From Polytrichum commune (taxonomy: Eukaryota > Streptophyta > Polytrichopsida > Polytrichales > Polytrichaceae): DNA of 64,000 nt. Below, one piece after another: positions 1 through 64,000 of the stretch (its first letter is position 1; the number at the start of each line of letters is the position of its first letter). The stretch covers positions 62,823,554 through 62,887,553 of the forward strand of contig OX485803.1 of assembly GCA_950295325.1 (NCBI GenBank), in the 5' to 3' direction. The notes below the pieces were generated by a model. That model saw only the letters and a program-made list of their open reading frames with translations, was not told the DNA's origin and did not search any database. The position numbers were made by a program, and so were the translations under genes.

Positions 1-2684
1 GTTTGTATGCAAAGAGTTCTAAGGATGTTGTAAAATAAAGACATTGACATATATGTACATAGATTGAGAGCATGCATTGGTACACAAATAGACTACGTAT
101 TCCAAGTGCCTAGGTTGCATATCACATGCTAGTGAGGGAAGCGAGGAAGGAGGGACAGGAATGTCACCTAACAGTGAGGTGACTGGCTAGGGCAGTCATT
201 GTACGTAACAAATCATGTATGCAAGAGACCGCCATGTTCTAAGAAGAGGGACACTCACCTTCTGAATGGTCAGCCCAAACAACAAACCAATAAACTTTAG
301 TTGGCGTCATTGGCATAAGGGCTATTCGAAATCCAATGCCCAAGTAGGTGCGCCATAATTCTCCCAACCCATGGTCGTCTGAAAATATTGCCATCCCTCG
401 GATTTGGAGCTCCCCAATAGGTTTTGGCTTCTCAAGGCCCATCCAAGATCCTATCGTCGAGTTTGCACCATCAAACCCAACCACAACCTGCCACCAGTAA
501 TTCCAATATCATCCCTTGTTGCCTAGATAATGCCCTTGTAACCTTTGGGTTGTGGATGGGAGATCCAACAACTAGTTATAGATCAACATGTTCACTTCTC
601 TAAATTGCAAATTCAAAATCAAAACTTTAGGCAACTCGGCAAGTTTTGAATTCAATAAATACATTTATTTGAAGTAAAAATATAAGGATTCATCAGAGCA
701 TAAGGAATAGCTGAGTGACATCATGGAAGGTAGTGGCCAAGTTGGCTCAACCTTCTCCCATTCATTGCCTTTGTGGCGACTTCCAATTTGCAGATTGACT
801 GTGCTTGGAGAGGAAATTTTCTAATGTCCATAACCATACTAAGCAACTCAAGTAAGTTTTCTTTCTAAAAAGGAGTAGCCATCCTTGCAGTGCCCAAATT
901 CAACACTAAATATGAATCATGGAGTACCTTTACGGCACAATGCGACCAACCTTGGCAGAGTAGGTGGAGCCATCTTGAAGCTCCAGGTCTGTGGTCTGTG
1001 ATGACGATGTTTGTGGTTTCTTGATACTTGTCACTCGCGAATTGAAGCGAATGGTTCCCTCTGGTAACTGCTCAGCAAGAGCTTCCAAGAGTGCCTTTCG
1101 CTCCACAATCCGCATCTCATGTGGCCTGTATGACAGTTATACAAAATTCAACTTCATATTCAGTGCCTATGAACCTTGTGACTGGGTTGCATGTATGTGG
1201 TGGAATAAGTCTCGTGATTCTAGGTACACTACCAAGGTCTACCAGCTTTTGAAATTTATAATTTGAAGTTTAGCTGTTAAACTCTGATTGAAGTGTCTCT
1301 GCAAGTTTCTAATCCCTCTAACATAATCTCCACATACTGTCTTCCACTTTCATCATATGTGAAAAATGGTATTGTGTAGAAAATTCTTTTACCCTCCTTC
1401 GCACGTAGAAAACTCCAAGGTTTTCAAGGTTTCGTTGCAGTCATTGTATACCTGCATTCTGAAAACAATAAAGATGAAAGAACTTGTAAGAGCCAGAAGC
1501 TGCAAATCCTTTCCATAATGCTATGACCTTCCAAAGCATAGAAATGAAATATTTTCTAAATAGTGCTCATTGAGCAGACCGGGCAGAGTGGTACGTGACC
1601 ACGAGCAAGGTCCCCCCTCCCTTCTCCCAGCAACCTTGATAATTTGACCTAATCTTTTTATCTGAAAAAGAGTCTGATCATCATTTGGAACTTTGTAAAC
1701 AACATGTTTGACCATGTAACATCATCTTTTGAGTGACATGCATGCGGTTTGTCCCAAGAAAACTTTGGGTGGAGGGCATAATCTTCTCATAATGGAAATC
1801 ATGTACAAATTTGACACACGAGAGGAGAGTGAATCAACAGCCGACACATACCGTGAAATGTTGATAGATGTGCTTCGGAACCGGTCGGCTAACCCCAAAA
1901 TCTGGAGAACACGCATTCCATTCGTATAGAGTGCAATGGTAACACCCTCGGCTCGTAGTTTGTTTGATTGTTCCAGCACCACAGCCTTTAGTCCAACCCT
2001 GCTCCAATTCATACGGAAAAATAATAATCCCATGGTCACATTTCGATTGTGGGTTCAAAGTCCAGATTTGAATTGTTTTGTTGAGGGCTTTGATCTCCTC
2101 TATTAACCTATCAATTTAGTCAAAGTCCGGGTTTTTGAGCAATTTAGGACACCCTTTAATGAGTTTGACCAAAAACTAGTAGATCAACTGCTTAAATTTC
2201 TTCTAAACTCGATCAACATTAACTAGTGGTGATTTGAAGATGGTTTAAGAGGGCGCAGAGAGGACGTTGGCCATGGGCCGGCATGAAAAAGAGACACTTC
2301 AGTCTATGAATATGGATTAGAAATCTACTATGATAATAAATCGTAGAATCATCCAGTGGAAAGATAACTAGTGATAAGGAACCACGATCTCCGTAGTGGA
2401 GAGAGAGAGGCGGGCATGGTGAAGAAACGTTTCAACTCTGTTCATTGTCTCCACTCGTATGCAAAGCCAGTGACGGGTTCACTGAGCCAGTCAACGGGCG
2501 AGGGGTTAACTGCCTGCCCCTTGTGCGAGGGTGTAATCTAAGAGCCCGGTACTTACCTATGAAGTGCACAAGCAAAAGCGAGCCCCCCTATGCCACCACC
2601 CACAATCACTATCTCCTCAGGCTCATGTCGCACTTGGCTAATTCCTCCAGCTTCAAGATCATCCACATGGTGCTCCCTCGCCAT
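1..2684 (-). CDS. FAD-dependent monooxygenase (MO1/CTF2/zeaxanthin-epoxidase-like), 5' part, cut by window edge
   Basis: Minus-strand spliced gene. Exons I can join in frame: 2684..2557, 1998..1852, 1458..1393, 1125..951 and 487..259, all with GT/AG borders and matching phases (745 coding bases). The ATG at 2684 is followed by an acidic leader, then the dinucleotide-binding motif IVIVGGGIGGLAFACALH. Exon 2 gives VVLEQSNKLRAEGVTIALYT and NGMRVLQILG. Exon 4 gives RIVERKALLEALAEQLPEGT, the conserved core helix of plant FAD monooxygenases. Exon 5 gives the FAD ribose-binding GD-type motif VVVGFDGANSTIG and later TKVYWFVVW. Order and motifs match the p-hydroxybenzoate-hydroxylase-fold family of plant MO1/CTF2 and zeaxanthin epoxidases. 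Substrate cannot be told. Exon 5 has a donor at 258, and I find no further exon in 1..258, so the C-terminal part lies outside the window. No stop interrupts the joined frame, so it could be a working gene. Confidence 0.85.
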
Positions 2685-2808
2685 CCTCAACAACTCACTT
2701 CAAGTAGACTCGGTACCTGTGGGATGCACTAACTTAGTCACTTGGTAGAATCTGAATAGCAAAGGAATTAATTTCAGTCAGAGCGGTACCTCCCATCAAG
2801 GCTTTAAA

Positions 2809-3057
2809 CTATCTCTCGCAGTCACGGAAACTGTGAACAAGACAGACGTACGGGGCCAGCTCAAAGTGGAAACCCGTGCACAAGGAGCGCAGCTTAATCA
2901 TAGCAAGTAATGTGTCAATCAGTGACGAGTAAGGTGTTGCATCAATCTGGAGCACAAACAAGTCTTCCAAGTTCAGTCCGACCACATTAATTCCCAGCGT
3001 TGTGGAACGTACCAAGTGCTCTTCCAACCCTTTGGCCATGCTCTGTTTGCAGGCCAC
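2809..3057 (-). other. Isolated open frame of unknown family
   Basis: An 82-codon minus-strand frame containing the stretch NVVGLNLEDLFVLQIDATPY and then TLLAMIKLRSLCTGFHFELA. The composition looks protein-like rather than random, and a stop is followed by more plausible codons downstream. It lies just upstream of the monooxygenase start on the same strand. I do not recognise a family. It could be a degraded exon or a transposon fragment. Confidence 0.25.
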
Positions 3058-4792
3058 GTGGATTTATTCTTGTTTTTTTAAAAGTGAAATAGTAGTAAGG
3101 TATGTGCTATGCTATGTTCTCCAATTCTGGGGGTGTCCTTTCGTTGAGCTCTAGGGAACAAATTCCAAAAGTGGGGTCTTGGGGTTCTCAAAGTACCAAT
3201 GCAATGAACAAATGAGGGTTGGGGAGGTGCTGGACTCAGGTGGAGCCCATCTCCATGAAAAAGATTTAGAAGCACTTACATGGGAGAGCCAAACACCAAA
3301 AATAAAGAACAAGGTAAGGGTGAGTTTCCATGTAGGCCGCTTGCCTACCGGTTTCTTGTGAGGACAAACTCGCCCAAATGCAGATGGAATATGGTGGGGT
3401 AGGGTTTGTATGGGCCAACAACACTGAGTATCCCCTTTACTGAGGGTGGTACTAATACCTTAGAGCATGCACTATTTAGCCAAATGTCAAAGTTACTAAG
3501 GGTTGTAATTTTTATTGAGTAACACTAGATTCATGAATGCATGCTCATTTACCAGAGATTTCAAGAAAATTAGTGCATACTCCAAGGTGTTTGTAGAGTG
3601 ATAGATTTTTTTAAATTTTTTTTAATATGGAAACACATGCTTGTCAATGAATAGTGTCAAGTGCTGATGCTTTCAATGAATAGTGCGAAGTGCTAGTACT
3701 TTCAGTGAATAGTGTTGCTATGAATAATATTTTTAATGAATAATCCCAAGATGAACAATGCTTCCTAGATCTTTTGGTGGTACTAATATCATAATGTAAA
3801 GAAATTTAGTACCTTCACTAATTTTCTACACTATTAGCCCCCCCCCCCCTTCACTAATTGGGATAATCGGTGTAGCTACTCTCATCTTCTCAAATCCAAA
3901 CCCACCTATTAACTTCCTCCCCTAGTTAGAACCTCCTGCTCTCTCCTAAAACCAGTCTTCAATCCTTCGTTGACCAGCACTTGTAGGTTTAAATGTGCTT
4001 TATTGGGTGCATGAAAGTCTAGCATCCCATGTCCACAACCCTTCACATTCTAGTAGGCCACTAGAATGTGGTGGGTTAGTGGCCTATGCTTATCTACACA
4101 AGAACACCTCCAACCGATTATTATCTAGAATCTAGTGGGTGAGTGGCTTACCAAGGGGTGGACTCTTCATTGGATACCTAAATGATGTACGTGGGTCACT
4201 ATGAAATTAAACTCGCTATATACAAGAAGTTTAAAGAGAAAAAACAAATGTATATGTACTAACGACAAGCTAGAAAATGACCTCATGTATGTATACTAAG
4301 CTTTTTGATTTATTGTGATAAATGTATCCACTACATATACAAGATAAAAATCATGAATTAAATAGGCATGTATTACCTATAAAATCCACTTTCAGTTTTC
4401 AATGAGAAAGTTATTGAACATTATTTTCATCCATAGTATGTACTTCAACGATTACATCAAACAAAGAAAGACAAGAGCATAATATTAGCCACAATCCAAA
4501 GAGAAAAACTCAAGGGAGCCCATGAGCACTCCAAGAGCCTCTAGTTTGCAAAACCTAGAACCCAAATGCAAACCCTAACAAGACTAGACAAGGTAGTCAT
4601 TGAGGATTATTACTATATAACAACAATGGATGAAAATATGTATTGAATGAAACTAACACATCTATTGTCAATTTTTTCTCTAAATCTTAGGGCCCCCTTT
4701 TGTACATTTACTTCAAATTTAATAATAGTCTTTTTTAATGTACATGTAAGGGAGAGATATTATTTTTCTCTAGTGTGTACAAATGCCTCAAA
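3058..4792. other. AT-rich spacer between monooxygenase gene and Element 2
   Basis: No convincing coding sequence. It holds a run of ten or more C at about 3839, a block at 3640..3760 with repeated GAATAGTG (one arm of an inverted repeat whose partner is near 19.66-19.82 kb), and low-complexity A/T stretches. Confidence 0.5.
3640..3790 (+). repeat. GAATAGTG-rich repeat, left arm of a long-range inverted pair
   Basis: The block reads as spaced GAATAGTG units. The stretch from about 3700 (AGTGAATAGTGTTGCTATGA and what follows) reappears in reverse complement at about 19660..19820 with a few mismatches. The two arms flank Element 2 on both sides at roughly 0.7-1.1 kb. Confidence 0.6.
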
Positions 4793-5559
4793 CATTATAT
4801 TTGGTAATCGGAGATTTTTTGATGACTTTGAGACTATTTAAGGACGTGGCTTTCAAATTTGTAGGAAGGAAAACACTACGAATATGCTATGTTCCCAATT
4901 TTGGATACAATTATGAGACTCAAATGCATGGAACTACACACACTAAAAAAAGACTTCAGGATATATGAAAACATTTGCGTATACAAAATTGGTATTATAT
5001 TTATTGAATAGGATTGAAATACAAAATACAAGTGGAATATCCAATTTTAGGCCAAAATCTTTGAAATATAATCGATCACCAACTAGTACATTTGGCAACT
5101 AAATGTATATGAATTTGACCTATACGTTTGGATCGTCAATACGACGCACTACTTTAATTTTTGCGATAGCCTTTCCGGCCAATCTTTTTCTTTTGCATTA
5201 ATGGCCTCCATGGCTATGAAGATTTCAGACCCGCGGTTGTAATCTTGTTTGTTCAATGGTCCGGAATATGTGCCATTCGTCCATATTTGCCAACGCGTTA
5301 TTGAATTGTGGGATGTGGTATTGTAAGTGGAATACAAAGGCGTTTGCGAAACCGAATGTCTTGCACCCCTCTGAAGGGCCAAACAACAATCGGACTTGCA
5401 AGAAGCGGTCTTGAGGGTTCGCCTAACCAATGAAGAAGTCGAGGATGGATGGCCCACATTCAAGTACAGCAGGGTTTGAAACAACGACCTCATATGTATA
5501 TAATGAAGTGGGTTAGTATAAGTGGGCACAAATGTGAGCAAGAATCAATCCCACCCTTA

Positions 5560-8500
5560 GTTGCGTCCTAGCCCGGGTGGAGAGTTCTTCTTCACACTTC
5601 CTATGTTACCTTTCACTTGTGCACCTCTACTCCATGCAAGTGTGAGAGAATTGGTGTGCATGACACCTTTTTATTAATTCGTACAAGCATTCACAAATGC
5701 TTGATCACCATACAATATCAATGCACCTAGTAACTAATTGAATTCCCTTCACTCCCAAGTCTAATGGCCCCATCCTAGTCAATTCACTCTAACCTTCCAT
5801 AGCCAAACCTACACCGCCTATCAATAGCAATTCACAGCTTAAGCACCAAGGCTCATAGCCCAATGTAAGCCTTGACCCGCCTTGACTCTCCTGGCTCCTT
5901 TTGCGGTGAATGAAACCTAGAGTCCATCCCTCAGAGGAGAGAGCAATGCAGGCCAACAAAAGAGTTGAATGAAGTTGCCGAAACCTCCTCTTCTCCACAC
6001 CTAATTGCTTAAGCAAGGAAAAAACTCCCTGGTAGTACCCCACGAGGAGGATGCTGAGAGCTTTTTGCTTTGTTGGCCCCTCGCTACCGATTCACCCACA
6101 CAAACGGCGAAACCACCCCCTTTCCAGCTAAATGCTTCTCCTCAGTTGCTGCCAGGCCGCCACTTGCCCTGCCCCCTCGTTCCGTGTGCCTACCTTACAG
6201 TTCCTAATGCACAACCAGGATGCCTTCAACTCTTGCCCCAAACCGTGATTGACAAAATGAACAGCACGCCCCCTTTGCATCACACGAGGAATCCTAAGGA
6301 CTAATCCAAGCCAGAACTGTGGCAGATGTCCACATCAGAACATATTCTTGCGGAGTCCTCACATTAGTCCCGAATCAAAGGTAAGTATGCAGCTCGATTG
6401 CAACACCTCCTTTCATAGGCAGCGTTTTCTGAGCTTCAGATCAAATCGCTCCAATGAATGCCCAAACCTCTCAGCTCATTCCACCACGCTAATTCCTTCC
6501 ACGCTGCCACCGTACTGCCTTCACCTTCAGTCCTCACTCCCCATGAAGGTTGCCAACCGACACCCCACTGTGGTCAGTTGGTGGCCACGGTTAGCATCCA
6601 TGAGTTCAAACCCTTGCTGCTCCCAGTACTTGGGTGAAGCTGTCGCAACCCTTGCTAGTTTTCCTTCACTTAGCTTGACCGCCTTTCCAACCTAGCAAGT
6701 GCCACGAGCGCTAACCTGCACATCCCACGCACATGCATGGTTAGCTCCCAAAACCGTGGACCTTCAAGCTCATGGCTAGGTCATCAAACCCTCCTACACA
6801 TGCATTCGGGACTCTCCCCTTAGTAGGTAGCCAATGGCTAAGGTGGACTTCCATCCATGGAAGTCCACTCTTGAGTTGATCATCGTGTTGCCAAAACAAC
6901 ACTACAACTACCCGGAGCACATTGCCAAGTATGCTCCGGGGGGGTCGGTCGGCTAAGCCCCCTCACCCATATAAGCCTCTAGGACTTTGGGCGGGGCCCC
7001 TACCCCACCGTCAAGTATCCTTTTGTCTCTCTACAAGGGTTGGGGCCAAGTGGACATTTTCCCTTAGCCGCTAGGGCTAGAACCTCCCAGCAGCTTCAGA
7101 CCACCATAACTTCTACATATGATGTCTGATGCTCTCAAGCAACCACTCTATCGTCACCTACTCTTTGCGTAGATGCCGATGGACCCCTCACTTGCCCCAT
7201 TCGGTCAAGTATTGAGGAAGTTATGGCTCCTCAAACCTTGGCAGTCCCGGGCACCACTCCCAGGTCACTGCTGTCCCAGGGTGCTGTACCGGGACAGCGC
7301 CCCACTCAAATTGCCATATCTCCTAGCTAGCACCTCCGATTGAGGTGTTCCTTAGCATTCTAGAATTCCACCGCCATAAGCTACTCATAACTTATGGCCT
7401 TACCCTCATGACTCTTAGTCCCTATGGGTGAGAGGCGCTCTCAACGCCCGGGGCCCTCACCCACACTAAGAGTACTTGGGCCCTCTCACCAATGGCGCCA
7501 CAAGTCCCGGGTGTCACTTTGGGGTCCCCCTTGTGCCCATGGTGTTGCGGGCACTCCTCATGGAGAGGTGCGCGACAAAAGCAGTCTCGCTTCAAGGGAC
7601 AATGTGCTGCACAGCTCTGCAACTTGGATTGTAGCAGTTGAACCCCTCTCTTCCTGCTAGCACCGCTGCCCACAAGACAATTCGCCCTGCCAACCAAGAG
7701 TGTAGGGACCAAACCTGCCCTTCATACTCAGCAGTCAACTGACTTACCCTTGCCCAAATGGATCGCACACCCGCACGAAGTACCTTGGATGCTTGAGCCA
7801 ACGTCAACCCCACCCACCAAGGAATGGCGACCAAGTCTAGTTGCAGGACGGGGGTGCGCAATGCCTCCGCAACAAATTCCACAGCAGGGTTTCAAAACTT
7901 TTGCTGATGCACTTCTGCAATGTGCAATTACTCCCTACCCCTAACACCATTCGCCTGACTATCAGGTACTCCACCTACCTTCTTGATGACTTGCATTCTA
8001 CTAAGCTACTGCTACACATATGAACCTTCGAAATCCCCCCATGCATCTCCTAGTCACATCATGCTCTCTTGTCATAGCCACAACAACCATTACACTGTTA
8101 CACCCATGAATCCTACCCTTCAACTACTCCTATTTTTCAACTACCAGGCTGCCTCCATAACACCACGAGCCGCACTTGGGCTAGTCCTCCTCACCACCTT
8201 ACCAAGGCATTTGAGTCCAACAATCCTTGGACTTGAGCTCGAACCCCGATCACGCTCCCCCCTCCATTCTGAGGATCTGCCAAAGGTGGGCTTCGAGTCG
8301 AATCCGATCCACCAGTGGCCCGTTATTGTAGCACCCACTAGTGACATGACCTAGGCCAGCCACTCAAAACTTTGGATTTTGCTCGTAGTGCCTATCTTGC
8401 CGGTCGCTCTTGACTCGAACTCAGCCAAATTCTTTTAGACTTCGCCGCTCATTGTGAGCATTGCTAAAGTGTTTGAGTCGTCATTCTTCCCTTACTCCCT

Positions 8501-9000
8501 TGCCCATGCCGGTGCTTCCACCAGCTTGCTTGCCTCCCACTCTCCCCCTTTCTCTGTTGTTCGTTGCTCCATCGCTACATACCAATCCTTGGCATCCACC
8601 TTAATCTTAAACCTCCACTACACATTAACGCTCCATGCTTCCCACTGCAGTAGGGCTTCCGCATGGCCCTCAACAATTCTCTCCCTTCACCTACCTTCTG
8701 AGCCTCTCCTCTCTTGCCTCCCGAGACCCCTCCAACCTCCTCCTTTTTTTCCGCGTTGCCTGGCATCTTTTGGGCCACCCGGAAAAAAACTGGTTTGACC
8801 TCTCTCCTTGGCCTTCCCCTCCTAAGATTCCCTCTTCCCACACACATTAATTGCTCTTACCCCTTTTATTTTAGTTAAATTCATTTTACCTCTTCCTAAG
8901 GGTGAGGTTGACTTCTTTAAATTGCATTTCCATTTCCCATAATTTATGTTAAGGTTAATTAACATGTGAGCACAATTTTTGGGCTCACAACAAGTTACGG
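5560..9000. mobile_element. ~3.4 kb insertion within the gene D intron of Element 2, itself carrying a solo LTR
   Basis: Relative to Element 1, the gene D intron is expanded from 152 bases to about 3.6 kb. The inserted DNA is more C/T-rich than its surroundings and has only short, unconvincing frames. I could not define its ends or family. A solo LTR (6641..7577) is nested inside it, which gives a relative order of insertions: Element 2, then this insert, then the LTR. Confidence 0.5.
6641..7577 (+). mobile_element. Solo LTR, family A, copy 1
   Basis: Starts TGTCGCAACCCTTGCTAG and ends GAGAGGTGCGCGACA, so it has TG..CA ends with the short inverted termini TGTCGC/GCGACA. Length 937 bases. Flanked by near-identical five-base direct repeats (GAAGC before, AAAGC after). 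Two further copies lie at 33446 and 39798 in the same orientation. No reverse transcriptase or gag frame is adjacent, so I read it as a solo LTR left after LTR-LTR recombination. Confidence 0.8.
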
Positions 9001-9634
9001 ATGCAAGTTCAAAATTCCCAAGAAACAAAAATGCACTAATATACGGAAACCAACAAGGAAAAACTTGAGAAGGCCAAAAGTTGGGCACCTTGGCCTTGGA
9101 GGTGTTGGTGTGAGCTTCGGGGACATTGATGGGGGTAGATACAAGCACGATAAGGATGTTTGTAAACGTCGGGACATCAATTTGGGGTTCATCCATGCAA
9201 AGGCGTCTGGTTGATCGTGGGCCCTTGGGGACGGAATATTTGGATGGTGACGCATCAATGTCAATAATACAAACGTGCTTCTTGTTGCGAAGGGGAGATG
9301 GAGATGGAGATGGAGTGTAGTTGAGTTTTGCTACCTTTGAAGGAGGGTTATCCACAACTCCGTCTTCAAACCCAGAGTCTTTGGAATAATTAACAGCAGA
9401 GGCGATATCGACGGCCGATATTGGAAAAGTGAAGGCATTGCAATGTCACTCATACCAAGGGATGGGGAGCCAGGCCCCGATGGAGATGCAGATGCATTGA
9501 TGATACTTTGGGATGCTTGGTGAGGCAACTAAGACACAATAAATACATTACAAAGAAAAGGGGGGAACGGTTAGATATAAACATGGAGAATCCAAGTACA
9601 AATCCAAAAATGTTCAAAGTTTTCAAATTAACTT

Positions 9635-10378
9635 ATTGAATTTAGCGTACATGTACAACTTCTTAAATACTTCATCTTGTGGACCAAGAGGCCTATTGCC
9701 AATGGGGTTGGAGAGGACAAAATCCGGGACACTTTCGGGGTGACAAGCAAACCTCCTAATGTAGGGACCTAGCTCATTCTCTAGAAGGTGTCATTCTATC
9801 GCATTTCCAAGGATCCGGGAAGATGGCGTGGCCCAGGGGGTTGAGGATACTCTTTGTGGGGCTGCCGTTGATGAGGAGAGTGTTCTCCGGGGTGGGCAAA
9901 CAACTGTGGGGCACCCCCTCCAACACAAGAACGCCCACCCAGAGGTTCTTCGTGAGGACCTTTAGGAATTGCGGCCAACCGCCTCATGCGACCTTGGGTA
10001 TAATCTTGCCTTTAGGGTCATGGGCCTCATCGTAGTATTCTTGACCGAGAAGCAAGCAGGGCTTTGCGAGTTCTTGGAAAAGGAAACCAAGGATGGCCTC
10101 CATGTTGTTCATGAGCATAGAGCTCTAGATGATCACATGGGCCAAGCCAAGGGCCTCACAAAGGAAGCGCCTCAAGCCGGATCGGGCCCGGACGGCCTTC
10201 TTGTTAATGAAGGTATCGAATTGTTTGCCGTAATCCATGTCTTGTGGACTACGGAAAGGCCCCTTGGACACACTTTGTGGGATATGTTTGGAATGGCAAA
10301 GCACCCCATTGAGGTCAAGTATCATGAATGATTTCCTCATGAGCCGACTTGGTCTTCCCGAGGGGTTGCAAGCTATCT
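9635..10378 (-). pseudogene. FCP1-like phosphatase-domain gene (gene C) remnant in Element 2
   Basis: Minus-strand frame starting after an acceptor-like GACAG at 10379. It encodes EIACNPSGRPSRLM, then SFMILDLNGVLCHSKHIP, matching Element 1 gene C (EIGRKPSTSGRLTRNKPF, VVFDLNGVLCHTEHIP). The HAD motif I position reads DLNGVL in both copies. Downstream blocks FLKVL, GVPHSCLPTPENTLLINGSP and SKPIGN-like SNPIGN also align. It is broken: a TAG at 10127..10125 replaces the Trp of VIVWSSM, a frameshift lies near 9790, and the motif IV Asp pair (LVDDSP in Element 1) has become LINGSP. Not functional as a phosphatase. Confidence 0.8.
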
Positions 10379-10693
10379 CTGTCGGGACTTGTGATGAAAC
10401 ATTCTATCTTGGTGAATGTTACTACTCACGAAAACCAATTGACAAACGTGAATAAATTCAACAAAGAAATAGAAGGCCAAAATAATCTAAACTATCTAGT
10501 TCCAAAAGATTTATTAATGTAACATGTGATATACATTTTTCAAAAGAAATATGTCAATGAGCCCAAAAATCTAGCGTTTTCTCTCCTAAAATTAATGGAA
10601 ACTATGCTTGGAAAAATTGCATCTACTCGCGGGGGAAGGCCGGAGTTGAACTCGCAAATATACACCACCATGAAGGTGGTAAACATGGAACAT

Positions 10694-10824
10694 ACGGACG
10701 CGCGTCCGCAACGTGGGAGGCATACTCATAGGTTGATTACCTCTTCAATGGCGAGGTCAGCGCCAACAGTGCCTCCCTCACTAGGAATTGCCATCATGGA
10801 CACAGGTTCCGGATGTGCGTCCGT
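10694..10824. repeat. Two Element-2-type palindromes
   Basis: Sites at 10694..10709 (ACGGACGCGCGTCCGC) and 10809..10824 (CCGGATGTGCGTCCGT). Arms are ACGGACG/CGTCCGT instead of the ACGAACG/CGTTCGT of Element 1. They fall in or beside the coding frame of the gene B remnant, as do two palindromes at the equivalent place in Element 1 gene B. Confidence 0.7.
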
Positions 10825-11021
10825 GAAATTGTAAAGACCATCTGTTTCCACCAGCAAGGTGTCTCCAACCGCTAGAAAGGCTTGGGTATCTATGTAAGGC
10901 TGCTCCAACTTTGTGGCGTCTTGGCTCCCCCGCATATATACATCTTCATCGCCAATGGGGGCGTTGTTTTGATTGACAACTATCTCATCGTCACTTGTTG
11001 TCTCACGTGTCAGGCGCTTTT
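10726..11021 (-). pseudogene. C-terminal gene B remnant in Element 2
   Basis: A continuous minus-strand frame from 11021 (KKRLTRETTSDDEIVV) through MRGSQDATKLEQPYID, TLLVETDGLYNFTDAHPEPV and GADLAIEEVINL to a stop at 10726. It continues the frame that is interrupted on the other side by the 11.02-14.8 kb insertion. By position it corresponds to the last exon of gene B in Element 1, and the palindrome at 10809 is inside the frame. Sequence similarity at this end is weak, so the assignment rests mostly on order. Confidence 0.5.
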
Positions 11022-11276
11022 TGTCGCGGCCCGCATTTTCTTAAAATCTTAAGAAACCTTGTTTTGAGTTTAAAGAATAGGTTTGACTAAGGAAAACATA
11101 ATAAGTAGAGTACTTTATAGGTAGATTGTTAGGTAGGTTATTTAGAATTGAGAAGAAAAATTAAAATCCTTAAAATAGTTTAAAATATCGAATTGAGTTA
11201 GTGTTAGGAATTCCGTTTCAATTCGGAAACCTTAGAGCGGAGCAGACCGCACAGGCGACAGCGGGCCGCAACCACC

Positions 11277-12578
11277 ATGGCGATCCAAACACGGAGGAGG
11301 ATCGCGGACAAGCCGCTAGCCCTCCGCAAGGTGCACGTGGTCATCCCCACTGGTCGAGAGGAGAGCAATGAGTTGAAGGCAGACTTGAGGCGCATGGGCT
11401 GCCTCGGGTTATGGAAAAAATCTTGGAGAGTACGCTGTGAAGAGATGGTAAGGGAGTTAGTCACTGGGGAGGTGGACCACGTTTACGCTTCCACCATCCG
11501 GGGCCGACCGGATAGGTGGAATGCGGAATTGTGGAGTCGGGTTTACGGGTTCCAGCAGGGAGGGGAAGGTATGGCCACTAAGAGAGAGGATTGTACCAGG
11601 GACAAATTCTCCCAGAGGTTGGACCCCAAGTATGGTTACTTTGTGAAGGATTGTAAAGACTAGAAGGAAATGAGGATGTTAGCTTTTCTAGTACCTATTT
11701 TTAGCCCGGAGAAGCCCTATAACATCATTCTTACCCTTGCCACCACCTTACTTCTTGCATACTCCGAGAAGAAGGTGGTGGATTGGAGAAGCATCATTGG
11801 GGAGTTGGTGCACAAGTTGGCAACCAACACTAAGCGCGGCCAACCTTCATACATTGGGCCTTTCCTCTTCCACCTTTACGCACACGAAAACCTACTCACG
11901 GACGAAGAGGAAACCCAATGGACATCGCATCAGTTCATGCGGGAGCTCCAGACTACCGACTCGGAGCCGGAGATGGGCCATGAAGGTTCGAAGGAGGAAG
12001 ATGTGGTGGAGTTGAGCAACGAAGAGCGGCCCGTGACCAAGAAGCGGAAACTAATGTTGGGGAATCGTGCGATGCGGACCAGGTCCGCCACCAAGCCGGT
12101 AGGAGGTGGAACCTCCATCTTCCCCTTGGAGGACAATCCGGTGGACTCCATTATCCGCGACTTGGAGGGAGTACGGTCCCGGATTGCGGAATATGAGCTG
12201 CAAATGCAACAAGTAAGGGAATTGGTGGGCAATCGTCCGCGGGAGAGTTTGGTTGCCGCAATACAAGAGGCCATCCAAGATCCGCGCCGGTTGCGGAAGC
12301 TGGAGCGTAAGGTGGACCACCTTACGGCGGAAGAGCGGAAGACCGCGGAACGAATACGGAAGTTGGAGGCGAAGCGAGAGAAGCTCCTTAAGCAGGTAAA
12401 TGATACCACCCTCACGGTACAAAAGGTGAGTGATATGGTGGAAATTCCGGGGAATGTATGGTGGAAAGCCAAGATGTTCGACGTGGAATTGAAGAATGCG
12501 GGCCATGTTTCCGGATCGAAAATTATTACCTTCATCATGGATCAAGGGAGTAAGATGGACGTATCTTTGAAGCAATGA
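11277..12578 (+). CDS. Coiled-coil protein of unplaced element, gag-like or plant-mobile-domain-like; one in-frame TAG
   Basis: One reading frame from ATG 11277 to TGA 12578, interrupted only by a TAG at 11661..11663 between KDCKD and KEMRML. The N-terminal ~128 residues are basic and include ASTIRGRPDRWNAELW. After the TAG come SPEKPYNIILTLATTLLLAY and KKVVDWRSIIGELVHKLA, reminiscent of N-terminal regions of plant retroelement or mobile-domain proteins. Residues from about 290 on form a long charged coiled coil (RRLRKLERKVDHLTAEERKT then RIRKLEAKREKLLKQ). A basic KKRKL patch may be a nuclear signal. No enzymatic motif seen. TAG could be a TGG mutation or a readthrough stop. Family not established. 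Confidence 0.6.
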
Positions 12579-13111
12579 AGGCCCTCATTGCTAGCTGCAC
12601 GGAGTTGTTTTCCGTCGTAGTTGAGTCATCGGAGGAAAGAGAGTCCTCATCGGGCTACTCCGACTTGACCCCTCATGACATGGTGGAAATTCAGGGTGCC
12701 GCGGTAGAAGGTGGTAACCAATATGCGGAAGAGGTGGACCAAGTGGAGGACATCACGGTAATCACGGCCATGCCGGTTTCCACCACTGAGGTGTTAGTTC
12801 CCAATGCCACCCCAGTTTCCGCCGCGGTTGGAGAGGAAACCTTGGGTGATTACTACGTAGCCGAGGTCTCAACACCGAGCCTTGCCACGGACTTCCAAGT
12901 GGTTGTCCGGGATCCGCCGCCACTTGCAATTCTTGCTCCGGGATTTCCGCCGGACAACCAACTTTCCGCACCACTGGCACCGGATGAGGCGGAAACGGTG
13001 GACCGCGTGGGAGCAATTCCCGGACCCGATGGACACGAGATGTCAGTGCCACCACCACGTGCTCCAACTTTGGCAACGAACAGAGTGGACCGCCGCGATG
13101 AACGGAAGTAG
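12575..13111 (+). CDS. Acidic Pro/Val/Ala-rich ORF overlapping the previous ORF by ATGA
   Basis: Starts at an ATG whose last two bases, with the next A, form the TGA of the upstream ORF (ATGA overlap, 12575..12578). Encodes 178 residues beginning MKALIASCTELFSVVVESSE, then an acidic region and a low-complexity Pro/Ala-rich region, ending RVDRRDERK. No known domain recognised. It may be the C-terminal continuation of the upstream protein displaced by a one-base shift, or a separately reinitiated product. Confidence 0.5.
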   Translation: MKALIASCTELFSVVVESSEERESSSGYSDLTPHDMVEIQGAAVEGGNQYAEEVDQVEDITVITAMPVSTTEVLVPNATPVSAAVGEETLGDYYVAEVSTPSLATDFQVVVRDPPPLAILAPGFPPDNQLSAPLAPDEAETVDRVGAIPGPDGHEMSVPPPRAPTLATNRVDRRDERK

Positions 13112-14803
13112 AATAAGAAGGAAGCCAAGTTGAAGAAGCGGAAGGATAAGGAGTAGATTTTAGTTAGGATTCCATTTTGGTTTGTTTTGGGCAAGTAGTT
13201 AGATGGCCCCGAGTTGTGCGCCTCGTCATTTTCTTTGTTTGGGTTTTGACCTCTCATTGAAGTGGATTGTCAGGACTGCCACGTGGCCCACGATTTCCAG
13301 CATGGGAACCATGACATGTGGGTGTTAGTTTGGTTTAAAAGGGAGAACACTTCGGTGTTTCTCTCATCATTTTGCAATGCAAATGTTCTTTTGTTCAATT
13401 CGGACCTTATGCTTTACTTCACCTTCGGTTTGAGTTGAGTCTTAAGTACATGTGTAATGCAAGTGGTCCCTCCTTCCCCTACTTGAGGTTTCCGAGTTTT
13501 CCGCCATTCCCTATCATTGTGTAGGTTGGTTAGGCTAGTCTTCCATGATAGGACAAGGGGACAGTAATACCCGATGTGCATGTGGTTAAAACGCCCCTGT
13601 GTGAGCATGTGATGGGCGGAGGAATCTTAAGCGCGGAAAGGAGGAAATGATTGGCCGAGCAAGGGGAAAGAATCCCACCGTGGGGTTGTTGGGCAAGGGA
13701 AGTTCCACACACACGGTAGATTCTTCCCCACTTACTCCGTCCAACTAGGGACTGACAATGAGCAGTAGTGGATAAACTTGTCCAATAGTAGGGGGAGAGT
13801 TCTGGTTTACGCCTTCCGCTTGCCGTGACCTGGAGGTGGATCACACCGATCAGCAGTAACGGACTGGTCTAGAACAATCATGCACCTGCCGCGACTGGCG
13901 CTTGGTTCCCACCGCGGATGGAGGCGTGGTAGCCCCATCCCTATATTAGCCCGGCCGTCACGGAAATCAACAGACCTTAGATCCTATCCTGTGTGACCTA
14001 TGGAACAGCACAAACTACCCATTGTGAGGATAGGAGCGAAGATGTTGTGTTTCCACCTTTCTCGAGGGAGGATTCGGTTTCCGCGTGTGGTATAGTGGAG
14101 ACTGTGCCATCACGGAAACCGGATCAAGCTGGTTTTGTAGACCCAAAACTTCCTCTACCTTTTCCCCCGTCAAAGGGGGTGGCACGCGTCGGATACTTGA
14201 GTGGGACACCTTCCCGAGGGAGGGCTGCCCCCATCATAACACTAGTCTAAGGGGGTAGTAGTTAGAAGGAGGAGGTGGAGATAGGGAGACAACCCTAAGA
14301 AATCAACCCAAAGGGTGAAATCCTGATGAACAACTATCAAGTCTCTCCGTGCATTCTAGCCCAAACCACTAGAATTATGGTCTTTGTGATATGGTTGAAA
14401 ATCTAGCGGATAGTGAAAATACAGGTCGGATCCGCTACCTCTATCGCGGAAACCTTATCTTGGAAGTCATAACCTGTCATAAGGAATCTTAGAATGGAGT
14501 GTATATAGTTGTTATACTATGGATTCGGGACGCTGAGTCTATGGTTGTTACTACTCTAGGGTGGGAGCTTGTCCATACTTTGTGTTGTGTTCCCTACCTC
14601 GGTCCACTACCAGGAAGGCGGAAATTTCTGTGCTATGATTTCCGTAATATCCCGGATTTCTTAATCTGATTTGTGTTATCTTAGTTTCTGGTGTTTTGTG
14701 TGTGTGTGTTAGTGAAAGCTTTCCTCCCTCTGTGTTGTGAACGACCGCAGGTTCTTCGTGGGAACGAACTCGGCGCGGCTGTGACGTTTTACGCGTTTTT
14801 AGG
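13112..14803. other. Non-coding tail of the 11.0-14.8 kb insertion
   Basis: No sustained frame. A possible promoter-like stretch TTTAAAAGGGAGAACACTTC lies near 13334, followed by a pyrimidine-rich leader. This is the layout of an LTR (U3-R) but I found no matching copy at the other end. Confidence 0.35.
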
Positions 14804-16152
14804 TTAATTTAATGAATACGCCACCACCGTGCTACGACACTCTTGCGACTCCTCCACATTGTCGGTGTGTCGCCCAGTGTCATTGCCTGCCTTATTTACA
14901 TCCCCCCTCGAAATTGTGAAATTGGAGGCGTCCTCCTCTACGGCACTTTGAGGGAGTGTGGCCCCTGCACTGTGAAGGGAGGGGAGCTCTAGAGAGTTTC
15001 GGACGTGCACCTGTCAGTCTAAGTTGCCGGTAGAGGTTGGTCGGAAGGAGGCTTTGGAGTGGCGGCAACCTAGGGAGAGGGTGGAATGTTCAATGTTGGG
15101 GTTGGATAGGCATGCTTTGGTATGTAGAGTGTATGACTATTAGATGAAGGCAACATGAGATTGGTGGGCATTAGTATGTTGGCCTCAAGAGTTGCAAACA
15201 CCACATGAGGTCTCGCCTGCAAGCTTTGCATTAGGCTCATGAATTGCTAGCTATGGGCTAAGAACTATTGATTTTGAGCCATGAGATCGGCGTGCCTGCG
15301 AGCGGATTCCAACCTAGCTTGCTCCATCTGAATTTGGATGGCAACCATCTTCTTGGCGTGCAACTCGTTGGCCTCATGTAGCTATTGGTCAAACTCTTCC
15401 TTCATTCTTTTCTCCATTTTCTCATCCAATTCAGACACAGACATTGGTTCTTTCTTCACCTTGCCATGTTGGGTAGGCAAGGCAGGAGATGACATTGTAC
15501 ATCTTAACCTTATCATTGTCTTCATCGGAAAGGTCCAAGACCGTGCCTTTAGGGTATTCTTTGTATGGAGTTTTGTTCCCCTTCCGTCAACTCTCACGGT
15601 TTAAAGAGATGTCGGGCCTCAAGATCAACTCCAGCACATCCCTGCCCTCCATAGGTGGGAGCTCTACTTGTTGAGACCCCCCCCCCAGAAGAAGTTGTGC
15701 ACCCAGCTTCTGTCGCAAGCTCCACATCCTTCTCTGCCATAACCCTGCAATACAAGATGGACCCGCAGTGGAAAAAACCCAACACGACAAGTGGGAGTCC
15801 CAAAAAGTGAGAAAATAGGGGCATGAGGGACCTTTAATGGAGTGACGGTAACATGTGTCTCGTGCGAATTCATGTGGTCTGCGCCCAGGATAAAAATGCC
15901 TATGGTAGGATCACAAACAATGCTGTGTAAATCTTCATGTATCGTAGGCCACTCCGTTGGGGAGTTGGGATCCTGGTTTCCGTCAGTGTTTGTCTCCATT
16001 TCATGAATTACCTCATTTCAAGAGGCAAGCGATACTAGAGGCTCGGAAGAAAACACGTTCACGATGTCCATTTTAGAGGCAATAATCATGTGGGCCATTG
16101 CATCATCGTAGTTGCAAATGTCCATAAAAGAATTCACCTGCAACCTAAACAT
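14804..16152 (-). pseudogene. Gene B remnant in Element 2, upstream part
   Basis: The minus strand from about 16152 gives LQVNSFMDICNYDDAMAHM and IIASKMDIVNVF, lining up with LVVNNYIDAKDEDEYQVHRV and KTSTMDLDDM at the start of gene B exon 3 in Element 1. At 15460..15382 it reads KVKKEPMSVSELDEKMEKRM, matching RVKEEALTVAELNAKLEQKM, the start of the gene B coiled coil. At 14.95-14.80 kb GRHTDNVEESQECRSTVV matches AQHTDMVIVEETQGN. Stops and frame changes break it in several places. The parts matching gene B exons 1 and 2 are absent. Confidence 0.7.
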
Positions 16153-16257
16153 CTAAAATACAACAACGAAATTAAGAGGGGGGCAAATGAGATCAGAACA
16201 TATTATAAATGAGAGGCTAGATATGACTACAAGTAACAACATGTAGTAGTATAATTT

Positions 16258-16350
16258 ACGGACGCGCGCACGTAAAATTACCTAGCCAAAAGATGCTAGG
16301 AAAAATTGAACATATGAAAATACATGTGAATTATACGGATACGTGTTTGT
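16258..16350. repeat. Two degenerate Element-2 palindromes
   Basis: 16258..16273 reads ACGGACGCGCGCACGT and 16335..16350 reads ACGGATACGTGTTTGT. They lie just upstream of the gene B remnant exon at 16152, the position where Element 1 has its intron 2 pair (56983 and 57083). The placement of two sites in this intron is therefore conserved between the lineages. Confidence 0.6.
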
Positions 16351-16359
16351 AAAATTCAT

Positions 16360-18930
16360 CGGAGGATATGAGGTAAAGTAGGTATCTCTATGGTTTCAAA
16401 GCCAAAGAGTTGGTTTGTACTTATCCTTAGTTCAAAAATAACATATTTTAAATTCAGAAGCCTGGTGAATGAAAATGTTCTAATTATCCTTCCTAAATAT
16501 CCAATTAGTCCAACACAAGTTTAATTGCCGTGGAATAAACAACTTAGATCCTTCTAATATAGTTATACTATTAAAACTTAATATAAAGTGGCTTAAAAGC
16601 TCATATGATGTTTAAAGATTTTCAACTAACCGAGACCAAATATAAGAAGAGAAGATTTTTGTGAGCAACCTCAATGAAATGCTCATAACTTCTATTCATA
16701 TTTTTAGAATGGAACGAAACTAATTAGATTAGAAAAATAACTTCAAGATCTTTTTAGACATATAAACCACAGAAAATAAATATTGTAGCAAGCTGAAATG
16801 AAGCTGCAAAGTCAGCAATGCCAAAATAAAAGTTATTCACAGAGATGCCTATAACTTCTAGAGAAAGTTGTACAAATTTATAAGACTAATTCTTTTTGGA
16901 AAGAAAAATTTAAGAACTATCCACGAATTTAAAATATGTTATAATTACTAATTAATGTTATATTTTATAGAAACTAATTATGTTTTACCAATAAAAAAAG
17001 ATGAATTAAAGTACAACTTCAACACAAAGCTCAATAATTAAATGAATTATAAGAAGAAAAAAACTTTTATTAACTAATAAATCACCTCGCTGCATCCTTA
17101 TAACTACTTCCATTCAAAATTATTAGGTAATTAACAACGGGTCCTTCAATCCAGGGTAAGGTTGTTCAAAGTTAAATGAGATTGGGGTTGGAGAAGAGAG
17201 AGACTAGGCTTGAAGGAATTTGGACCTTCGAAGGTCCGGAATCAAGAAAAAGTGAAGACTAACAGAGATATTTTAATAAAACTTCAAGATCCCTTGAATA
17301 TGGTTACCTCACATGGTGGGATTTCATTTTTTTTGTTAATTTTTGCTTCACTACATACATTTTTGCATTGGATCCTTTAGCCACTGTTGATTATTTTTTA
17401 TTTAAAGGTTTTTTTTTAGATTTATTTATTTAGTCTATGTTTTTTAATCTAGTTATCTAAATGTCACTTGCGAAAATGAATCTCACATCGTCAAAGCAAA
17501 TCGGCTAAGTCTAAGGACATCTTCAATGATTAACGTTGTTTACTTCACTTGTTTCATTTTTTTAGCGTATAATAATTTTGCACTCTTGGAATGTTCTAAA
17601 TTTTAGTCTTACCAACTATTTATTTATTGGTTTTAGCTTACTCAATTCTAAAAAAATAATCTTATAATCCATTGTCGCTTGTCTTTTTAAAATTTTATAG
17701 ACTAAGATAATTTCTAAATCTAAACTTATTCAACAAACCTTGTATTTAACAATTAAACTTTTATTTATCACTACCACTAGATTAATTTGATGAAGGAATA
17801 AAAATAACTCTTCACATGAAAATATGAAATTGAAGAAAGACAAACAACTCCTCATCAATACAGCATAAATAAGTTTGATATCTATGAAGATATTGTTAAC
17901 TATTTCATTCATTCTAGTAAAAGTCTTTAGGATATCAATGTAAAAATCTATTCGGAGCTCCTACGCCAAGTAGATTGTATACATAGTCTCTTTCATGAGT
18001 TCTTAAGGGTGTGGGGTGGATAATGTTTTTTGGAATAGAACGTTAGTTCTAACAGGCAGCCGCCCAGTTCGTGAAAACTTATGTGTCAAAATTAAAAGTT
18101 ATATACCTTCCACTTGTTTCACTCCCTTCTCTTTTAGACGACATCAATCTCTTCCGTCTTGGCTGAGATGTATATGCTATGATAGAAATCATATTGGAGG
18201 TTCATCATTGAATTATAGAGCTGGACTTCTGCTGCGGACTTCTATTGCTTTACAATCCAAAGCTATATATTTGGCTCAAGGAGGGCATGTAACTAGTATA
18301 TCTTGAAGGGTCTAAAGAAAGGTTCGTAGAAAATGATTTCGGCAACTTCTTGTTTCCAAACCTCGGGAAATATACGGAACTCAAATATTGCGAAAATATA
18401 TTCTCGAGTGTCATGTCTTACAGAGGCTCTTCAAACATGAGTGTTCTATTTGCCGAACTTCATAACTGAAGGGACTGTGCAAAATCTTACAACCCTAAAC
18501 TTCGATTTCTTTTTCCTATTGAGGAACTTCAAATATATTATTATTTCATTTTCATCGATAATTTTATTTATTTATTTCTCCTTAATCATTGGAATACGAA
18601 GGGAGTATCTTATCAAAGCTCATATGAAAGCCTCATTGATGTGATATTCATCCTTCAATTTTTTCTGATTTTTCTAAACGATCTTATCAACTGTATTCGT
18701 ATGGTTGCGGGTGGGCAACAATTTGGTTATCTTCCTTATGGCCATGGTTTTCTTCTTCATATATTCACACCACTTCTTCATGTAGTATGTGGAAGGCTTC
18801 ATATGCTTCGGTTGCTTCATGAAGATTTTGGGGTAGAGCAAAGTTTTTTTAGAATTTCGAGAAGGATGCGCTCTGTCACTCTATAGAGTCAACTGTCAAC
18901 TCTACTTCCCAAAGTCTCCGATTAACGAAT
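16360..18930. other. AT-rich interior of Element 2 where transposase and gene B exons 1-2 are missing
   Basis: Only short random frames. I searched both strands for remnants of the Element 1 transposase (LDNCAKDNK, GHTHDDID) and of gene B exons 1-2 and saw none. The region is strongly A/T-rich. Confidence 0.5.
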
Positions 18931-19274
18931 ATAGTGTTAAAAAATAATACCCCTTCTTATATTCACATTGATTTGTACACTGTGTGAAGATTATACCCTT
19001 GGATATTGAATTATAAGTAATATGAGGTCCTATATAAAATATAAAATATGGTTTTTTTAAGATATAATATATTGTGGTATAGATTATCTTCATTTTTTAT
19101 AATGGAGCATTTGTGTGTTTGTTTGTGTTGTTGAATGTGTAATGATAGTATTTTTGAATCCCAAAGTATTGAAGTTAGAATTTATGATTGTCATTACAAA
19201 AACACTTCCATTTGGAACTCAATGTTTCCTTGTGCTAATCCTTGATAATGTAGTCTTAGTTTTGGCACTTAAAT

Positions 19275-19516
19275 CACTATATTTGTTAATCGGAGACTTT
19301 GGAAAGTCTCTAAATAAATGCAAATGGTTTAATGCCTGGTCCAATTTCTTATTGTGATGACATGTATTTTTACCAAATTGGTTAGTGCCGCCCACGTGAA
19401 TTGGTTTGTGAAGACACATTGTATATATATTTGTGTTTTCCTTGTTCTCTATTTGAAACCCATGTCCTTAAGTAGTCTCAAAATCATAGAAAAGTCTCCA
19501 ATTACCGAATATAATG
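19275..19516. mobile_element. 242-bp deletion derivative of the Element 1/2 family
   Basis: The left side begins CACTATATTTGTTAATCGG and continues with GAGACTTTGGAAAGTCTC, as at the left end of Element 1 (44879). The right side read inward begins CATTATATTCGGTAATTGG and then GAGACTACTTAAGGACATGG, as at the right-type ends at 4793 and 61408. It has one end of each type and no coding content, so it looks like a MITE-like internal deletion product. No clear target duplication. Confidence 0.75.
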
Positions 19517-21296
19517 AGACTTATAACATTATTGATCCATGTGGGTCGATTCCATGACCTTGGAATATGCCAATTAAATTTTGTGAAGCCTCCGAACGAA
19601 GTAAGCATGTTTGTTTACTATTCATACATTCAGATTGACATTTGGAAATCTAAGTGAAGTTATACTCATGGCACTATTCACAAGAATCACTATTCATCCC
19701 CATATTATTCACTAAAATACTATTCATAGCAACACTATCACTGAAAAAATTGACATTATTCACAAGTTCTTATTATTTATGGAGACACTATTCATTATTC
19801 GTACCAGCATCAATTTCTTCTTATTTTCTAAGTTTCTTCCCATGGAAGTAAGATAATGGAGGCCCATGTCAAATGCTAAATATAGAATGGAACACAACCA
19901 TGCACTTGAATAATATTATGCTCATAAGAGTGGGGGTTCATTTAGGTTCCACATGTATAACTCTGTTAGTTTCTTACATGGCTTTCTAGTAATTTTTAGT
20001 TGACTTTGTTCTATTCAAATCTAACTTCACATATTATATCAAGGACGTGTTTGTGCGTCTTTGCAACCATCTGAAAATTGTGGGAGTTCTCAAAATCGAA
20101 TCGGTTCATTACGTACATGACCTGAGAAGTTATCCAAATTCCTAGCATTAAGTTAGAGTGCACATCATTTTGGGAGAGTTACCATCGCTGACAACAGTCG
20201 TGACCACAAATTGGATCAAATGTCTGAATTGCAGCTGGCACTAAAAGAATTCCATATGCTCATTTGCATTGCTTAATTTGATCACAATGTTGGAGATTTC
20301 TTTGTCTCCCAAAACAATCCAAAACAAAAATACACCAAAAAAGCCAGTAATGGAGACAATGCTGGATGAGGTCTTTGAGATCCAAAAACAGAATAGTTAA
20401 TCCTCGTTCAAATTCTGAACTTTGGACTGTCATCCAAAATGAACAGGATGAACAAAATTCAGGCTCAGGCGATGGGGAATCACTGCAGAAACACATTACT
20501 TATTTGGGGATAAAGCACGTAATAGGTATCCAACCTATTTTGCAGTGACAGTAAATATGATATTCTTGGTGAACAGGGGTAGAATTAAATGTGTGGTTTT
20601 CCTTTCTATGTGTAGGCTATTGTACCCAAGAAGAATTTACACAAGAAATTTTGGGAGGTCCTTTTGAGCATACATTTCACCTCCCAAAACAAGTAGATTT
20701 CACCTCTTTTGATTGTTGAGCCTTCTTGGATACTGTTGAAAGACCACAGTGCCTTGTAGGTCTCTCTTACCGAGACGGACTGAACTATGTTTTATGCAAT
20801 ATAAAACATGATGCCTAGCAATTATGCATGAAAAGGTGTATTCAGCCTGGCAACTTCAAGCTACAGGTTTTTGCAAAAGCGACTCACTTCAGGATTAGAA
20901 AAAAGCAAACAATGTTCAGACAATGATGTTGTAATAGTATAACTATTGAAAATACACTGGTGACCATGAAATGTTGGTCCTCAGTATACATAGTGTGAGC
21001 CTCGCTAGGTGGCCAAGAATTGTCAATTCATCTAGTGCAATTGTCAAAATAAGGTTAGAATCAAAATTTCTTGCAGAGGTAAGGGATTCATGATAGCCAT
21101 GATCACAGTACCAACTCCAATTTCGGTTAGTAAATAAGCTTTGACTAAGTCTATCTTTTGTTAGCTCAATGTATGCTAGCTCCCTATGTACTTATCACTA
21201 GATGATAATTAGTTCCTATGGGGATACGAAGCCTCAGTGTTGATAGTAGAAACGTGGTTTTGTAGATCGATGGTGGCTACATGTTGACAGGTGTAC
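19517..21296. other. Spacer downstream of the prolyl oligopeptidase gene
   Basis: No convincing gene. 19660..19820 holds the right arm of the CACTATTC-rich inverted repeat. 20.2-21.29 kb probably includes the 3' untranslated region of the oligopeptidase; I could not place a poly(A) signal with confidence. Confidence 0.4.
19660..19820 (-). repeat. CACTATTC-rich repeat, right arm of the long-range inverted pair
   Basis: Repeated CACTATTCA units. The reverse complement aligns with 3640..3790 through a stretch including GTGTTGCTATGAATA and the following GATGAA block. Confidence 0.6.
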
Positions 21297-24200
21297 TCAA
21301 TCCATCCAAGTAGCTCCTGTCATCTTGGCAAAAAAGGAGTACGCATCACTTACTTCCTCAATCTGCATCACCCACATGAGTTTCAGAACTCACATTAATT
21401 GCTGGTGCAAATGGTAAGTGAGTCCAATCATTTGAAGTAAAGAGCATAGCTATGTATACGATAGCTCAGTATGAATGCCAATCTTGAGAAATTTGAAGGT
21501 GGCAAGCCATGGTGTGGCAGGTGGTGGAATGGCTACACCACGTAGTGGTCAGGCCTTGAGTGCAGTCGCTGACTATGAACCTTAAACCCTGTTTCCGATT
21601 GGACACGTGGATTTGATGACCCTACCTTGGCATAACGTCCAATAGCACATGTCGCCCTGCCATTGGCTGTAGTAGGTATCCAACACCTACTACAGCCCGT
21701 GGCAATGCTCCTTGTATCCAATACCTAGTCCGTAGCAATTTAGAGGCAATGGTATAGGTTACTAAAATTCCACCACAAAATTGTTGTGTCAAGTTTTCAA
21801 CTTGTATATGGCATGATGAAATGAATGTGTCAAACTTACCATTTTTTGAGTAGGGCGGCCAGCCCCGTGCCCTGAATTCCTGTCAATACGAGCGATGATG
21901 GGATTTGTTTGTGGGCTCTCTCTCAAGCTTGTGCAAAGAGTGTGCTGAAGAGTCTGCTCACAACCAGAACAAGTTCACCAAATATTAGCTTCAGATTAGA
22001 TGCTGCAAATTTGACAACAAGGTTGGGGTTCTTGCATATCTGCGAGGCAGTGAAGAAAAGTATATTGCAGGGTCTTAATGACTACCCCAATTCGTTATAC
22101 TTGATCTAATTTTTTCTTCATGCGTTTAGGCACCTTGTCAGGTGTAAGAGTCCTCTAAATTAAGTGCACATAATTTGACTCATAAACATGCCCCATGGTT
22201 GGTAGATTGTCTCAAATTCAGAATTAGGTTATTTTTTCACTTGAATTGGGTCGCTGGTCCTTGCATAATTTTTTGGTCAGTGTAAACTTGGGCTCCACAC
22301 AAAGGCCTCAAATGGTACCATTTTCTGGTACTAAATGAGGTTGTAATCTCATGATGTGGTCATCTACTATACAGTGTGAAACTTTGGAATGGCAAGGGTG
22401 CAGGGGCGTTGCCACAGTCGCCGTTCCGAAGTTCCAAATTGACCGGCCGTCGACAGCGGCATGTTGAGAAGATGGTGTGAGGATGGCGAGGGACATTAAT
22501 TTATATGCACGGATGCAACTGGCCGGGACGGCATGGGCACAAACTAGTTAAGATACATACCGCAAGGAGCTTGAGAGAGTGAAGTGGGACTACTCGATCG
22601 TCATGATCAGCAGTCAGCAACATGGTGGGTGGGTATTGCACTCCCATCAGCTTCTCCCATGGTCTCCACACATTGTGAATTGGTGAGTACCTGCAACAAA
22701 AACCAAATTGTAGTCAGACTCATGACGATGAGAGAATGATCAAGTCTTGAAATTTGTATCCCATGAACTAGTTGAGGTGATCCAAGTTCGTCATTACAAT
22801 TTCAGAACCCATCTAAAGAGGTATAGAGAGGAGCTAGCACGCACTTGATAAGCCACTGAAACTCTTCCTCCTTGGCGGAGCAACCATAGTCTGTGATCCA
22901 TGCATGACCTGAAATTATCCCCATTGTAAACAATCTTGTCAACCGAAGGACGAGCTGGCTCAGTACACATGCAACATACGCCTTGAGCCCAGCTGGAGTC
23001 ATTAATTAACCACAGTTGTTAAACTATATGTGGTTTTATGTGCACAATGTCACAATGGCTGCTGAGATTCACAATGTGATGCCCTGTAACAGATATTTGC
23101 TTCTGAGGTGGAATGTAGGAAGTGAAAAAGTATTACTTTTGCTTACCAATAGTGAATTTGTGAAAGCGTAGCATATCCATCACACCCACATGAGCCAATG
23201 CACATCCAAAGAGCTCCGGCCTCTGCACAAACATGTGAGCCAGCAGACTATAAGTGCACCCCAGAGTAAATTTTCAGAAGTCATCCAAATTTCCAACACT
23301 AACATGACCACTCCCGAGCATGGAGTGAATACAAAACCCTGAACCCAAATTCCCTACTAAGAAAGAAGAAGAAGGATATGCAAGCCATGGATGGTCGAAT
23401 TGGGGATCATGGTTGGCTTAACTAAATTCGAAAGCCTGAATTGAAACTGCCTCATAGCCATTGATCAATTCCACAATACAATGCCCATGATGCTTGACAG
23501 GTGACATGTTTTAATACCTGATTGATGCAGGCGGCCACAAGTAAGCCGCCATTACTGCCACCTTCAATGCATAGTTTGTTGGATTGAGTATAATTCTCCT
23601 TTACTAAGTACTCCGCGCATGATACGAAGTCATCAAAGCAATTCTGCTTCTTAGACAGGGAGCCAGCTTTGTGCCACTCTTCTCCATACTCTCCCCCACC
23701 TCTTATATTGGCCACTGCCACAACTGCACCGTAATGTCGGGCCAGGACTAATCGAGAAACACTGAAGTTGGGGGTGAGGCTAACATTAAATCCTCCATAA
23801 CCATATAATAGTGCTGGATGGTTACCATCCCGGACTAGACCTTTTTGTGACACTATGAACATGGGTACCTTGGTGCCATCCTTACTTGGTACAAACACCT
23901 GTTCAATGAACGGATGGCCATGAGTCAGAGAAATAATACGCTTCAACGAGTCCTGTGTAGAGTATCCACCTCATTTTCGGATAGTTTGTGAGTTCATCAA
24001 AGTGACTAAGATATACCTCACAGAAATGAATAAAGGCATTTTTATGTGTGGTAGGCTTTTAAGGGTTATGCGTTATTGTATAATAAATATGATTCCCTTG
24101 CTAGTACAATCACTTCATTGGCATATATACCAGGTTGTGCATACCTGTTTTGTTTCAAACATGGAGCGGTCGAAAACGTCCGAACCAACCTCACGAAAGG

Positions 24201-27200
24201 CCTTGATTTCCCGGTCGGGAGAACTCAAATCACACCTATAAACAGTCCCAGGGGACAGGAAACTGGTGAAGTTGAAGAAAACCTCAGGGTCCTGACGTCT
24301 TCCTGTTGTATCGGTCACAGTGCCAATCTCGAGAGGGAGCCGCCACTGGAATTTACCGGTTTGGAGGTCATGAATTTGAAGCAAGTGCTTCACATCCTTC
24401 ATATAGCATACCATCAATTGATTTCCATTTACACAATTTACAGTGGTAAGTACATCAGTTCTTGACTCAGGAATTACGTCTAACCAGACTTCGTCTTGTT
24501 TGCTGATATCAACTCTTGTAATTTTGTACCTAGGTGCATTTTTGTTAGTGAGGAACGTGAAGACTGGCCCATCATTTGTCACCAAGATGTACTGGGCCTC
24601 AAAGTTGTCAACAAGTTTCTTGAATGGGAGCATTGTATTCTTCCCCTTTAATCCTTCTAATCCCCCTTGAAGTGTGGTGAGATCACAATAGTAGAGTCGA
24701 TTCACTGGGTCGCATCCTTCTCCAATTGACAACACCAGGTACTGCACCAAAGCAGGTAGATTATTGTCAGGTTCGATATTTGGTTGAAATTGACTCAACT
24801 GGGAGCTTGAGGTCGTGCACAGAAGAATGGGAGAATCCTCACAAAATCAATAACTAAAAGGACCCTGGTGGAGCAAGATATTGTCATTGAGAGATTTTTG
24901 TTAAAACTTCAAAGTAATTTAAAAAGAGAAATGTCAAACTGAGATGAGACCTGGCCATCATCAGATACTTTAGGTGTCGATAGCCAAAGTCCATGTTCCG
25001 AGTCCCTCCAGCACAAAATATCTTCAGATTGTTGAGTGCCTAAGAAGTGGTAGTAGAGTTCATGGAATAGATTGATGTCTGTCTCAGTGCCAGCGTCAAT
25101 TCCGTCTTTGTTCCTGCATAAACACCAAAGCAAATACTTTATATGTTCCTTCTCCGAAAGTTTGGAAGAGACCAGGTGCTACATGACGAAGCGCTCATGT
25201 TTCTAGGTATTCCGTTTCAGCGATTCTGGAAATGTACGTCACCGGAATTCAAATAAAGACTCAACTAGAAAACATTGCATCTCTACATGACAGAAATGGT
25301 TCTACAAATATGTACTTGGGTTCTGGATAGCGGTTGTAGAAGAAGCCTCTGTGGTCATGAGTCCAAGCTATGGACGTAAATTTAACCTGCACAAATGAAC
25401 CACAAATACGTTGAGAATCTCATCATGCATCCTGTCTACTCTTGCAAAGACCTCAGGAATTTAAGAGGAAGCCTTTGAAGATTCAAAAAAGTACCCAAAT
25501 AAACTAAGTTTAGCACCTCACCCATGATAGGGTATCCGGTAGTACAACCCGATCCGTCACATGCATGACTTTGATTGTGATCCAGTCACTGCCACTGGAG
25601 CTCAATCCGTAGGCTACGTACTCGGCATTCTCACTTAATCTTTTATTAGAAAGTGCCACAGTTCCATCAGCACTCAACCTATTTGGGTCCAGCAACACCT
25701 CTTCCTTTCCAGTTGTTGAATCCTGACCACACAAATTTCAACCATGAATTAGTTTATCATTGAGTGACAGACGTATTCAAACCCCTCCACATTAGGTTCA
25801 CAGAAGAACAATTAGTGTGACAATATCGCCACACTCATATATGTTTGAGGACCATTTGTGAGATGTTTATTGAACCCCACCACCCCTTAGCTAGGTAGAG
25901 GTCCTGGTCCAGTTAATCTTCATTGAAAGTAGAAGATACCAAGCTTCCTTTAACAGCAGCCCTGATTCTAGGGCATGAATTAGGTAGATCGTGTTCGAAT
26001 CTCATTCGTTATGCATGAAAGAATTCAAGGCCTCTGAGAAGAACATACATAGAGAAGTTAGAATCTCAAAAGCATTCTTCGGACACACCTGAATATACAT
26101 GGTACTCTGAGCCTGCAAACCGGAGTTGTAGTGGTAAAAGAAGTATTTTCCTCGCTTATATGGGCAACCATATCGAGGGTAATTGTACAGAGAAGTGACT
26201 TTCTTCTTCAATGTCGGACGAGTGTGACATTCTTTCAGCACCTCGGCAGCCAACTCAGCTTGCTTGGCGACGTAATCCTTAACTTCCAGTGCATCTGGAT
26301 CCTCCAGCCTACATGACAAGCTCAATCAGCAGCCCATGAGGTGATAATAGATCTCACATATTCTTACTGATCCATAACAAAAATCGAGGTCCTCTGAAGG
26401 TTGGCAAGTAGGTCACAAAGGATGTTTAACAGCTGGGTACCTCCCCAGAGATCCATCAACATAGTACTGAGGAGTTTCTACAGAAATGATGTGGAAATAG
26501 TTGAATTTGACCATAGCTCATATTTGGTCTTCAACCTCCACAATTCATTGAGGACTATTTCTTGTTGAATCACAGTTATGAGCCAATAGACTAGTACACT
26601 CTCCATGAAGAGTTCATCATCCGGGCATGCCTAAATGCAAAGTGGCCATTGTTACCATCATTTTCCATTCTCATTATACCTTGCAAAGTTTTTCACAAGT
26701 AATGAGCTTGAAGATTTCTAAGGCTCTAGATTTGCTCTTCAATGCAAGGGCAGGCACTCGCATACTGTGTGAGCTCCTTCAACAGGTTTCGGTACACAAT
26801 GCAAAGCAGGTGTGAGAATAAGCATGCTTATCCTCAGTGCCAAGCCAGAACCTCGGATAGAGAAGGAAATTATTACCAGCGGTAGGGATCTGAGACCACA
26901 TTAACGCCGTGGTAGACATCCTTCACGGTGTCGTCTCGACGGGCCTTGGGATACTGGAGCCGGTTGAAATCTTTGACATCCAGCGAGCCCATCACGGATG
27001 CCTTCTTTTCAACTTGCTCTTCTCCAGGTGCTGCGGCTCCTTTAGACAACGGTTCAAGATGGCTGTGGAATGCTGCCTGGGTAGCTTGGTCAGAGTGAGG
27101 AAGTGGTTGTGAACCTGTGCAACCTCCAACAGCCGGGTGAGCACTGGCGTGCAGCATGGCACCTGAAAAAGTCATGGTTAAGTCGTCAATGAAATAACAG

Positions 27201-28778
27201 CCAACTGATGCATTCATGCAATAATAATATTTGCCTTCGGCGGACTCAAGCAGGCAGCCAAGTTTGCACACAAGAGGATGGCACTCCACATAAACGTGTG
27301 GAATGGGCAGCAAACCATCGCAAATTCTATGGACCTGATCTTGATTACAATATGGAGACAACGTACACTACCGCCCGGGAAATACCAATAGGTACCTCCC
27401 GGGAAAAATTTGTGCAGGAATCACCCCAACTGAGAACCTCATGTTCTACAGTGAGTCCCCTGGCACGGTTAATTGCAAGTGCCTAAAGCTTGCTAAAATC
27501 TTGAAGTCTCGGAGGTTGATGACAAGGTATATTACTGTCATTCTTAAAAGTCCCCCTTCTGTAAAATTACACCATTACAAGTTGGAAGCTTGAATTTGTT
27601 CAAAATCTTTGGGGAAGGGAAATTTTGCAATCCCAGGATGTAAAATAATAACAAGAATGATAATAAGAACGATCACAGTGGGACCTCCACTAGCGCTGGG
27701 AGGAAGTGTGAAGGAGAGGTAGTGCACATCACAGTCATAAGCCATGTCACCAGGAGTAACTTAATGGACCAACAAACAAGTGCCTGAGAGCTTGCAAAGA
27801 AAGGAAGAAGCTTACACGTGCTTGAACCTCCTGGAAAGACCGACCTTTCCGTGTGGAATTATTTTCTCAACAGTAAAGGTCAAAGGACTTTCTTTCTAGA
27901 AACAAGCTGAATCCCAATGACATTCTATGTCAAGTTTTCGAGTTGGCATGCGCTTTTAAACTTCCTTTCTTCAACTTAGGAGCTGGAACACTCAACGGCC
28001 GTCGGGGCCATACGCTGGCAATACGTGACGACAAGGAATATGGAACACAGACCCAGTACGAAAAGCAGGAGGAGTTGGTAGGGACATTCACAAGTATCTG
28101 ATTGCACACAAACAAGGTACGCTTCGCTGCTGTACTGGAGCTCATTGTACTAAGTTAGACACACACCAACATATTCCTCTCCTGTGTAGATGGACTGCCA
28201 GGAGCACGAGACTTGCAGCTTCCAGTAGGCCAATATCACACGTTCTCAAAGGACAATATCCCAAAAGAAAAAAAGAAAAAAACCCCAAGGGGACATACAA
28301 TTGCAATTCAAGCGAATCATCACTCCTGGAACAAGTATATACACAAACACACTCGCTCTCACTAACTGAAAACAAGGAAAACATCAAACGACTCAAGCCT
28401 CTAACTGGAAAACGCAACTTTAATATTTCCAAGAGTCTAACTGCATGATTGACTCCCACCCAGAGAGTAGTACTTCATCACACTTTCCTTGAAAGCTGAA
28501 AGAGACCCACCACCGCACTTTCAGCTGGAAAGCAGTAAATTTAGCTGCCAACCACGCACTTTTCAGCTTGCGGGTCTCCTTCTAACAACCCATCCGAACT
28601 AACCAGACTAGTGGACTCTCAGACTCACAAGCAAAGAACTACATCACCAACAAACGCCTCAGAAACCAGACCGAAAAGGGAAACACAGCACACACACAAA
28701 AGAAAAGTATGCATCTGTCGAGATCAATATTGCTCACTCACCTCCATGAGGCAATTTGAGTGACACCATCGACTCCAT
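21297..28778 (-). CDS. POP: Prolyl oligopeptidase (S9A), complete, 13 coding exons
   Basis: Cytosolic or plastid serine peptidase that cuts after proline in short peptides. Exons: 28778..28742, 27162..26877, 26308..26089, 25722..25522, 25386..25316, 25113..24951, 24741..24145, 23898..23518, 23222..23147, 22908..22845, 22690..22561, 21953..21840, 21362..21297. All junctions are GT/AG, phases agree, and the total is 2406 bases (801 residues plus TGA). N-terminal peptidase_S9 propeller blocks: [79 protein letters not shown]. Catalytic domain: [20 protein letters not shown], nucleophile Ser640 in EGGSNGG, Asp729 in [10 protein letters not shown], His771 in GHGAGRPT. Length and motif order fit plant POPs. 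Residues 1-69 form an extension before MGSLDV (ATG 26992), encoded partly by a distal first exon; it may be a transit peptide. No stops or missing residues. Confidence 0.96.
21665..21697. repeat. 13-bp perfect inverted repeat in the last POP intron
   Basis: GGCTGTAGTAGGT (21665..21677) and ACCTACTACAGCC (21685..21697) with a 7-base loop. On transcription either strand could fold into a short hairpin. It may be the centre of a small inverted-repeat element. Confidence 0.6.
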
Positions 28779-29500
28779 CCCTAGCTATAAGCTGCTGCTG
28801 CAGGTGCGTGAAGTACTCCCAACACTACACAGTAGTTCCAGGCGCCTTTTGTGTATGTTGTTCTATAACCACGAGCTCCTCCCGCCGAACAGGCCGGCAG
28901 GATCAACAGTACTCATCAACCTCAATGACTCAACATGAGGGAACCAAGTTATTACATGTCTAGCGGGAGACTGTTTATACTAGTTGAGTTAACCAACCGA
29001 CCCACCCACAACCGGTCTGTCCCTACCACCACCACCACCACTACTACTACTGCAGCAGCAGCCTGCTCTCACGTCCCTTGCTCTTACTGTTGCAATGGGT
29101 GCTGGTCGGGACAATGGTAGGCGATGGCGGCAGCTACTGGGCCAACATTGTGTGTGTTTGTGTAGCTCCTAGGACGACACATTCATGGTGGTGGCGCTGG
29201 ACGAGCGTCGTCGTGAGCGTGCAGCCTGGGCTTGGGCGACTACGGGAGGAGCCGACTACTGACTAGTCCGAGACGGGTTAGCGACACCCACCCTACGAGA
29301 GCAGAGGACCAGGCCGAGATGGGCTAGTGACACCCACCCTGCGGGGGAGACCGGCTCGCGGCGCCTGCGACGAGACCGCGACATGCGAGTGACACCCACC
29401 CTGCCTGCTTGCCGCGCGCGGCGGAGTGACGCGAGTGCGACGGCATGACGTCGCGGCGTGTGTAGGGAGCGTGGCTTTGGGAGTAACGCACTTTTATAAC
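28779..29500 (-). promoter_or_regulatory. Probable POP upstream region with CpG-rich segment and repeated CACCC elements
   Basis: Upstream of the POP first exon. It holds a trinucleotide tract (ACC/ACT/GCA units) at 29024..29062, and a G/C- and CpG-rich segment at about 29190..29460 in otherwise AT-rich DNA. GACACCCACCCT occurs three times, at 29283..29294, 29329..29340 and 29391..29402. No TATA box was chosen. Promoter role is inferred from position and composition only. Confidence 0.4.
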
Positions 29501-32220
29501 ATCATGGTTTCGTCAAGGGTTTTTGGGAGAATTTTCTTCACAAAAGATTTGGACTATAAAGTTGTGAGGTACCATCAAAAGCATCATCACATCGGACATT
29601 ATATGGTAAATCTGTAAAGGACCCGGGGAGGGGGGGTCTATATAGTGTACGTGATGAATTGTACGTAGTTCGAATCCCTAACAGGTATTGGAATGATATT
29701 TTATGGGGTCTATGGTATTATTGAGTTCATGGTTAGCAACCCCTATTTCAAGAAGAAGCAAAGATTAAGGCATTTGAAACAATGGTGATTAGATGTACAT
29801 ACATATATGGTATTGAGTTTATACTTAGCACACTCTATCAAAAAGAGGCAGCGAAAATAAAGTCAAGTGTGTCTATGGTGATTAGATGTACATGGTATGT
29901 ATTTGAATCCAATGCTTTATTCACATTTGAATCTTTGTATGAGTTATTCTAGATATACTTATGTTTCAATTGGATGAATGAATATGATAAAAGGGTTGAT
30001 TTAAGATGGGGTCAATTTTGACACATAGTTTGAAACAATTTAAGAAGCAATCTTTACCCCCTTTGTATAATAATATCTTGAGGTCCAAAATGGTCCTTTA
30101 AGGGTCAACCCTTGAGGTAAGTCCACCTCTAATGGACAATTTTTTGATTTTATCATATGTACATGTTTGGTAATAAAATAAAAGTACATGAGCGTAAGTA
30201 CATAACTCCAATTGAGGAACATGATAGTTGAGCTTTCTAGCTTTGAAGTCAAGGTGAATTATGTCTTATGAATTCTAGAAGTGAAGTTGTTGATGACCCA
30301 AAATATGTACATTTTGGACTTGGATATGTACGTATGCTTTGTAATCTATTACATGCCACAGTTCATGATAGTTGCACTCACCTTAAAGGATTCAAGGGTA
30401 AAGCATTTTCTAAAATGTGTAATGGAATAATATATCCAAAGGTTTCTTAAGAAGTGCCACAAAGGAGAAGTTGTGAGGCATCATTAAAGTTGAAAGGACC
30501 ACACCCATATAGCCAAGAATGCAAATTTAATCATTTTTCCTCCTCTCAAAATGAATCTAGAGGTTGAACCTTTCGAAACTCATTATATTAATGAATCACA
30601 TTGACATGTATTGATGAGAAGTTTCATAGATGAATTGAAACCACAAAAGCAAAGATTGGGGGAAACTTGCAAGCAAATATATAATCTTGAAATGGTCAAG
30701 TTGTCAAAATGTCTTTCAAGATGTGACCATTCAATGAGGCATTAAAGATAACCATTCACGAGATTTTGTAGTTGATATTTTGGAAGCGATAGACAATTCA
30801 ATAGCTAGCTACAAAAAAAAAATTGGGGAGGGGATGCCAAAATTACTTACTGTAACAAAGACCCAACCATTTGAAATTGAGAATCCCATTTTGAGATGCT
30901 TAGGTTATTAAGGTTAAAAGACAAGAAGCACACTCAAACCTTGTACTTGATGATTGGTGAAACCATAGATACTATAGAATGAAACCGTACTAAGATCTTG
31001 AAGTGGTCAAGTTGTCACAATGTTTCTTGTGATGTGAGCATTTCTTGAGATATAGCGGATACCTGCAGATAAGCATCAAATTTACCTAGGGCCCCTTTTC
31101 AAGTCTAGTGCTCAAAGACAAAAGCTTTCTCATTGGCATGGAGCATTTTAAGATTGCATGTTCACTCAACTCCACTTTACACTTGAGCTTCAACTTGAGA
31201 GCTTGAACTTTTCACCGAACTTTTAGTCTTTACATGTCAACGACGTGATGGATGCCATGTGGAACGACTACCTCAAGCTCTTAATTGAAACATAAGGTAG
31301 ATGGAGGTCACTCATGTATGTTGAGAGTTAAAGCTCTCATTTATGGCCCCCAAGCCAATGGGCCTTCAAACATTATTTGACATGATCAATTATCCTTTGT
31401 TTAGTATCATTCGACCCAAGATTATAACTCACTTTGAGCATGAACACTTTACAAGGTCATACCATTGGGAACTTCAGTGTTATTGGTGATGAGACTCCCA
31501 ATAGTTTGAGTTTTGGATGAAAGCTTGTCAACTCCCAAGTGTCAACTTCCTAAAAATCGCAAGTTCAAGCTTTCAACTCCCTTTCCACTTGAGCTCTAGT
31601 GTGTAGGGGCCCTTAAGCTCTAATACATAACTACTCAAGTCAAGTCAAATTACCTTGGTAAACGATGATGCAAATGAGACAAGCATTGAGGGGTGGCTTA
31701 AACTCAAGGCCTTAACCTAGATCCCATGGAACCTTTGTGGTTAAAGCGCTTAATATTGGAACATTGCCAAGTGGGGACCAAGACAACCTTCCTTGATTAA
31801 TACTTGTATATTTGGTGTCCTTGATCCACTATGGTCTACCCAATCATACTTAGATTTTCTGGATGAATCAAATATTCGTCAACCAACCATGTGGGAACCT
31901 AGATCCTTGCCCTTGGAGGAGGTACTAGGTGCAAGCCGCTTATCCACACCCCCTCCGCACCAAATCAAGATGTTCACCTTTAAAAGGAGGTAATAATCAT
32001 CAAGGGTCCTTTATTTCTTGTGATGCCCATTTTGGATTTACATATAGAACTAGACCAACTTGAAAATGGAGCAACACCATAATTCACACTGGAACGGAGT
32101 GGGTTTAGTCAACTCTTTTTTAGCAGTGTGGACTCACAACTCGGGACTCATGACATCTTGAGGTCCTTGGGAGTTGAAGTGGCACTATGAGGAGGCGAAG
32201 AAGTTATTAGTACTAGGATA
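29500..32220. other. AT-rich intergenic region, no gene seen
   Basis: Only short scattered frames with frequent stops on both strands. Some internal similarity between 30.68-30.75 and 30.99-31.04 kb (AAGTGGTCAAGTTGTCA-like blocks) suggests an old repeat. Nothing else supported. Confidence 0.5.
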
Positions 32221-32222
32221 AG

Positions 32223-32469
32223 GTACTACACTAAATATTATATTTAGTGCCGTATGATATTTCATGTCATTGTAATAACTTTTCTAACGACACTTCCTGT
32301 GAATAAGTTTACAAATACTGCCATCCCAAGTACTGCCATCCCAAATACTGCCATTACAAGTCCAGATGAAAAATAATGTCGGGTTTACATTTAGTGTTGG
32401 TGACACTACACAGGTGGTTTACAATAAGTAAATGGAATTGGTGATGCTAAATGCTATTTAGTGTAGTAC
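32223..32469. mobile_element. 247-bp MITE-like element
   Basis: Perfect 15-base terminal inverted repeats GTACTACACTAAATA at 32223..32237 and its complement at 32455..32469. Non-coding, AT-rich interior with three diverged tandem copies of ACTGCCATCCCAA at about 32318..32360. No clear target duplication. Superfamily not determined. Confidence 0.65.
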
Positions 32470-32729
32470 TTGGCCTCCAGGTTCCAGAGAGCAACCAAAT
32501 TCAAGGAAAGGCGGAGGACAGATAAGTTTCCTGTACTGCTGGTGCTTGCATCCCACCAGGCCTCATAAATGCAGCTGAGAGATGTCATGCCTGCTCTAAT
32601 CTTTGGTGGAAATGAAGAGCTATATAAGCAGCTGTGAGGACAGCCTCGGCAACACGATGTGAGTTTTGTGGTAAACTAGCCTTGTAAGGGGTCCGCTTAA
32701 AACTCCCTTGTATCATAGAGGGTGGATTT

Positions 32730-32812
32730 GGGCGAACCAACCCATACACTTGTTCCTTGTTGGATGCCTAAACCTTTGCCTGCAAGGAATCATTGTACGG
32801 GTTGGTTCGCCC
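32730..32812 (+). repeat. Hairpin-forming inverted repeat
   Basis: GGGCGAACCAACCCATACA (32730..32748) pairs with TGTACGGGTTGGTTCGCCC (32794..32812) apart from one or two mismatches. Inside, TTCCTTG and CAAGGAA near the arms extend the stem. It is an 83-base structure in non-coding DNA. It could be a foldback repeat or a small-RNA precursor; expression is unknown. Confidence 0.6.
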
Positions 32813-33129
32813 CAGCCATAGAAGGCGTTAGTCTATCTCATTTCTATTATTGTCGGATTTCAAAATGCATTTCTCACGTGACTGTAAGTAAGCCTCGACA
32901 AATGTAAGATTGACATGTGACAAATTTTGGCCCATCTTAAGATAAATGAAAATTGTGTTTTCAATTTTCAAAATGTTCTATGTGTAATTAAAAGCAGGTT
33001 GTATCAGAAAAATTAAAAACTCAAAGGCAAAAAAAAGAACTTAAAAACATTCTTGGACTAGAGTTTAGTGAACGCCCACTGATATAAGACATCTTTAGGT
33101 GTGCATAGGATGCACTTTGGGAGGGGCTG

Positions 33130-34940
33130 GATTTAGCACCCTCTATAGTAGAGGCGTCCATTCCCAAGCAGGATCCCATCGACAATCTATAGGGTACCGG
33201 AATTTTGATTAGGCTGGAATTAATAATGCCATGGCACATGTCCTAGTTTTGAGTGCTAGAGTGAAGAGGAATGAGAGGTTAAAAGAGGGGATGTGGCAAA
33301 TTTTAGCTATTGGTAATATGTTCGGACCAACTTTGAGCTTCAAAAGTTTACAATAATTTCAATTTAAGGAATAAAATTACCAAAAATTTACAATCCTCCG
33401 GATTTCTATCTTCCTACACATGAAAAAATTACACCACCTTATACTTGTCGCGACCCTTGCTAGCTCACCTTAACTTATCTTCATTGTTTCGCAACTCTAG
33501 CAAGTGTCACGAGCACTAACCCCATACATCCCACATACGCGCATGGTTAGCTCCCATACCAACCTCCAAACTCATAACTTGATTACCAAACCATGTTACA
33601 CATGCATTTGGGACTCTCCCCTTAGTAGGTAGCCAATGGTTAGGTGCGGACTTCCATTCATGTCCATCCAATCTTGAGCTGATCATCGCGTTGCCAAAGT
33701 AACACTACAACAACCCAAAGCATACTTGGCAATTTCGCCCCCATGTTGGGCCAACGCCCATGGAGGCCGTGTTGTTTTGCAATGAGTGGGGTCAATAGGT
33801 AAAGCCGCCTCCCCATATAAGCCTCTAGGACTTTGAACAGGGCTCCTACCTCACTGTCAAGTGAATTTTTGTCTCTCTCCTAAGAGTTGGGGCCGGGTAG
33901 ACATTTTCAGTTAGTTGGTAGAGTTGGAGCCCCCGAGCAGCTTCAAACCTTTATAACTTCGTTGCCCAATCTTTGCTTCTATCAAATAACATGTTCATCA
34001 ATATCTACTCTTTACGTAGATGCCGATAGACTCATCATTTGCCCCATTCGGGCAAGTATTGCGGAAGTTATAGTTGTCCTAACCTAAGTAGTTATGGGTG
34101 CCACTCCCGGGTCACTGTTGTCCCACCATAGTGCCCCCTGGAGTGTTGGGCACTATCCCTAGCATCGCCCCACTCGAATTGCCATATCTCTTAGCTCACA
34201 CCTCCGATTGGGGGTTTCTTGAGCATTCTAGAACATGGAAGCCATAAGCTACTCAATACTCATGGCCTTATTCTTGTGACTCCTAGTTTCCGTGGGTGGG
34301 AGGTGTTCTCAATGCCCGGGGCCCTCACCCATATTAGGATCACTTGGGCCCTCTTACCTATGGCGTCACAAGTCCTTGGTGTCACTCTTGGGTCCCCCTT
34401 GTGCCCATGATGTTGTAGGCACTCCTCATGGAGAGGTGCGCGACAATACTTCTCCAAATCTTGCGCAAATTATCTTTTGCAATCAATTATGGCGCCTCTA
34501 CTCTACCTTAGCGAGGTCATGGGGTCACCAGGATTTCCCACACTCATGGGATCATAGTAGAGGTGCCCATTCCCGACCAAGACCCCGTCGGAAAACGTAT
34601 GGGGTGCTTAAGTTCAATTAGGCTAGGACTAAATTTTGATCAAGCCAGAACCAATAGTGCTATGACACATGTCACTAGTTTGAGTACTAGTGGGGAGGAA
34701 CGAGTGCTTAAAATGAGTAGTTATGGTAGATGGTAGACATTTGTAATATGTTCTGGCCAACTTTTGGCTTAAAAAATTCACAATATTTTGTAATAAGGAA
34801 TAAAATTACTGAAAAACTTGTAGTCCTCCTGATTTCTATCTTCCTACATGGGAAAAATTTGCACTACCTTATACTTCTCCAAATATGATGTAGAAACTCT
34901 TAAGTGATCAGTTATGGGTGCCTCTACTCTAGTGCGGCTA
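33130..34940. repeat. Tandem duplication of a ~420-bp unit, first copy split by a solo LTR
   Basis: 33130..33445 resembles 34555..34877 over its whole length (TAGTAGAGG start, shared GGAATAAAATTAC and GATTTCTATCTTCCTACA, shared CTTATACT end). The sequence after the LTR (34451, TCTCCAAAT, then GCCTCTACTCTA) resembles that after 34877. Removing the LTR leaves two diverged tandem units. Confidence 0.7.
33446..34445 (+). mobile_element. Solo LTR, family A, copy 2, with perfect target duplication
   Basis: Exactly 1000 bases from TGTCGCGACCCTTGCTAG to GAGAGGTGCGCGACA. Flanked by the five-base direct repeat ATACT at 33441..33445 and 34446..34450. The empty site is visible in the neighbouring tandem unit near 34870 (CTTATACTTCTCC), which confirms both borders. 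This defines the LTR ends for the family. Confidence 0.92.
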
Positions 34941-37900
34941 ACCATGGTGCATGCATGTGGCCTCCTTAGCTATTTGCACCAGTAGGGCCATGCCTTGAAC
35001 TCCCAATTGAGGGTCCTGAGGCTAGTGAGTAGTATTGGTAGCTAGCATGAAGTTGGGGGCATGTGCTTAAGACGAGGGTTGGGTGACTCTTAACCTAAGC
35101 CCCATTGGGCAAGGGGTCTAGGATCTCTATTGGCAAGTTGCATGCCATGCATTGTGCACTTAAGTTTGGAGGGGATAAAAATTAATGCTTGTGTAGCCGC
35201 TAGTTGTCATAACATTACTTAGCGTTCAACTCTTGTTTTGTGGGCCCTCATAATATAATAATGGGATGCTCGAGAAACTATGCAGAGAGACTCATATTCA
35301 GGTGTGATTACCAACATCTCTTTATTATACTATGAAGCCCATGACGATGTTTAATGTTATGGTGAAAGGTTAGCAACATCATAATTCCATTAAGCTCCAC
35401 TAAAAGGCCACCAACGGTGCACAAGGGGTTACCATCGAGTAAAGTGTGAATTTGAGTTGTGATCAATGTCGGCTTTATCCCACCTCAATCTCATTGGATT
35501 AGTTTGAAGGCCTCCAATGTCAATGTAAAACTAACTTATCTTAATAACAATAAATTCTGAGTGATAAAGGACTCTTACCATTTTCACCTTCAATTTACAT
35601 GGATATCACAAATCTTTGGGCAAACAACACTGTCCAACATACCTTTCCTTGCAAGTACAGTGATGGATTCAGGTGTGATCTCCAACTACACCATAGGAGC
35701 CTGACAAATTCTTTACTGATGAATTCAATTTGGAAGCAGAAATGTGGCGTGTCACAGAACTATTTGACTGAACTACATGGCAAAGTTGATGTGGCACACA
35801 AATAAATCACGACTCAACATGCGAAGTGTTGAAGTTTGAACCTGCTTGGTACCACGGTATTGTGCGTCAAAATATCTCCAAAGCTGAATACGTCTTCTTG
35901 GCTTGTAAATTTTCTCATGATTAAATTCTTTAGGGTAACACATGTTCACAGTTAAAAGGTTGTAGAAGGGCAAAACCACACCATTAAATGCAGAGAATAT
36001 GTACTGAAATTTAGAAAAGTACACTAAATTAGTACATTGGCCACACTGATTGTTACATATAATATCAGTAGGGCGCAATCATATGAACACCCACACTATG
36101 CAATGTCACAATTGAGATGGTATAGCCTACAAATTTTGACTTGCAATATTTGCTTGCATTTGAAATTTGGTCAATGATTAAATATAGGCATGTAATTTAC
36201 AAATTGACTTTAATTATGATCATCTAAATATAGTTTCGATCTATGAACAATTTGGCCCACTTCGCATGATTAGTCAAGAGTCAGTCTCATTATTCATCAA
36301 CCCATACTAATGACCAAGTTTAGTACATATGTCTTAGCAGTTACATTCTCTTCTGAGGAAAATTATTGAGAATAATTTATAATGAAGATTAGAATAAAAT
36401 TTGAGTTAACATCCAAAATTAAATTCAAAGACCCCAATTAGTCTAGAGGAACTTGATTGAGATGAACTGACTATAAAGAACATGGTTTTAGTTTGCATGG
36501 ATGATTAGTAGACTTGTGTGCAATATTTCTTCATAACCTATTTTATGTGGTTTTCATTGTTTATGAAAAAACATAAATTATTCAAACTTTGTAATTTGTG
36601 GGTCCAATGATGAATATTTTCTACATGATTCTAACAAGATACTATCAAAAGCTCCTCAAAACAAGGGTTGAAGGTGGTACATGATGAAACATGTCTCCTT
36701 TTTTAAAAGAACAAAGTCTAGGTGTTGCTAATGTTATGAATATTGTCAAGAAATGGGGACTCAAACCATTGAATATTAACAAAAGCAATTTCAGAGAAAT
36801 TACCTAGCTTTACTCATACGCAAAAGAAGTCTTATGAATTCTTTTGTCTCAATTAAAGTAGATCTTATGAATGTTAAACCTAATAAGATCAATTTCAACA
36901 CATATACAATCAACACCTTGATAATTCAAAATATACCCATATAATGTCCAAAAACTACATGCTAAATAATGTTGAGATCCTCTTTCAATTTACCAACAAG
37001 ATTCAATTAGAAACGTTAAAAAAAAAGGTGTTATAATTGTGTAGCTCAGATGCTTAAAAGCGACTCGATGTAGGGTTTACCGTATAGTTATGATGCCTGC
37101 AGGGTCAACTTATAGTTACTTGGAGTTTTGCTGGACACGGGTGATTATGCATGTTTGTCTCACGTGTAACCGATATTTGTCCTGCCTTGCCAAATCCAGA
37201 TCAAAGGTCGCGTTACTTACCACATTCCCAGAATAAATTTCTGCCCTTTGGGTGACACGAAAAAAATCTGGCACTTGAGTTCCTCGATTTAAGGTGGGAA
37301 GAAAAGGAGGTGGCATAGCCTTGGTCTTTGAGCTGTAAAGAGCCGCAATTCCCCATTCCTTTATATGATGGCCCGTCATCAATACGCAGTCCCTACTTCC
37401 CCTCCAAGTTGTGCAAAAAGACTCACCTCACAAAAGATGGAAAATAGAAAAGGAGATTCCAATTCCAATTCGAAGTCATCTGAAAGGCGGCAGAAAGAGC
37501 GTTCCTGGATGCTATGTGCAGGCTTTGGAGCACTTTGCTGCCGCAACCTTTATTGCTGCTGCCTCCAGGCCTCTTCAACCTGAGCAGTGAGTGTTTAAAT
37601 TGGGCACAAATTGTCAGATTCAGGTACATTGCAGCATGTTTAGAGTTAATTCCGTTTCCTGAAATTTGTTTCTCTTTATTGCACAAATGATTTCTGCACT
37701 ACGCCTTATTGAGCAATTTACAGGAATGGCCACCAGCTAGTGCACATAATGCTGTACAGGTTAGCTCGCATGATGGTACTTACTGTTCTCTTGTCAAGAA
37801 TTAACTTGACTGAGGGCATCTCCACCTGATGTGGTACTAGATATTGTGTAGGCTATGTACCGTATCCGGTGCAGAGCCAAAGGTCCAGCAGACCCAGTAA

Positions 37901-39797
37901 ACATAGTGCTTTCAAAAAAATTGCACCATAGTGCTTCCAGCCCTGAATATTCTCAAGGTTTTCCATGTCAAGAACAACCCTTAATGGATGCATAGCTGGT
38001 CTGAGAGTCTTTGGAGTTTTGCCAGAAGCATCTGTCGAAATTTGGGTTTGTAGCAATGAACAGGGAGAACTGGCTGCTAGTTACAGACGAATGGGTTGAG
38101 TTTGAGAAATAACTGGTTGAGGGTCAAAACTTCAGGAAAATTACTTATCATTTAGGAGGAATTTAGAGATTATACCTCAAATTAGAAAAGGAAAACTGAA
38201 AGATGTCAACATGTAACCGGTTGAACTTGGAAACACTAGGATCTCGACCGGTTGTCTCCAAATTCTCCCCGGACACTGGTTTGTAGTTCTTTTGTTTTAA
38301 AGCAAATTGGAGAGATTTGTTGTTCAGCTCTCGTTCAAGACTTTCAAACATTTTTTGACTTGTGGTCGCAAAGAATATTCTCCAGAAGTAAGGTCGGGCG
38401 GCAGAATCCTTGTACAGATTGGCGCAACATGTGCCGTATGGGATCCCATTTCAAATGGGGCGAGTACTACATGAGTGCTACCCAACCGGCTATTACCTGT
38501 GGCTAATGGTCTTATATGCGGTTCTGGTAGCGGAACCCATGGAGAAGCCCTTAGGCTTGTGAAGTTCATTGATACATACTAGGTTCAAATTCTTAAGTTT
38601 ATGATTTGTCCACATGCAAGAGGATGGAATGGTTCATAAAAGAACCTGTAGACACATTTGAAGTATTCAGTCAAATGAAGAAGTCTTTGATGTGATTCCA
38701 ATTTCCCAGGTATGAGACACAGGTGCACAATTTTTTCTAGTAATTAATGTGGTGTACTTTGGCACAATGCTCTGGCCAAATACAAAATTGTTCACCATCC
38801 AACTTGGAAGTAGTCGAGTAAATTAAGTCCAAACATCGGCAGACTGATGAGTCGTGAGTGCATCGAAATTCAGAATTTTCATCAAAATTGGATGAGCCCT
38901 TCATGTGTTTTCCTCTCATGACAAATCTGCGAGTCAAACAAGCGAACGACAACCAATGCAGTTGCATGCTTCTCTTGTCTGTTTTGTGGAAAGGAGTGTG
39001 ATTAACCAGCTCCTCAGGTGTTGGAACTTGGACCTTCACAGGCTCATGCTGTTCAAACAAAAGTTAGGAAGCAGCCAAGTCTTAATATATACTCTAAAGT
39101 GTAAATTCATACCTGAGGCTTCTTGGGAATGGACCCACCATATGAAATCGCCTGGTCTCAAATCAAACAGGACAGGAGATAATACTTATCTGTCATATTA
39201 GAGTTATCCATAGAGTCCCATAAAAAGAGAGACCAAACCATGGGTTTGATCCTTTCTTTGGGCGGACGTTAAAGTACCCTCTACGAACTTGTAGGGGGCA
39301 AATCCAGTGAAAAAAACCATGCCCGCCAATCGACAGAGCTGACAACGTCCACAAAGTTTAGGGCCACTATTCCATCAGTCGTCCGTCGCACGAATGACGC
39401 AGGATGCTATCAAAAGTCCTGCACACTCAGCTCACATCATTCAAGTTTATGTCATTTAATACTTGTCCTACAACTTGTCATGCCACCAAAAACGGATCTC
39501 ACATCTGAATGATTAGGGTTTGCCGGCGGTGCGTTTGTCATTTTCGTGTTGTTTTTCGGTAGATCCGTGGTGTGGCTCTCCCTGTCTATGCACACACTCT
39601 TGTTGGGCGAAGGACATCATATTGAATGTTGTAACACCTTCCCTCAACATACACAATGCACATAGGCACAGTTGGTTTAGAGCAGCTTGGACATGTTTGT
39701 TGGTGAAGGGTTGATGGAGGTAAAGGGTTTAGGGCTCCCACAACAATGCATTCTGAAGTAGTATTGGCTTCAATATCACAACCTATGGTGATTGGAG
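34940..39797. other. Intergenic region, no gene I can support
   Basis: Short frames only. Two on the minus strand look slightly protein-like but are unplaced: 37.12-37.35 kb (PPFLPTLNRGTQVPDFFRVT) and 38.74-39.06 kb (EQHEPVKVQVPTPEELVNHT, LSFACLTRRFVMRGKHM). They might be decayed exons of one gene. I name no function. Confidence 0.35.
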
Positions 39798-40642
39798 GAT
39801 CGCAACCCTTGCTAGTGCCCCTGAACTTATCTTGACTGCTTCCCAACTCTAGCAAGTGTTACAAGCTAAACATGCAACTCCCACACATGTGCAAGGTTAG
39901 CTCCCCATACCGCAAACCTCCAAACTCATAGTTAAGTAACCAACCTTCCTACACATGCATTCAGGACTCTCCCCTTAGTAGGTAGTCAATGATTAGATGT
40001 GGACTTTCATTCATGGAAGTCCACTTTTGAGTTGATCATCGTGTTGCCAAAATAACACTATAACAACCCGAAGCATAGTTGCCAAGTATGCTTCAGGTGG
40101 GGTCGGTTAGCAACGCCGTCTCACCCATAAAAATCTCTAGAACTTTGGGTAGGGCCGTTGGGGCTGGAAGTCCCTAGCAGCTTCATACCTCCATAACTTT
40201 GTTGTATGATCTTTTTTTTTAATCAAGCAACCACTTCATTGATATCCACTCTTTACGTAGATGCCAATAGACTCCTCACCTGCCCCATTCAAGCAAGTAT
40301 TGAGGAAGTTAAGGTTGTTCTAACTTAAGCAGTCTCGGGCACCACTCTCAGGTAACTGCTATCCCATGGTGTTGTCGTTAGGCAGCACCCCACTCAATTT
40401 GTCATATCTTCTAGCTCACACCTCTGATTGGGGAGTTCTTGAGCATTCTAGAGTCCGGACGCCATAAGCCACTCGATACTTATGGCCTTACCCTCATGAC
40501 TTCTAGTCTCAGTGGGTGGGAGGCGTTCTCAACGCCCAAGGCCCTTACCCACACTAGGATCACTTGGGCCCTCTTACCTATGGCACCACAAGTCCCCCTT
40601 GTGCCCATGGTGTTGTGGGCACTCATAGAGAGGTGCGCGACA
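39798..40642 (+). mobile_element. Solo LTR, family A, copy 3 (diverged)
   Basis: Aligns with the 1000-base copy along its length but is 845 bases, with internal deletions. The start is degraded to GATCGCAACCCTTGCTAG; the end GAGAGGTGCGCGACA is intact. No target duplication seen. Probably the oldest of the three. Confidence 0.75.
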
Positions 40643-41681
40643 CGTACACACAGTCCGGCTCTTGTAGCAAGGTTCAATTTGCTTTTCTCTCCTTCTCCAA
40701 TGTCTGTGGTTCATGACAATTATCCACTATAGTGCATTGTTTTGTCTTCCATTCAATGATCCACGTATTTCACAGTGTCTTTCATTGTCCTTCGTGTGTC
40801 ATTTATACTCCGATCGATGTCATTTTATGTCAGTCAAGGTTTGTGACCCACTTTTCATTGTGGGGTTGTGTGACTAGCATACACCAAATTGAATGCAATT
40901 ATGGGCTGGAGGATAAATTTGATATCATGCCAGAGGACATACAAATCCTCCTCCAATCCACCCAAAAATGAAGAAGGTCATACTTGAGTATGACGCATTC
41001 TCTATAAACAAATCAATTGCCACCAAGGTTAAGAGCGTGGATAAAATCTTTGGTGGTTTCTCCATTAAGAGAGGATATATGCGTTGTTTTGTGGCAAAAA
41101 TTTTTTGGGCAGGTCACTCCCTCGTATATATTAGCATACATGTGCGCTCAAGACCTATTTATCAGGGGGCTATTAACCTTGTAGAAAAGATTTTAAGGTA
41201 TGGTATTTTTTAACAGAAAAATACCTCTTTTCATCCACTAGCACATCCCTACCCTAGACCCACCACCCCTAGTAATTGTTTCCACGTTATTTTATATGTA
41301 CTGACTAGATAAAAGAGGCCATTATATGTGATGGTATTTTACATGTAAAGATGTTTCATTATTTTACGACCCCTATATTATATGTATGTTTTTTTTTTTT
41401 TTTGCAAAATCTATCTACAATGATATATTAGACCTTATTTTCTATTGCACGTTGTTTCTATAATTTTTGCAAGTGACCTCCCCAAGTAAAAAACCATATC
41501 TCGATCCCTCTTTGTGCATGTTGATTTACGAGAACACCATGCATTTCAACACATGTGGTGAATATTGCCATGGATCAATGGTCAGTGGCTTCCGGTATGC
41601 ATTAGGTGTTGGCATCTCAAAGACATGAACTACAAAATTTCTAAAATGCAATCTCAGGCTATCACATGCACAAATAATGTA

Positions 41682-42932
41682 GCAACACACTAAAGAGGTT
41701 AGGGAGTTGGCTTTGGCTAATGGCCCTATCACTCGTGATATGTTCTTGTTGCCTATAGATGTTAGGAATATTTGTCGCAAGCGTGTGGAAGAACTATGGA
41801 TGAAGCATCCTTCCGATCCTATTAGCATTCGTATGTAGACACTAGAAAATTATGATAGTGTTTTCTACTATCAAGGCACTTACTTATGGACTTAAATTCT
41901 TCTACTCAAAGTGATGCACCCTTCACCCTTAGATTCCAAAGTGAATGGCAACTAGAAATGATGGAAAATTTTGATCACAATAACGCACACTTAATTGATG
42001 CAACATTTGAGACTACCCAAACATGGGTTCGACGTTTCCCCCTATGTCCTTCATATTATATGCATGTCCTTCTCATATTATATATATATGTCTTGTATGG
42101 TTGGATGCCAAGATCTTCCTCTACCTTTGGCACGTTTGAAAGGCTAGGGCAGAAAATGTTGTAAAGACAATTTCCATTGTTGGAGAACGTGCCGCGGTTA
42201 TCCAGATGGTTGGTGATATTATGTATGGCAACAAGAGTGGTGTTGATGATGACTCAGTTGATTGGGCTTTGAAACAATTGGACATGATTACCAACACATG
42301 GCCACGATTGGCTACATTTATGAGGTACATGAATGACAATTGGAGAGCAAAGGCACCGATGTGGTGTGTGGGTGCAAGAAGGATACCTCATGCTGGCAAA
42401 AACACTAATGCCACCATTGAGTCGTATCACTCAAACTTGAAGAGCATACTAAATTCTACAAATAAACATTTTGTTGGAAGACGCATGGATTGGCTCATCT
42501 ATCATCTCACGGGGAATGTGGTTACACATTGTTGGTACAGAGTCCAATGCAAGGCTTTTGGGTTTGTACAAAACAAACAACATGAGGGTATTGTATGTTT
42601 TATCATCATTCACGCATCAGCAATACTGGATACGAACATTTTGAATTAACATGGATGAAGTCGTAGCATACGTTGGAGCAGTGAATAATAAGCCTAAAGT
42701 TTGGACCATACACTCACATGACTCCGAGTGGGCACAACATGACTATCCAATCGTACGGCAAAGTATAATATGCAAGCATACCATGAAGGTATTCAAGATG
42801 TTCCACCCCGACGTCCAAGATGTCACTATTGTGAGGGAGGTTGGTACTCTACATGGTATTGATCATGGCACTCCCACGTCTCAATGTTATTCTAAGGTCC
42901 CACAGGCCCCACTCCATGAAGAACATCCTCGG
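41682..42932 (+). pseudogene. MULE-type transposase with SWIM zinc finger, decayed
   Basis: Plus-strand blocks in several frames: VRELALANGPITRDMFLLPI and ICRKRVEELWMKHPSD (stop TAG at 41836), then SEWQLEMMENFDHNNAHLID and ATFETT, a typical first catalytic Asp context in MULE transposases. After a frame change come WALKQLDMITNTWPRLATFM, then ESYHSNLKSILNSTNKHFVG and RRMDWLIYHLTGNVVTHCW, common in plant SWIM-domain transposases. At 42651 a last frame holds SIICKHTMKVFKMFHP, the second half of a SWIM zinc-binding motif. The first Cys pair is not visible. Stops and frameshifts make it non-functional. Confidence 0.75.
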
Positions 42933-44090
42933 GGGGGGGGGGGGGGGTAGTCATTGGTTGGAGTAGCAATATATGTGCGAACAAATGATAGAGTATTTTA
43001 AAAACATGGGGCAAAAATTTATAAATGGACTTAAGAATAATATAGGGTATCAAAAATGACACTGGACATCTTTAAAGTACTATAGGGTATGGAATAATAG
43101 GTAATTTGGAATTATAAGTAATGCAAGCCATTTTTCTATTAACCCAAAGTAGAAAATTACATAATGATAGCATGTGAAAAAAAGAAGAGAATTGAAAGTA
43201 ATACCCCCTTATAAAATAGTGGTTGTTCGCACCTATATCTTTAACTTTTTAACACACTGCCCCCCCCCCCCGAGAGAACATCCGCAGACACCTGTCAACA
43301 CATTAAAGAAAACAATGACAATGGGTTTGTGGATCTCTAGGCTGAAACCATTGGCGACATTGGTGGACCTGACCATCCCATTCTCATAGACTCCTAGGGA
43401 CCCCCCCCCCCCCGATTTGTGCTCTGAGATATCATTGGACAATGTTTCCAACCCGATTGAATTTTCACAAGACGACGTGGGAAGCTCCTAGAGTGCACCG
43501 CGAACAATAGTTCATAATCTATACATGTCATTGATAAAGAATGCATATACTTACCCGTAATTTATGCACATTTGTTTGCGGACTTGAAGCACATCCATGA
43601 AAAGCAAACTGAGCTCATTGCTTGCGGCAACACCATGTTATAGCTAACGTCCATGCCTTCATTTTTTCGAGCATGAGGCAATGACAATTCCCTTAAGTGT
43701 CATCAAAACTTCTTGGAGAACCCATTGCCCAAGAAAAATATATATATAATGAAATTACAAATTTAATTGCGTATTTATTAAAAAAATCACTATCCCAACT
43801 TAATACATGTATTACTTGTTTCCATTACTTTTTTTCACTCACTTTACGTATGCATGTTTTGAAATTCTTTATATAAAATAAATGAGGGATTCAATTTACT
43901 TTCTTCCATATTGGTGCGTGTCCTTCGTGTACTCAATCTTGCACATGTACTTCTATGTTGTCCTTTCGTTGTATATGAGTACACACCAATTACCATATAT
44001 GAAGGGTTAGTCCCCACATCATAGTTTATTTGTATTAGTAGCCATCATGTATACCTTACATTTATATGCATGATATCAACAATTGTGAAA
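42933..44090. other. Spacer with long C and G homopolymers
   Basis: A run of about 17 G at 42931..42947 and runs of 11-14 C near 43260 and 43401. No gene seen. These tracts may be imprecise in the assembly. Confidence 0.5.
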
Positions 44091-44099
44091 GACATAGGT

Positions 44100-44750
44100 A
44101 TGACATTAATGACTGAAGTACAAGATGGCTAAAAGACTACATTATTAAATGAACAGGGTTCTGAATGACGTAAAGAATATAAGATACTTAATTGAATGAC
44201 TCAATCAGAGATTGACTAAATGATGGTGTATCCTAAAAGGATTAAATACATGATTGACTAGAAGATTACACAACAAATGACCAAAACACCAAACAATTTA
44301 ATTACCAAATCATTGCAACCCTATATGATTGAATGACTATGAGACTAAATGATCTTATACCTATGTAAATAATCATATGATTGACTGACTTATTCATTAC
44401 ACAACAAAATTACCAAAGGACTATACAAGTAAAAGACTTAATTATCACAAACTTATGTGACTGAATGACTACATGATCTTACACCTATGTGATTAATCAT
44501 ATGATTGACTAGAAGATTACACAACAAAATGACCCAAAAGACTAAATAACTTAATCACCAAATCATTGTAGCACTATGTGACTTGAGGATTGAGTGCCTA
44601 AATGATTTACAACTATGTGACTAATCATATGATTGATAAATTCATTGCACAACAAAATTACCAAAGGACAATAAAACAAAAAGACTTAATCATTATACAA
44701 TTGTGTGATTACATGACTAAATTTCACACGTAATTGAATAAATAAATATT
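44100..44750. repeat. Diverged tandem repeat, ~249-bp period with ~125-bp half unit
   Basis: AGATTACACAACAAA recurs at about 44263 and 44512, and CACAACAAAATTACCAAAGGAC at about 44399 and 44647, each 248-249 bases apart. The region is rich in GATTGACT/GACTAAAT words. It ends about 130 bases outside the left terminus of Element 1. Confidence 0.65.
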
Positions 44751-45282
44751 TAGTTGAAAGTTATCTACATTGACGCTATGAAACATGGCAACAATAAAAA
44801 CTAGACTATAAGGCACAAGAGTCATGAAGGACATAACAATGGTCCTTGTTCTTCATAATGATTTACCATCATATGTAACACTATATTCGTTAATCGGAGA
44901 CTTTTGAAAGTCTCAAAATAAAATATGCCCATGGTTTGGGATGCCAATATTGTGGGCATACGGAATATTGGGAACATCAAGAACATGACGATTTAAAATT
45001 TCGCACGTAAAGCATATTCTTATTACTAAAAATAGAGAATTTCAATTAAAATGAAAACGTGAGCTCTTTGTGGAAAATAACAATCAACTCTAAAAAAACA
45101 ATTGGTTTATGTCATTATAGAGTTTGGGGTGCGCATCCCATAAGTAAGGCTCTTATGAATTTGGATGGCACATCCCAAACGTATACAACAATGGAGTGTG
45201 ACAAGTCCACTAAGTCTAATAAAAACCAAGTCTACTAAGCGCCCATGTTTTTCGCCATTAACTCCCACCTAATATGTTATGT

Positions 45283-48200
45283 TTACACATCTCCATCTTC
45301 CGCTTCATATCCATTCTCGGCGTCATTTACCGCAGCTGCAATACGTGCCAAGTTGTCTTTGGCAAAATCTATATGTTTTTGGGGGATGGTCATTGTTTCT
45401 GTTTTGGAACCTTTGCGCGGCTTCCAAGCACAAAGTATAGTATCCGTGTTTATCCAAACCGGTGTGTACGCTAAGTCCACTGTCCACTTAAAATTCTTTT
45501 TGGTGTCCCAACCTAAATAAGTGCGTAGCACGTTTTGGTCTTTAGTGCTTGGATGACAATATTCCACCTCAATTTGACGAAAGTTGGGGCTAGTTCGAAC
45601 AAAATTGGGTGAAGACAATGCTTTCACCAACCAAATTGGCTTGGGATGCTCCTCATCCCCTGCTCGTACGAGGACCAAATAACCTTCATGGCAATCAACA
45701 CGAAACGACGGTGCCGGTCGATTGCGGGCAGGGCCAACGTAATGCTCGTCCATTGCGAACTCTTCACGAACGTCTCCATTGCTAAAAAACATGGTGTCGG
45801 ACTTGACAACCGTTAAACGGTTTTGTGGCCAAAATCCTTGTGTTAAAGTTGTACGGGTGTCGCCACCAAGTGTCATTAGGGCCGAGCGAATGCGATCCCA
45901 ATACGCAATCAAAGGTTCATGAGTATCTCTAACACGTCTAGTGATGTCCTCCTCATACAACTCTTTCCAATATTCAATGAATCCGGATATGCCTTTGATG
46001 ATTTCCAGCCCATTCCTCATGGGGTCGGGTTTGCAAGGCTTTGGATCCCCATCCGGGAGCAAACATTTCTCATCATTATCTTGACGCCATACGAGTATAC
46101 CATCATCCGGGCCCCAATTAGGAGATGTGCACAAAAGCTTAAATTGCATAGCCGGGAGACCATCATCCTTTATAAAGAACCGGAATTGTTGTGTTTTGGT
46201 ATGTCCCACCAAACGGTCCCCTCCCTTCAACATGTATGGCTTGATGAAGGCCTTGAAATCTGGTACTTCCTCAATCATGTGCGGAATTACCGGCATATGG
46301 TCCAAAAGCATATACGATTTCATAAAAAGTGGTATGGTTGGAAAATCTTCTTCATGCAACTTCATGCTCCACCGTCCGAAAGACGCATCAATGTCATCGT
46401 GTGTGTGTCCCACCATCAAGAAAGACACAAACACCTCCTTGAAGATTCCTTTCGCCACAAGCAAGGACCAAAAACAAAATACATATCGACATTTGTTATC
46501 CTTCGCACAATTATCAAGTTGAACGTGAAGAGTTGGAGGCAAAGGTTTCGCACAAAGAGGTTCTCCGGGTGGCTCCGGCAATGACGACATACAAACCTCT
46601 TTCCCCGCAAGCAGTGCTTCGTAAAGGGGTGTCGTTCCACAACCATCAAACAATGCACGTGATGAATGTACCGGTGGCTTCTCAAGATCGCGCAAGAGTT
46701 TTGCAAATGATCCCACCGTGTGGTTAGCATCGCCAGGGTAAAAATCCAGACCATAATGGGCATACTTAACGTCTCCATGTCCATGGGCAATCATCCCTGG
46801 GAAAAAACAAACGATCCATGAATGACAACAATAACAACAACAACCCTAAACGGATGTATGAAGTTGAAACCTAACGCAAACACATCTAGTAAAATTGGAT
46901 AGAATTTGAACACATATTTGTGATTTCCTACAAACCCGTGACAGCTACGGGCAACTTGAAGAGTCCATCCGTGGCCTTTATTTTCCGTGTATAACAAGGG
47001 CATGCGGTCTTGGCGTGGTCTATTTTGTCATGGATGATTGTTAGAACCTCTGTAGGCCTCATTATGGATAGAGCACGGTTCTTGTAGTAATCTTGACGGT
47101 GAGCCTCTTGGTTGTTGACATGTTCAATATATTTTGCTTGGTGTCTGGAGTGGGATTCGGTGCCTATGGGGTGGGCGTCTCGAAGACCTTTGTATTTTTC
47201 ACACGTCGTACACCTAGCGAACTTGTCCCCAGGTCTCTTCAAAATGTATTCAGCAAACTGTTGGTTTTTAATTACACTCAACTTGGACAAAGAAATGGGA
47301 CCACATCCCGCTATGCGACCCACTTCGTTAATGTCCGTTAATATGTTCTTCCATTTGTACATGTGGGCAACACCATTTGTACAACTTTCTCCCCTAACGA
47401 CAATGTCCTCGTCTTGTGGGGCATTGCATCGGCCAATGGGACTATGATGGTGGAGAGTGTCGCGGAGGCTTGGAGTGTAGCCTCCCGAGGTTTCTTTGTG
47501 CCCGAATTTCCATGAAATCGTGAGCAGCGACCCAACGATGAATACTTTTGAAACCTATAAAAGTCAGCCTTTGGCACGGCGTGGATGGTATACCACGCGG
47601 TACAACACACATCCACATTCTCAAGTGTGACCACCTTATGCCCATGGGTGTCAATGTGCACATTTCTGTGGACCTCGAGTTTCTTTGCCGATCTCATACG
47701 GAAATCGGCAAGCCACATCTCTTGACGTAGGGACTTAATTTTCTCCCGTGGGAAAAACTGGCAACATTTCCGATAGCAACAGTCCTTGGCGGACACAAAA
47801 CGGATAGATTCGTCTCCCAATATGCAATCCCATCGACGCTCCTTATCTCCTTGAGGCACACGGTTCGAATCATATTTGCGTAGGCCTTTGCGAGGACATA
47901 TTTTGGCCAACAAAGCTAATTGTGTTTGCTTATGGCGCCGCTCATGGTCCAACAAGCTCACTCCGTCATGGAGAACCCGACAAAAAGGCCATTGACGCAA
48001 GGAAAATCTCCATGTCACCGGGACCTCAAGCGGAAGCAATGAATTCAAGATGCACACACCAACATCGTTCGGACCAAGGGGGTTGGCATCCACACAATCA
48101 CGGGGATCAGAGTTTCTACATATGTCATCTGCCACAGGGACACCAATGTCGTTGAGTAGGACGACATCAAGGCCAACCCATTGCTCCCTCCCGAAACCGG

Positions 48201-48411
48201 CACACAACGGAATGTCATCGTGGTCATCCTTGGAATGTAGAGATTGTTCGTGCACTTCTAAAGATTCATGGGAGGATGTATCCACAAACTCCCCCATCAC
48301 GTTTGGCAGACCATTACAACCCGCCGAAGGGGAAGAAAGTTCACACTCACCATCGGAGGACGAAGAAATTGTGGACAACTCCCATGAACTATATGCCACG
48401 GGCAGCGCCAT
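45283..48411 (-). pseudogene. Element 1 transposase-like gene, two exons, one frameshift
   Basis: Minus strand, ATG at 48411 (MALPVAYSSWELS) just after an acceptor-like TTAG. Exon 1 runs to 46936, an intron of 139 bases (46797..46935, GTTTGT..CCCAG) keeps phase, and exon 2 ends at 45283; about 1000 residues. Exon 1 has Cys/His-rich KDCCYRKCCQFFP, KKPREATLQASATLSTIIVP, CTTCEKYKGLRDAH and IIHDKIDHAKTACPCY. Exon 2 has LDNCAKDNKCRYVFCFWSLL and SFLMVGHTHDDIDASFGRWS. The Asp-bearing motifs IIHDKIDHAK, LDNCAKDNK and GHTHDDID are the likely RNase-H-type catalytic core. The sequence resembles DUF7869-type transposon proteins, from memory and unchecked. A one-base frame change lies at about 47340..47362 (frame VQMVLPTCT to KWKNILTDINEVG). 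Everything else is open, so decay is recent or this is a base-call error. Confidence 0.8.
46797..46935 (-). other. Intron of the Element 1 transposase-like gene
   Basis: Donor GTTTGT after ..VAVTG, acceptor TTTTTTCCCAG before GATGATTGCCC. Joining gives VAVTGMIAHGHGDV without loss of frame; unspliced, the frame stops within two codons. Confidence 0.85.
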
Positions 48412-48719
48412 CCAACCTAAGCAAACCACTAATCAATGACCAAAACAAGAAGCACCGCAATGCACACAAAAGCGAAAACGAGAGTTGTGTAGATATATGG
48501 CTCAAAAAACACAAACAACTCTCGCGGCACCGTTGGGGGACCTCACATATGAAGACGAACGTGCGTTCGAAAACAACGCCATGACAAGCAAATACTACGT
48601 GGGAGTCACACGCCAATGGACAACGGCATGCAATTGTGGTACATATTACCCGTGAAGGGTTTTGGGTCGATTTGCTAATAAAACATGGAAAGTGTTGCCA
48701 ACCAACAAAGGAGAGCATA

Positions 48720-49930
48720 CGCACATATATTCACGAACGCGCGGACGAGAACATCAACCCAACAAACAATGAATTGTAAAAGGGATAAGCAACGTGCATT
48801 GCTCAGGAGCACCCAAAATGCACATGCATCATTATCCACATACAACAAGCATCGTAATTGAAGGGCATGTCTTTGACGGGTGTGTGTCTAGGAACGAACG
48901 ACCCCAAGGTAGAGCCTAAACTCAAGGGTGTATGTATACGAACGATCGTTCGTAAGTCCTGGCCGAAACATATGGGCGTATGCATACGAACGATCAATCA
49001 TGTGTTCTAGCCCTCACCGTGTTTGTAAAAATGTTGACCCATCAGAAGAAACATCTATAGCGTAGTAGTAGGAGGCATATGCATAAATGAACGGATGTTT
49101 CTGTATAATTGCAAAATAATATCAATTGATATTTATGAACGCACGTTCGTGAATACCTGACCATCATATGTTCAGTTGGACATAACAGAGTCACGGGAGC
49201 GTAGGTGTCTTTGAGGGTTAGGAGGAAAATATACGAACGCACGTTCGTATATCATTGAACATTTTAGCGCCCACGACTACCTATAAGTAGGTCAACGTGG
49301 AGTATTATCGAATGCTCTACTTACGAACGCACGTTTGTAAACCACTCGCATTACACGAACTTACATGCGCCTGTATCTCCAAGAAAATATATACGAACGC
49401 ACGTTCGTATATAATTGAACATTTTCGTGCCTATGACTACCTGTAAGTAAATCTACGCTGAGTATGTCCAATGCTCTACTTACGAACGCACGTTCGTAAA
49501 CCACTCGTATCACAACAACTTACGTGCGCCTGTATCTGGAAGGAAATATATACGAACGCACGTTCGTATATAATTGAACATTTTCGTGCCTGTGACTACC
49601 TGTAAGTAAATCTACGCTGAGTATGTCTAATGCTTTACTTACGAACGCACGTTCGTAAACCACTCGCATCATAACAACTTACGTGCGCCTATATCTGGAA
49701 GGAAATATATACGAACGCACGTTCGTATATAATTGAACATTTTGTGCCTATGACTATCTGTAAGTAAATCTACGCTGAGTATGTCTAATGCTCTACTTAC
49801 GAACGCACGTTCGTAAACCACTTGCATCACATGTCTGAACCACTCGTCTAAACCACTCGTCTAAACTACATGTCTAAACCACTCGCATCACATGTCGCTA
49901 CCAAATCATCTTTACGAACGTGCGTTCGTA
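48720..49930. repeat. Palindrome cluster A upstream of the transposase
   Basis: Perfect ACGAACG-NN-CGTTCGT sites start at 48938, 49233, 49393, 49482, 49552, 49641, 49711, 49799 and 49914. One-mismatch sites start at 49135 and 49323; more degenerate copies lie near 48732 and 48985. The cluster lies 0.3-1.5 kb upstream of the transposase ATG. The central pair is CA in most of these, AT at 48938 and TG at 49914. Flanks alternate between TAT..ATA and CTT..AAC types. Confidence 0.95.
49215..49830. repeat. ~159-bp tandem repeat, four units, two palindromes per unit
   Basis: Corresponding palindromes recur at 49233, 49393, 49552, 49711 (160, 159, 159 bases) and at 49323, 49482, 49641, 49799 (159, 159, 158). 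Within a unit the two sites are 88-90 bases apart, and about 70 bases separate one unit from the next. Unit bodies (ATTGAACATTTTCGTGCC, GTAAGTAAATCTACGCTGAG) are nearly identical, so the array is young or homogenised. Confidence 0.92.
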
Positions 49931-52340
49931 AACGTCCGGTATTTGCGGCGGTATTTGCGGCGGTATGTGCAACCTATTGTGTACCTGGGAGGTATAGGGT
50001 GGGCGCACAAGAAAATGGTTTGTGCTCGTTCCAGTCAGGTCTGTGGAGCGCACACTTGGTTGTGTCGCAGAAAAGAGCTCTGATGTGGGGGGAAGAGCTT
50101 TAAGTACCTCCCCCCTGATGGTTCAAAATCCCTTGGATGCTATTTAAAAAGCGGATTCCCGCCGCCTACTTTGACCTAACAATATGCCATTCCATCCATG
50201 CGGAATAAATAAATAGCATTATGTATGGAACATGTCTTGTATGCACGCAACATATTGTAAATATGTCAATCGGTCGCACACCTTAGTTGTCACCAAGGTC
50301 TCACATGAATATATGTCTATATTTATATGTATATATGAATTTCATATTGTATATTGTATTATATTATATTATATATACATATATATATATAATATTAGAT
50401 TTATAATGTCTATATAGGTTGATGGTTAACATTGAATTTAAATGATTTGCAACTAAGGTGTGAAGTCCAAGTTAATTGACGATTGATTATACCTAATAAA
50501 GTGATGAAGGGTTTAGGGTAATACATATTCACACACACAATGAGGTAAGAGTAGCTAAGAATATGTTGTGGAAGTCCCTAAAATTGTAGGTATCATATGA
50601 TTCACATAAAAAAAATGCCCGTAATATGGTCACCAACTGCATGAATACCAATAAAAAGTCGCTTAATCCATAATGGTTTGTACTAGGTAAATTGAGGACA
50701 TTTTGAAGTAATCATACCCAATATATGTAGGTAAGGTCTTCATTCAAATGTAACACTAGGTTTGAAAATAATGAATTAAAATGGCATGATTGGAAATGAT
50801 CTATCACTTTGGAACGGTGCATACGATAATGATAAGAATTGAAACCATGCCTACGTGAAGTCACACTTACAATTATTAATATCATGTGTTTGACGTCCTA
50901 TGGGAAATAAAATTTCCTCCACCTTTTGTAAAGATTTAGGATAGCGCAGGCTCGCCACAATATGAAATTGAGTCTTTTATCCAATATTTTGTTTTTAAGG
51001 AACCATTGAACACCTTGAAAGACATATTGTCCATGAAAAATTATATTTTAAAACACCATATACACATGCTTGCGGGTGGATTTTTCATTTGAATCCACCC
51101 CCTACACTTGAGGCTCGCCAAACATTGGACCATATTATGAACTATAAGTTTAAATGCAATTGATCATTGGTGAAATTTAAAGTTGATGGCACTAGTATTC
51201 GTTTGTTAGTTCAAGTCGACAACTAATTAAATGACTTGACCTCCTAAGAAGGGTTGGTAAGATAAAAAGATGTAGGGTTTAGGGGTTAGGGTTTAGGGTT
51301 TGGGGTTTGGGGTTAGTGTATATGGTTTGTGAAAGTTGTCTAATATGTGGTTTGCGGGCTTAGGGTTTAGATCGTTAGTGATACTTAGGACGGGTTTAGA
51401 CTTGGAGTCAAGGCTCAAAAATGGGTTGGGGTGAAGGAAATCCACGCCTCTCATTGGTAGAAAGGCTAGGATTTTCCTCTTCAAGTTTACACCATGAGTT
51501 GGGGCCAATCACAAATAAATTATTTTATTCATCATGACAATGGCCTGAAGCCTTGGAAAAGAGAGCTCCCAACATTGTGGACTCTTTCCCTCTTGTTGAG
51601 GCCATTGTTAGAGCTTTTATTCGCTTATAGTAGTTTATTCTTTGAGCATTGAGTAGGAGGGGAGAAATTATAAATTTATTATACTTTAATCATTATCCAT
51701 AGAATAGTTCATGAGTACGTTGGAACCTCTCATAACCCTCTCATAATTGCAACCTCCAAATGGCCCCAACCCCACCTAAATAGGTTTACACATGAAAGCA
51801 ATGAATGGAGTTAGGTTACTTTCTTATTAATGGCCTTGGGGGCCCATTTGCATGCCACATGGGACATATTGGCCTTCGTTCACAATGGCCTTGGCCCCAA
51901 GTCTAAACAGGCCCTTAGTGTACTATGCGTTCGTATTTAGAGTATCTAACACTAAATATCATATTAAGGGTGGGTCAAGCTAACACCTCATGAAATTAAT
52001 GACATCGTATTGAAAAATGAATTTTCCCCCACCTCTTGAGGAGAATCTGATAGCCCCTCTCCACAATTCAAAATGCGTCCTTTATGTATGTAAAATTTGT
52101 TTGAGGAACCATTGAACAACTTTAAGGATGTGTGGTTCATGAAAACTCTATTTTGCAAAACACCATACACACATTGGAGTGGATTCTTCATCGAAAACCT
52201 ACTAAATGACATGCATTGTGTTGTACAAATTAACTGAACATACTTTTCTAAAATATGTTTACAAGGATTCCAACTGTAGAGGTATTAAGGGGATACGGAA
52301 TGTAAAATTCATGTCCCCGAACTAAGCTCCCACCATTTCG
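49931..52340. other. Central AT-rich region of Element 1 between the two arms
   Basis: No gene supported. Contains an AT dinucleotide-rich tract at about 50340..50400 and telomere-like repeats at 51273..51316. No palindromes of the ACGAACG type occur here. Confidence 0.5.
51273..51316 (+). repeat. Interstitial telomere-like repeats (TTTAGGG variants)
   Basis: About six units of TTTAGGG and its variants (GGTTTAGGGG, TTAGGG, TTTGGGG) in a row. TTTAGGG is the common plant telomere repeat, which supports plant origin of the window. Confidence 0.75.
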
Positions 52341-52382
52341 TATTTCTTAATTCGTAAACCCTCATCCCTCCCTATCCCCATT

Positions 52383-52440
52383 CCCCTCCCATCCATCCCC
52401 ATCCCCATCCCCATCCCCATCCCCTCCCCCATCCCAGCCC
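52383..52440 (+). repeat. CCCCAT microsatellite and C/T-rich leader
   Basis: Tandem ATCCCC units followed by a G/C-rich segment to about 52620 with CCTCTTCCTCTCCTCCTC. The composition is that of a 5' untranslated region or promoter-proximal sequence and may mark the start of the gene B transcript. Confidence 0.5.
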
Positions 52441-52625
52441 TGGCCAGTGGCTGTCAGCCACGTGGCCGCCGCCAGGAAACCCTAGCGGTGCCGGCTACCT
52501 CCCCGCGCCTCTTCCTCTCCTCCTCATTTGTCATTTGGAGCAGAGGAGGAGGGGAGAGCTTAGGTGCGGCGAAGCCCTTGCCATTTGTATAGCCGCATTT
52601 TATGTTTATTCTTGGCGCGCATTGT

Positions 52626-52930
52626 CAGAAGCTTGAGAGTAGGATCGCTTGAGAGGTTGATATTTGTAGAAATCTTGAGAAGGTTGAGAGTTTTGGAAAG
52701 CTTGAGAGGTTTAGAGTTTTGGAAAGCTTGAGAGGTTTAGAGTTTTAGAAAGCTTGAGAGGTTGAGTGTTTTAGAAAGCTTGAGAGGTTGAGTGTTTTAG
52801 AAAGCTTGAGAGGTTGAGTGTTTTAGAAAGCTTGAGAGGTTGAGTGTTTTAGAAAGCTTGAGAGTTTTAGAAAGCTTGAGAGGTTGAGTGTTTCAAAAAG
52901 CTTGAGAGCTTGAGAGTTTCAGAAAGCTTG
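52626..52930 (+). repeat. 26-bp tandem repeat (AGAAAGCTTGAGAGGTTGAG type)
   Basis: About 11 units of 26 bases such as GAAAGCTTGAGAGGTTGAG plus TGTTTTA, with some units shortened. Each contains the AAGCTT word. Position upstream of gene B suggests 5' transcribed leader. Confidence 0.85.
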
Positions 52931-53429
52931 TGAGTTGTGTGTACATCATAATATTTGTAGGATTTGTAAATAAGTTCTGAAGGCTTGAGAGTGTGAGAAA
53001 GGAGCGAGGGTAGAAATTGCATTTGAAAGCGAAATCAGTGCATTTGTGAGCTTTCTGGATTTCTGAGTAGCAGGCAGCAGGTTTTGGGTGTGCAACAATT
53101 CAATGTGAATACATGTTTCCTTTTCAAAACACTTCTTTCCAATCTGAAATTGTTCTTTGTTGAATTCCATGTGTCATGTTTTATGCATTATGAGCTTTGT
53201 CCTGTTTTGTATGAATTAGGACTTTCCCCTTCATTATGAATTCTTAGTCACTGAATCTCAATGTTGTTGTCATTACATATTTCACTTTGTGTTTCATCAT
53301 TCTGATCAAGAGTTGCAGGCAGAAATCCAAGCAATGTCGATAGCAACATTCATAAACCCATACATACGTATACGTATGTATACATATCCATATATGTATG
53401 GAAAGCATTTATTATCATACACAGACGAC

Positions 53430-54190
53430 CACATTTACGAACGATCGTTCATAAATGTGGCATTTATACATCTAATACACCAAGCCCTTTACTTTTACGA
53501 ACGCACGTTCGTAAAATACGCACTCACCTTCTACTTTTACGAACGTGCGTTCGTAAAATACCCACTCACCTTCTACCTTTACGAACGTGCGTTCGTAAAA
53601 TACGCACTCATCTTCTACTTTTACGAATGTGCGTTCGTAAAATACCCACTCACCTTCTAATTTTACGAATGTGCGTTCGTAAAATACCCACTCACCTTCT
53701 AATTTTACGAACGTGCGTTCGTAAAATACGCACTCACCTTCTACTTTTACGAACGTGCGTTCGTAATTGATTAAATAAGGAACATCTTGTATTTGCGAAC
53801 GTCCGTTCGTGAACATACACTGAATCACATCAATATCCTAGATTTACGAACGATCGTTCGTAACCAGGGATCCAAACACACCCAAGATTTACGAACGCGC
53901 GTTCGTAAATCTACACAAAGGCATGGACATAAATATGTGTACCCAAAAACTAATAAAAATGAGCCCAAAAAATGAAAATAAAAACGAACCCTACACCTTT
54001 TGATTACGCCATATGAACATCAAAGCACAAATACGAACGCGCGTTCGTATTTATTGAAAATGAATAACACCTTGGAAATCAAACCAAATTTGCGAACGAA
54101 CGTTCGTAAACAAGAACCAACAGATGTCTTGCCAATAATAAATAATTTATTGACGACCCGCAAATGTCAGTAACGAACGCGTGTTCGTAA
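53430..54190. repeat. Palindrome cluster B upstream of gene B, including a 42-bp phased array
   Basis: Seven sites start exactly 42 bases apart: 53497, 53539, 53581, 53623, 53665, 53707, 53749; those at 53623 and 53665 carry one C-to-T change. Further sites start at 53437 (one mismatch), 53795 (GCGAACG arm), 53846, 53891, 54033, 54092 (GCGAACG arm) and 54173 (one mismatch). The spacer in the array is a CTCACCTTCTA-type sequence. The last site ends 34 bases before the gene B ATG, within the probable leader intron. Confidence 0.95.
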
Positions 54191-55518
54191 ATGCAATTCT
54201 GAATGTGTCTGTTACATTGCAGATGGCTAGACCAGTCAGAAGCGCAATCGAGATGTTTGCGGTTCAGTTGGATCGGCTTCCGGAGTCAGTGACAGATGAC
54301 AATGGGAACGATAATTACGTCCCCAAAGATGACTTCATGGGGGAGTGGACGGCGCTCCCGGAGAAAATCGAGGGTGGATTGTTCGCACTGAGGTTCACAT
54401 ACGAGTTGGAGACAAGGCCAGACCAGCCGGAGCAGTGGGTGCAAATGAAGACATGGGATATAGAGTCCATAGAGGCATAGGGTGATTTTGTTATCTTGGA
54501 CTTGAAAAACAAAAAAAACCACATCAACCTCTTGCTGGACTTCAGGAGGCACCCTTTCTCCCATACATACGCACAGAATATTGTTGTAGAGGATGCCAAG
54601 CATTTCGACCTCGTGAACCTTTTCACGAAGTACAGCCTCAGCCAGCATTGGACAGCCAGGAAGTTGACTGCACTGGCCCTAAATATGTCCAAGTATAACA
54701 GTGCCGTCGTGGAGGCCAACAAGAAGAAGAAGAGTCCCAAAAAACCTACTGCATCCGGAGCAGGAGGTTCTAGAAGTGCGCCGCGGCCAGTGCCTTCAGC
54801 TAGCAGATTGTCAGAAGGGCCAAGCAGACACTCCACGCCATCTAAAAGAACTCGGGACGATATGGAGAAGTCTGGTGTCACGGAGACAGCTGAGGTCAAC
54901 TCGCCGCCTGTCATGCCGACTCCTTTGAAGAAGGGGGAAAACCCTGATGCGGCAAAGGCGACTCGTATCCTTCGCGACTTCAACAATTACTCGAAGGATT
55001 GCTGGCCCATGGGACGGCACTTCACCTTCAACGTGGACTGCTTCAAATGCGAGAAATCCCCCAACAAGTGGGTGGTGAGGTCACGTGAAAGCGGAGGTGT
55101 GAAGTGGCAAATCAACAACTTGATGAATAACGTGTAGTGGGATAGGCAAACTGTGTGCGTTATGCCAAATGGTTTCACTTCCCGTCCCACGGAGAAAGAT
55201 TGGGCAAGAATCCAGAACGGGGAGTTCTGGATTATTGATGGACAGTTCAGCCTGGAGGCATCGCAGATCATCCTCAAGGATGATAACTTCCAGCATGAGC
55301 TGAAGGGGGACCTGCGCTACTGGAAGGCGTTCCTGGTGTGGTCAGACGACTGGGACAAACTCCGGAAAATTTCGACATTTTAAAATTCCGGGAATAAGAT
55401 CAAGGCGTTTGAGGCATCATGGGCAGCAAACATAGTGGCTGCGAGAGACGTGTGGGTGGCACACGGGTGCCCACCAAAGGAGAGGGAGAATGCGAAAAAC
55501 CAGTCTCCACAATGGAAG

Positions 55519-55634
55519 GTAAGTTTACGAACGAGCGTTCGTAATTCTCAGGTTCCTTTACAACATTCTTGATCATTTTATTTACGAACGTGCGTTCGTA
55601 TTTGATTGCCCGCTGACATTCCTTTCTAATGCAG
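55519..55634 (+). other. Gene B intron 1 with a pair of palindromes
   Basis: 116-base intron with GTAAG donor and AATGCAG acceptor. Perfect palindromes at 55527..55542 (centre AG) and 55584..55599 (centre TG) occupy over a quarter of it; the first begins 9 bases inside the donor. Confidence 0.85.
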
Positions 55635-56960
55635 GCGTTTTGCGATGCGATGGTGGACAAATTCTCTTCCATCGACATGAAGTCCACTTCAACGAAGTCA
55701 GTGCTCGAGCTGAAGGGCGAGCTCCGGCTTATTTGTTGCAACAGAGACACCTGGGATTTGTGGACCCAATTTTTTTATGCTCACAGTGCGGGGGATCTCG
55801 TCAACCCCAACACTGAAGAAAAATATAATCAGGAGAAGACTGGGGAAGCGCCTCCGTTGCTGAGGGAATTTTTTAGGCCGCTTCAGGGGTTGACGGAGTC
55901 GGAATTGCAGAGATGTGCAGTTCATGCTCTTGGGAACACCGTCGGGAGAACAATCCCCTACCCGAAGATTTTTTTGAAGAGGCCAAAGCACAGGCCCGGA
56001 ACGTACTCCATCAAGGAGTGGTGCAAACATCGCAAGTTGAAGACCAACGCAATGAGGGAGTTGGGCGCACTAGTCCCGGAGTACAAACTCTTCGAGGCCG
56101 ACGGGGACATCAACTGGGCTGGATGGAAGGAGTTCAAGGTCGGGTATAACATCAACGGCTCTTCCATGCGTAGGCTAGTTAAGGAACACGCCTCCGTCTT
56201 GAAGCTGAAGGGGAACAAGCGGACCAAGAAAGCAGAGACAGATCCCTAGGAGGTGGAGTTGTATATAAAGTTTTTGGAAAGGAAGCGGAGGGCCACATTC
56301 GAGGGAGTGGCCAGGTTTTGTTTGGTAACCACCGGGCTGGAGAGGACCACTTTTTCTAAGTGGGACGGCACCATCAGCAGGGCCGAGGTGAGGGAGGACC
56401 GCAGGGGTTGCCCATTTGCCCTGATTGATTTCAGGGGGATCCCAGGATGTGCGAGGCAAGGGGCAAAGGATTTTCCCTTTTACAACCCTTTCATGGCAAA
56501 GTTTCAAGACTACAGATCGCCTGAAATGAGGGAGCCTCACGTATGGCTTTGGATAGTGGAACAGGAGAAGCTATCCATTATCACGGAGCTGTACGAAAAT
56601 ACCATCAAATTTGAATACAGCATCTACCACAGCACCTACGTGCCCGCAAAAACGGAAGGGATCGTGGCCATCAACGAGGCCAGGGGCAACAAGCAGGTGG
56701 GAGCTGTCAGCTTGATCTTCTTAACGTACAATGCTCTCAGAAATGGGAGAGCGCCTGTGAAGGCAAGCAATACTTTCAAGAAGATATACAGCATCCCTCA
56801 CCCCCCTCCCAAGGAACTGCTGCAGGAGACACTGTACACGGTTTTCCCCGCGTTGGAGCTCAGGTTGGAGTTCTACGTGTCAGTGTTGCAGAGCTTGGTA
56901 ATCGCTGGAGAGACGGTATACAACGTCTTTGGAGGCAGCAAGTTCATGTACGCGGCCATG

Positions 56961-57130
56961 GTAAGCTGTCATTCTTAGATTTACGAACGCTCGTTCGTAA
57001 TTTTCATTGATTTAAATGTTATAATAGTTGTGGCATTTTTTTCCCTTTGCGTTGATCTGGCCTTGTCTCAATGTTGATGTTTACGAACGCACGTTCGTAT
57101 ATGCTGACATGTTTGGAAACGTTGGTACAG
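56961..57130 (+). other. Gene B intron 2 with a pair of palindromes
   Basis: 170-base intron with GTAAG donor and GGTACAG acceptor. Perfect palindromes at 56983..56998 (centre CT) and 57083..57098 (centre CA). The counterpart region of Element 2 (16258 and 16335) also has two palindromes. Confidence 0.85.
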
Positions 57131-58115
57131 ATGCTGGGGTTGGTCGTCAATAACTACATTGACGCCAAAGACGAGGATGAATACCAGGTCCACAGGGTGA
57201 AAACGTCCACAATGGACCTCGATGACATGTGTGTCCCCAGGGAGGACTTCAACATGCCCGTCGACGAGGGCATGCCGGGCTTGGAGACAGACGAGGACGA
57301 GCCCGCCCCCTCCGTGGACGTGGACGCCATCTTGCAGTCGTTTAACATCACTCCTTTACGGATGTTGGCGCCAGCGGGTCACCCTTCTGACCCCCAAGGG
57401 ACACCGGGGGCTATACAAGATCCTCCGCTGGGACAACCCAGGATGTCCTCCCCGCTAGAGTGTCAGGTGCGGAACCCTTCGGCACACCTGGCGGCTGTTC
57501 GACGTCAGTGTCTCCCAGGCCCGTCGTGGTTCCGAGGATGGAGACCCTCGACCTCCTCGACCAACGCTCGCGTCCATCCTTGGACCACTTCCGGAACACG
57601 AGGAGGAGGATGAAGAAGACGCCATACGTGGAGTTGCCGGAGGGAGCAATCATCGAGGTGTCCGACGAGGACGAGGGGGACATGGACATCATGGCGGAGC
57701 TGGGGGTGGATTACGACAAGAACAAGCGTGTGAAGGAGGAGGCGTTGACCGTTGCCGAGCTGAATGCCAAGCTAGAGCAAAAAATGAAGGAGGAAATGGC
57801 GGCTGCGGCAGAGGAGAGTGCAAGAAATATGGCCGGCATGCAGGAGGCGCTGCGGGAGTCCGCAGCAAAGACGGACGCCATATTTGAGATGCTCAGAAAT
57901 ATGCAGAGCTTCTCGGCGCCAGTACAACAGCCTTACCCCTTCCCCGGAGGATACCCCTCCCATACCCCCCCTCCAGGCCTGTTCCCCGGAGGACCTTCGC
58001 ACCCACCAGCACCACACCCAACGCCAGCTGGGAGTCCTCCGCCCCTTCAATTGACTGCCACCCCCGTCAACTCGCACGATGCGATAAGGGCTGCCATACG
58101 CGAGGACGAAGATTT

Positions 58116-58131
58116 ACGAACGCGCGTTCGT
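58116..58131 (+). repeat. Palindrome inside gene B coding sequence
   Basis: ACGAACGCGCGTTCGT lies in the open frame and is translated within EDEDLRTRVRESSGP. Arms are perfect, with five CpG. Confidence 0.9.
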
Positions 58132-58503
58132 GAATCTTCAGGTCCGGCAGTCCTAACCCCTCCCCTTCCAAGGGTAGGACTGGCCTCAGTCACTGCCACC
58201 GCCTCTTTGACAGTCGTCCCGAGGGTAGTGCATAGGCAGGGCGATGAATCTGCGCAACACACTGACATGGTCATTGTGGAGGAAACGCAGGGGAACCCCA
58301 ATGACGCGGCAGCTGTCCAAGGAATGGACGTTGAGAGCCCTGACCTGGGACGACATCCATCCGCGGAGATGGAGGATGTCCTCATGGACACTCTCGACCT
58401 GGGCGGAGACGACGACGCGGACCACATTGTGCAGACCCAGGCGTCACAGTCCGAGCGTGCCACAGACGCCATGGAGACAGAGGCGGCTGGCCCAATGGGG
58501 ATT

Positions 58504-58519
58504 ACGAACGCGCGTTCGT
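58504..58519 (+). repeat. Second palindrome inside gene B coding sequence
   Basis: ACGAACGCGCGTTCGT translated within GITNARSLIKEEG, a different frame phase from the site at 58116, so the conserved unit is the DNA and not a peptide. Confidence 0.9.
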
Positions 58520-58609
58520 TAATCAAAGAGGAGGGAACTGCTCAGTCCAGCGCCGCTGCCCCTCCCCCCGATGACGAGGTAACTCTCCTCTGAGAATACC
58601 ACTCATTTG

Positions 58610-59023
58610 ACAAACGCGCGTTCGTAACCACTAACCCATGCGCGTTGTGTTCTTGGCGGTTCCTGTCCATCAGCATCACGAGGCGTGCGAGGACCCTTCT
58701 CTACGTGGACCCTTAGCCCGATAAATTTTGTAGAACACGGCATGTATTTGCCATAGGAAACTGTGAAAAATTATCACGTGAAACAATTGTAAATATTCAC
58801 CGAATTCATATATGAGCAGATGATCTTTGCGTCGCATCTCCCAAACTTATTGTATCGTATCGCATCTTGTATTATGTATGTTCATGCGCATCATTACACT
58901 TTCACGCCCACTTTCACCCTCCTTCACGAACGAGCGTTCGTACATGTGCTTCTATCCGCGCTCACGAACGAGCGTTCGTAAATGATGCGCCACCCCAGCA
59001 TTCATTCACGAACGCTCGTTCGC
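58610..59023. repeat. Palindrome cluster C between genes B and C
   Basis: Sites at 58610..58625 (one mismatch), 58926..58941 and 58964..58979 (both perfect, centre AG) and 59008..59023 (one mismatch). The segment is otherwise non-coding. Confidence 0.9.
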
Positions 59024-59140
59024 AAGTCTGCACTTGACCACATTCTCCTTGCACTATTTTCCTCGCATAATCGTCTTTTCCTCAATGCAATGTTGTTTAT
59101 TGGATCATAGAATTAAACTAGTTGAGTTGTTAATCACAGA

Positions 59141-59907
59141 ATCCCCCGGAGATAGGTCGGAAACCCTCGACCAGTGGACGTCTTACCCGAAACAAACCGT
59201 TCGTCGTGTTCGACCTGAACGGGGTGTTGTGTCACACCGAACACATCCCCGGGGTCCCCACGCGTCCCTTCCGTCACCCCGACGAAAGGGACTACAACGG
59301 AGAGCTCGACACTCTCATTAACCGCAAGGCTATCCGCGGCCGTCCCGGCCTGCGTGACTTCCTTCGAGAGGTGCTCGATGTAGCTCACGTCATTGTGTGG
59401 AGCTCCATGGTCATGGAGAACACAGAGCCAATCGTCGACTTCCTCTTCCGCGATCTTCCGAGCCCTTGCCTCATCCTCGGCCAAGAGGATTGTGATGAAT
59501 TGCTCGACGAAAAGGGTCTGCCGGTTCCAAAGTTCGGCGGTTGTGGTGGAGGACAACAATTCCTCAAGGTCCTGAGGTCAAGACTGTGGCGGGGCATCCC
59601 CCGGTTTCAGGGGGTACCCCACGGGTGGTGGCCGACCCCCGAGAACACCGTCCTCGTCGACGACAGCCCCACCAAAAGCGTCTTGAACGCCCCGGGGAAC
59701 GTCATCTTCCCCGCCACTTGGACCGGCGATAGGAACGACACGTTTTTGGTCGATACGCTAGCGCCTTACCTTAGAAGGCTTGTTGTCCACGCCGGTAGCA
59801 TACCATTTTTTGTTAGGTCCAACCCCATAGGCAATGTGGGTTTAAGCCCCCGTGATAATGTATTCAAGAGCATCATGAGGCTCGCCAAACTCAATAAATT
59901 GATTTGA
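59141..59907 (+). CDS. Gene C: FCP1/HAD-like phosphatase-domain protein carried by Element 1
   Basis: The frame opens after an acceptor-like ATCACAG at 59140 and runs to TGA-free TGA-adjacent stop at 59905..59907, about 255 residues. HAD motif I reads VVFDLNGVLCHTEH; the usual DxDGT becomes DLNGV, with Asn at the second Asp. PGLRDFLREVLDVAHVIVWSS matches the RPG..FL......V.VWTS region of FCP1 domains. Motif IV is NTVLVDDSPTKSVLNAPGN, with the paired Asp. Domain order and spacing fit a CTD-phosphatase-like FCP1 domain. Plants have host FCP1-like proteins with DLNG in place of DLDG, so this was probably captured from a host gene. The same gene is in Element 2, so it has travelled with the family through divergence. 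No start ATG precedes motif I in this exon, so it is probably a downstream exon, perhaps spliced to gene B. Intact here. Confidence 0.8.
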
Positions 59908-60019
59908 AATTCCTCCATGTCTTTGCTTTGTTTCATGTGGTTCACATTTACTAATGCTTGCTTCATTTTTGGATGTCTTTTGTTGTTGTGATTGTTGTTG
60001 TGTTTATTCTTGACCATAG

Positions 60020-61058
60020 CCTGCCCCCATATGCGACGCCCCTGTGGTCGACGTCCCTTCCCGTCCCCTCTCGCCCCCTGCCTCCCCTTCCCGCGACGTC
60101 ACGGACTTCCAAATGCCATCCCTCTACCAGTTCTCGGCGGTCGACGCGGCCTCGGCCGTGGATTACTCCCGCGACGTCGGCATCGACGACGGCGTCGTCA
60201 ACAGCCCGCCCCCCCGCACTAGTTGCCCGCGCCTACGCCCCATCGCCCTCCCCCCTCTCCAAGGAGAAACGGACGCTCGTTCGTTTGGGGCACCTCTCGC
60301 CCTCTAAGGACGACGGCGTCGCTCATCGCGGGCCGAGCCGGCGTCTCTGCATGGAAGGCCCCCGTTGCCACACCTCCCCCGCCGACTCCGTTCCTCCCCC
60401 CACAACGTCCTCCGCCATCGTGAGCCCTCCACGCCTCGACTCCCTCCCCGCCACTCACCAATACAATAGTTCCATCGGCTCCGGATGCTCCCGTCGACGC
60501 CCCCCTCGTTCCCACCGTTCCCCGCATGGACGTCCCCAAAGCCAAGGTGCCCTCCTCAACCCTAAACCCCTTTCCCGCTTTTGCTTCCCTTGTCTTCCGT
60601 TTGCGTGCCGTTCTCTTTACGAGCGCCCATCCCAAACCACCCTCATTATTCTCCCCACTCCATTCCTATTCTTATCTTCCTATGACATTGTTTCGCAGGT
60701 GGCTACCCGCTCGCTTGGTGCCCGGCCCTCCTCCACGTCCTCCTTGGATAGGCACGCCCTCAAGGCCGCATCTTCCGAGTCCGATCGTTGTCTGGCCCTC
60801 CGGAGAAGCGCAAGACGTTCCCTTTCGCAAACGCCCTCGCATTCTACTTATAATACCACCTCGTACAATTCGGGAGCGCGTCCTGAAACATGCAAGAACG
60901 ACACATATTCCTATCCAGGCAACACACAAGGATACAGTCGTGGGCCTGAGATTTTTAGAGCCATGGAGGCCGCCAAAAAAAAGGACTTAGCCGCAAAAAA
61001 AAAAATAGTGGGTCGGACTAGTGTGACTAGAAGCGTACTAGTGGGACGGACTCCCTAA
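60020..61058 (+). pseudogene. Gene D: element ORF of unknown family, conserved between Elements 1 and 2
   Basis: Begins after an acceptor-like GACCATAG at about 60019. Exon 1 blocks: SRDVTDFQMPSLYQFSAVD, DYSRDVGIDDGVVNSPPP, then in a shifted frame APSPSPLSKEK and SRRLCMEGP, then in a further frame DAPLVPTVPRMDVPKAK, ending at a GT donor at 60547. Intron 60547..60698 ends TTTCGCAG. Exon 2: SLGARPSSTSSLDRHALKAA, SDRCLALRRSARRSLSQTP, RGPEIFRAMEAAKKKD, stop at 61058. Two frame changes in exon 1 break it. Block order and spacing match Element 2 (9.53-9.09 and 5.5-5.15 kb). Ser/Pro-rich, probably largely disordered; function unknown. A near-palindrome at 60269..60284 lies in it. Confidence 0.65.
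60269..60284 (+). repeat. Near-palindrome within gene D
   Basis: ACGGACGCTCGTTCGT: the left arm is of the Element 2 type (ACGGACG) and the right arm of the Element 1 type (CGTTCGT). It is the only hybrid site in the window. Confidence 0.8.
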
Positions 61059-61414
61059 ATGGGCTTAGGTGTAGAACATATTTAAGTGCTTACTTTCTAT
61101 GCTATTCCAAGTTACTCAAGACATTGATGGTATTTCCATTATAATTGTATTTCAATCCCAATTAATTCATTCAACTTCCATTCATTCTTCGCATCTTCCC
61201 TTCCATTCATAACGAGTTGTCATTTCATACGCAACTATTTTCATGTATGCCTCACATTTTTGTTCACTTCCATGCCTTTATGTATAATAATAGTAGCATA
61301 CCATTATACATATGGGATTTTTAGTCGTCATTATTGGTCCAATTTTGAAATGTGCATCCTTATATAGTCTCATAATCAACAAAAAGTCTCCAAATACCGA
61401 ATATAGTGTTATGT

Positions 61415-62400
61415 AGGACTTGGGGTATAATTAGAAAAATAAATAAAAATTTCTTTGTATTGAAATAAAATGTTCAATTTTTTAAATACTAAATTGTAAT
61501 AATCATGTGAATCCAATATACATTTTGCAATAGAACATGTATAATTATACAATACTACAAACCACCTTTGACAAGAATGTTGCGTTATTTTTTCATGTGT
61601 AAGTATGGCCTAACAACATCGTCTTCTAGCGTGTTTTATTTTACTCAAAGTGCGTGGTTTTTCCTTATTTGTAACAATTTTCACTGTCCATTCCGAGCCC
61701 TTCTGCATCCTAGTTTTCAGGATATAGATCAAGGCATCACTTATATCCTATCGTTATTTGATCGCATCAGCTCTTCTGTAATTAAATACACAGCCCTGCA
61801 AAATGAAAGACACAATATATGAGTCAGGAAAATCAAATGGTTGCGCATAATATGAACAAAAATATATTTTTTATGGCACCTAAATTAATTACTATTTATA
61901 CGCAATTATTCGATAGATAAGTTCGCAACTAACCTCACCTAGAGTATGGGGTTTATATTTTAAGATCTTTATGAACTCCATTATGTTCTTTACAACGTAA
62001 TATCCACAAGTCCAACTAGAATTTTATTGTAGCACATCTTGTTGTATGAAACACTCGGTGATAGTGTTTTCTGCTATACAACCCATTGCTTTGCATCTTT
62101 GCTAATCGTATGCGAATGGTTGAATCATAATATAGTTCAACACTTCTCTTAGAATTGAAATGAAAAAATCTATGATATTCTATAATGTATCTAGGCTCCA
62201 ATATTTCTCACAAGTGAAGGGCACTATGAAAGTTGTTATATCCAACTCCAGCAAAGTTGGGTATTTATTTTAGACGAATTCTATAAATAATTCTAAAGTT
62301 TTATCCGGATGCAAATTATTCACAAATTATGATAGAATAAGAACAAGATATAAACTGCAAACATGACATTTCACATCCTAAAACTATATATTCAATCACG
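61415..62400. other. AT-rich spacer right of Element 1
   Basis: No gene supported. It is downstream of the stop of the minus-strand gene at 62408. Confidence 0.5.
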
Positions 62401-62407
62401 TTTTTAT

Positions 62408-64000
62408 TCATTCCATCATGTAGTTGGACTTCTTTCTGTATCTTTTTGTTAATGGTTTCATGTCATCTTTCCAATCTAGTGTATAAAATTCACTTTCATA
62501 TGCAAACTCAAATGAAGGAGACATTATCCCACCTACCTCGGTCACAATCATATTTACTAATTTTTCCAACACGTAAAACACAAATGTACATTGATTGATT
62601 ATTAAAAATAAGAAGGCCAAATATAATCATATAATTTTTTAATAACAATGAATATCAATGCATATCAATGAATATCACTGAATGACAACTCATAGAATTT
62701 TTACCTTCCATCACACTTGTGAGTTGTCCTAGAGAAGACATTGTCGTGAATGTTATCCACAAACATTGGAGTCGATGAGACCTTATTCGTCTTGGACTTT
62801 TTAACATGTTCTTCAGTCACCTCTGAAATAACAGATCCAGTGGGTGTTAGTGGGAGGGATCTTTTGTGCCCGTCCTTCAAACCGCAATTCTCTTTGTCAT
62901 CCCTAATGTCCTTCACATTAACGCTTTCAGAAGAGAACAAAGAGTTGTCACTACCAACATTGGGGATTGGTGGTAACTCCAGCTTGTAGGTGACTGAAAC
63001 TGCCGGAGGCACAATAATGAATGTAAAAGCTGGTGTTCTTTGAAACCAAGGTCCTTCGTTCAACGCCTTATGTAAATCCGTTGATGTATAAGGATTCTTT
63101 GAGTGTATTATGAAAAGTAGCCCATCAGAGGAAAGAGGCGCCTGTGATGAAAGTATCTTCACTGGCATAGCTTGAAGGTTTTTTTAGAATTGCGTTAACG
63201 GCAAGTCTTGTGTGCTAATATTGTTTAGCATGTCCATATACCTTTGCGAAGGTAGCGGGATGTCCTCAAGCCCTTCAAATCTTATGGCGTCTTATACTTC
63301 AGCCACAAATCAATTTGGAATGTGTTCACCAACAGCCTGGTTTGGTTTCATAAATTCATTTAATAAAATCCTAGTAACTGGTATGTCCTCCACAATATCA
63401 TCTATACGCTCTTCCAACCCTAGACCACTATAAAGTAGACCTAGCTTCGTGCGTCGTAACAACACTAGAACATCAACCACCTCACCTTGCCGCAGTTGCA
63501 CACATTGATTTTTACTGTGGAGGTCGCCAACTACAACTGATCCAATGTCCATGTCTTTGCGAATGACTATTGCATAATATAAAACCTGGAGAACAAAACA
63601 ATAACACACGTAAATGACAATTGAATCACATCTAAATGACAACCATGTTATGCAATTAAAGATGTTGGACAATGACATACCTCCTCACATTTGGCCCTTT
63701 GTTGCTTGGCAACATTGTTGGCAAACCACATATCTTTGAACTCGGAAGGTCGCTGCATTCTAACAATGTCAATGACGGCTCTATGTGTTATTCTTCTAAT
63801 GAAGGCTATAATCCTATCCACAACTCTAACCTGATGTTCTGGATCGTAACCAAGCAACGTTACAGTGTCCGAATGGAGATCGCTATAGTTATCCGCCACT
63901 GCGTGAATGTCTGGAAACAAAGCCCATCCCGTTGTAGCCAAACTATGCACAACATTCGTCAATGTCACGGATTTTTTGTTATCTCTTGCAAAGTCGTGAA
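62408..64000 (-). pseudogene. Decayed multi-exon gene of unknown family, cut by the right window edge
   Basis: The minus-strand frame is open from the window edge (HDFARDNKKSVTLTNVVHSL) to a donor at 63680 (GAG/GTATGT). Exon 63585..62705 starts after TTCTCCAG and is in phase. It reads VLYYAIVIRKDMDIGSVVVG, then PNQAVGEHIPN, then hits TGA 63312..63310, TAA 63294..63292 and TAA 63186..63184, with coherent protein between and after them (EGLEDIPLPSQRYMDML, MPVKILSSQAPLSSDGLL). It ends at a GTAAAA donor. A last short exon at about 62580..62408 gives SPSFEFAYESEFYTLDWKDD. No domain recognised. Three stops in one exon argue for a dead transposon or retroelement gene. Confidence 0.55.

Follow-up and report, generated by a model that had tools for sequence, protein, structure and literature searches.

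Family-specific palindromes in a Polytrichum commune transposon look like docking sites for an element-encoded protein

What purpose could be served by a short palindrome that recurs throughout a single transposon? The question is raised by Element 1, which lies in a 64,000-nucleotide stretch of Polytrichum commune DNA (contig OX485803.1, positions 62,823,554 to 62,887,553; hereafter the window). A first-pass annotation had claimed about 36 copies of ACGAACG-NN-CGTTCGT, all within Element 1 at 48938-60284. Our count agrees, with 25 perfect and 12 one-mismatch copies; there are no two-mismatch matches and eight three-mismatch matches (three outside Element 1, three overlapping true sites, two others inside). 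All 37 perfect and one-mismatch sites fall within 48555-60284. The right limit of the claimed span holds, and the first site, which has one mismatch, lies 383 bp outside that span yet inside Element 1. Under an order-1 Markov model, 4.6e-5 perfect sites are expected in Element 1. The features are as follows.

44877..61410, no strand: Element 1, whole, 16,534 bp, with TIR pair AACACTATATTCG...CGAATATAGTGTT
44873..44876, no strand: left TSD, ATGT (right copy 61411-61414)
45283..46845, minus: gene A C-terminal exon, DUF7869 protein, presumed transposase (Pfam PF25273, E=4.7e-39)
46928..48432, minus: gene A N-terminal exon, two frames in Element 1, a single open 636-codon frame in copy A540
48555..49929, no strand: cluster 1, with 12 palindromes 5' of gene A, probably in a leader intron
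53437..54188, no strand: cluster 2, with 14 palindromes 5' of the ATG of gene B (54223), probably in a leader intron
54223..58593, plus: gene B, split into three exons; interrupted by four in-frame stops in the Element 1 copy, open in A540
55527..55599, no strand: two palindromes in gene B intron 1
56983..57098, no strand: two palindromes in gene B intron 2
58116..58519, no strand: two coding palindromes in gene B exon 3, at 58116 and 58504
58610..58625, no strand: one palindrome directly 3' of the gene B stop, with a G-type site at the equivalent place in copy G1 and in Element 2
58926..59023, no strand: three palindromes 5' of NIF
59134..59907, plus: NIF gene, FCP1-like CTD-phosphatase fold (Pfam PF03031, E=5.3e-15), motif I DLNGV
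60269..60284, no strand: half-A/half-G site ACGGACGCTCGTTCGT, within the last open frame, identical in A540, B and D566
4793..19516, minus: Element 2, a decayed G-type relative in which relics of G-type sites remain at 10694 (one mismatch), 10809 and 16258 (two mismatches each)

The TIR of Element 1, AACACTATATTCG, starts with AACACTA, and the same termini were found at other copies; 4-bp TSDs were perfect in all four copies read with both ends intact. The C-terminal exon of gene A scores 134.4 bits against PF25273 (cut-off 26), which places it in DUF7869, and gene A gave 150 scored matches among 1354 candidates in the genome. Its N-terminal exon had DUF6695 as sole Pfam match, below the cut-off (E 0.14). 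Sites had been reported from both promoters, both gene B introns, coding sequence and the 3' region. The last three locations stand; the supposed promoter sites lie just upstream of both ATGs, probably in leader introns. For cluster 1 this reading comes from the sequence, namely the position relative to the ATG and a TTTAG acceptor, and in cluster 2 a CAG immediately precedes the gene B ATG. The window scan found no site between the two clusters (49930-53436).

The motif is as strict across the genome as in the window. Perfect sites number 5602, versus four for the reversed control, and all of them have the 2-nt spacer; spacers of 3-14 nt together gave 15 sites. The palindrome is longer than the 16 bp first noted, with consensus TTTACGAACGNNCGTTCGTAAA. 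The central dinucleotide varies, as had been described, and takes 14 values among 84 representative sites, most commonly CG, CA, CT, TG and AG. Among the matches listed (100 of the 5602), we distinguished five clusters by eye, each with at least three sites, and the two that were read are C640, a copy of 9.5 kb (C1:639070-648560), and a truncated A-type copy of 3 kb at 2367 kb; among those matches, the motif was not equally abundant outside the elements.

Comparison of copies revealed that the sites are held in place. In the non-coding parts of three aligned A-type copies (W, A540 and D566), the palindromes are conserved islands: 107 of 112 core columns are invariant, versus 260 of 468 outside (Fisher p 3e-18). 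Free variation between copies was seen in the two leader clusters, where site number and place differ, and was not seen for the intron and exon 3 sites or for those that follow the stop or precede NIF. C640 has kept 40 sites, with no gene B exon match over 120 bp. CpG retention was also considered as a regional methylation footprint, which a first count had suggested. After strict masking, retention was 0.63-0.82 in the gene A leaders of W, A540 and D566, 0.57 and 0.96 in C640, and 0.40-0.44 between clusters. The gene B leaders (0.38-0.52) and the G1 gene A leader (0.38) did not follow this pattern; as no regional difference was consistent, the footprint reading was dropped.

In a sister family, which belongs to the same element type, the motif is ACGGACG-NN-CGTCCGT, with both arms changed identically; the genome has 1394 such sites. 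Genome counts at arm position 4 are 5602 for A..T, 1394 for G..C, 274 for mixed A/G and one for C/T with A/G; this last site is a simple repeat, and a C/T allele was rejected. An arm position 5 variant occurs inside TTACG..CGTAA at 39 sites (control 0), many beside the places of gene B exon 2, as in H1 and H2. The alleles follow the families: A-type sites occur at each of the six loci read on the A side (W, A540, B, D566, C640, M3) and G-type sites at each of the four read on the G side (G1, G2, H1, H2). In introns 1 and 2 and directly 3' of the gene B stop, which of the two alleles is present likewise depends on the family. With the three relics in Element 2, the earlier statement that the motif occurs nowhere else in the 64 kb is true for the exact motif only. 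The A/G pattern is what a two-fold DNA recognition code would give if both of its halves had changed together between families, and it argues for a reader encoded by the element. The switch amounts to a single phylogenetic contrast, and the families are also divergent in gene A and NIF. Judged from sequence, the suggestion of a dimeric protein reading two half-sites across a fixed spacer appears strongly supported by the spacing, the two symmetric alleles and the persistence of sites without gene B.

The product of gene B is the best candidate for the binder. Its exons are 42-43, 53-54 and 30-32% identical between A540 and the G side, versus 69 and 86% for those of gene A and 63% for NIF, and its dN/dS within families is 0.07-0.27. 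Gene B evolves faster within the A-type too, so its divergence between families does not by itself name it as the reader. For exon 2, 11 rows including A540 tie for the top score at 100% identity and with no stops. The in-frame stops of Element 1 had suggested an alternative genetic code (TAG/TAA as glutamine), which was rejected: A540 is open in the standard code, so the Element 1 copy is damaged. Exon 1 contains a ParB/Srx-like DGQ stretch. For this DGQH motif, hhalign gave 96% versus at most 1% in 14 controls over an alignment of only 23 columns, and S replaces the usual R of DGQHR in all four gene B rows. Profile searches with four gene B fragments gave matches below the cut-off: three matched DUF6551 and DUF1015, one of these also DndB, and one fragment matched CENP-K elsewhere. 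The A-type fragment matched only GmrSD_N (E 0.028). Three of the four fragments matched phrog_1033 (E 0.003-0.03), and the A-type fragment, where the ParB/Srx match is weakest, matched no ParB-like phrog. Gene B had no Pfam match above the cut-off, and no relatives of it were confirmed in viral contigs (two peptide patterns per scan). NCBIfam gave nothing above the cut-off, solved structures gave chance matches only (best E 0.16) and the plasmid search gave no match. AlphaFold models were of low confidence (pLDDT 33.8 for exon 1 and 42 for exon 2).

The palindromes thus resemble docking sites for a dedicated protein, one encoded by each element family. We propose, with a probability of about 0.5, that they are operator sites for a two-fold symmetric DNA-binding protein, most likely the gene B product, and that the output is most probably anti-silencing. 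The protein would bind 30-40 sites over the leader regions, the introns, one coding exon and the 3' side of gene B, and would thereby mark the element's own transcribed DNA; the marked element would most probably stay expressed against host silencing, in the manner of VANC. We infer the binding of the sites, gene B as the binder and the anti-silencing output; the sites themselves, their strict spacing, the symmetric two-allele code that follows the element family, the constraint on sites and gene B, and retention without gene B are what the sequence analysis shows.

Alternatively, the sites could be an internal transposition enhancer with no silencing role, bound by the gene A transposase or an accessory factor to build the transposition complex, like the TnpA sites of En/Spm. 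The shortened C640 retains its 40 sites along with its TIRs, the outermost being 938 and 830 bp from its ends, and the N-terminal exon of gene A is also family-divergent (69-76% identity). Against this, full-length W, A540 and D566 have no site less than 3.6 kb from the left or 1.1 kb from the right end, the first 15 TIR bases are identical in A-type and G-type elements although the palindromes differ, and the C-terminal exon of gene A is 84-86% identical across families; we consider this alternative unlikely. A host activator or repressor whose site the transposon hitch-hikes on is less likely again. The element-encoded reader is so far a candidate only, which leaves some room for a host factor, but the presence of two strict alleles side by side in this genome, each linked to a single family across the ten loci read, argues against a single host reader, and the listed matches (100 A-sites) all lie in clusters of at least three.

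We hold it equally improbable that the palindromes act as hairpins in transcripts, for splicing or dsRNA. The sites do lie in presumed transcribed parts, near both ends of introns 1 and 2 in the A-type, and flanking bases extend the palindrome, clearly in the G-type (22 representatives, joint 92 pairs versus 64 expected) and at single columns in the A-type. A simple protein-site model gives no reason to expect such complementarity beyond the core. However, mismatches of sites with one or two mismatches, read in the presumed sense, show no wobble bias (C>T and A>G, wobble-keeping, 23; G>A and T>C, pair-breaking, 21), and overall 36 pairs are broken, 21 wobble and four compensated. A 2-nt spacer is below the minimum RNA loop and prevents the innermost pair from closing; the innermost G and C are fixed though unable to pair in RNA, and arm position 4 is restricted to two paired states. 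Least probable is that the palindromes are neutral, having arisen through inverted duplication or template switching and then multiplied by tandem duplication. Tandem units in the leader regions do carry sites, some perfect palindromes reach 34 bp or more with outer arms that are arbitrary, and leader clusters are not alike between copies. Single intron sites were kept while their flanks diverged, a comparison that appears largely to refute neutrality; CpG-rich sites also survive amid CpG loss, and position 4 has two alleles only.

If the proposed anti-silencing operators are real, they would represent another, independently evolved case in which transposons address themselves through a dispersed code, here in elements of a type that is not related to VANDAL. 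The code is readable to the base, as two half-site alleles with presumably one reader each, so that two proteins and two oligonucleotides would allow a direct test of specificity switching. The system could also yield sequence-specific tools to open silenced chromatin.

Among known systems, bacterial parS is a 16-bp palindrome that serves as the ParB site. The palindrome here is parS-like in length, and the DGQH stretch of gene B matches a phage ParB-like profile; the differences are that only 23 columns align, that S stands for the R of DGQHR, and that this is a eukaryotic nuclear transposon with no recognized ParA. A doubtful extension would be a ParB-parS-like system in which a gene B protein with a ParB/Srx-fold domain loads at the palindromes, spreads over the transcribed DNA of the element and excludes silencing, the element's FCP1/NIF-like protein acts there on RNA polymerase II, and the sister families use separate loading codes (ACGAACG, ACGGACG). 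Each family would then look after its own members alone, among them the copies that lack gene B.

In En/Spm (CACTA) elements, binding-motif repeats are subterminal, the TIR begins with CACTA at the terminus and the TSD is 3 bp. As cited in PMC10398659, TnpA is an element-encoded protein that acts on its own element and is linked to activation and demethylation, which is the likeness. In the three full-length A-type copies the sites are internal with none near the ends; Element 1 starts with AACACTA and has a 4-bp TSD, and no CACTA transposase model in Pfam matched its proteins.

VANDAL elements have no long TIRs and a TSD of about 9 bp. Element 1 is not a VANDAL member: it has TIRs at both ends, 4-bp TSDs in all four intact-ended copies, sites also in coding sequence, and a gene A that matches DUF7869 and no MULE transposase in Pfam. 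In PMC5735166 and PMC10398659, VANDAL21/VANC21 and VANDAL6/VANC6 are Arabidopsis MULE anti-silencing systems whose reader is an element-encoded protein of changing specificity. As described there, a short motif is concentrated in a single TE family, where it sits in introns and 5' of genes, has spread via tandem repeats and differs in related families; it has nine bases and is arrayed in one orientation, unlike the strict 16-bp fixed-spacer palindrome here. The parallel drawn earlier with VANDAL survives for the family-specific, dispersed motif, dense in the non-coding parts of the element, and fails for transposase, TIRs, TSD and palindromic form. By analogy, the Element 1 system would work like VANDAL/VANC, its anti-silencing part being the part that we infer.

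An element-encoded dimer very probably reads the palindromic sites of Element 1 (copy W), a DNA transposon of the moss Polytrichum commune. A script scan of the window for ACGAACGNNCGTTCGT identified 25 perfect, 12 one-mismatch, no two-mismatch and eight three-mismatch copies, in agreement with the 25 perfect and about 11 one-mismatch copies of the first-pass annotation. The 37 good sites (0-1 mismatch) span 48555-60284; the right edge annotated earlier stands, and the left edge moves from 48938 to 48555. As had been described, both upstream regions, both gene B introns, coding sequence and the 3' region are all occupied. The number of perfect sites expected in Element 1 under an order-1 Markov model is 4.6e-5.

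Distribution of palindromic sites in Element 1
Upstream of gene A (presumed transposase): 12 sites
Upstream of gene B: 14 sites
Gene B intron 1: 2 sites
Gene B intron 2: 2 sites
Gene B third coding exon: 2 sites
Directly past the gene B stop: 1 site
Upstream of the NIF (FCP1-like) gene: 3 sites
60269-60284, last open frame: 1 site, with one arm A-type and one G-type; unchanged in the copies W, A540, D566 and B

Element 1 ends at 44877 and 61410 (16,534 bp), has the TIR AACACTATATTCG and is flanked by ATGT on both sides. Six loci were fetched as whole or near-whole elements, and a perfect 4-bp duplication was found at each of the four that retain both ends intact (W, A540, G1 and C640); D566, with an altered right end, and B, with no right end in the fetched stretch, were therefore excluded from this count. 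A540 sits within a relative of C640, and C640's own uninserted sequence has a single TAGT target. The gene A product carries DUF7869. Gene B comprises three exons ending at 58593, with four in-frame stops in the window copy, and is open in A540. The NIF domain gene that follows (59134-59907) has dN/dS of 0.1-0.24 between copies. Motif I of FCP1-type enzymes is DxDx; here it reads DLNGV, with Asn in place of the second Asp, so activity is uncertain. Part of the family is young, since all 150 scored gene A matches (of 1354 candidates) reach at least 90% and 11 stop-free rows of the gene B exon 2 search, including A540, tie for the top score at 100% (97 scored of 1152 candidates). Elsewhere in the window, an open frame at 24115-24846 is probably a host gene exon, which we take to resemble the propeller part of prolyl oligopeptidase.

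The genome scan proposed in the first-pass annotation covered 408 Mb of the host in 64 contigs and returned 5602 perfect A-type sites (ACGAACG-NN-CGTTCGT) versus 4 for the reversed pattern. It had been allowed that the motif might be equally common outside these elements; the 100 places listed of the 5602 form five clusters by eye, and the two that were read are both elements, namely C640 and, in a 3-kb stretch at C1:2367 kb, an A-type copy that is truncated and shares 89% identity with A540. Across the A-type DNA that was retrieved, exact pairs of arms number 118 at spacer 2 and seven at an overlap of -2, with none at any other spacer up to 20, and 263 of 281 half-sites have a partner at one mismatch or less. 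Spacers 3-14 combined gave 15 places in the genome (control 29). A relic in Element 2, ACGGACG..CGTCCGC, led to a genome search for alternative letters at that arm position. This returned 1398 places (control 109), 1394 of which are ACGGACGNNCGTCCGT (control 1). C or T combined with A or G at that position gave a single hit, and this is a simple ACGT repeat (control 88). Mixed A/G arms occur at 145 + 129 places genome-wide; the spacer is CT in most of these among the 100 listed, as it is in the fixed site of the last open frame. The next arm position is changed at 39 places in the genome, many of which adjoin gene B exon 2 matches; most of the sites that do so are symmetric (ACGGCCG..CGGCCGT), a small drift within G-side elements.

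The A/G switch is one single contrast. G1 (L009+L010), a complete G-type element, shares its gene order and its first 15 TIR bases with Element 1, and its G-type sites occupy the same kinds of places as A-type sites. It also contains a hybrid site and an A-type relic that carries a mismatch. Gene B exon 2 of G2, H1 and H2 is 76-86% identical to that of G1, and all three loci carry G-type sites; W, A540, D566, B, C640 and M3 all carry A-type sites. Between A540 and the G side, identity is 69% and 86% in gene A exons, 42-43%, 53-54% and 30-32% in gene B exons, and 63% in NIF. Gene B is faster within the A-type as well (87, 82-86 and 72-79% in exons 1, 2 and 3, versus 88 and 94-95% for gene A exons), so speed alone cannot name the reader. 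The uneven dS along A540 versus D566 (L001+L002 versus L006+L007), at 0.37 and 0.19 in gene A exons (C-terminal exon 0.19), 0.13 in NIF and 0.92, 0.87 and 0.64 in gene B exons, suggests exchange of parts among elements by recombination, with an older block formed by gene B and its introns. Element 2 (4793-19516, opposite strand) is a G-type relative that has decayed; gene B and NIF persist as remnants, and relics of sites lie at 16258 (intron 2 side), 10809 and 10694 (past the stop). The earlier statement that the motif occurs nowhere else in the window thus holds for the exact A-type motif, with G-type relics in Element 2. In L011, L012 and L013, G-type sites continue outwards as perfect palindromes spanning 34 bp or more, with outer arms that differ.

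As to free variation of the motif between copies, also considered in the first-pass annotation, the leader clusters upstream of genes differ in site number and place, and the sites in introns, in exon 3, past the stop and ahead of NIF are conserved. In alignments of W, A540 and D566, the palindromes of introns 1 and 2 are conserved islands. Across introns 1 and 2, the post-stop stretch and the NIF leader, with gapped columns dropped, invariant columns number 107 of 112 in the core, 12 of 16 in the spacer, 41 of 48 in the three flanking bases and 260 of 468 elsewhere; resemblance to the motif in any one row was enough to count as core, a definition that tilts the result somewhat towards the core. 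Within families, gene B has a dN/dS of 0.07-0.27. The non-autonomous C640 copy (C1:639070-648560, 9.5 kb) is bounded by TIRs and a CATA duplication, and its 40 palindromes form both tandem and inverted arrays. Matches over 120 bp cover its ends, the between-cluster stretch, about 230 bp of the gene A 5' end and part of NIF, with no gene B exon among them; sites are thus retained in cis without gene B.

Complementarity of the flanks is not predicted by a plain protein-site model, and an inverted duplication at birth or a cruciform could produce it. In the flank test (94 representatives of 204 sites, which are partly non-independent), G-type flanks are complementary past the core, with 92 joint pairs versus 64 expected at 22 representative sites. 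At the 72 A-type representatives, single columns are complementary (flank 1, p 0.03; flank 2, p 0.005; flank 5, p 0.0025), with no joint complementarity (p 0.25). A wobble test gave 23 wobble-keeping versus 21 pair-breaking changes, a result that speaks against RNA pairing. The motif contains 24-30 CpGs per 100 bp versus 1.9-3.2 outside. After strict masking, the surrounding CpG ratio is raised only in the gene A leaders of W, A540 and D566 and in C640, and not in gene B leaders or the G1 gene A leader, a patchiness that gives no clear methylation footprint.

As for the dimeric reader, the gene B product is the predicted candidate, and we lean towards it. Three of four gene B fragments match DUF6551 and DUF1015 (one also DndB) and the A-type fragment matches GmrSD_N, all below cut-off and all on the DGQHS stretch; these families presumably share one fold. 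One fragment also matches CENP-K at another place. The ParB-like family phrog_1033 is matched by three of the four (E 0.003-0.03), with no match to the A-type fragment. A tblastn search of gene B against phage gave 17 records that were not significant (E 0.9-10), and three of the 15 listed are annotated as ParB-like; two of these proteins are DUF6551, matching GmrSD_N and ParB-type models, and the third matched only GmrSD_N and a ThiS-like model. When nine phage ParB-like proteins were combined into a profile, it aligned to part of gene B with 96% probability over 23 columns; the controls (five other element parts, eight column shuffles, one reversal) reached 1% or less. All four gene B rows have S where DGQHR has R.

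Binding of the palindromes by this candidate dimer would keep the element open to transcription, and copies that lack gene B would be supplied in trans; we give this whole chain even odds (about 0.5). In open-licence literature, we found no mention of DUF7869, and nothing of this kind for ParB in eukaryotic transposons, dispersed palindromic motifs in plant DNA transposons or anti-silencing in bryophytes. VANC21 and VANC6 act on their own elements via short intronic and upstream motifs, and VANDAL motifs have spread through tandem repeats and differ among families (PMC5735166, PMC10398659). Element 1 resembles this system in having family-specific motifs in introns and upstream regions, but it differs in its transposase, its TIRs, its TSD and its palindromic code.
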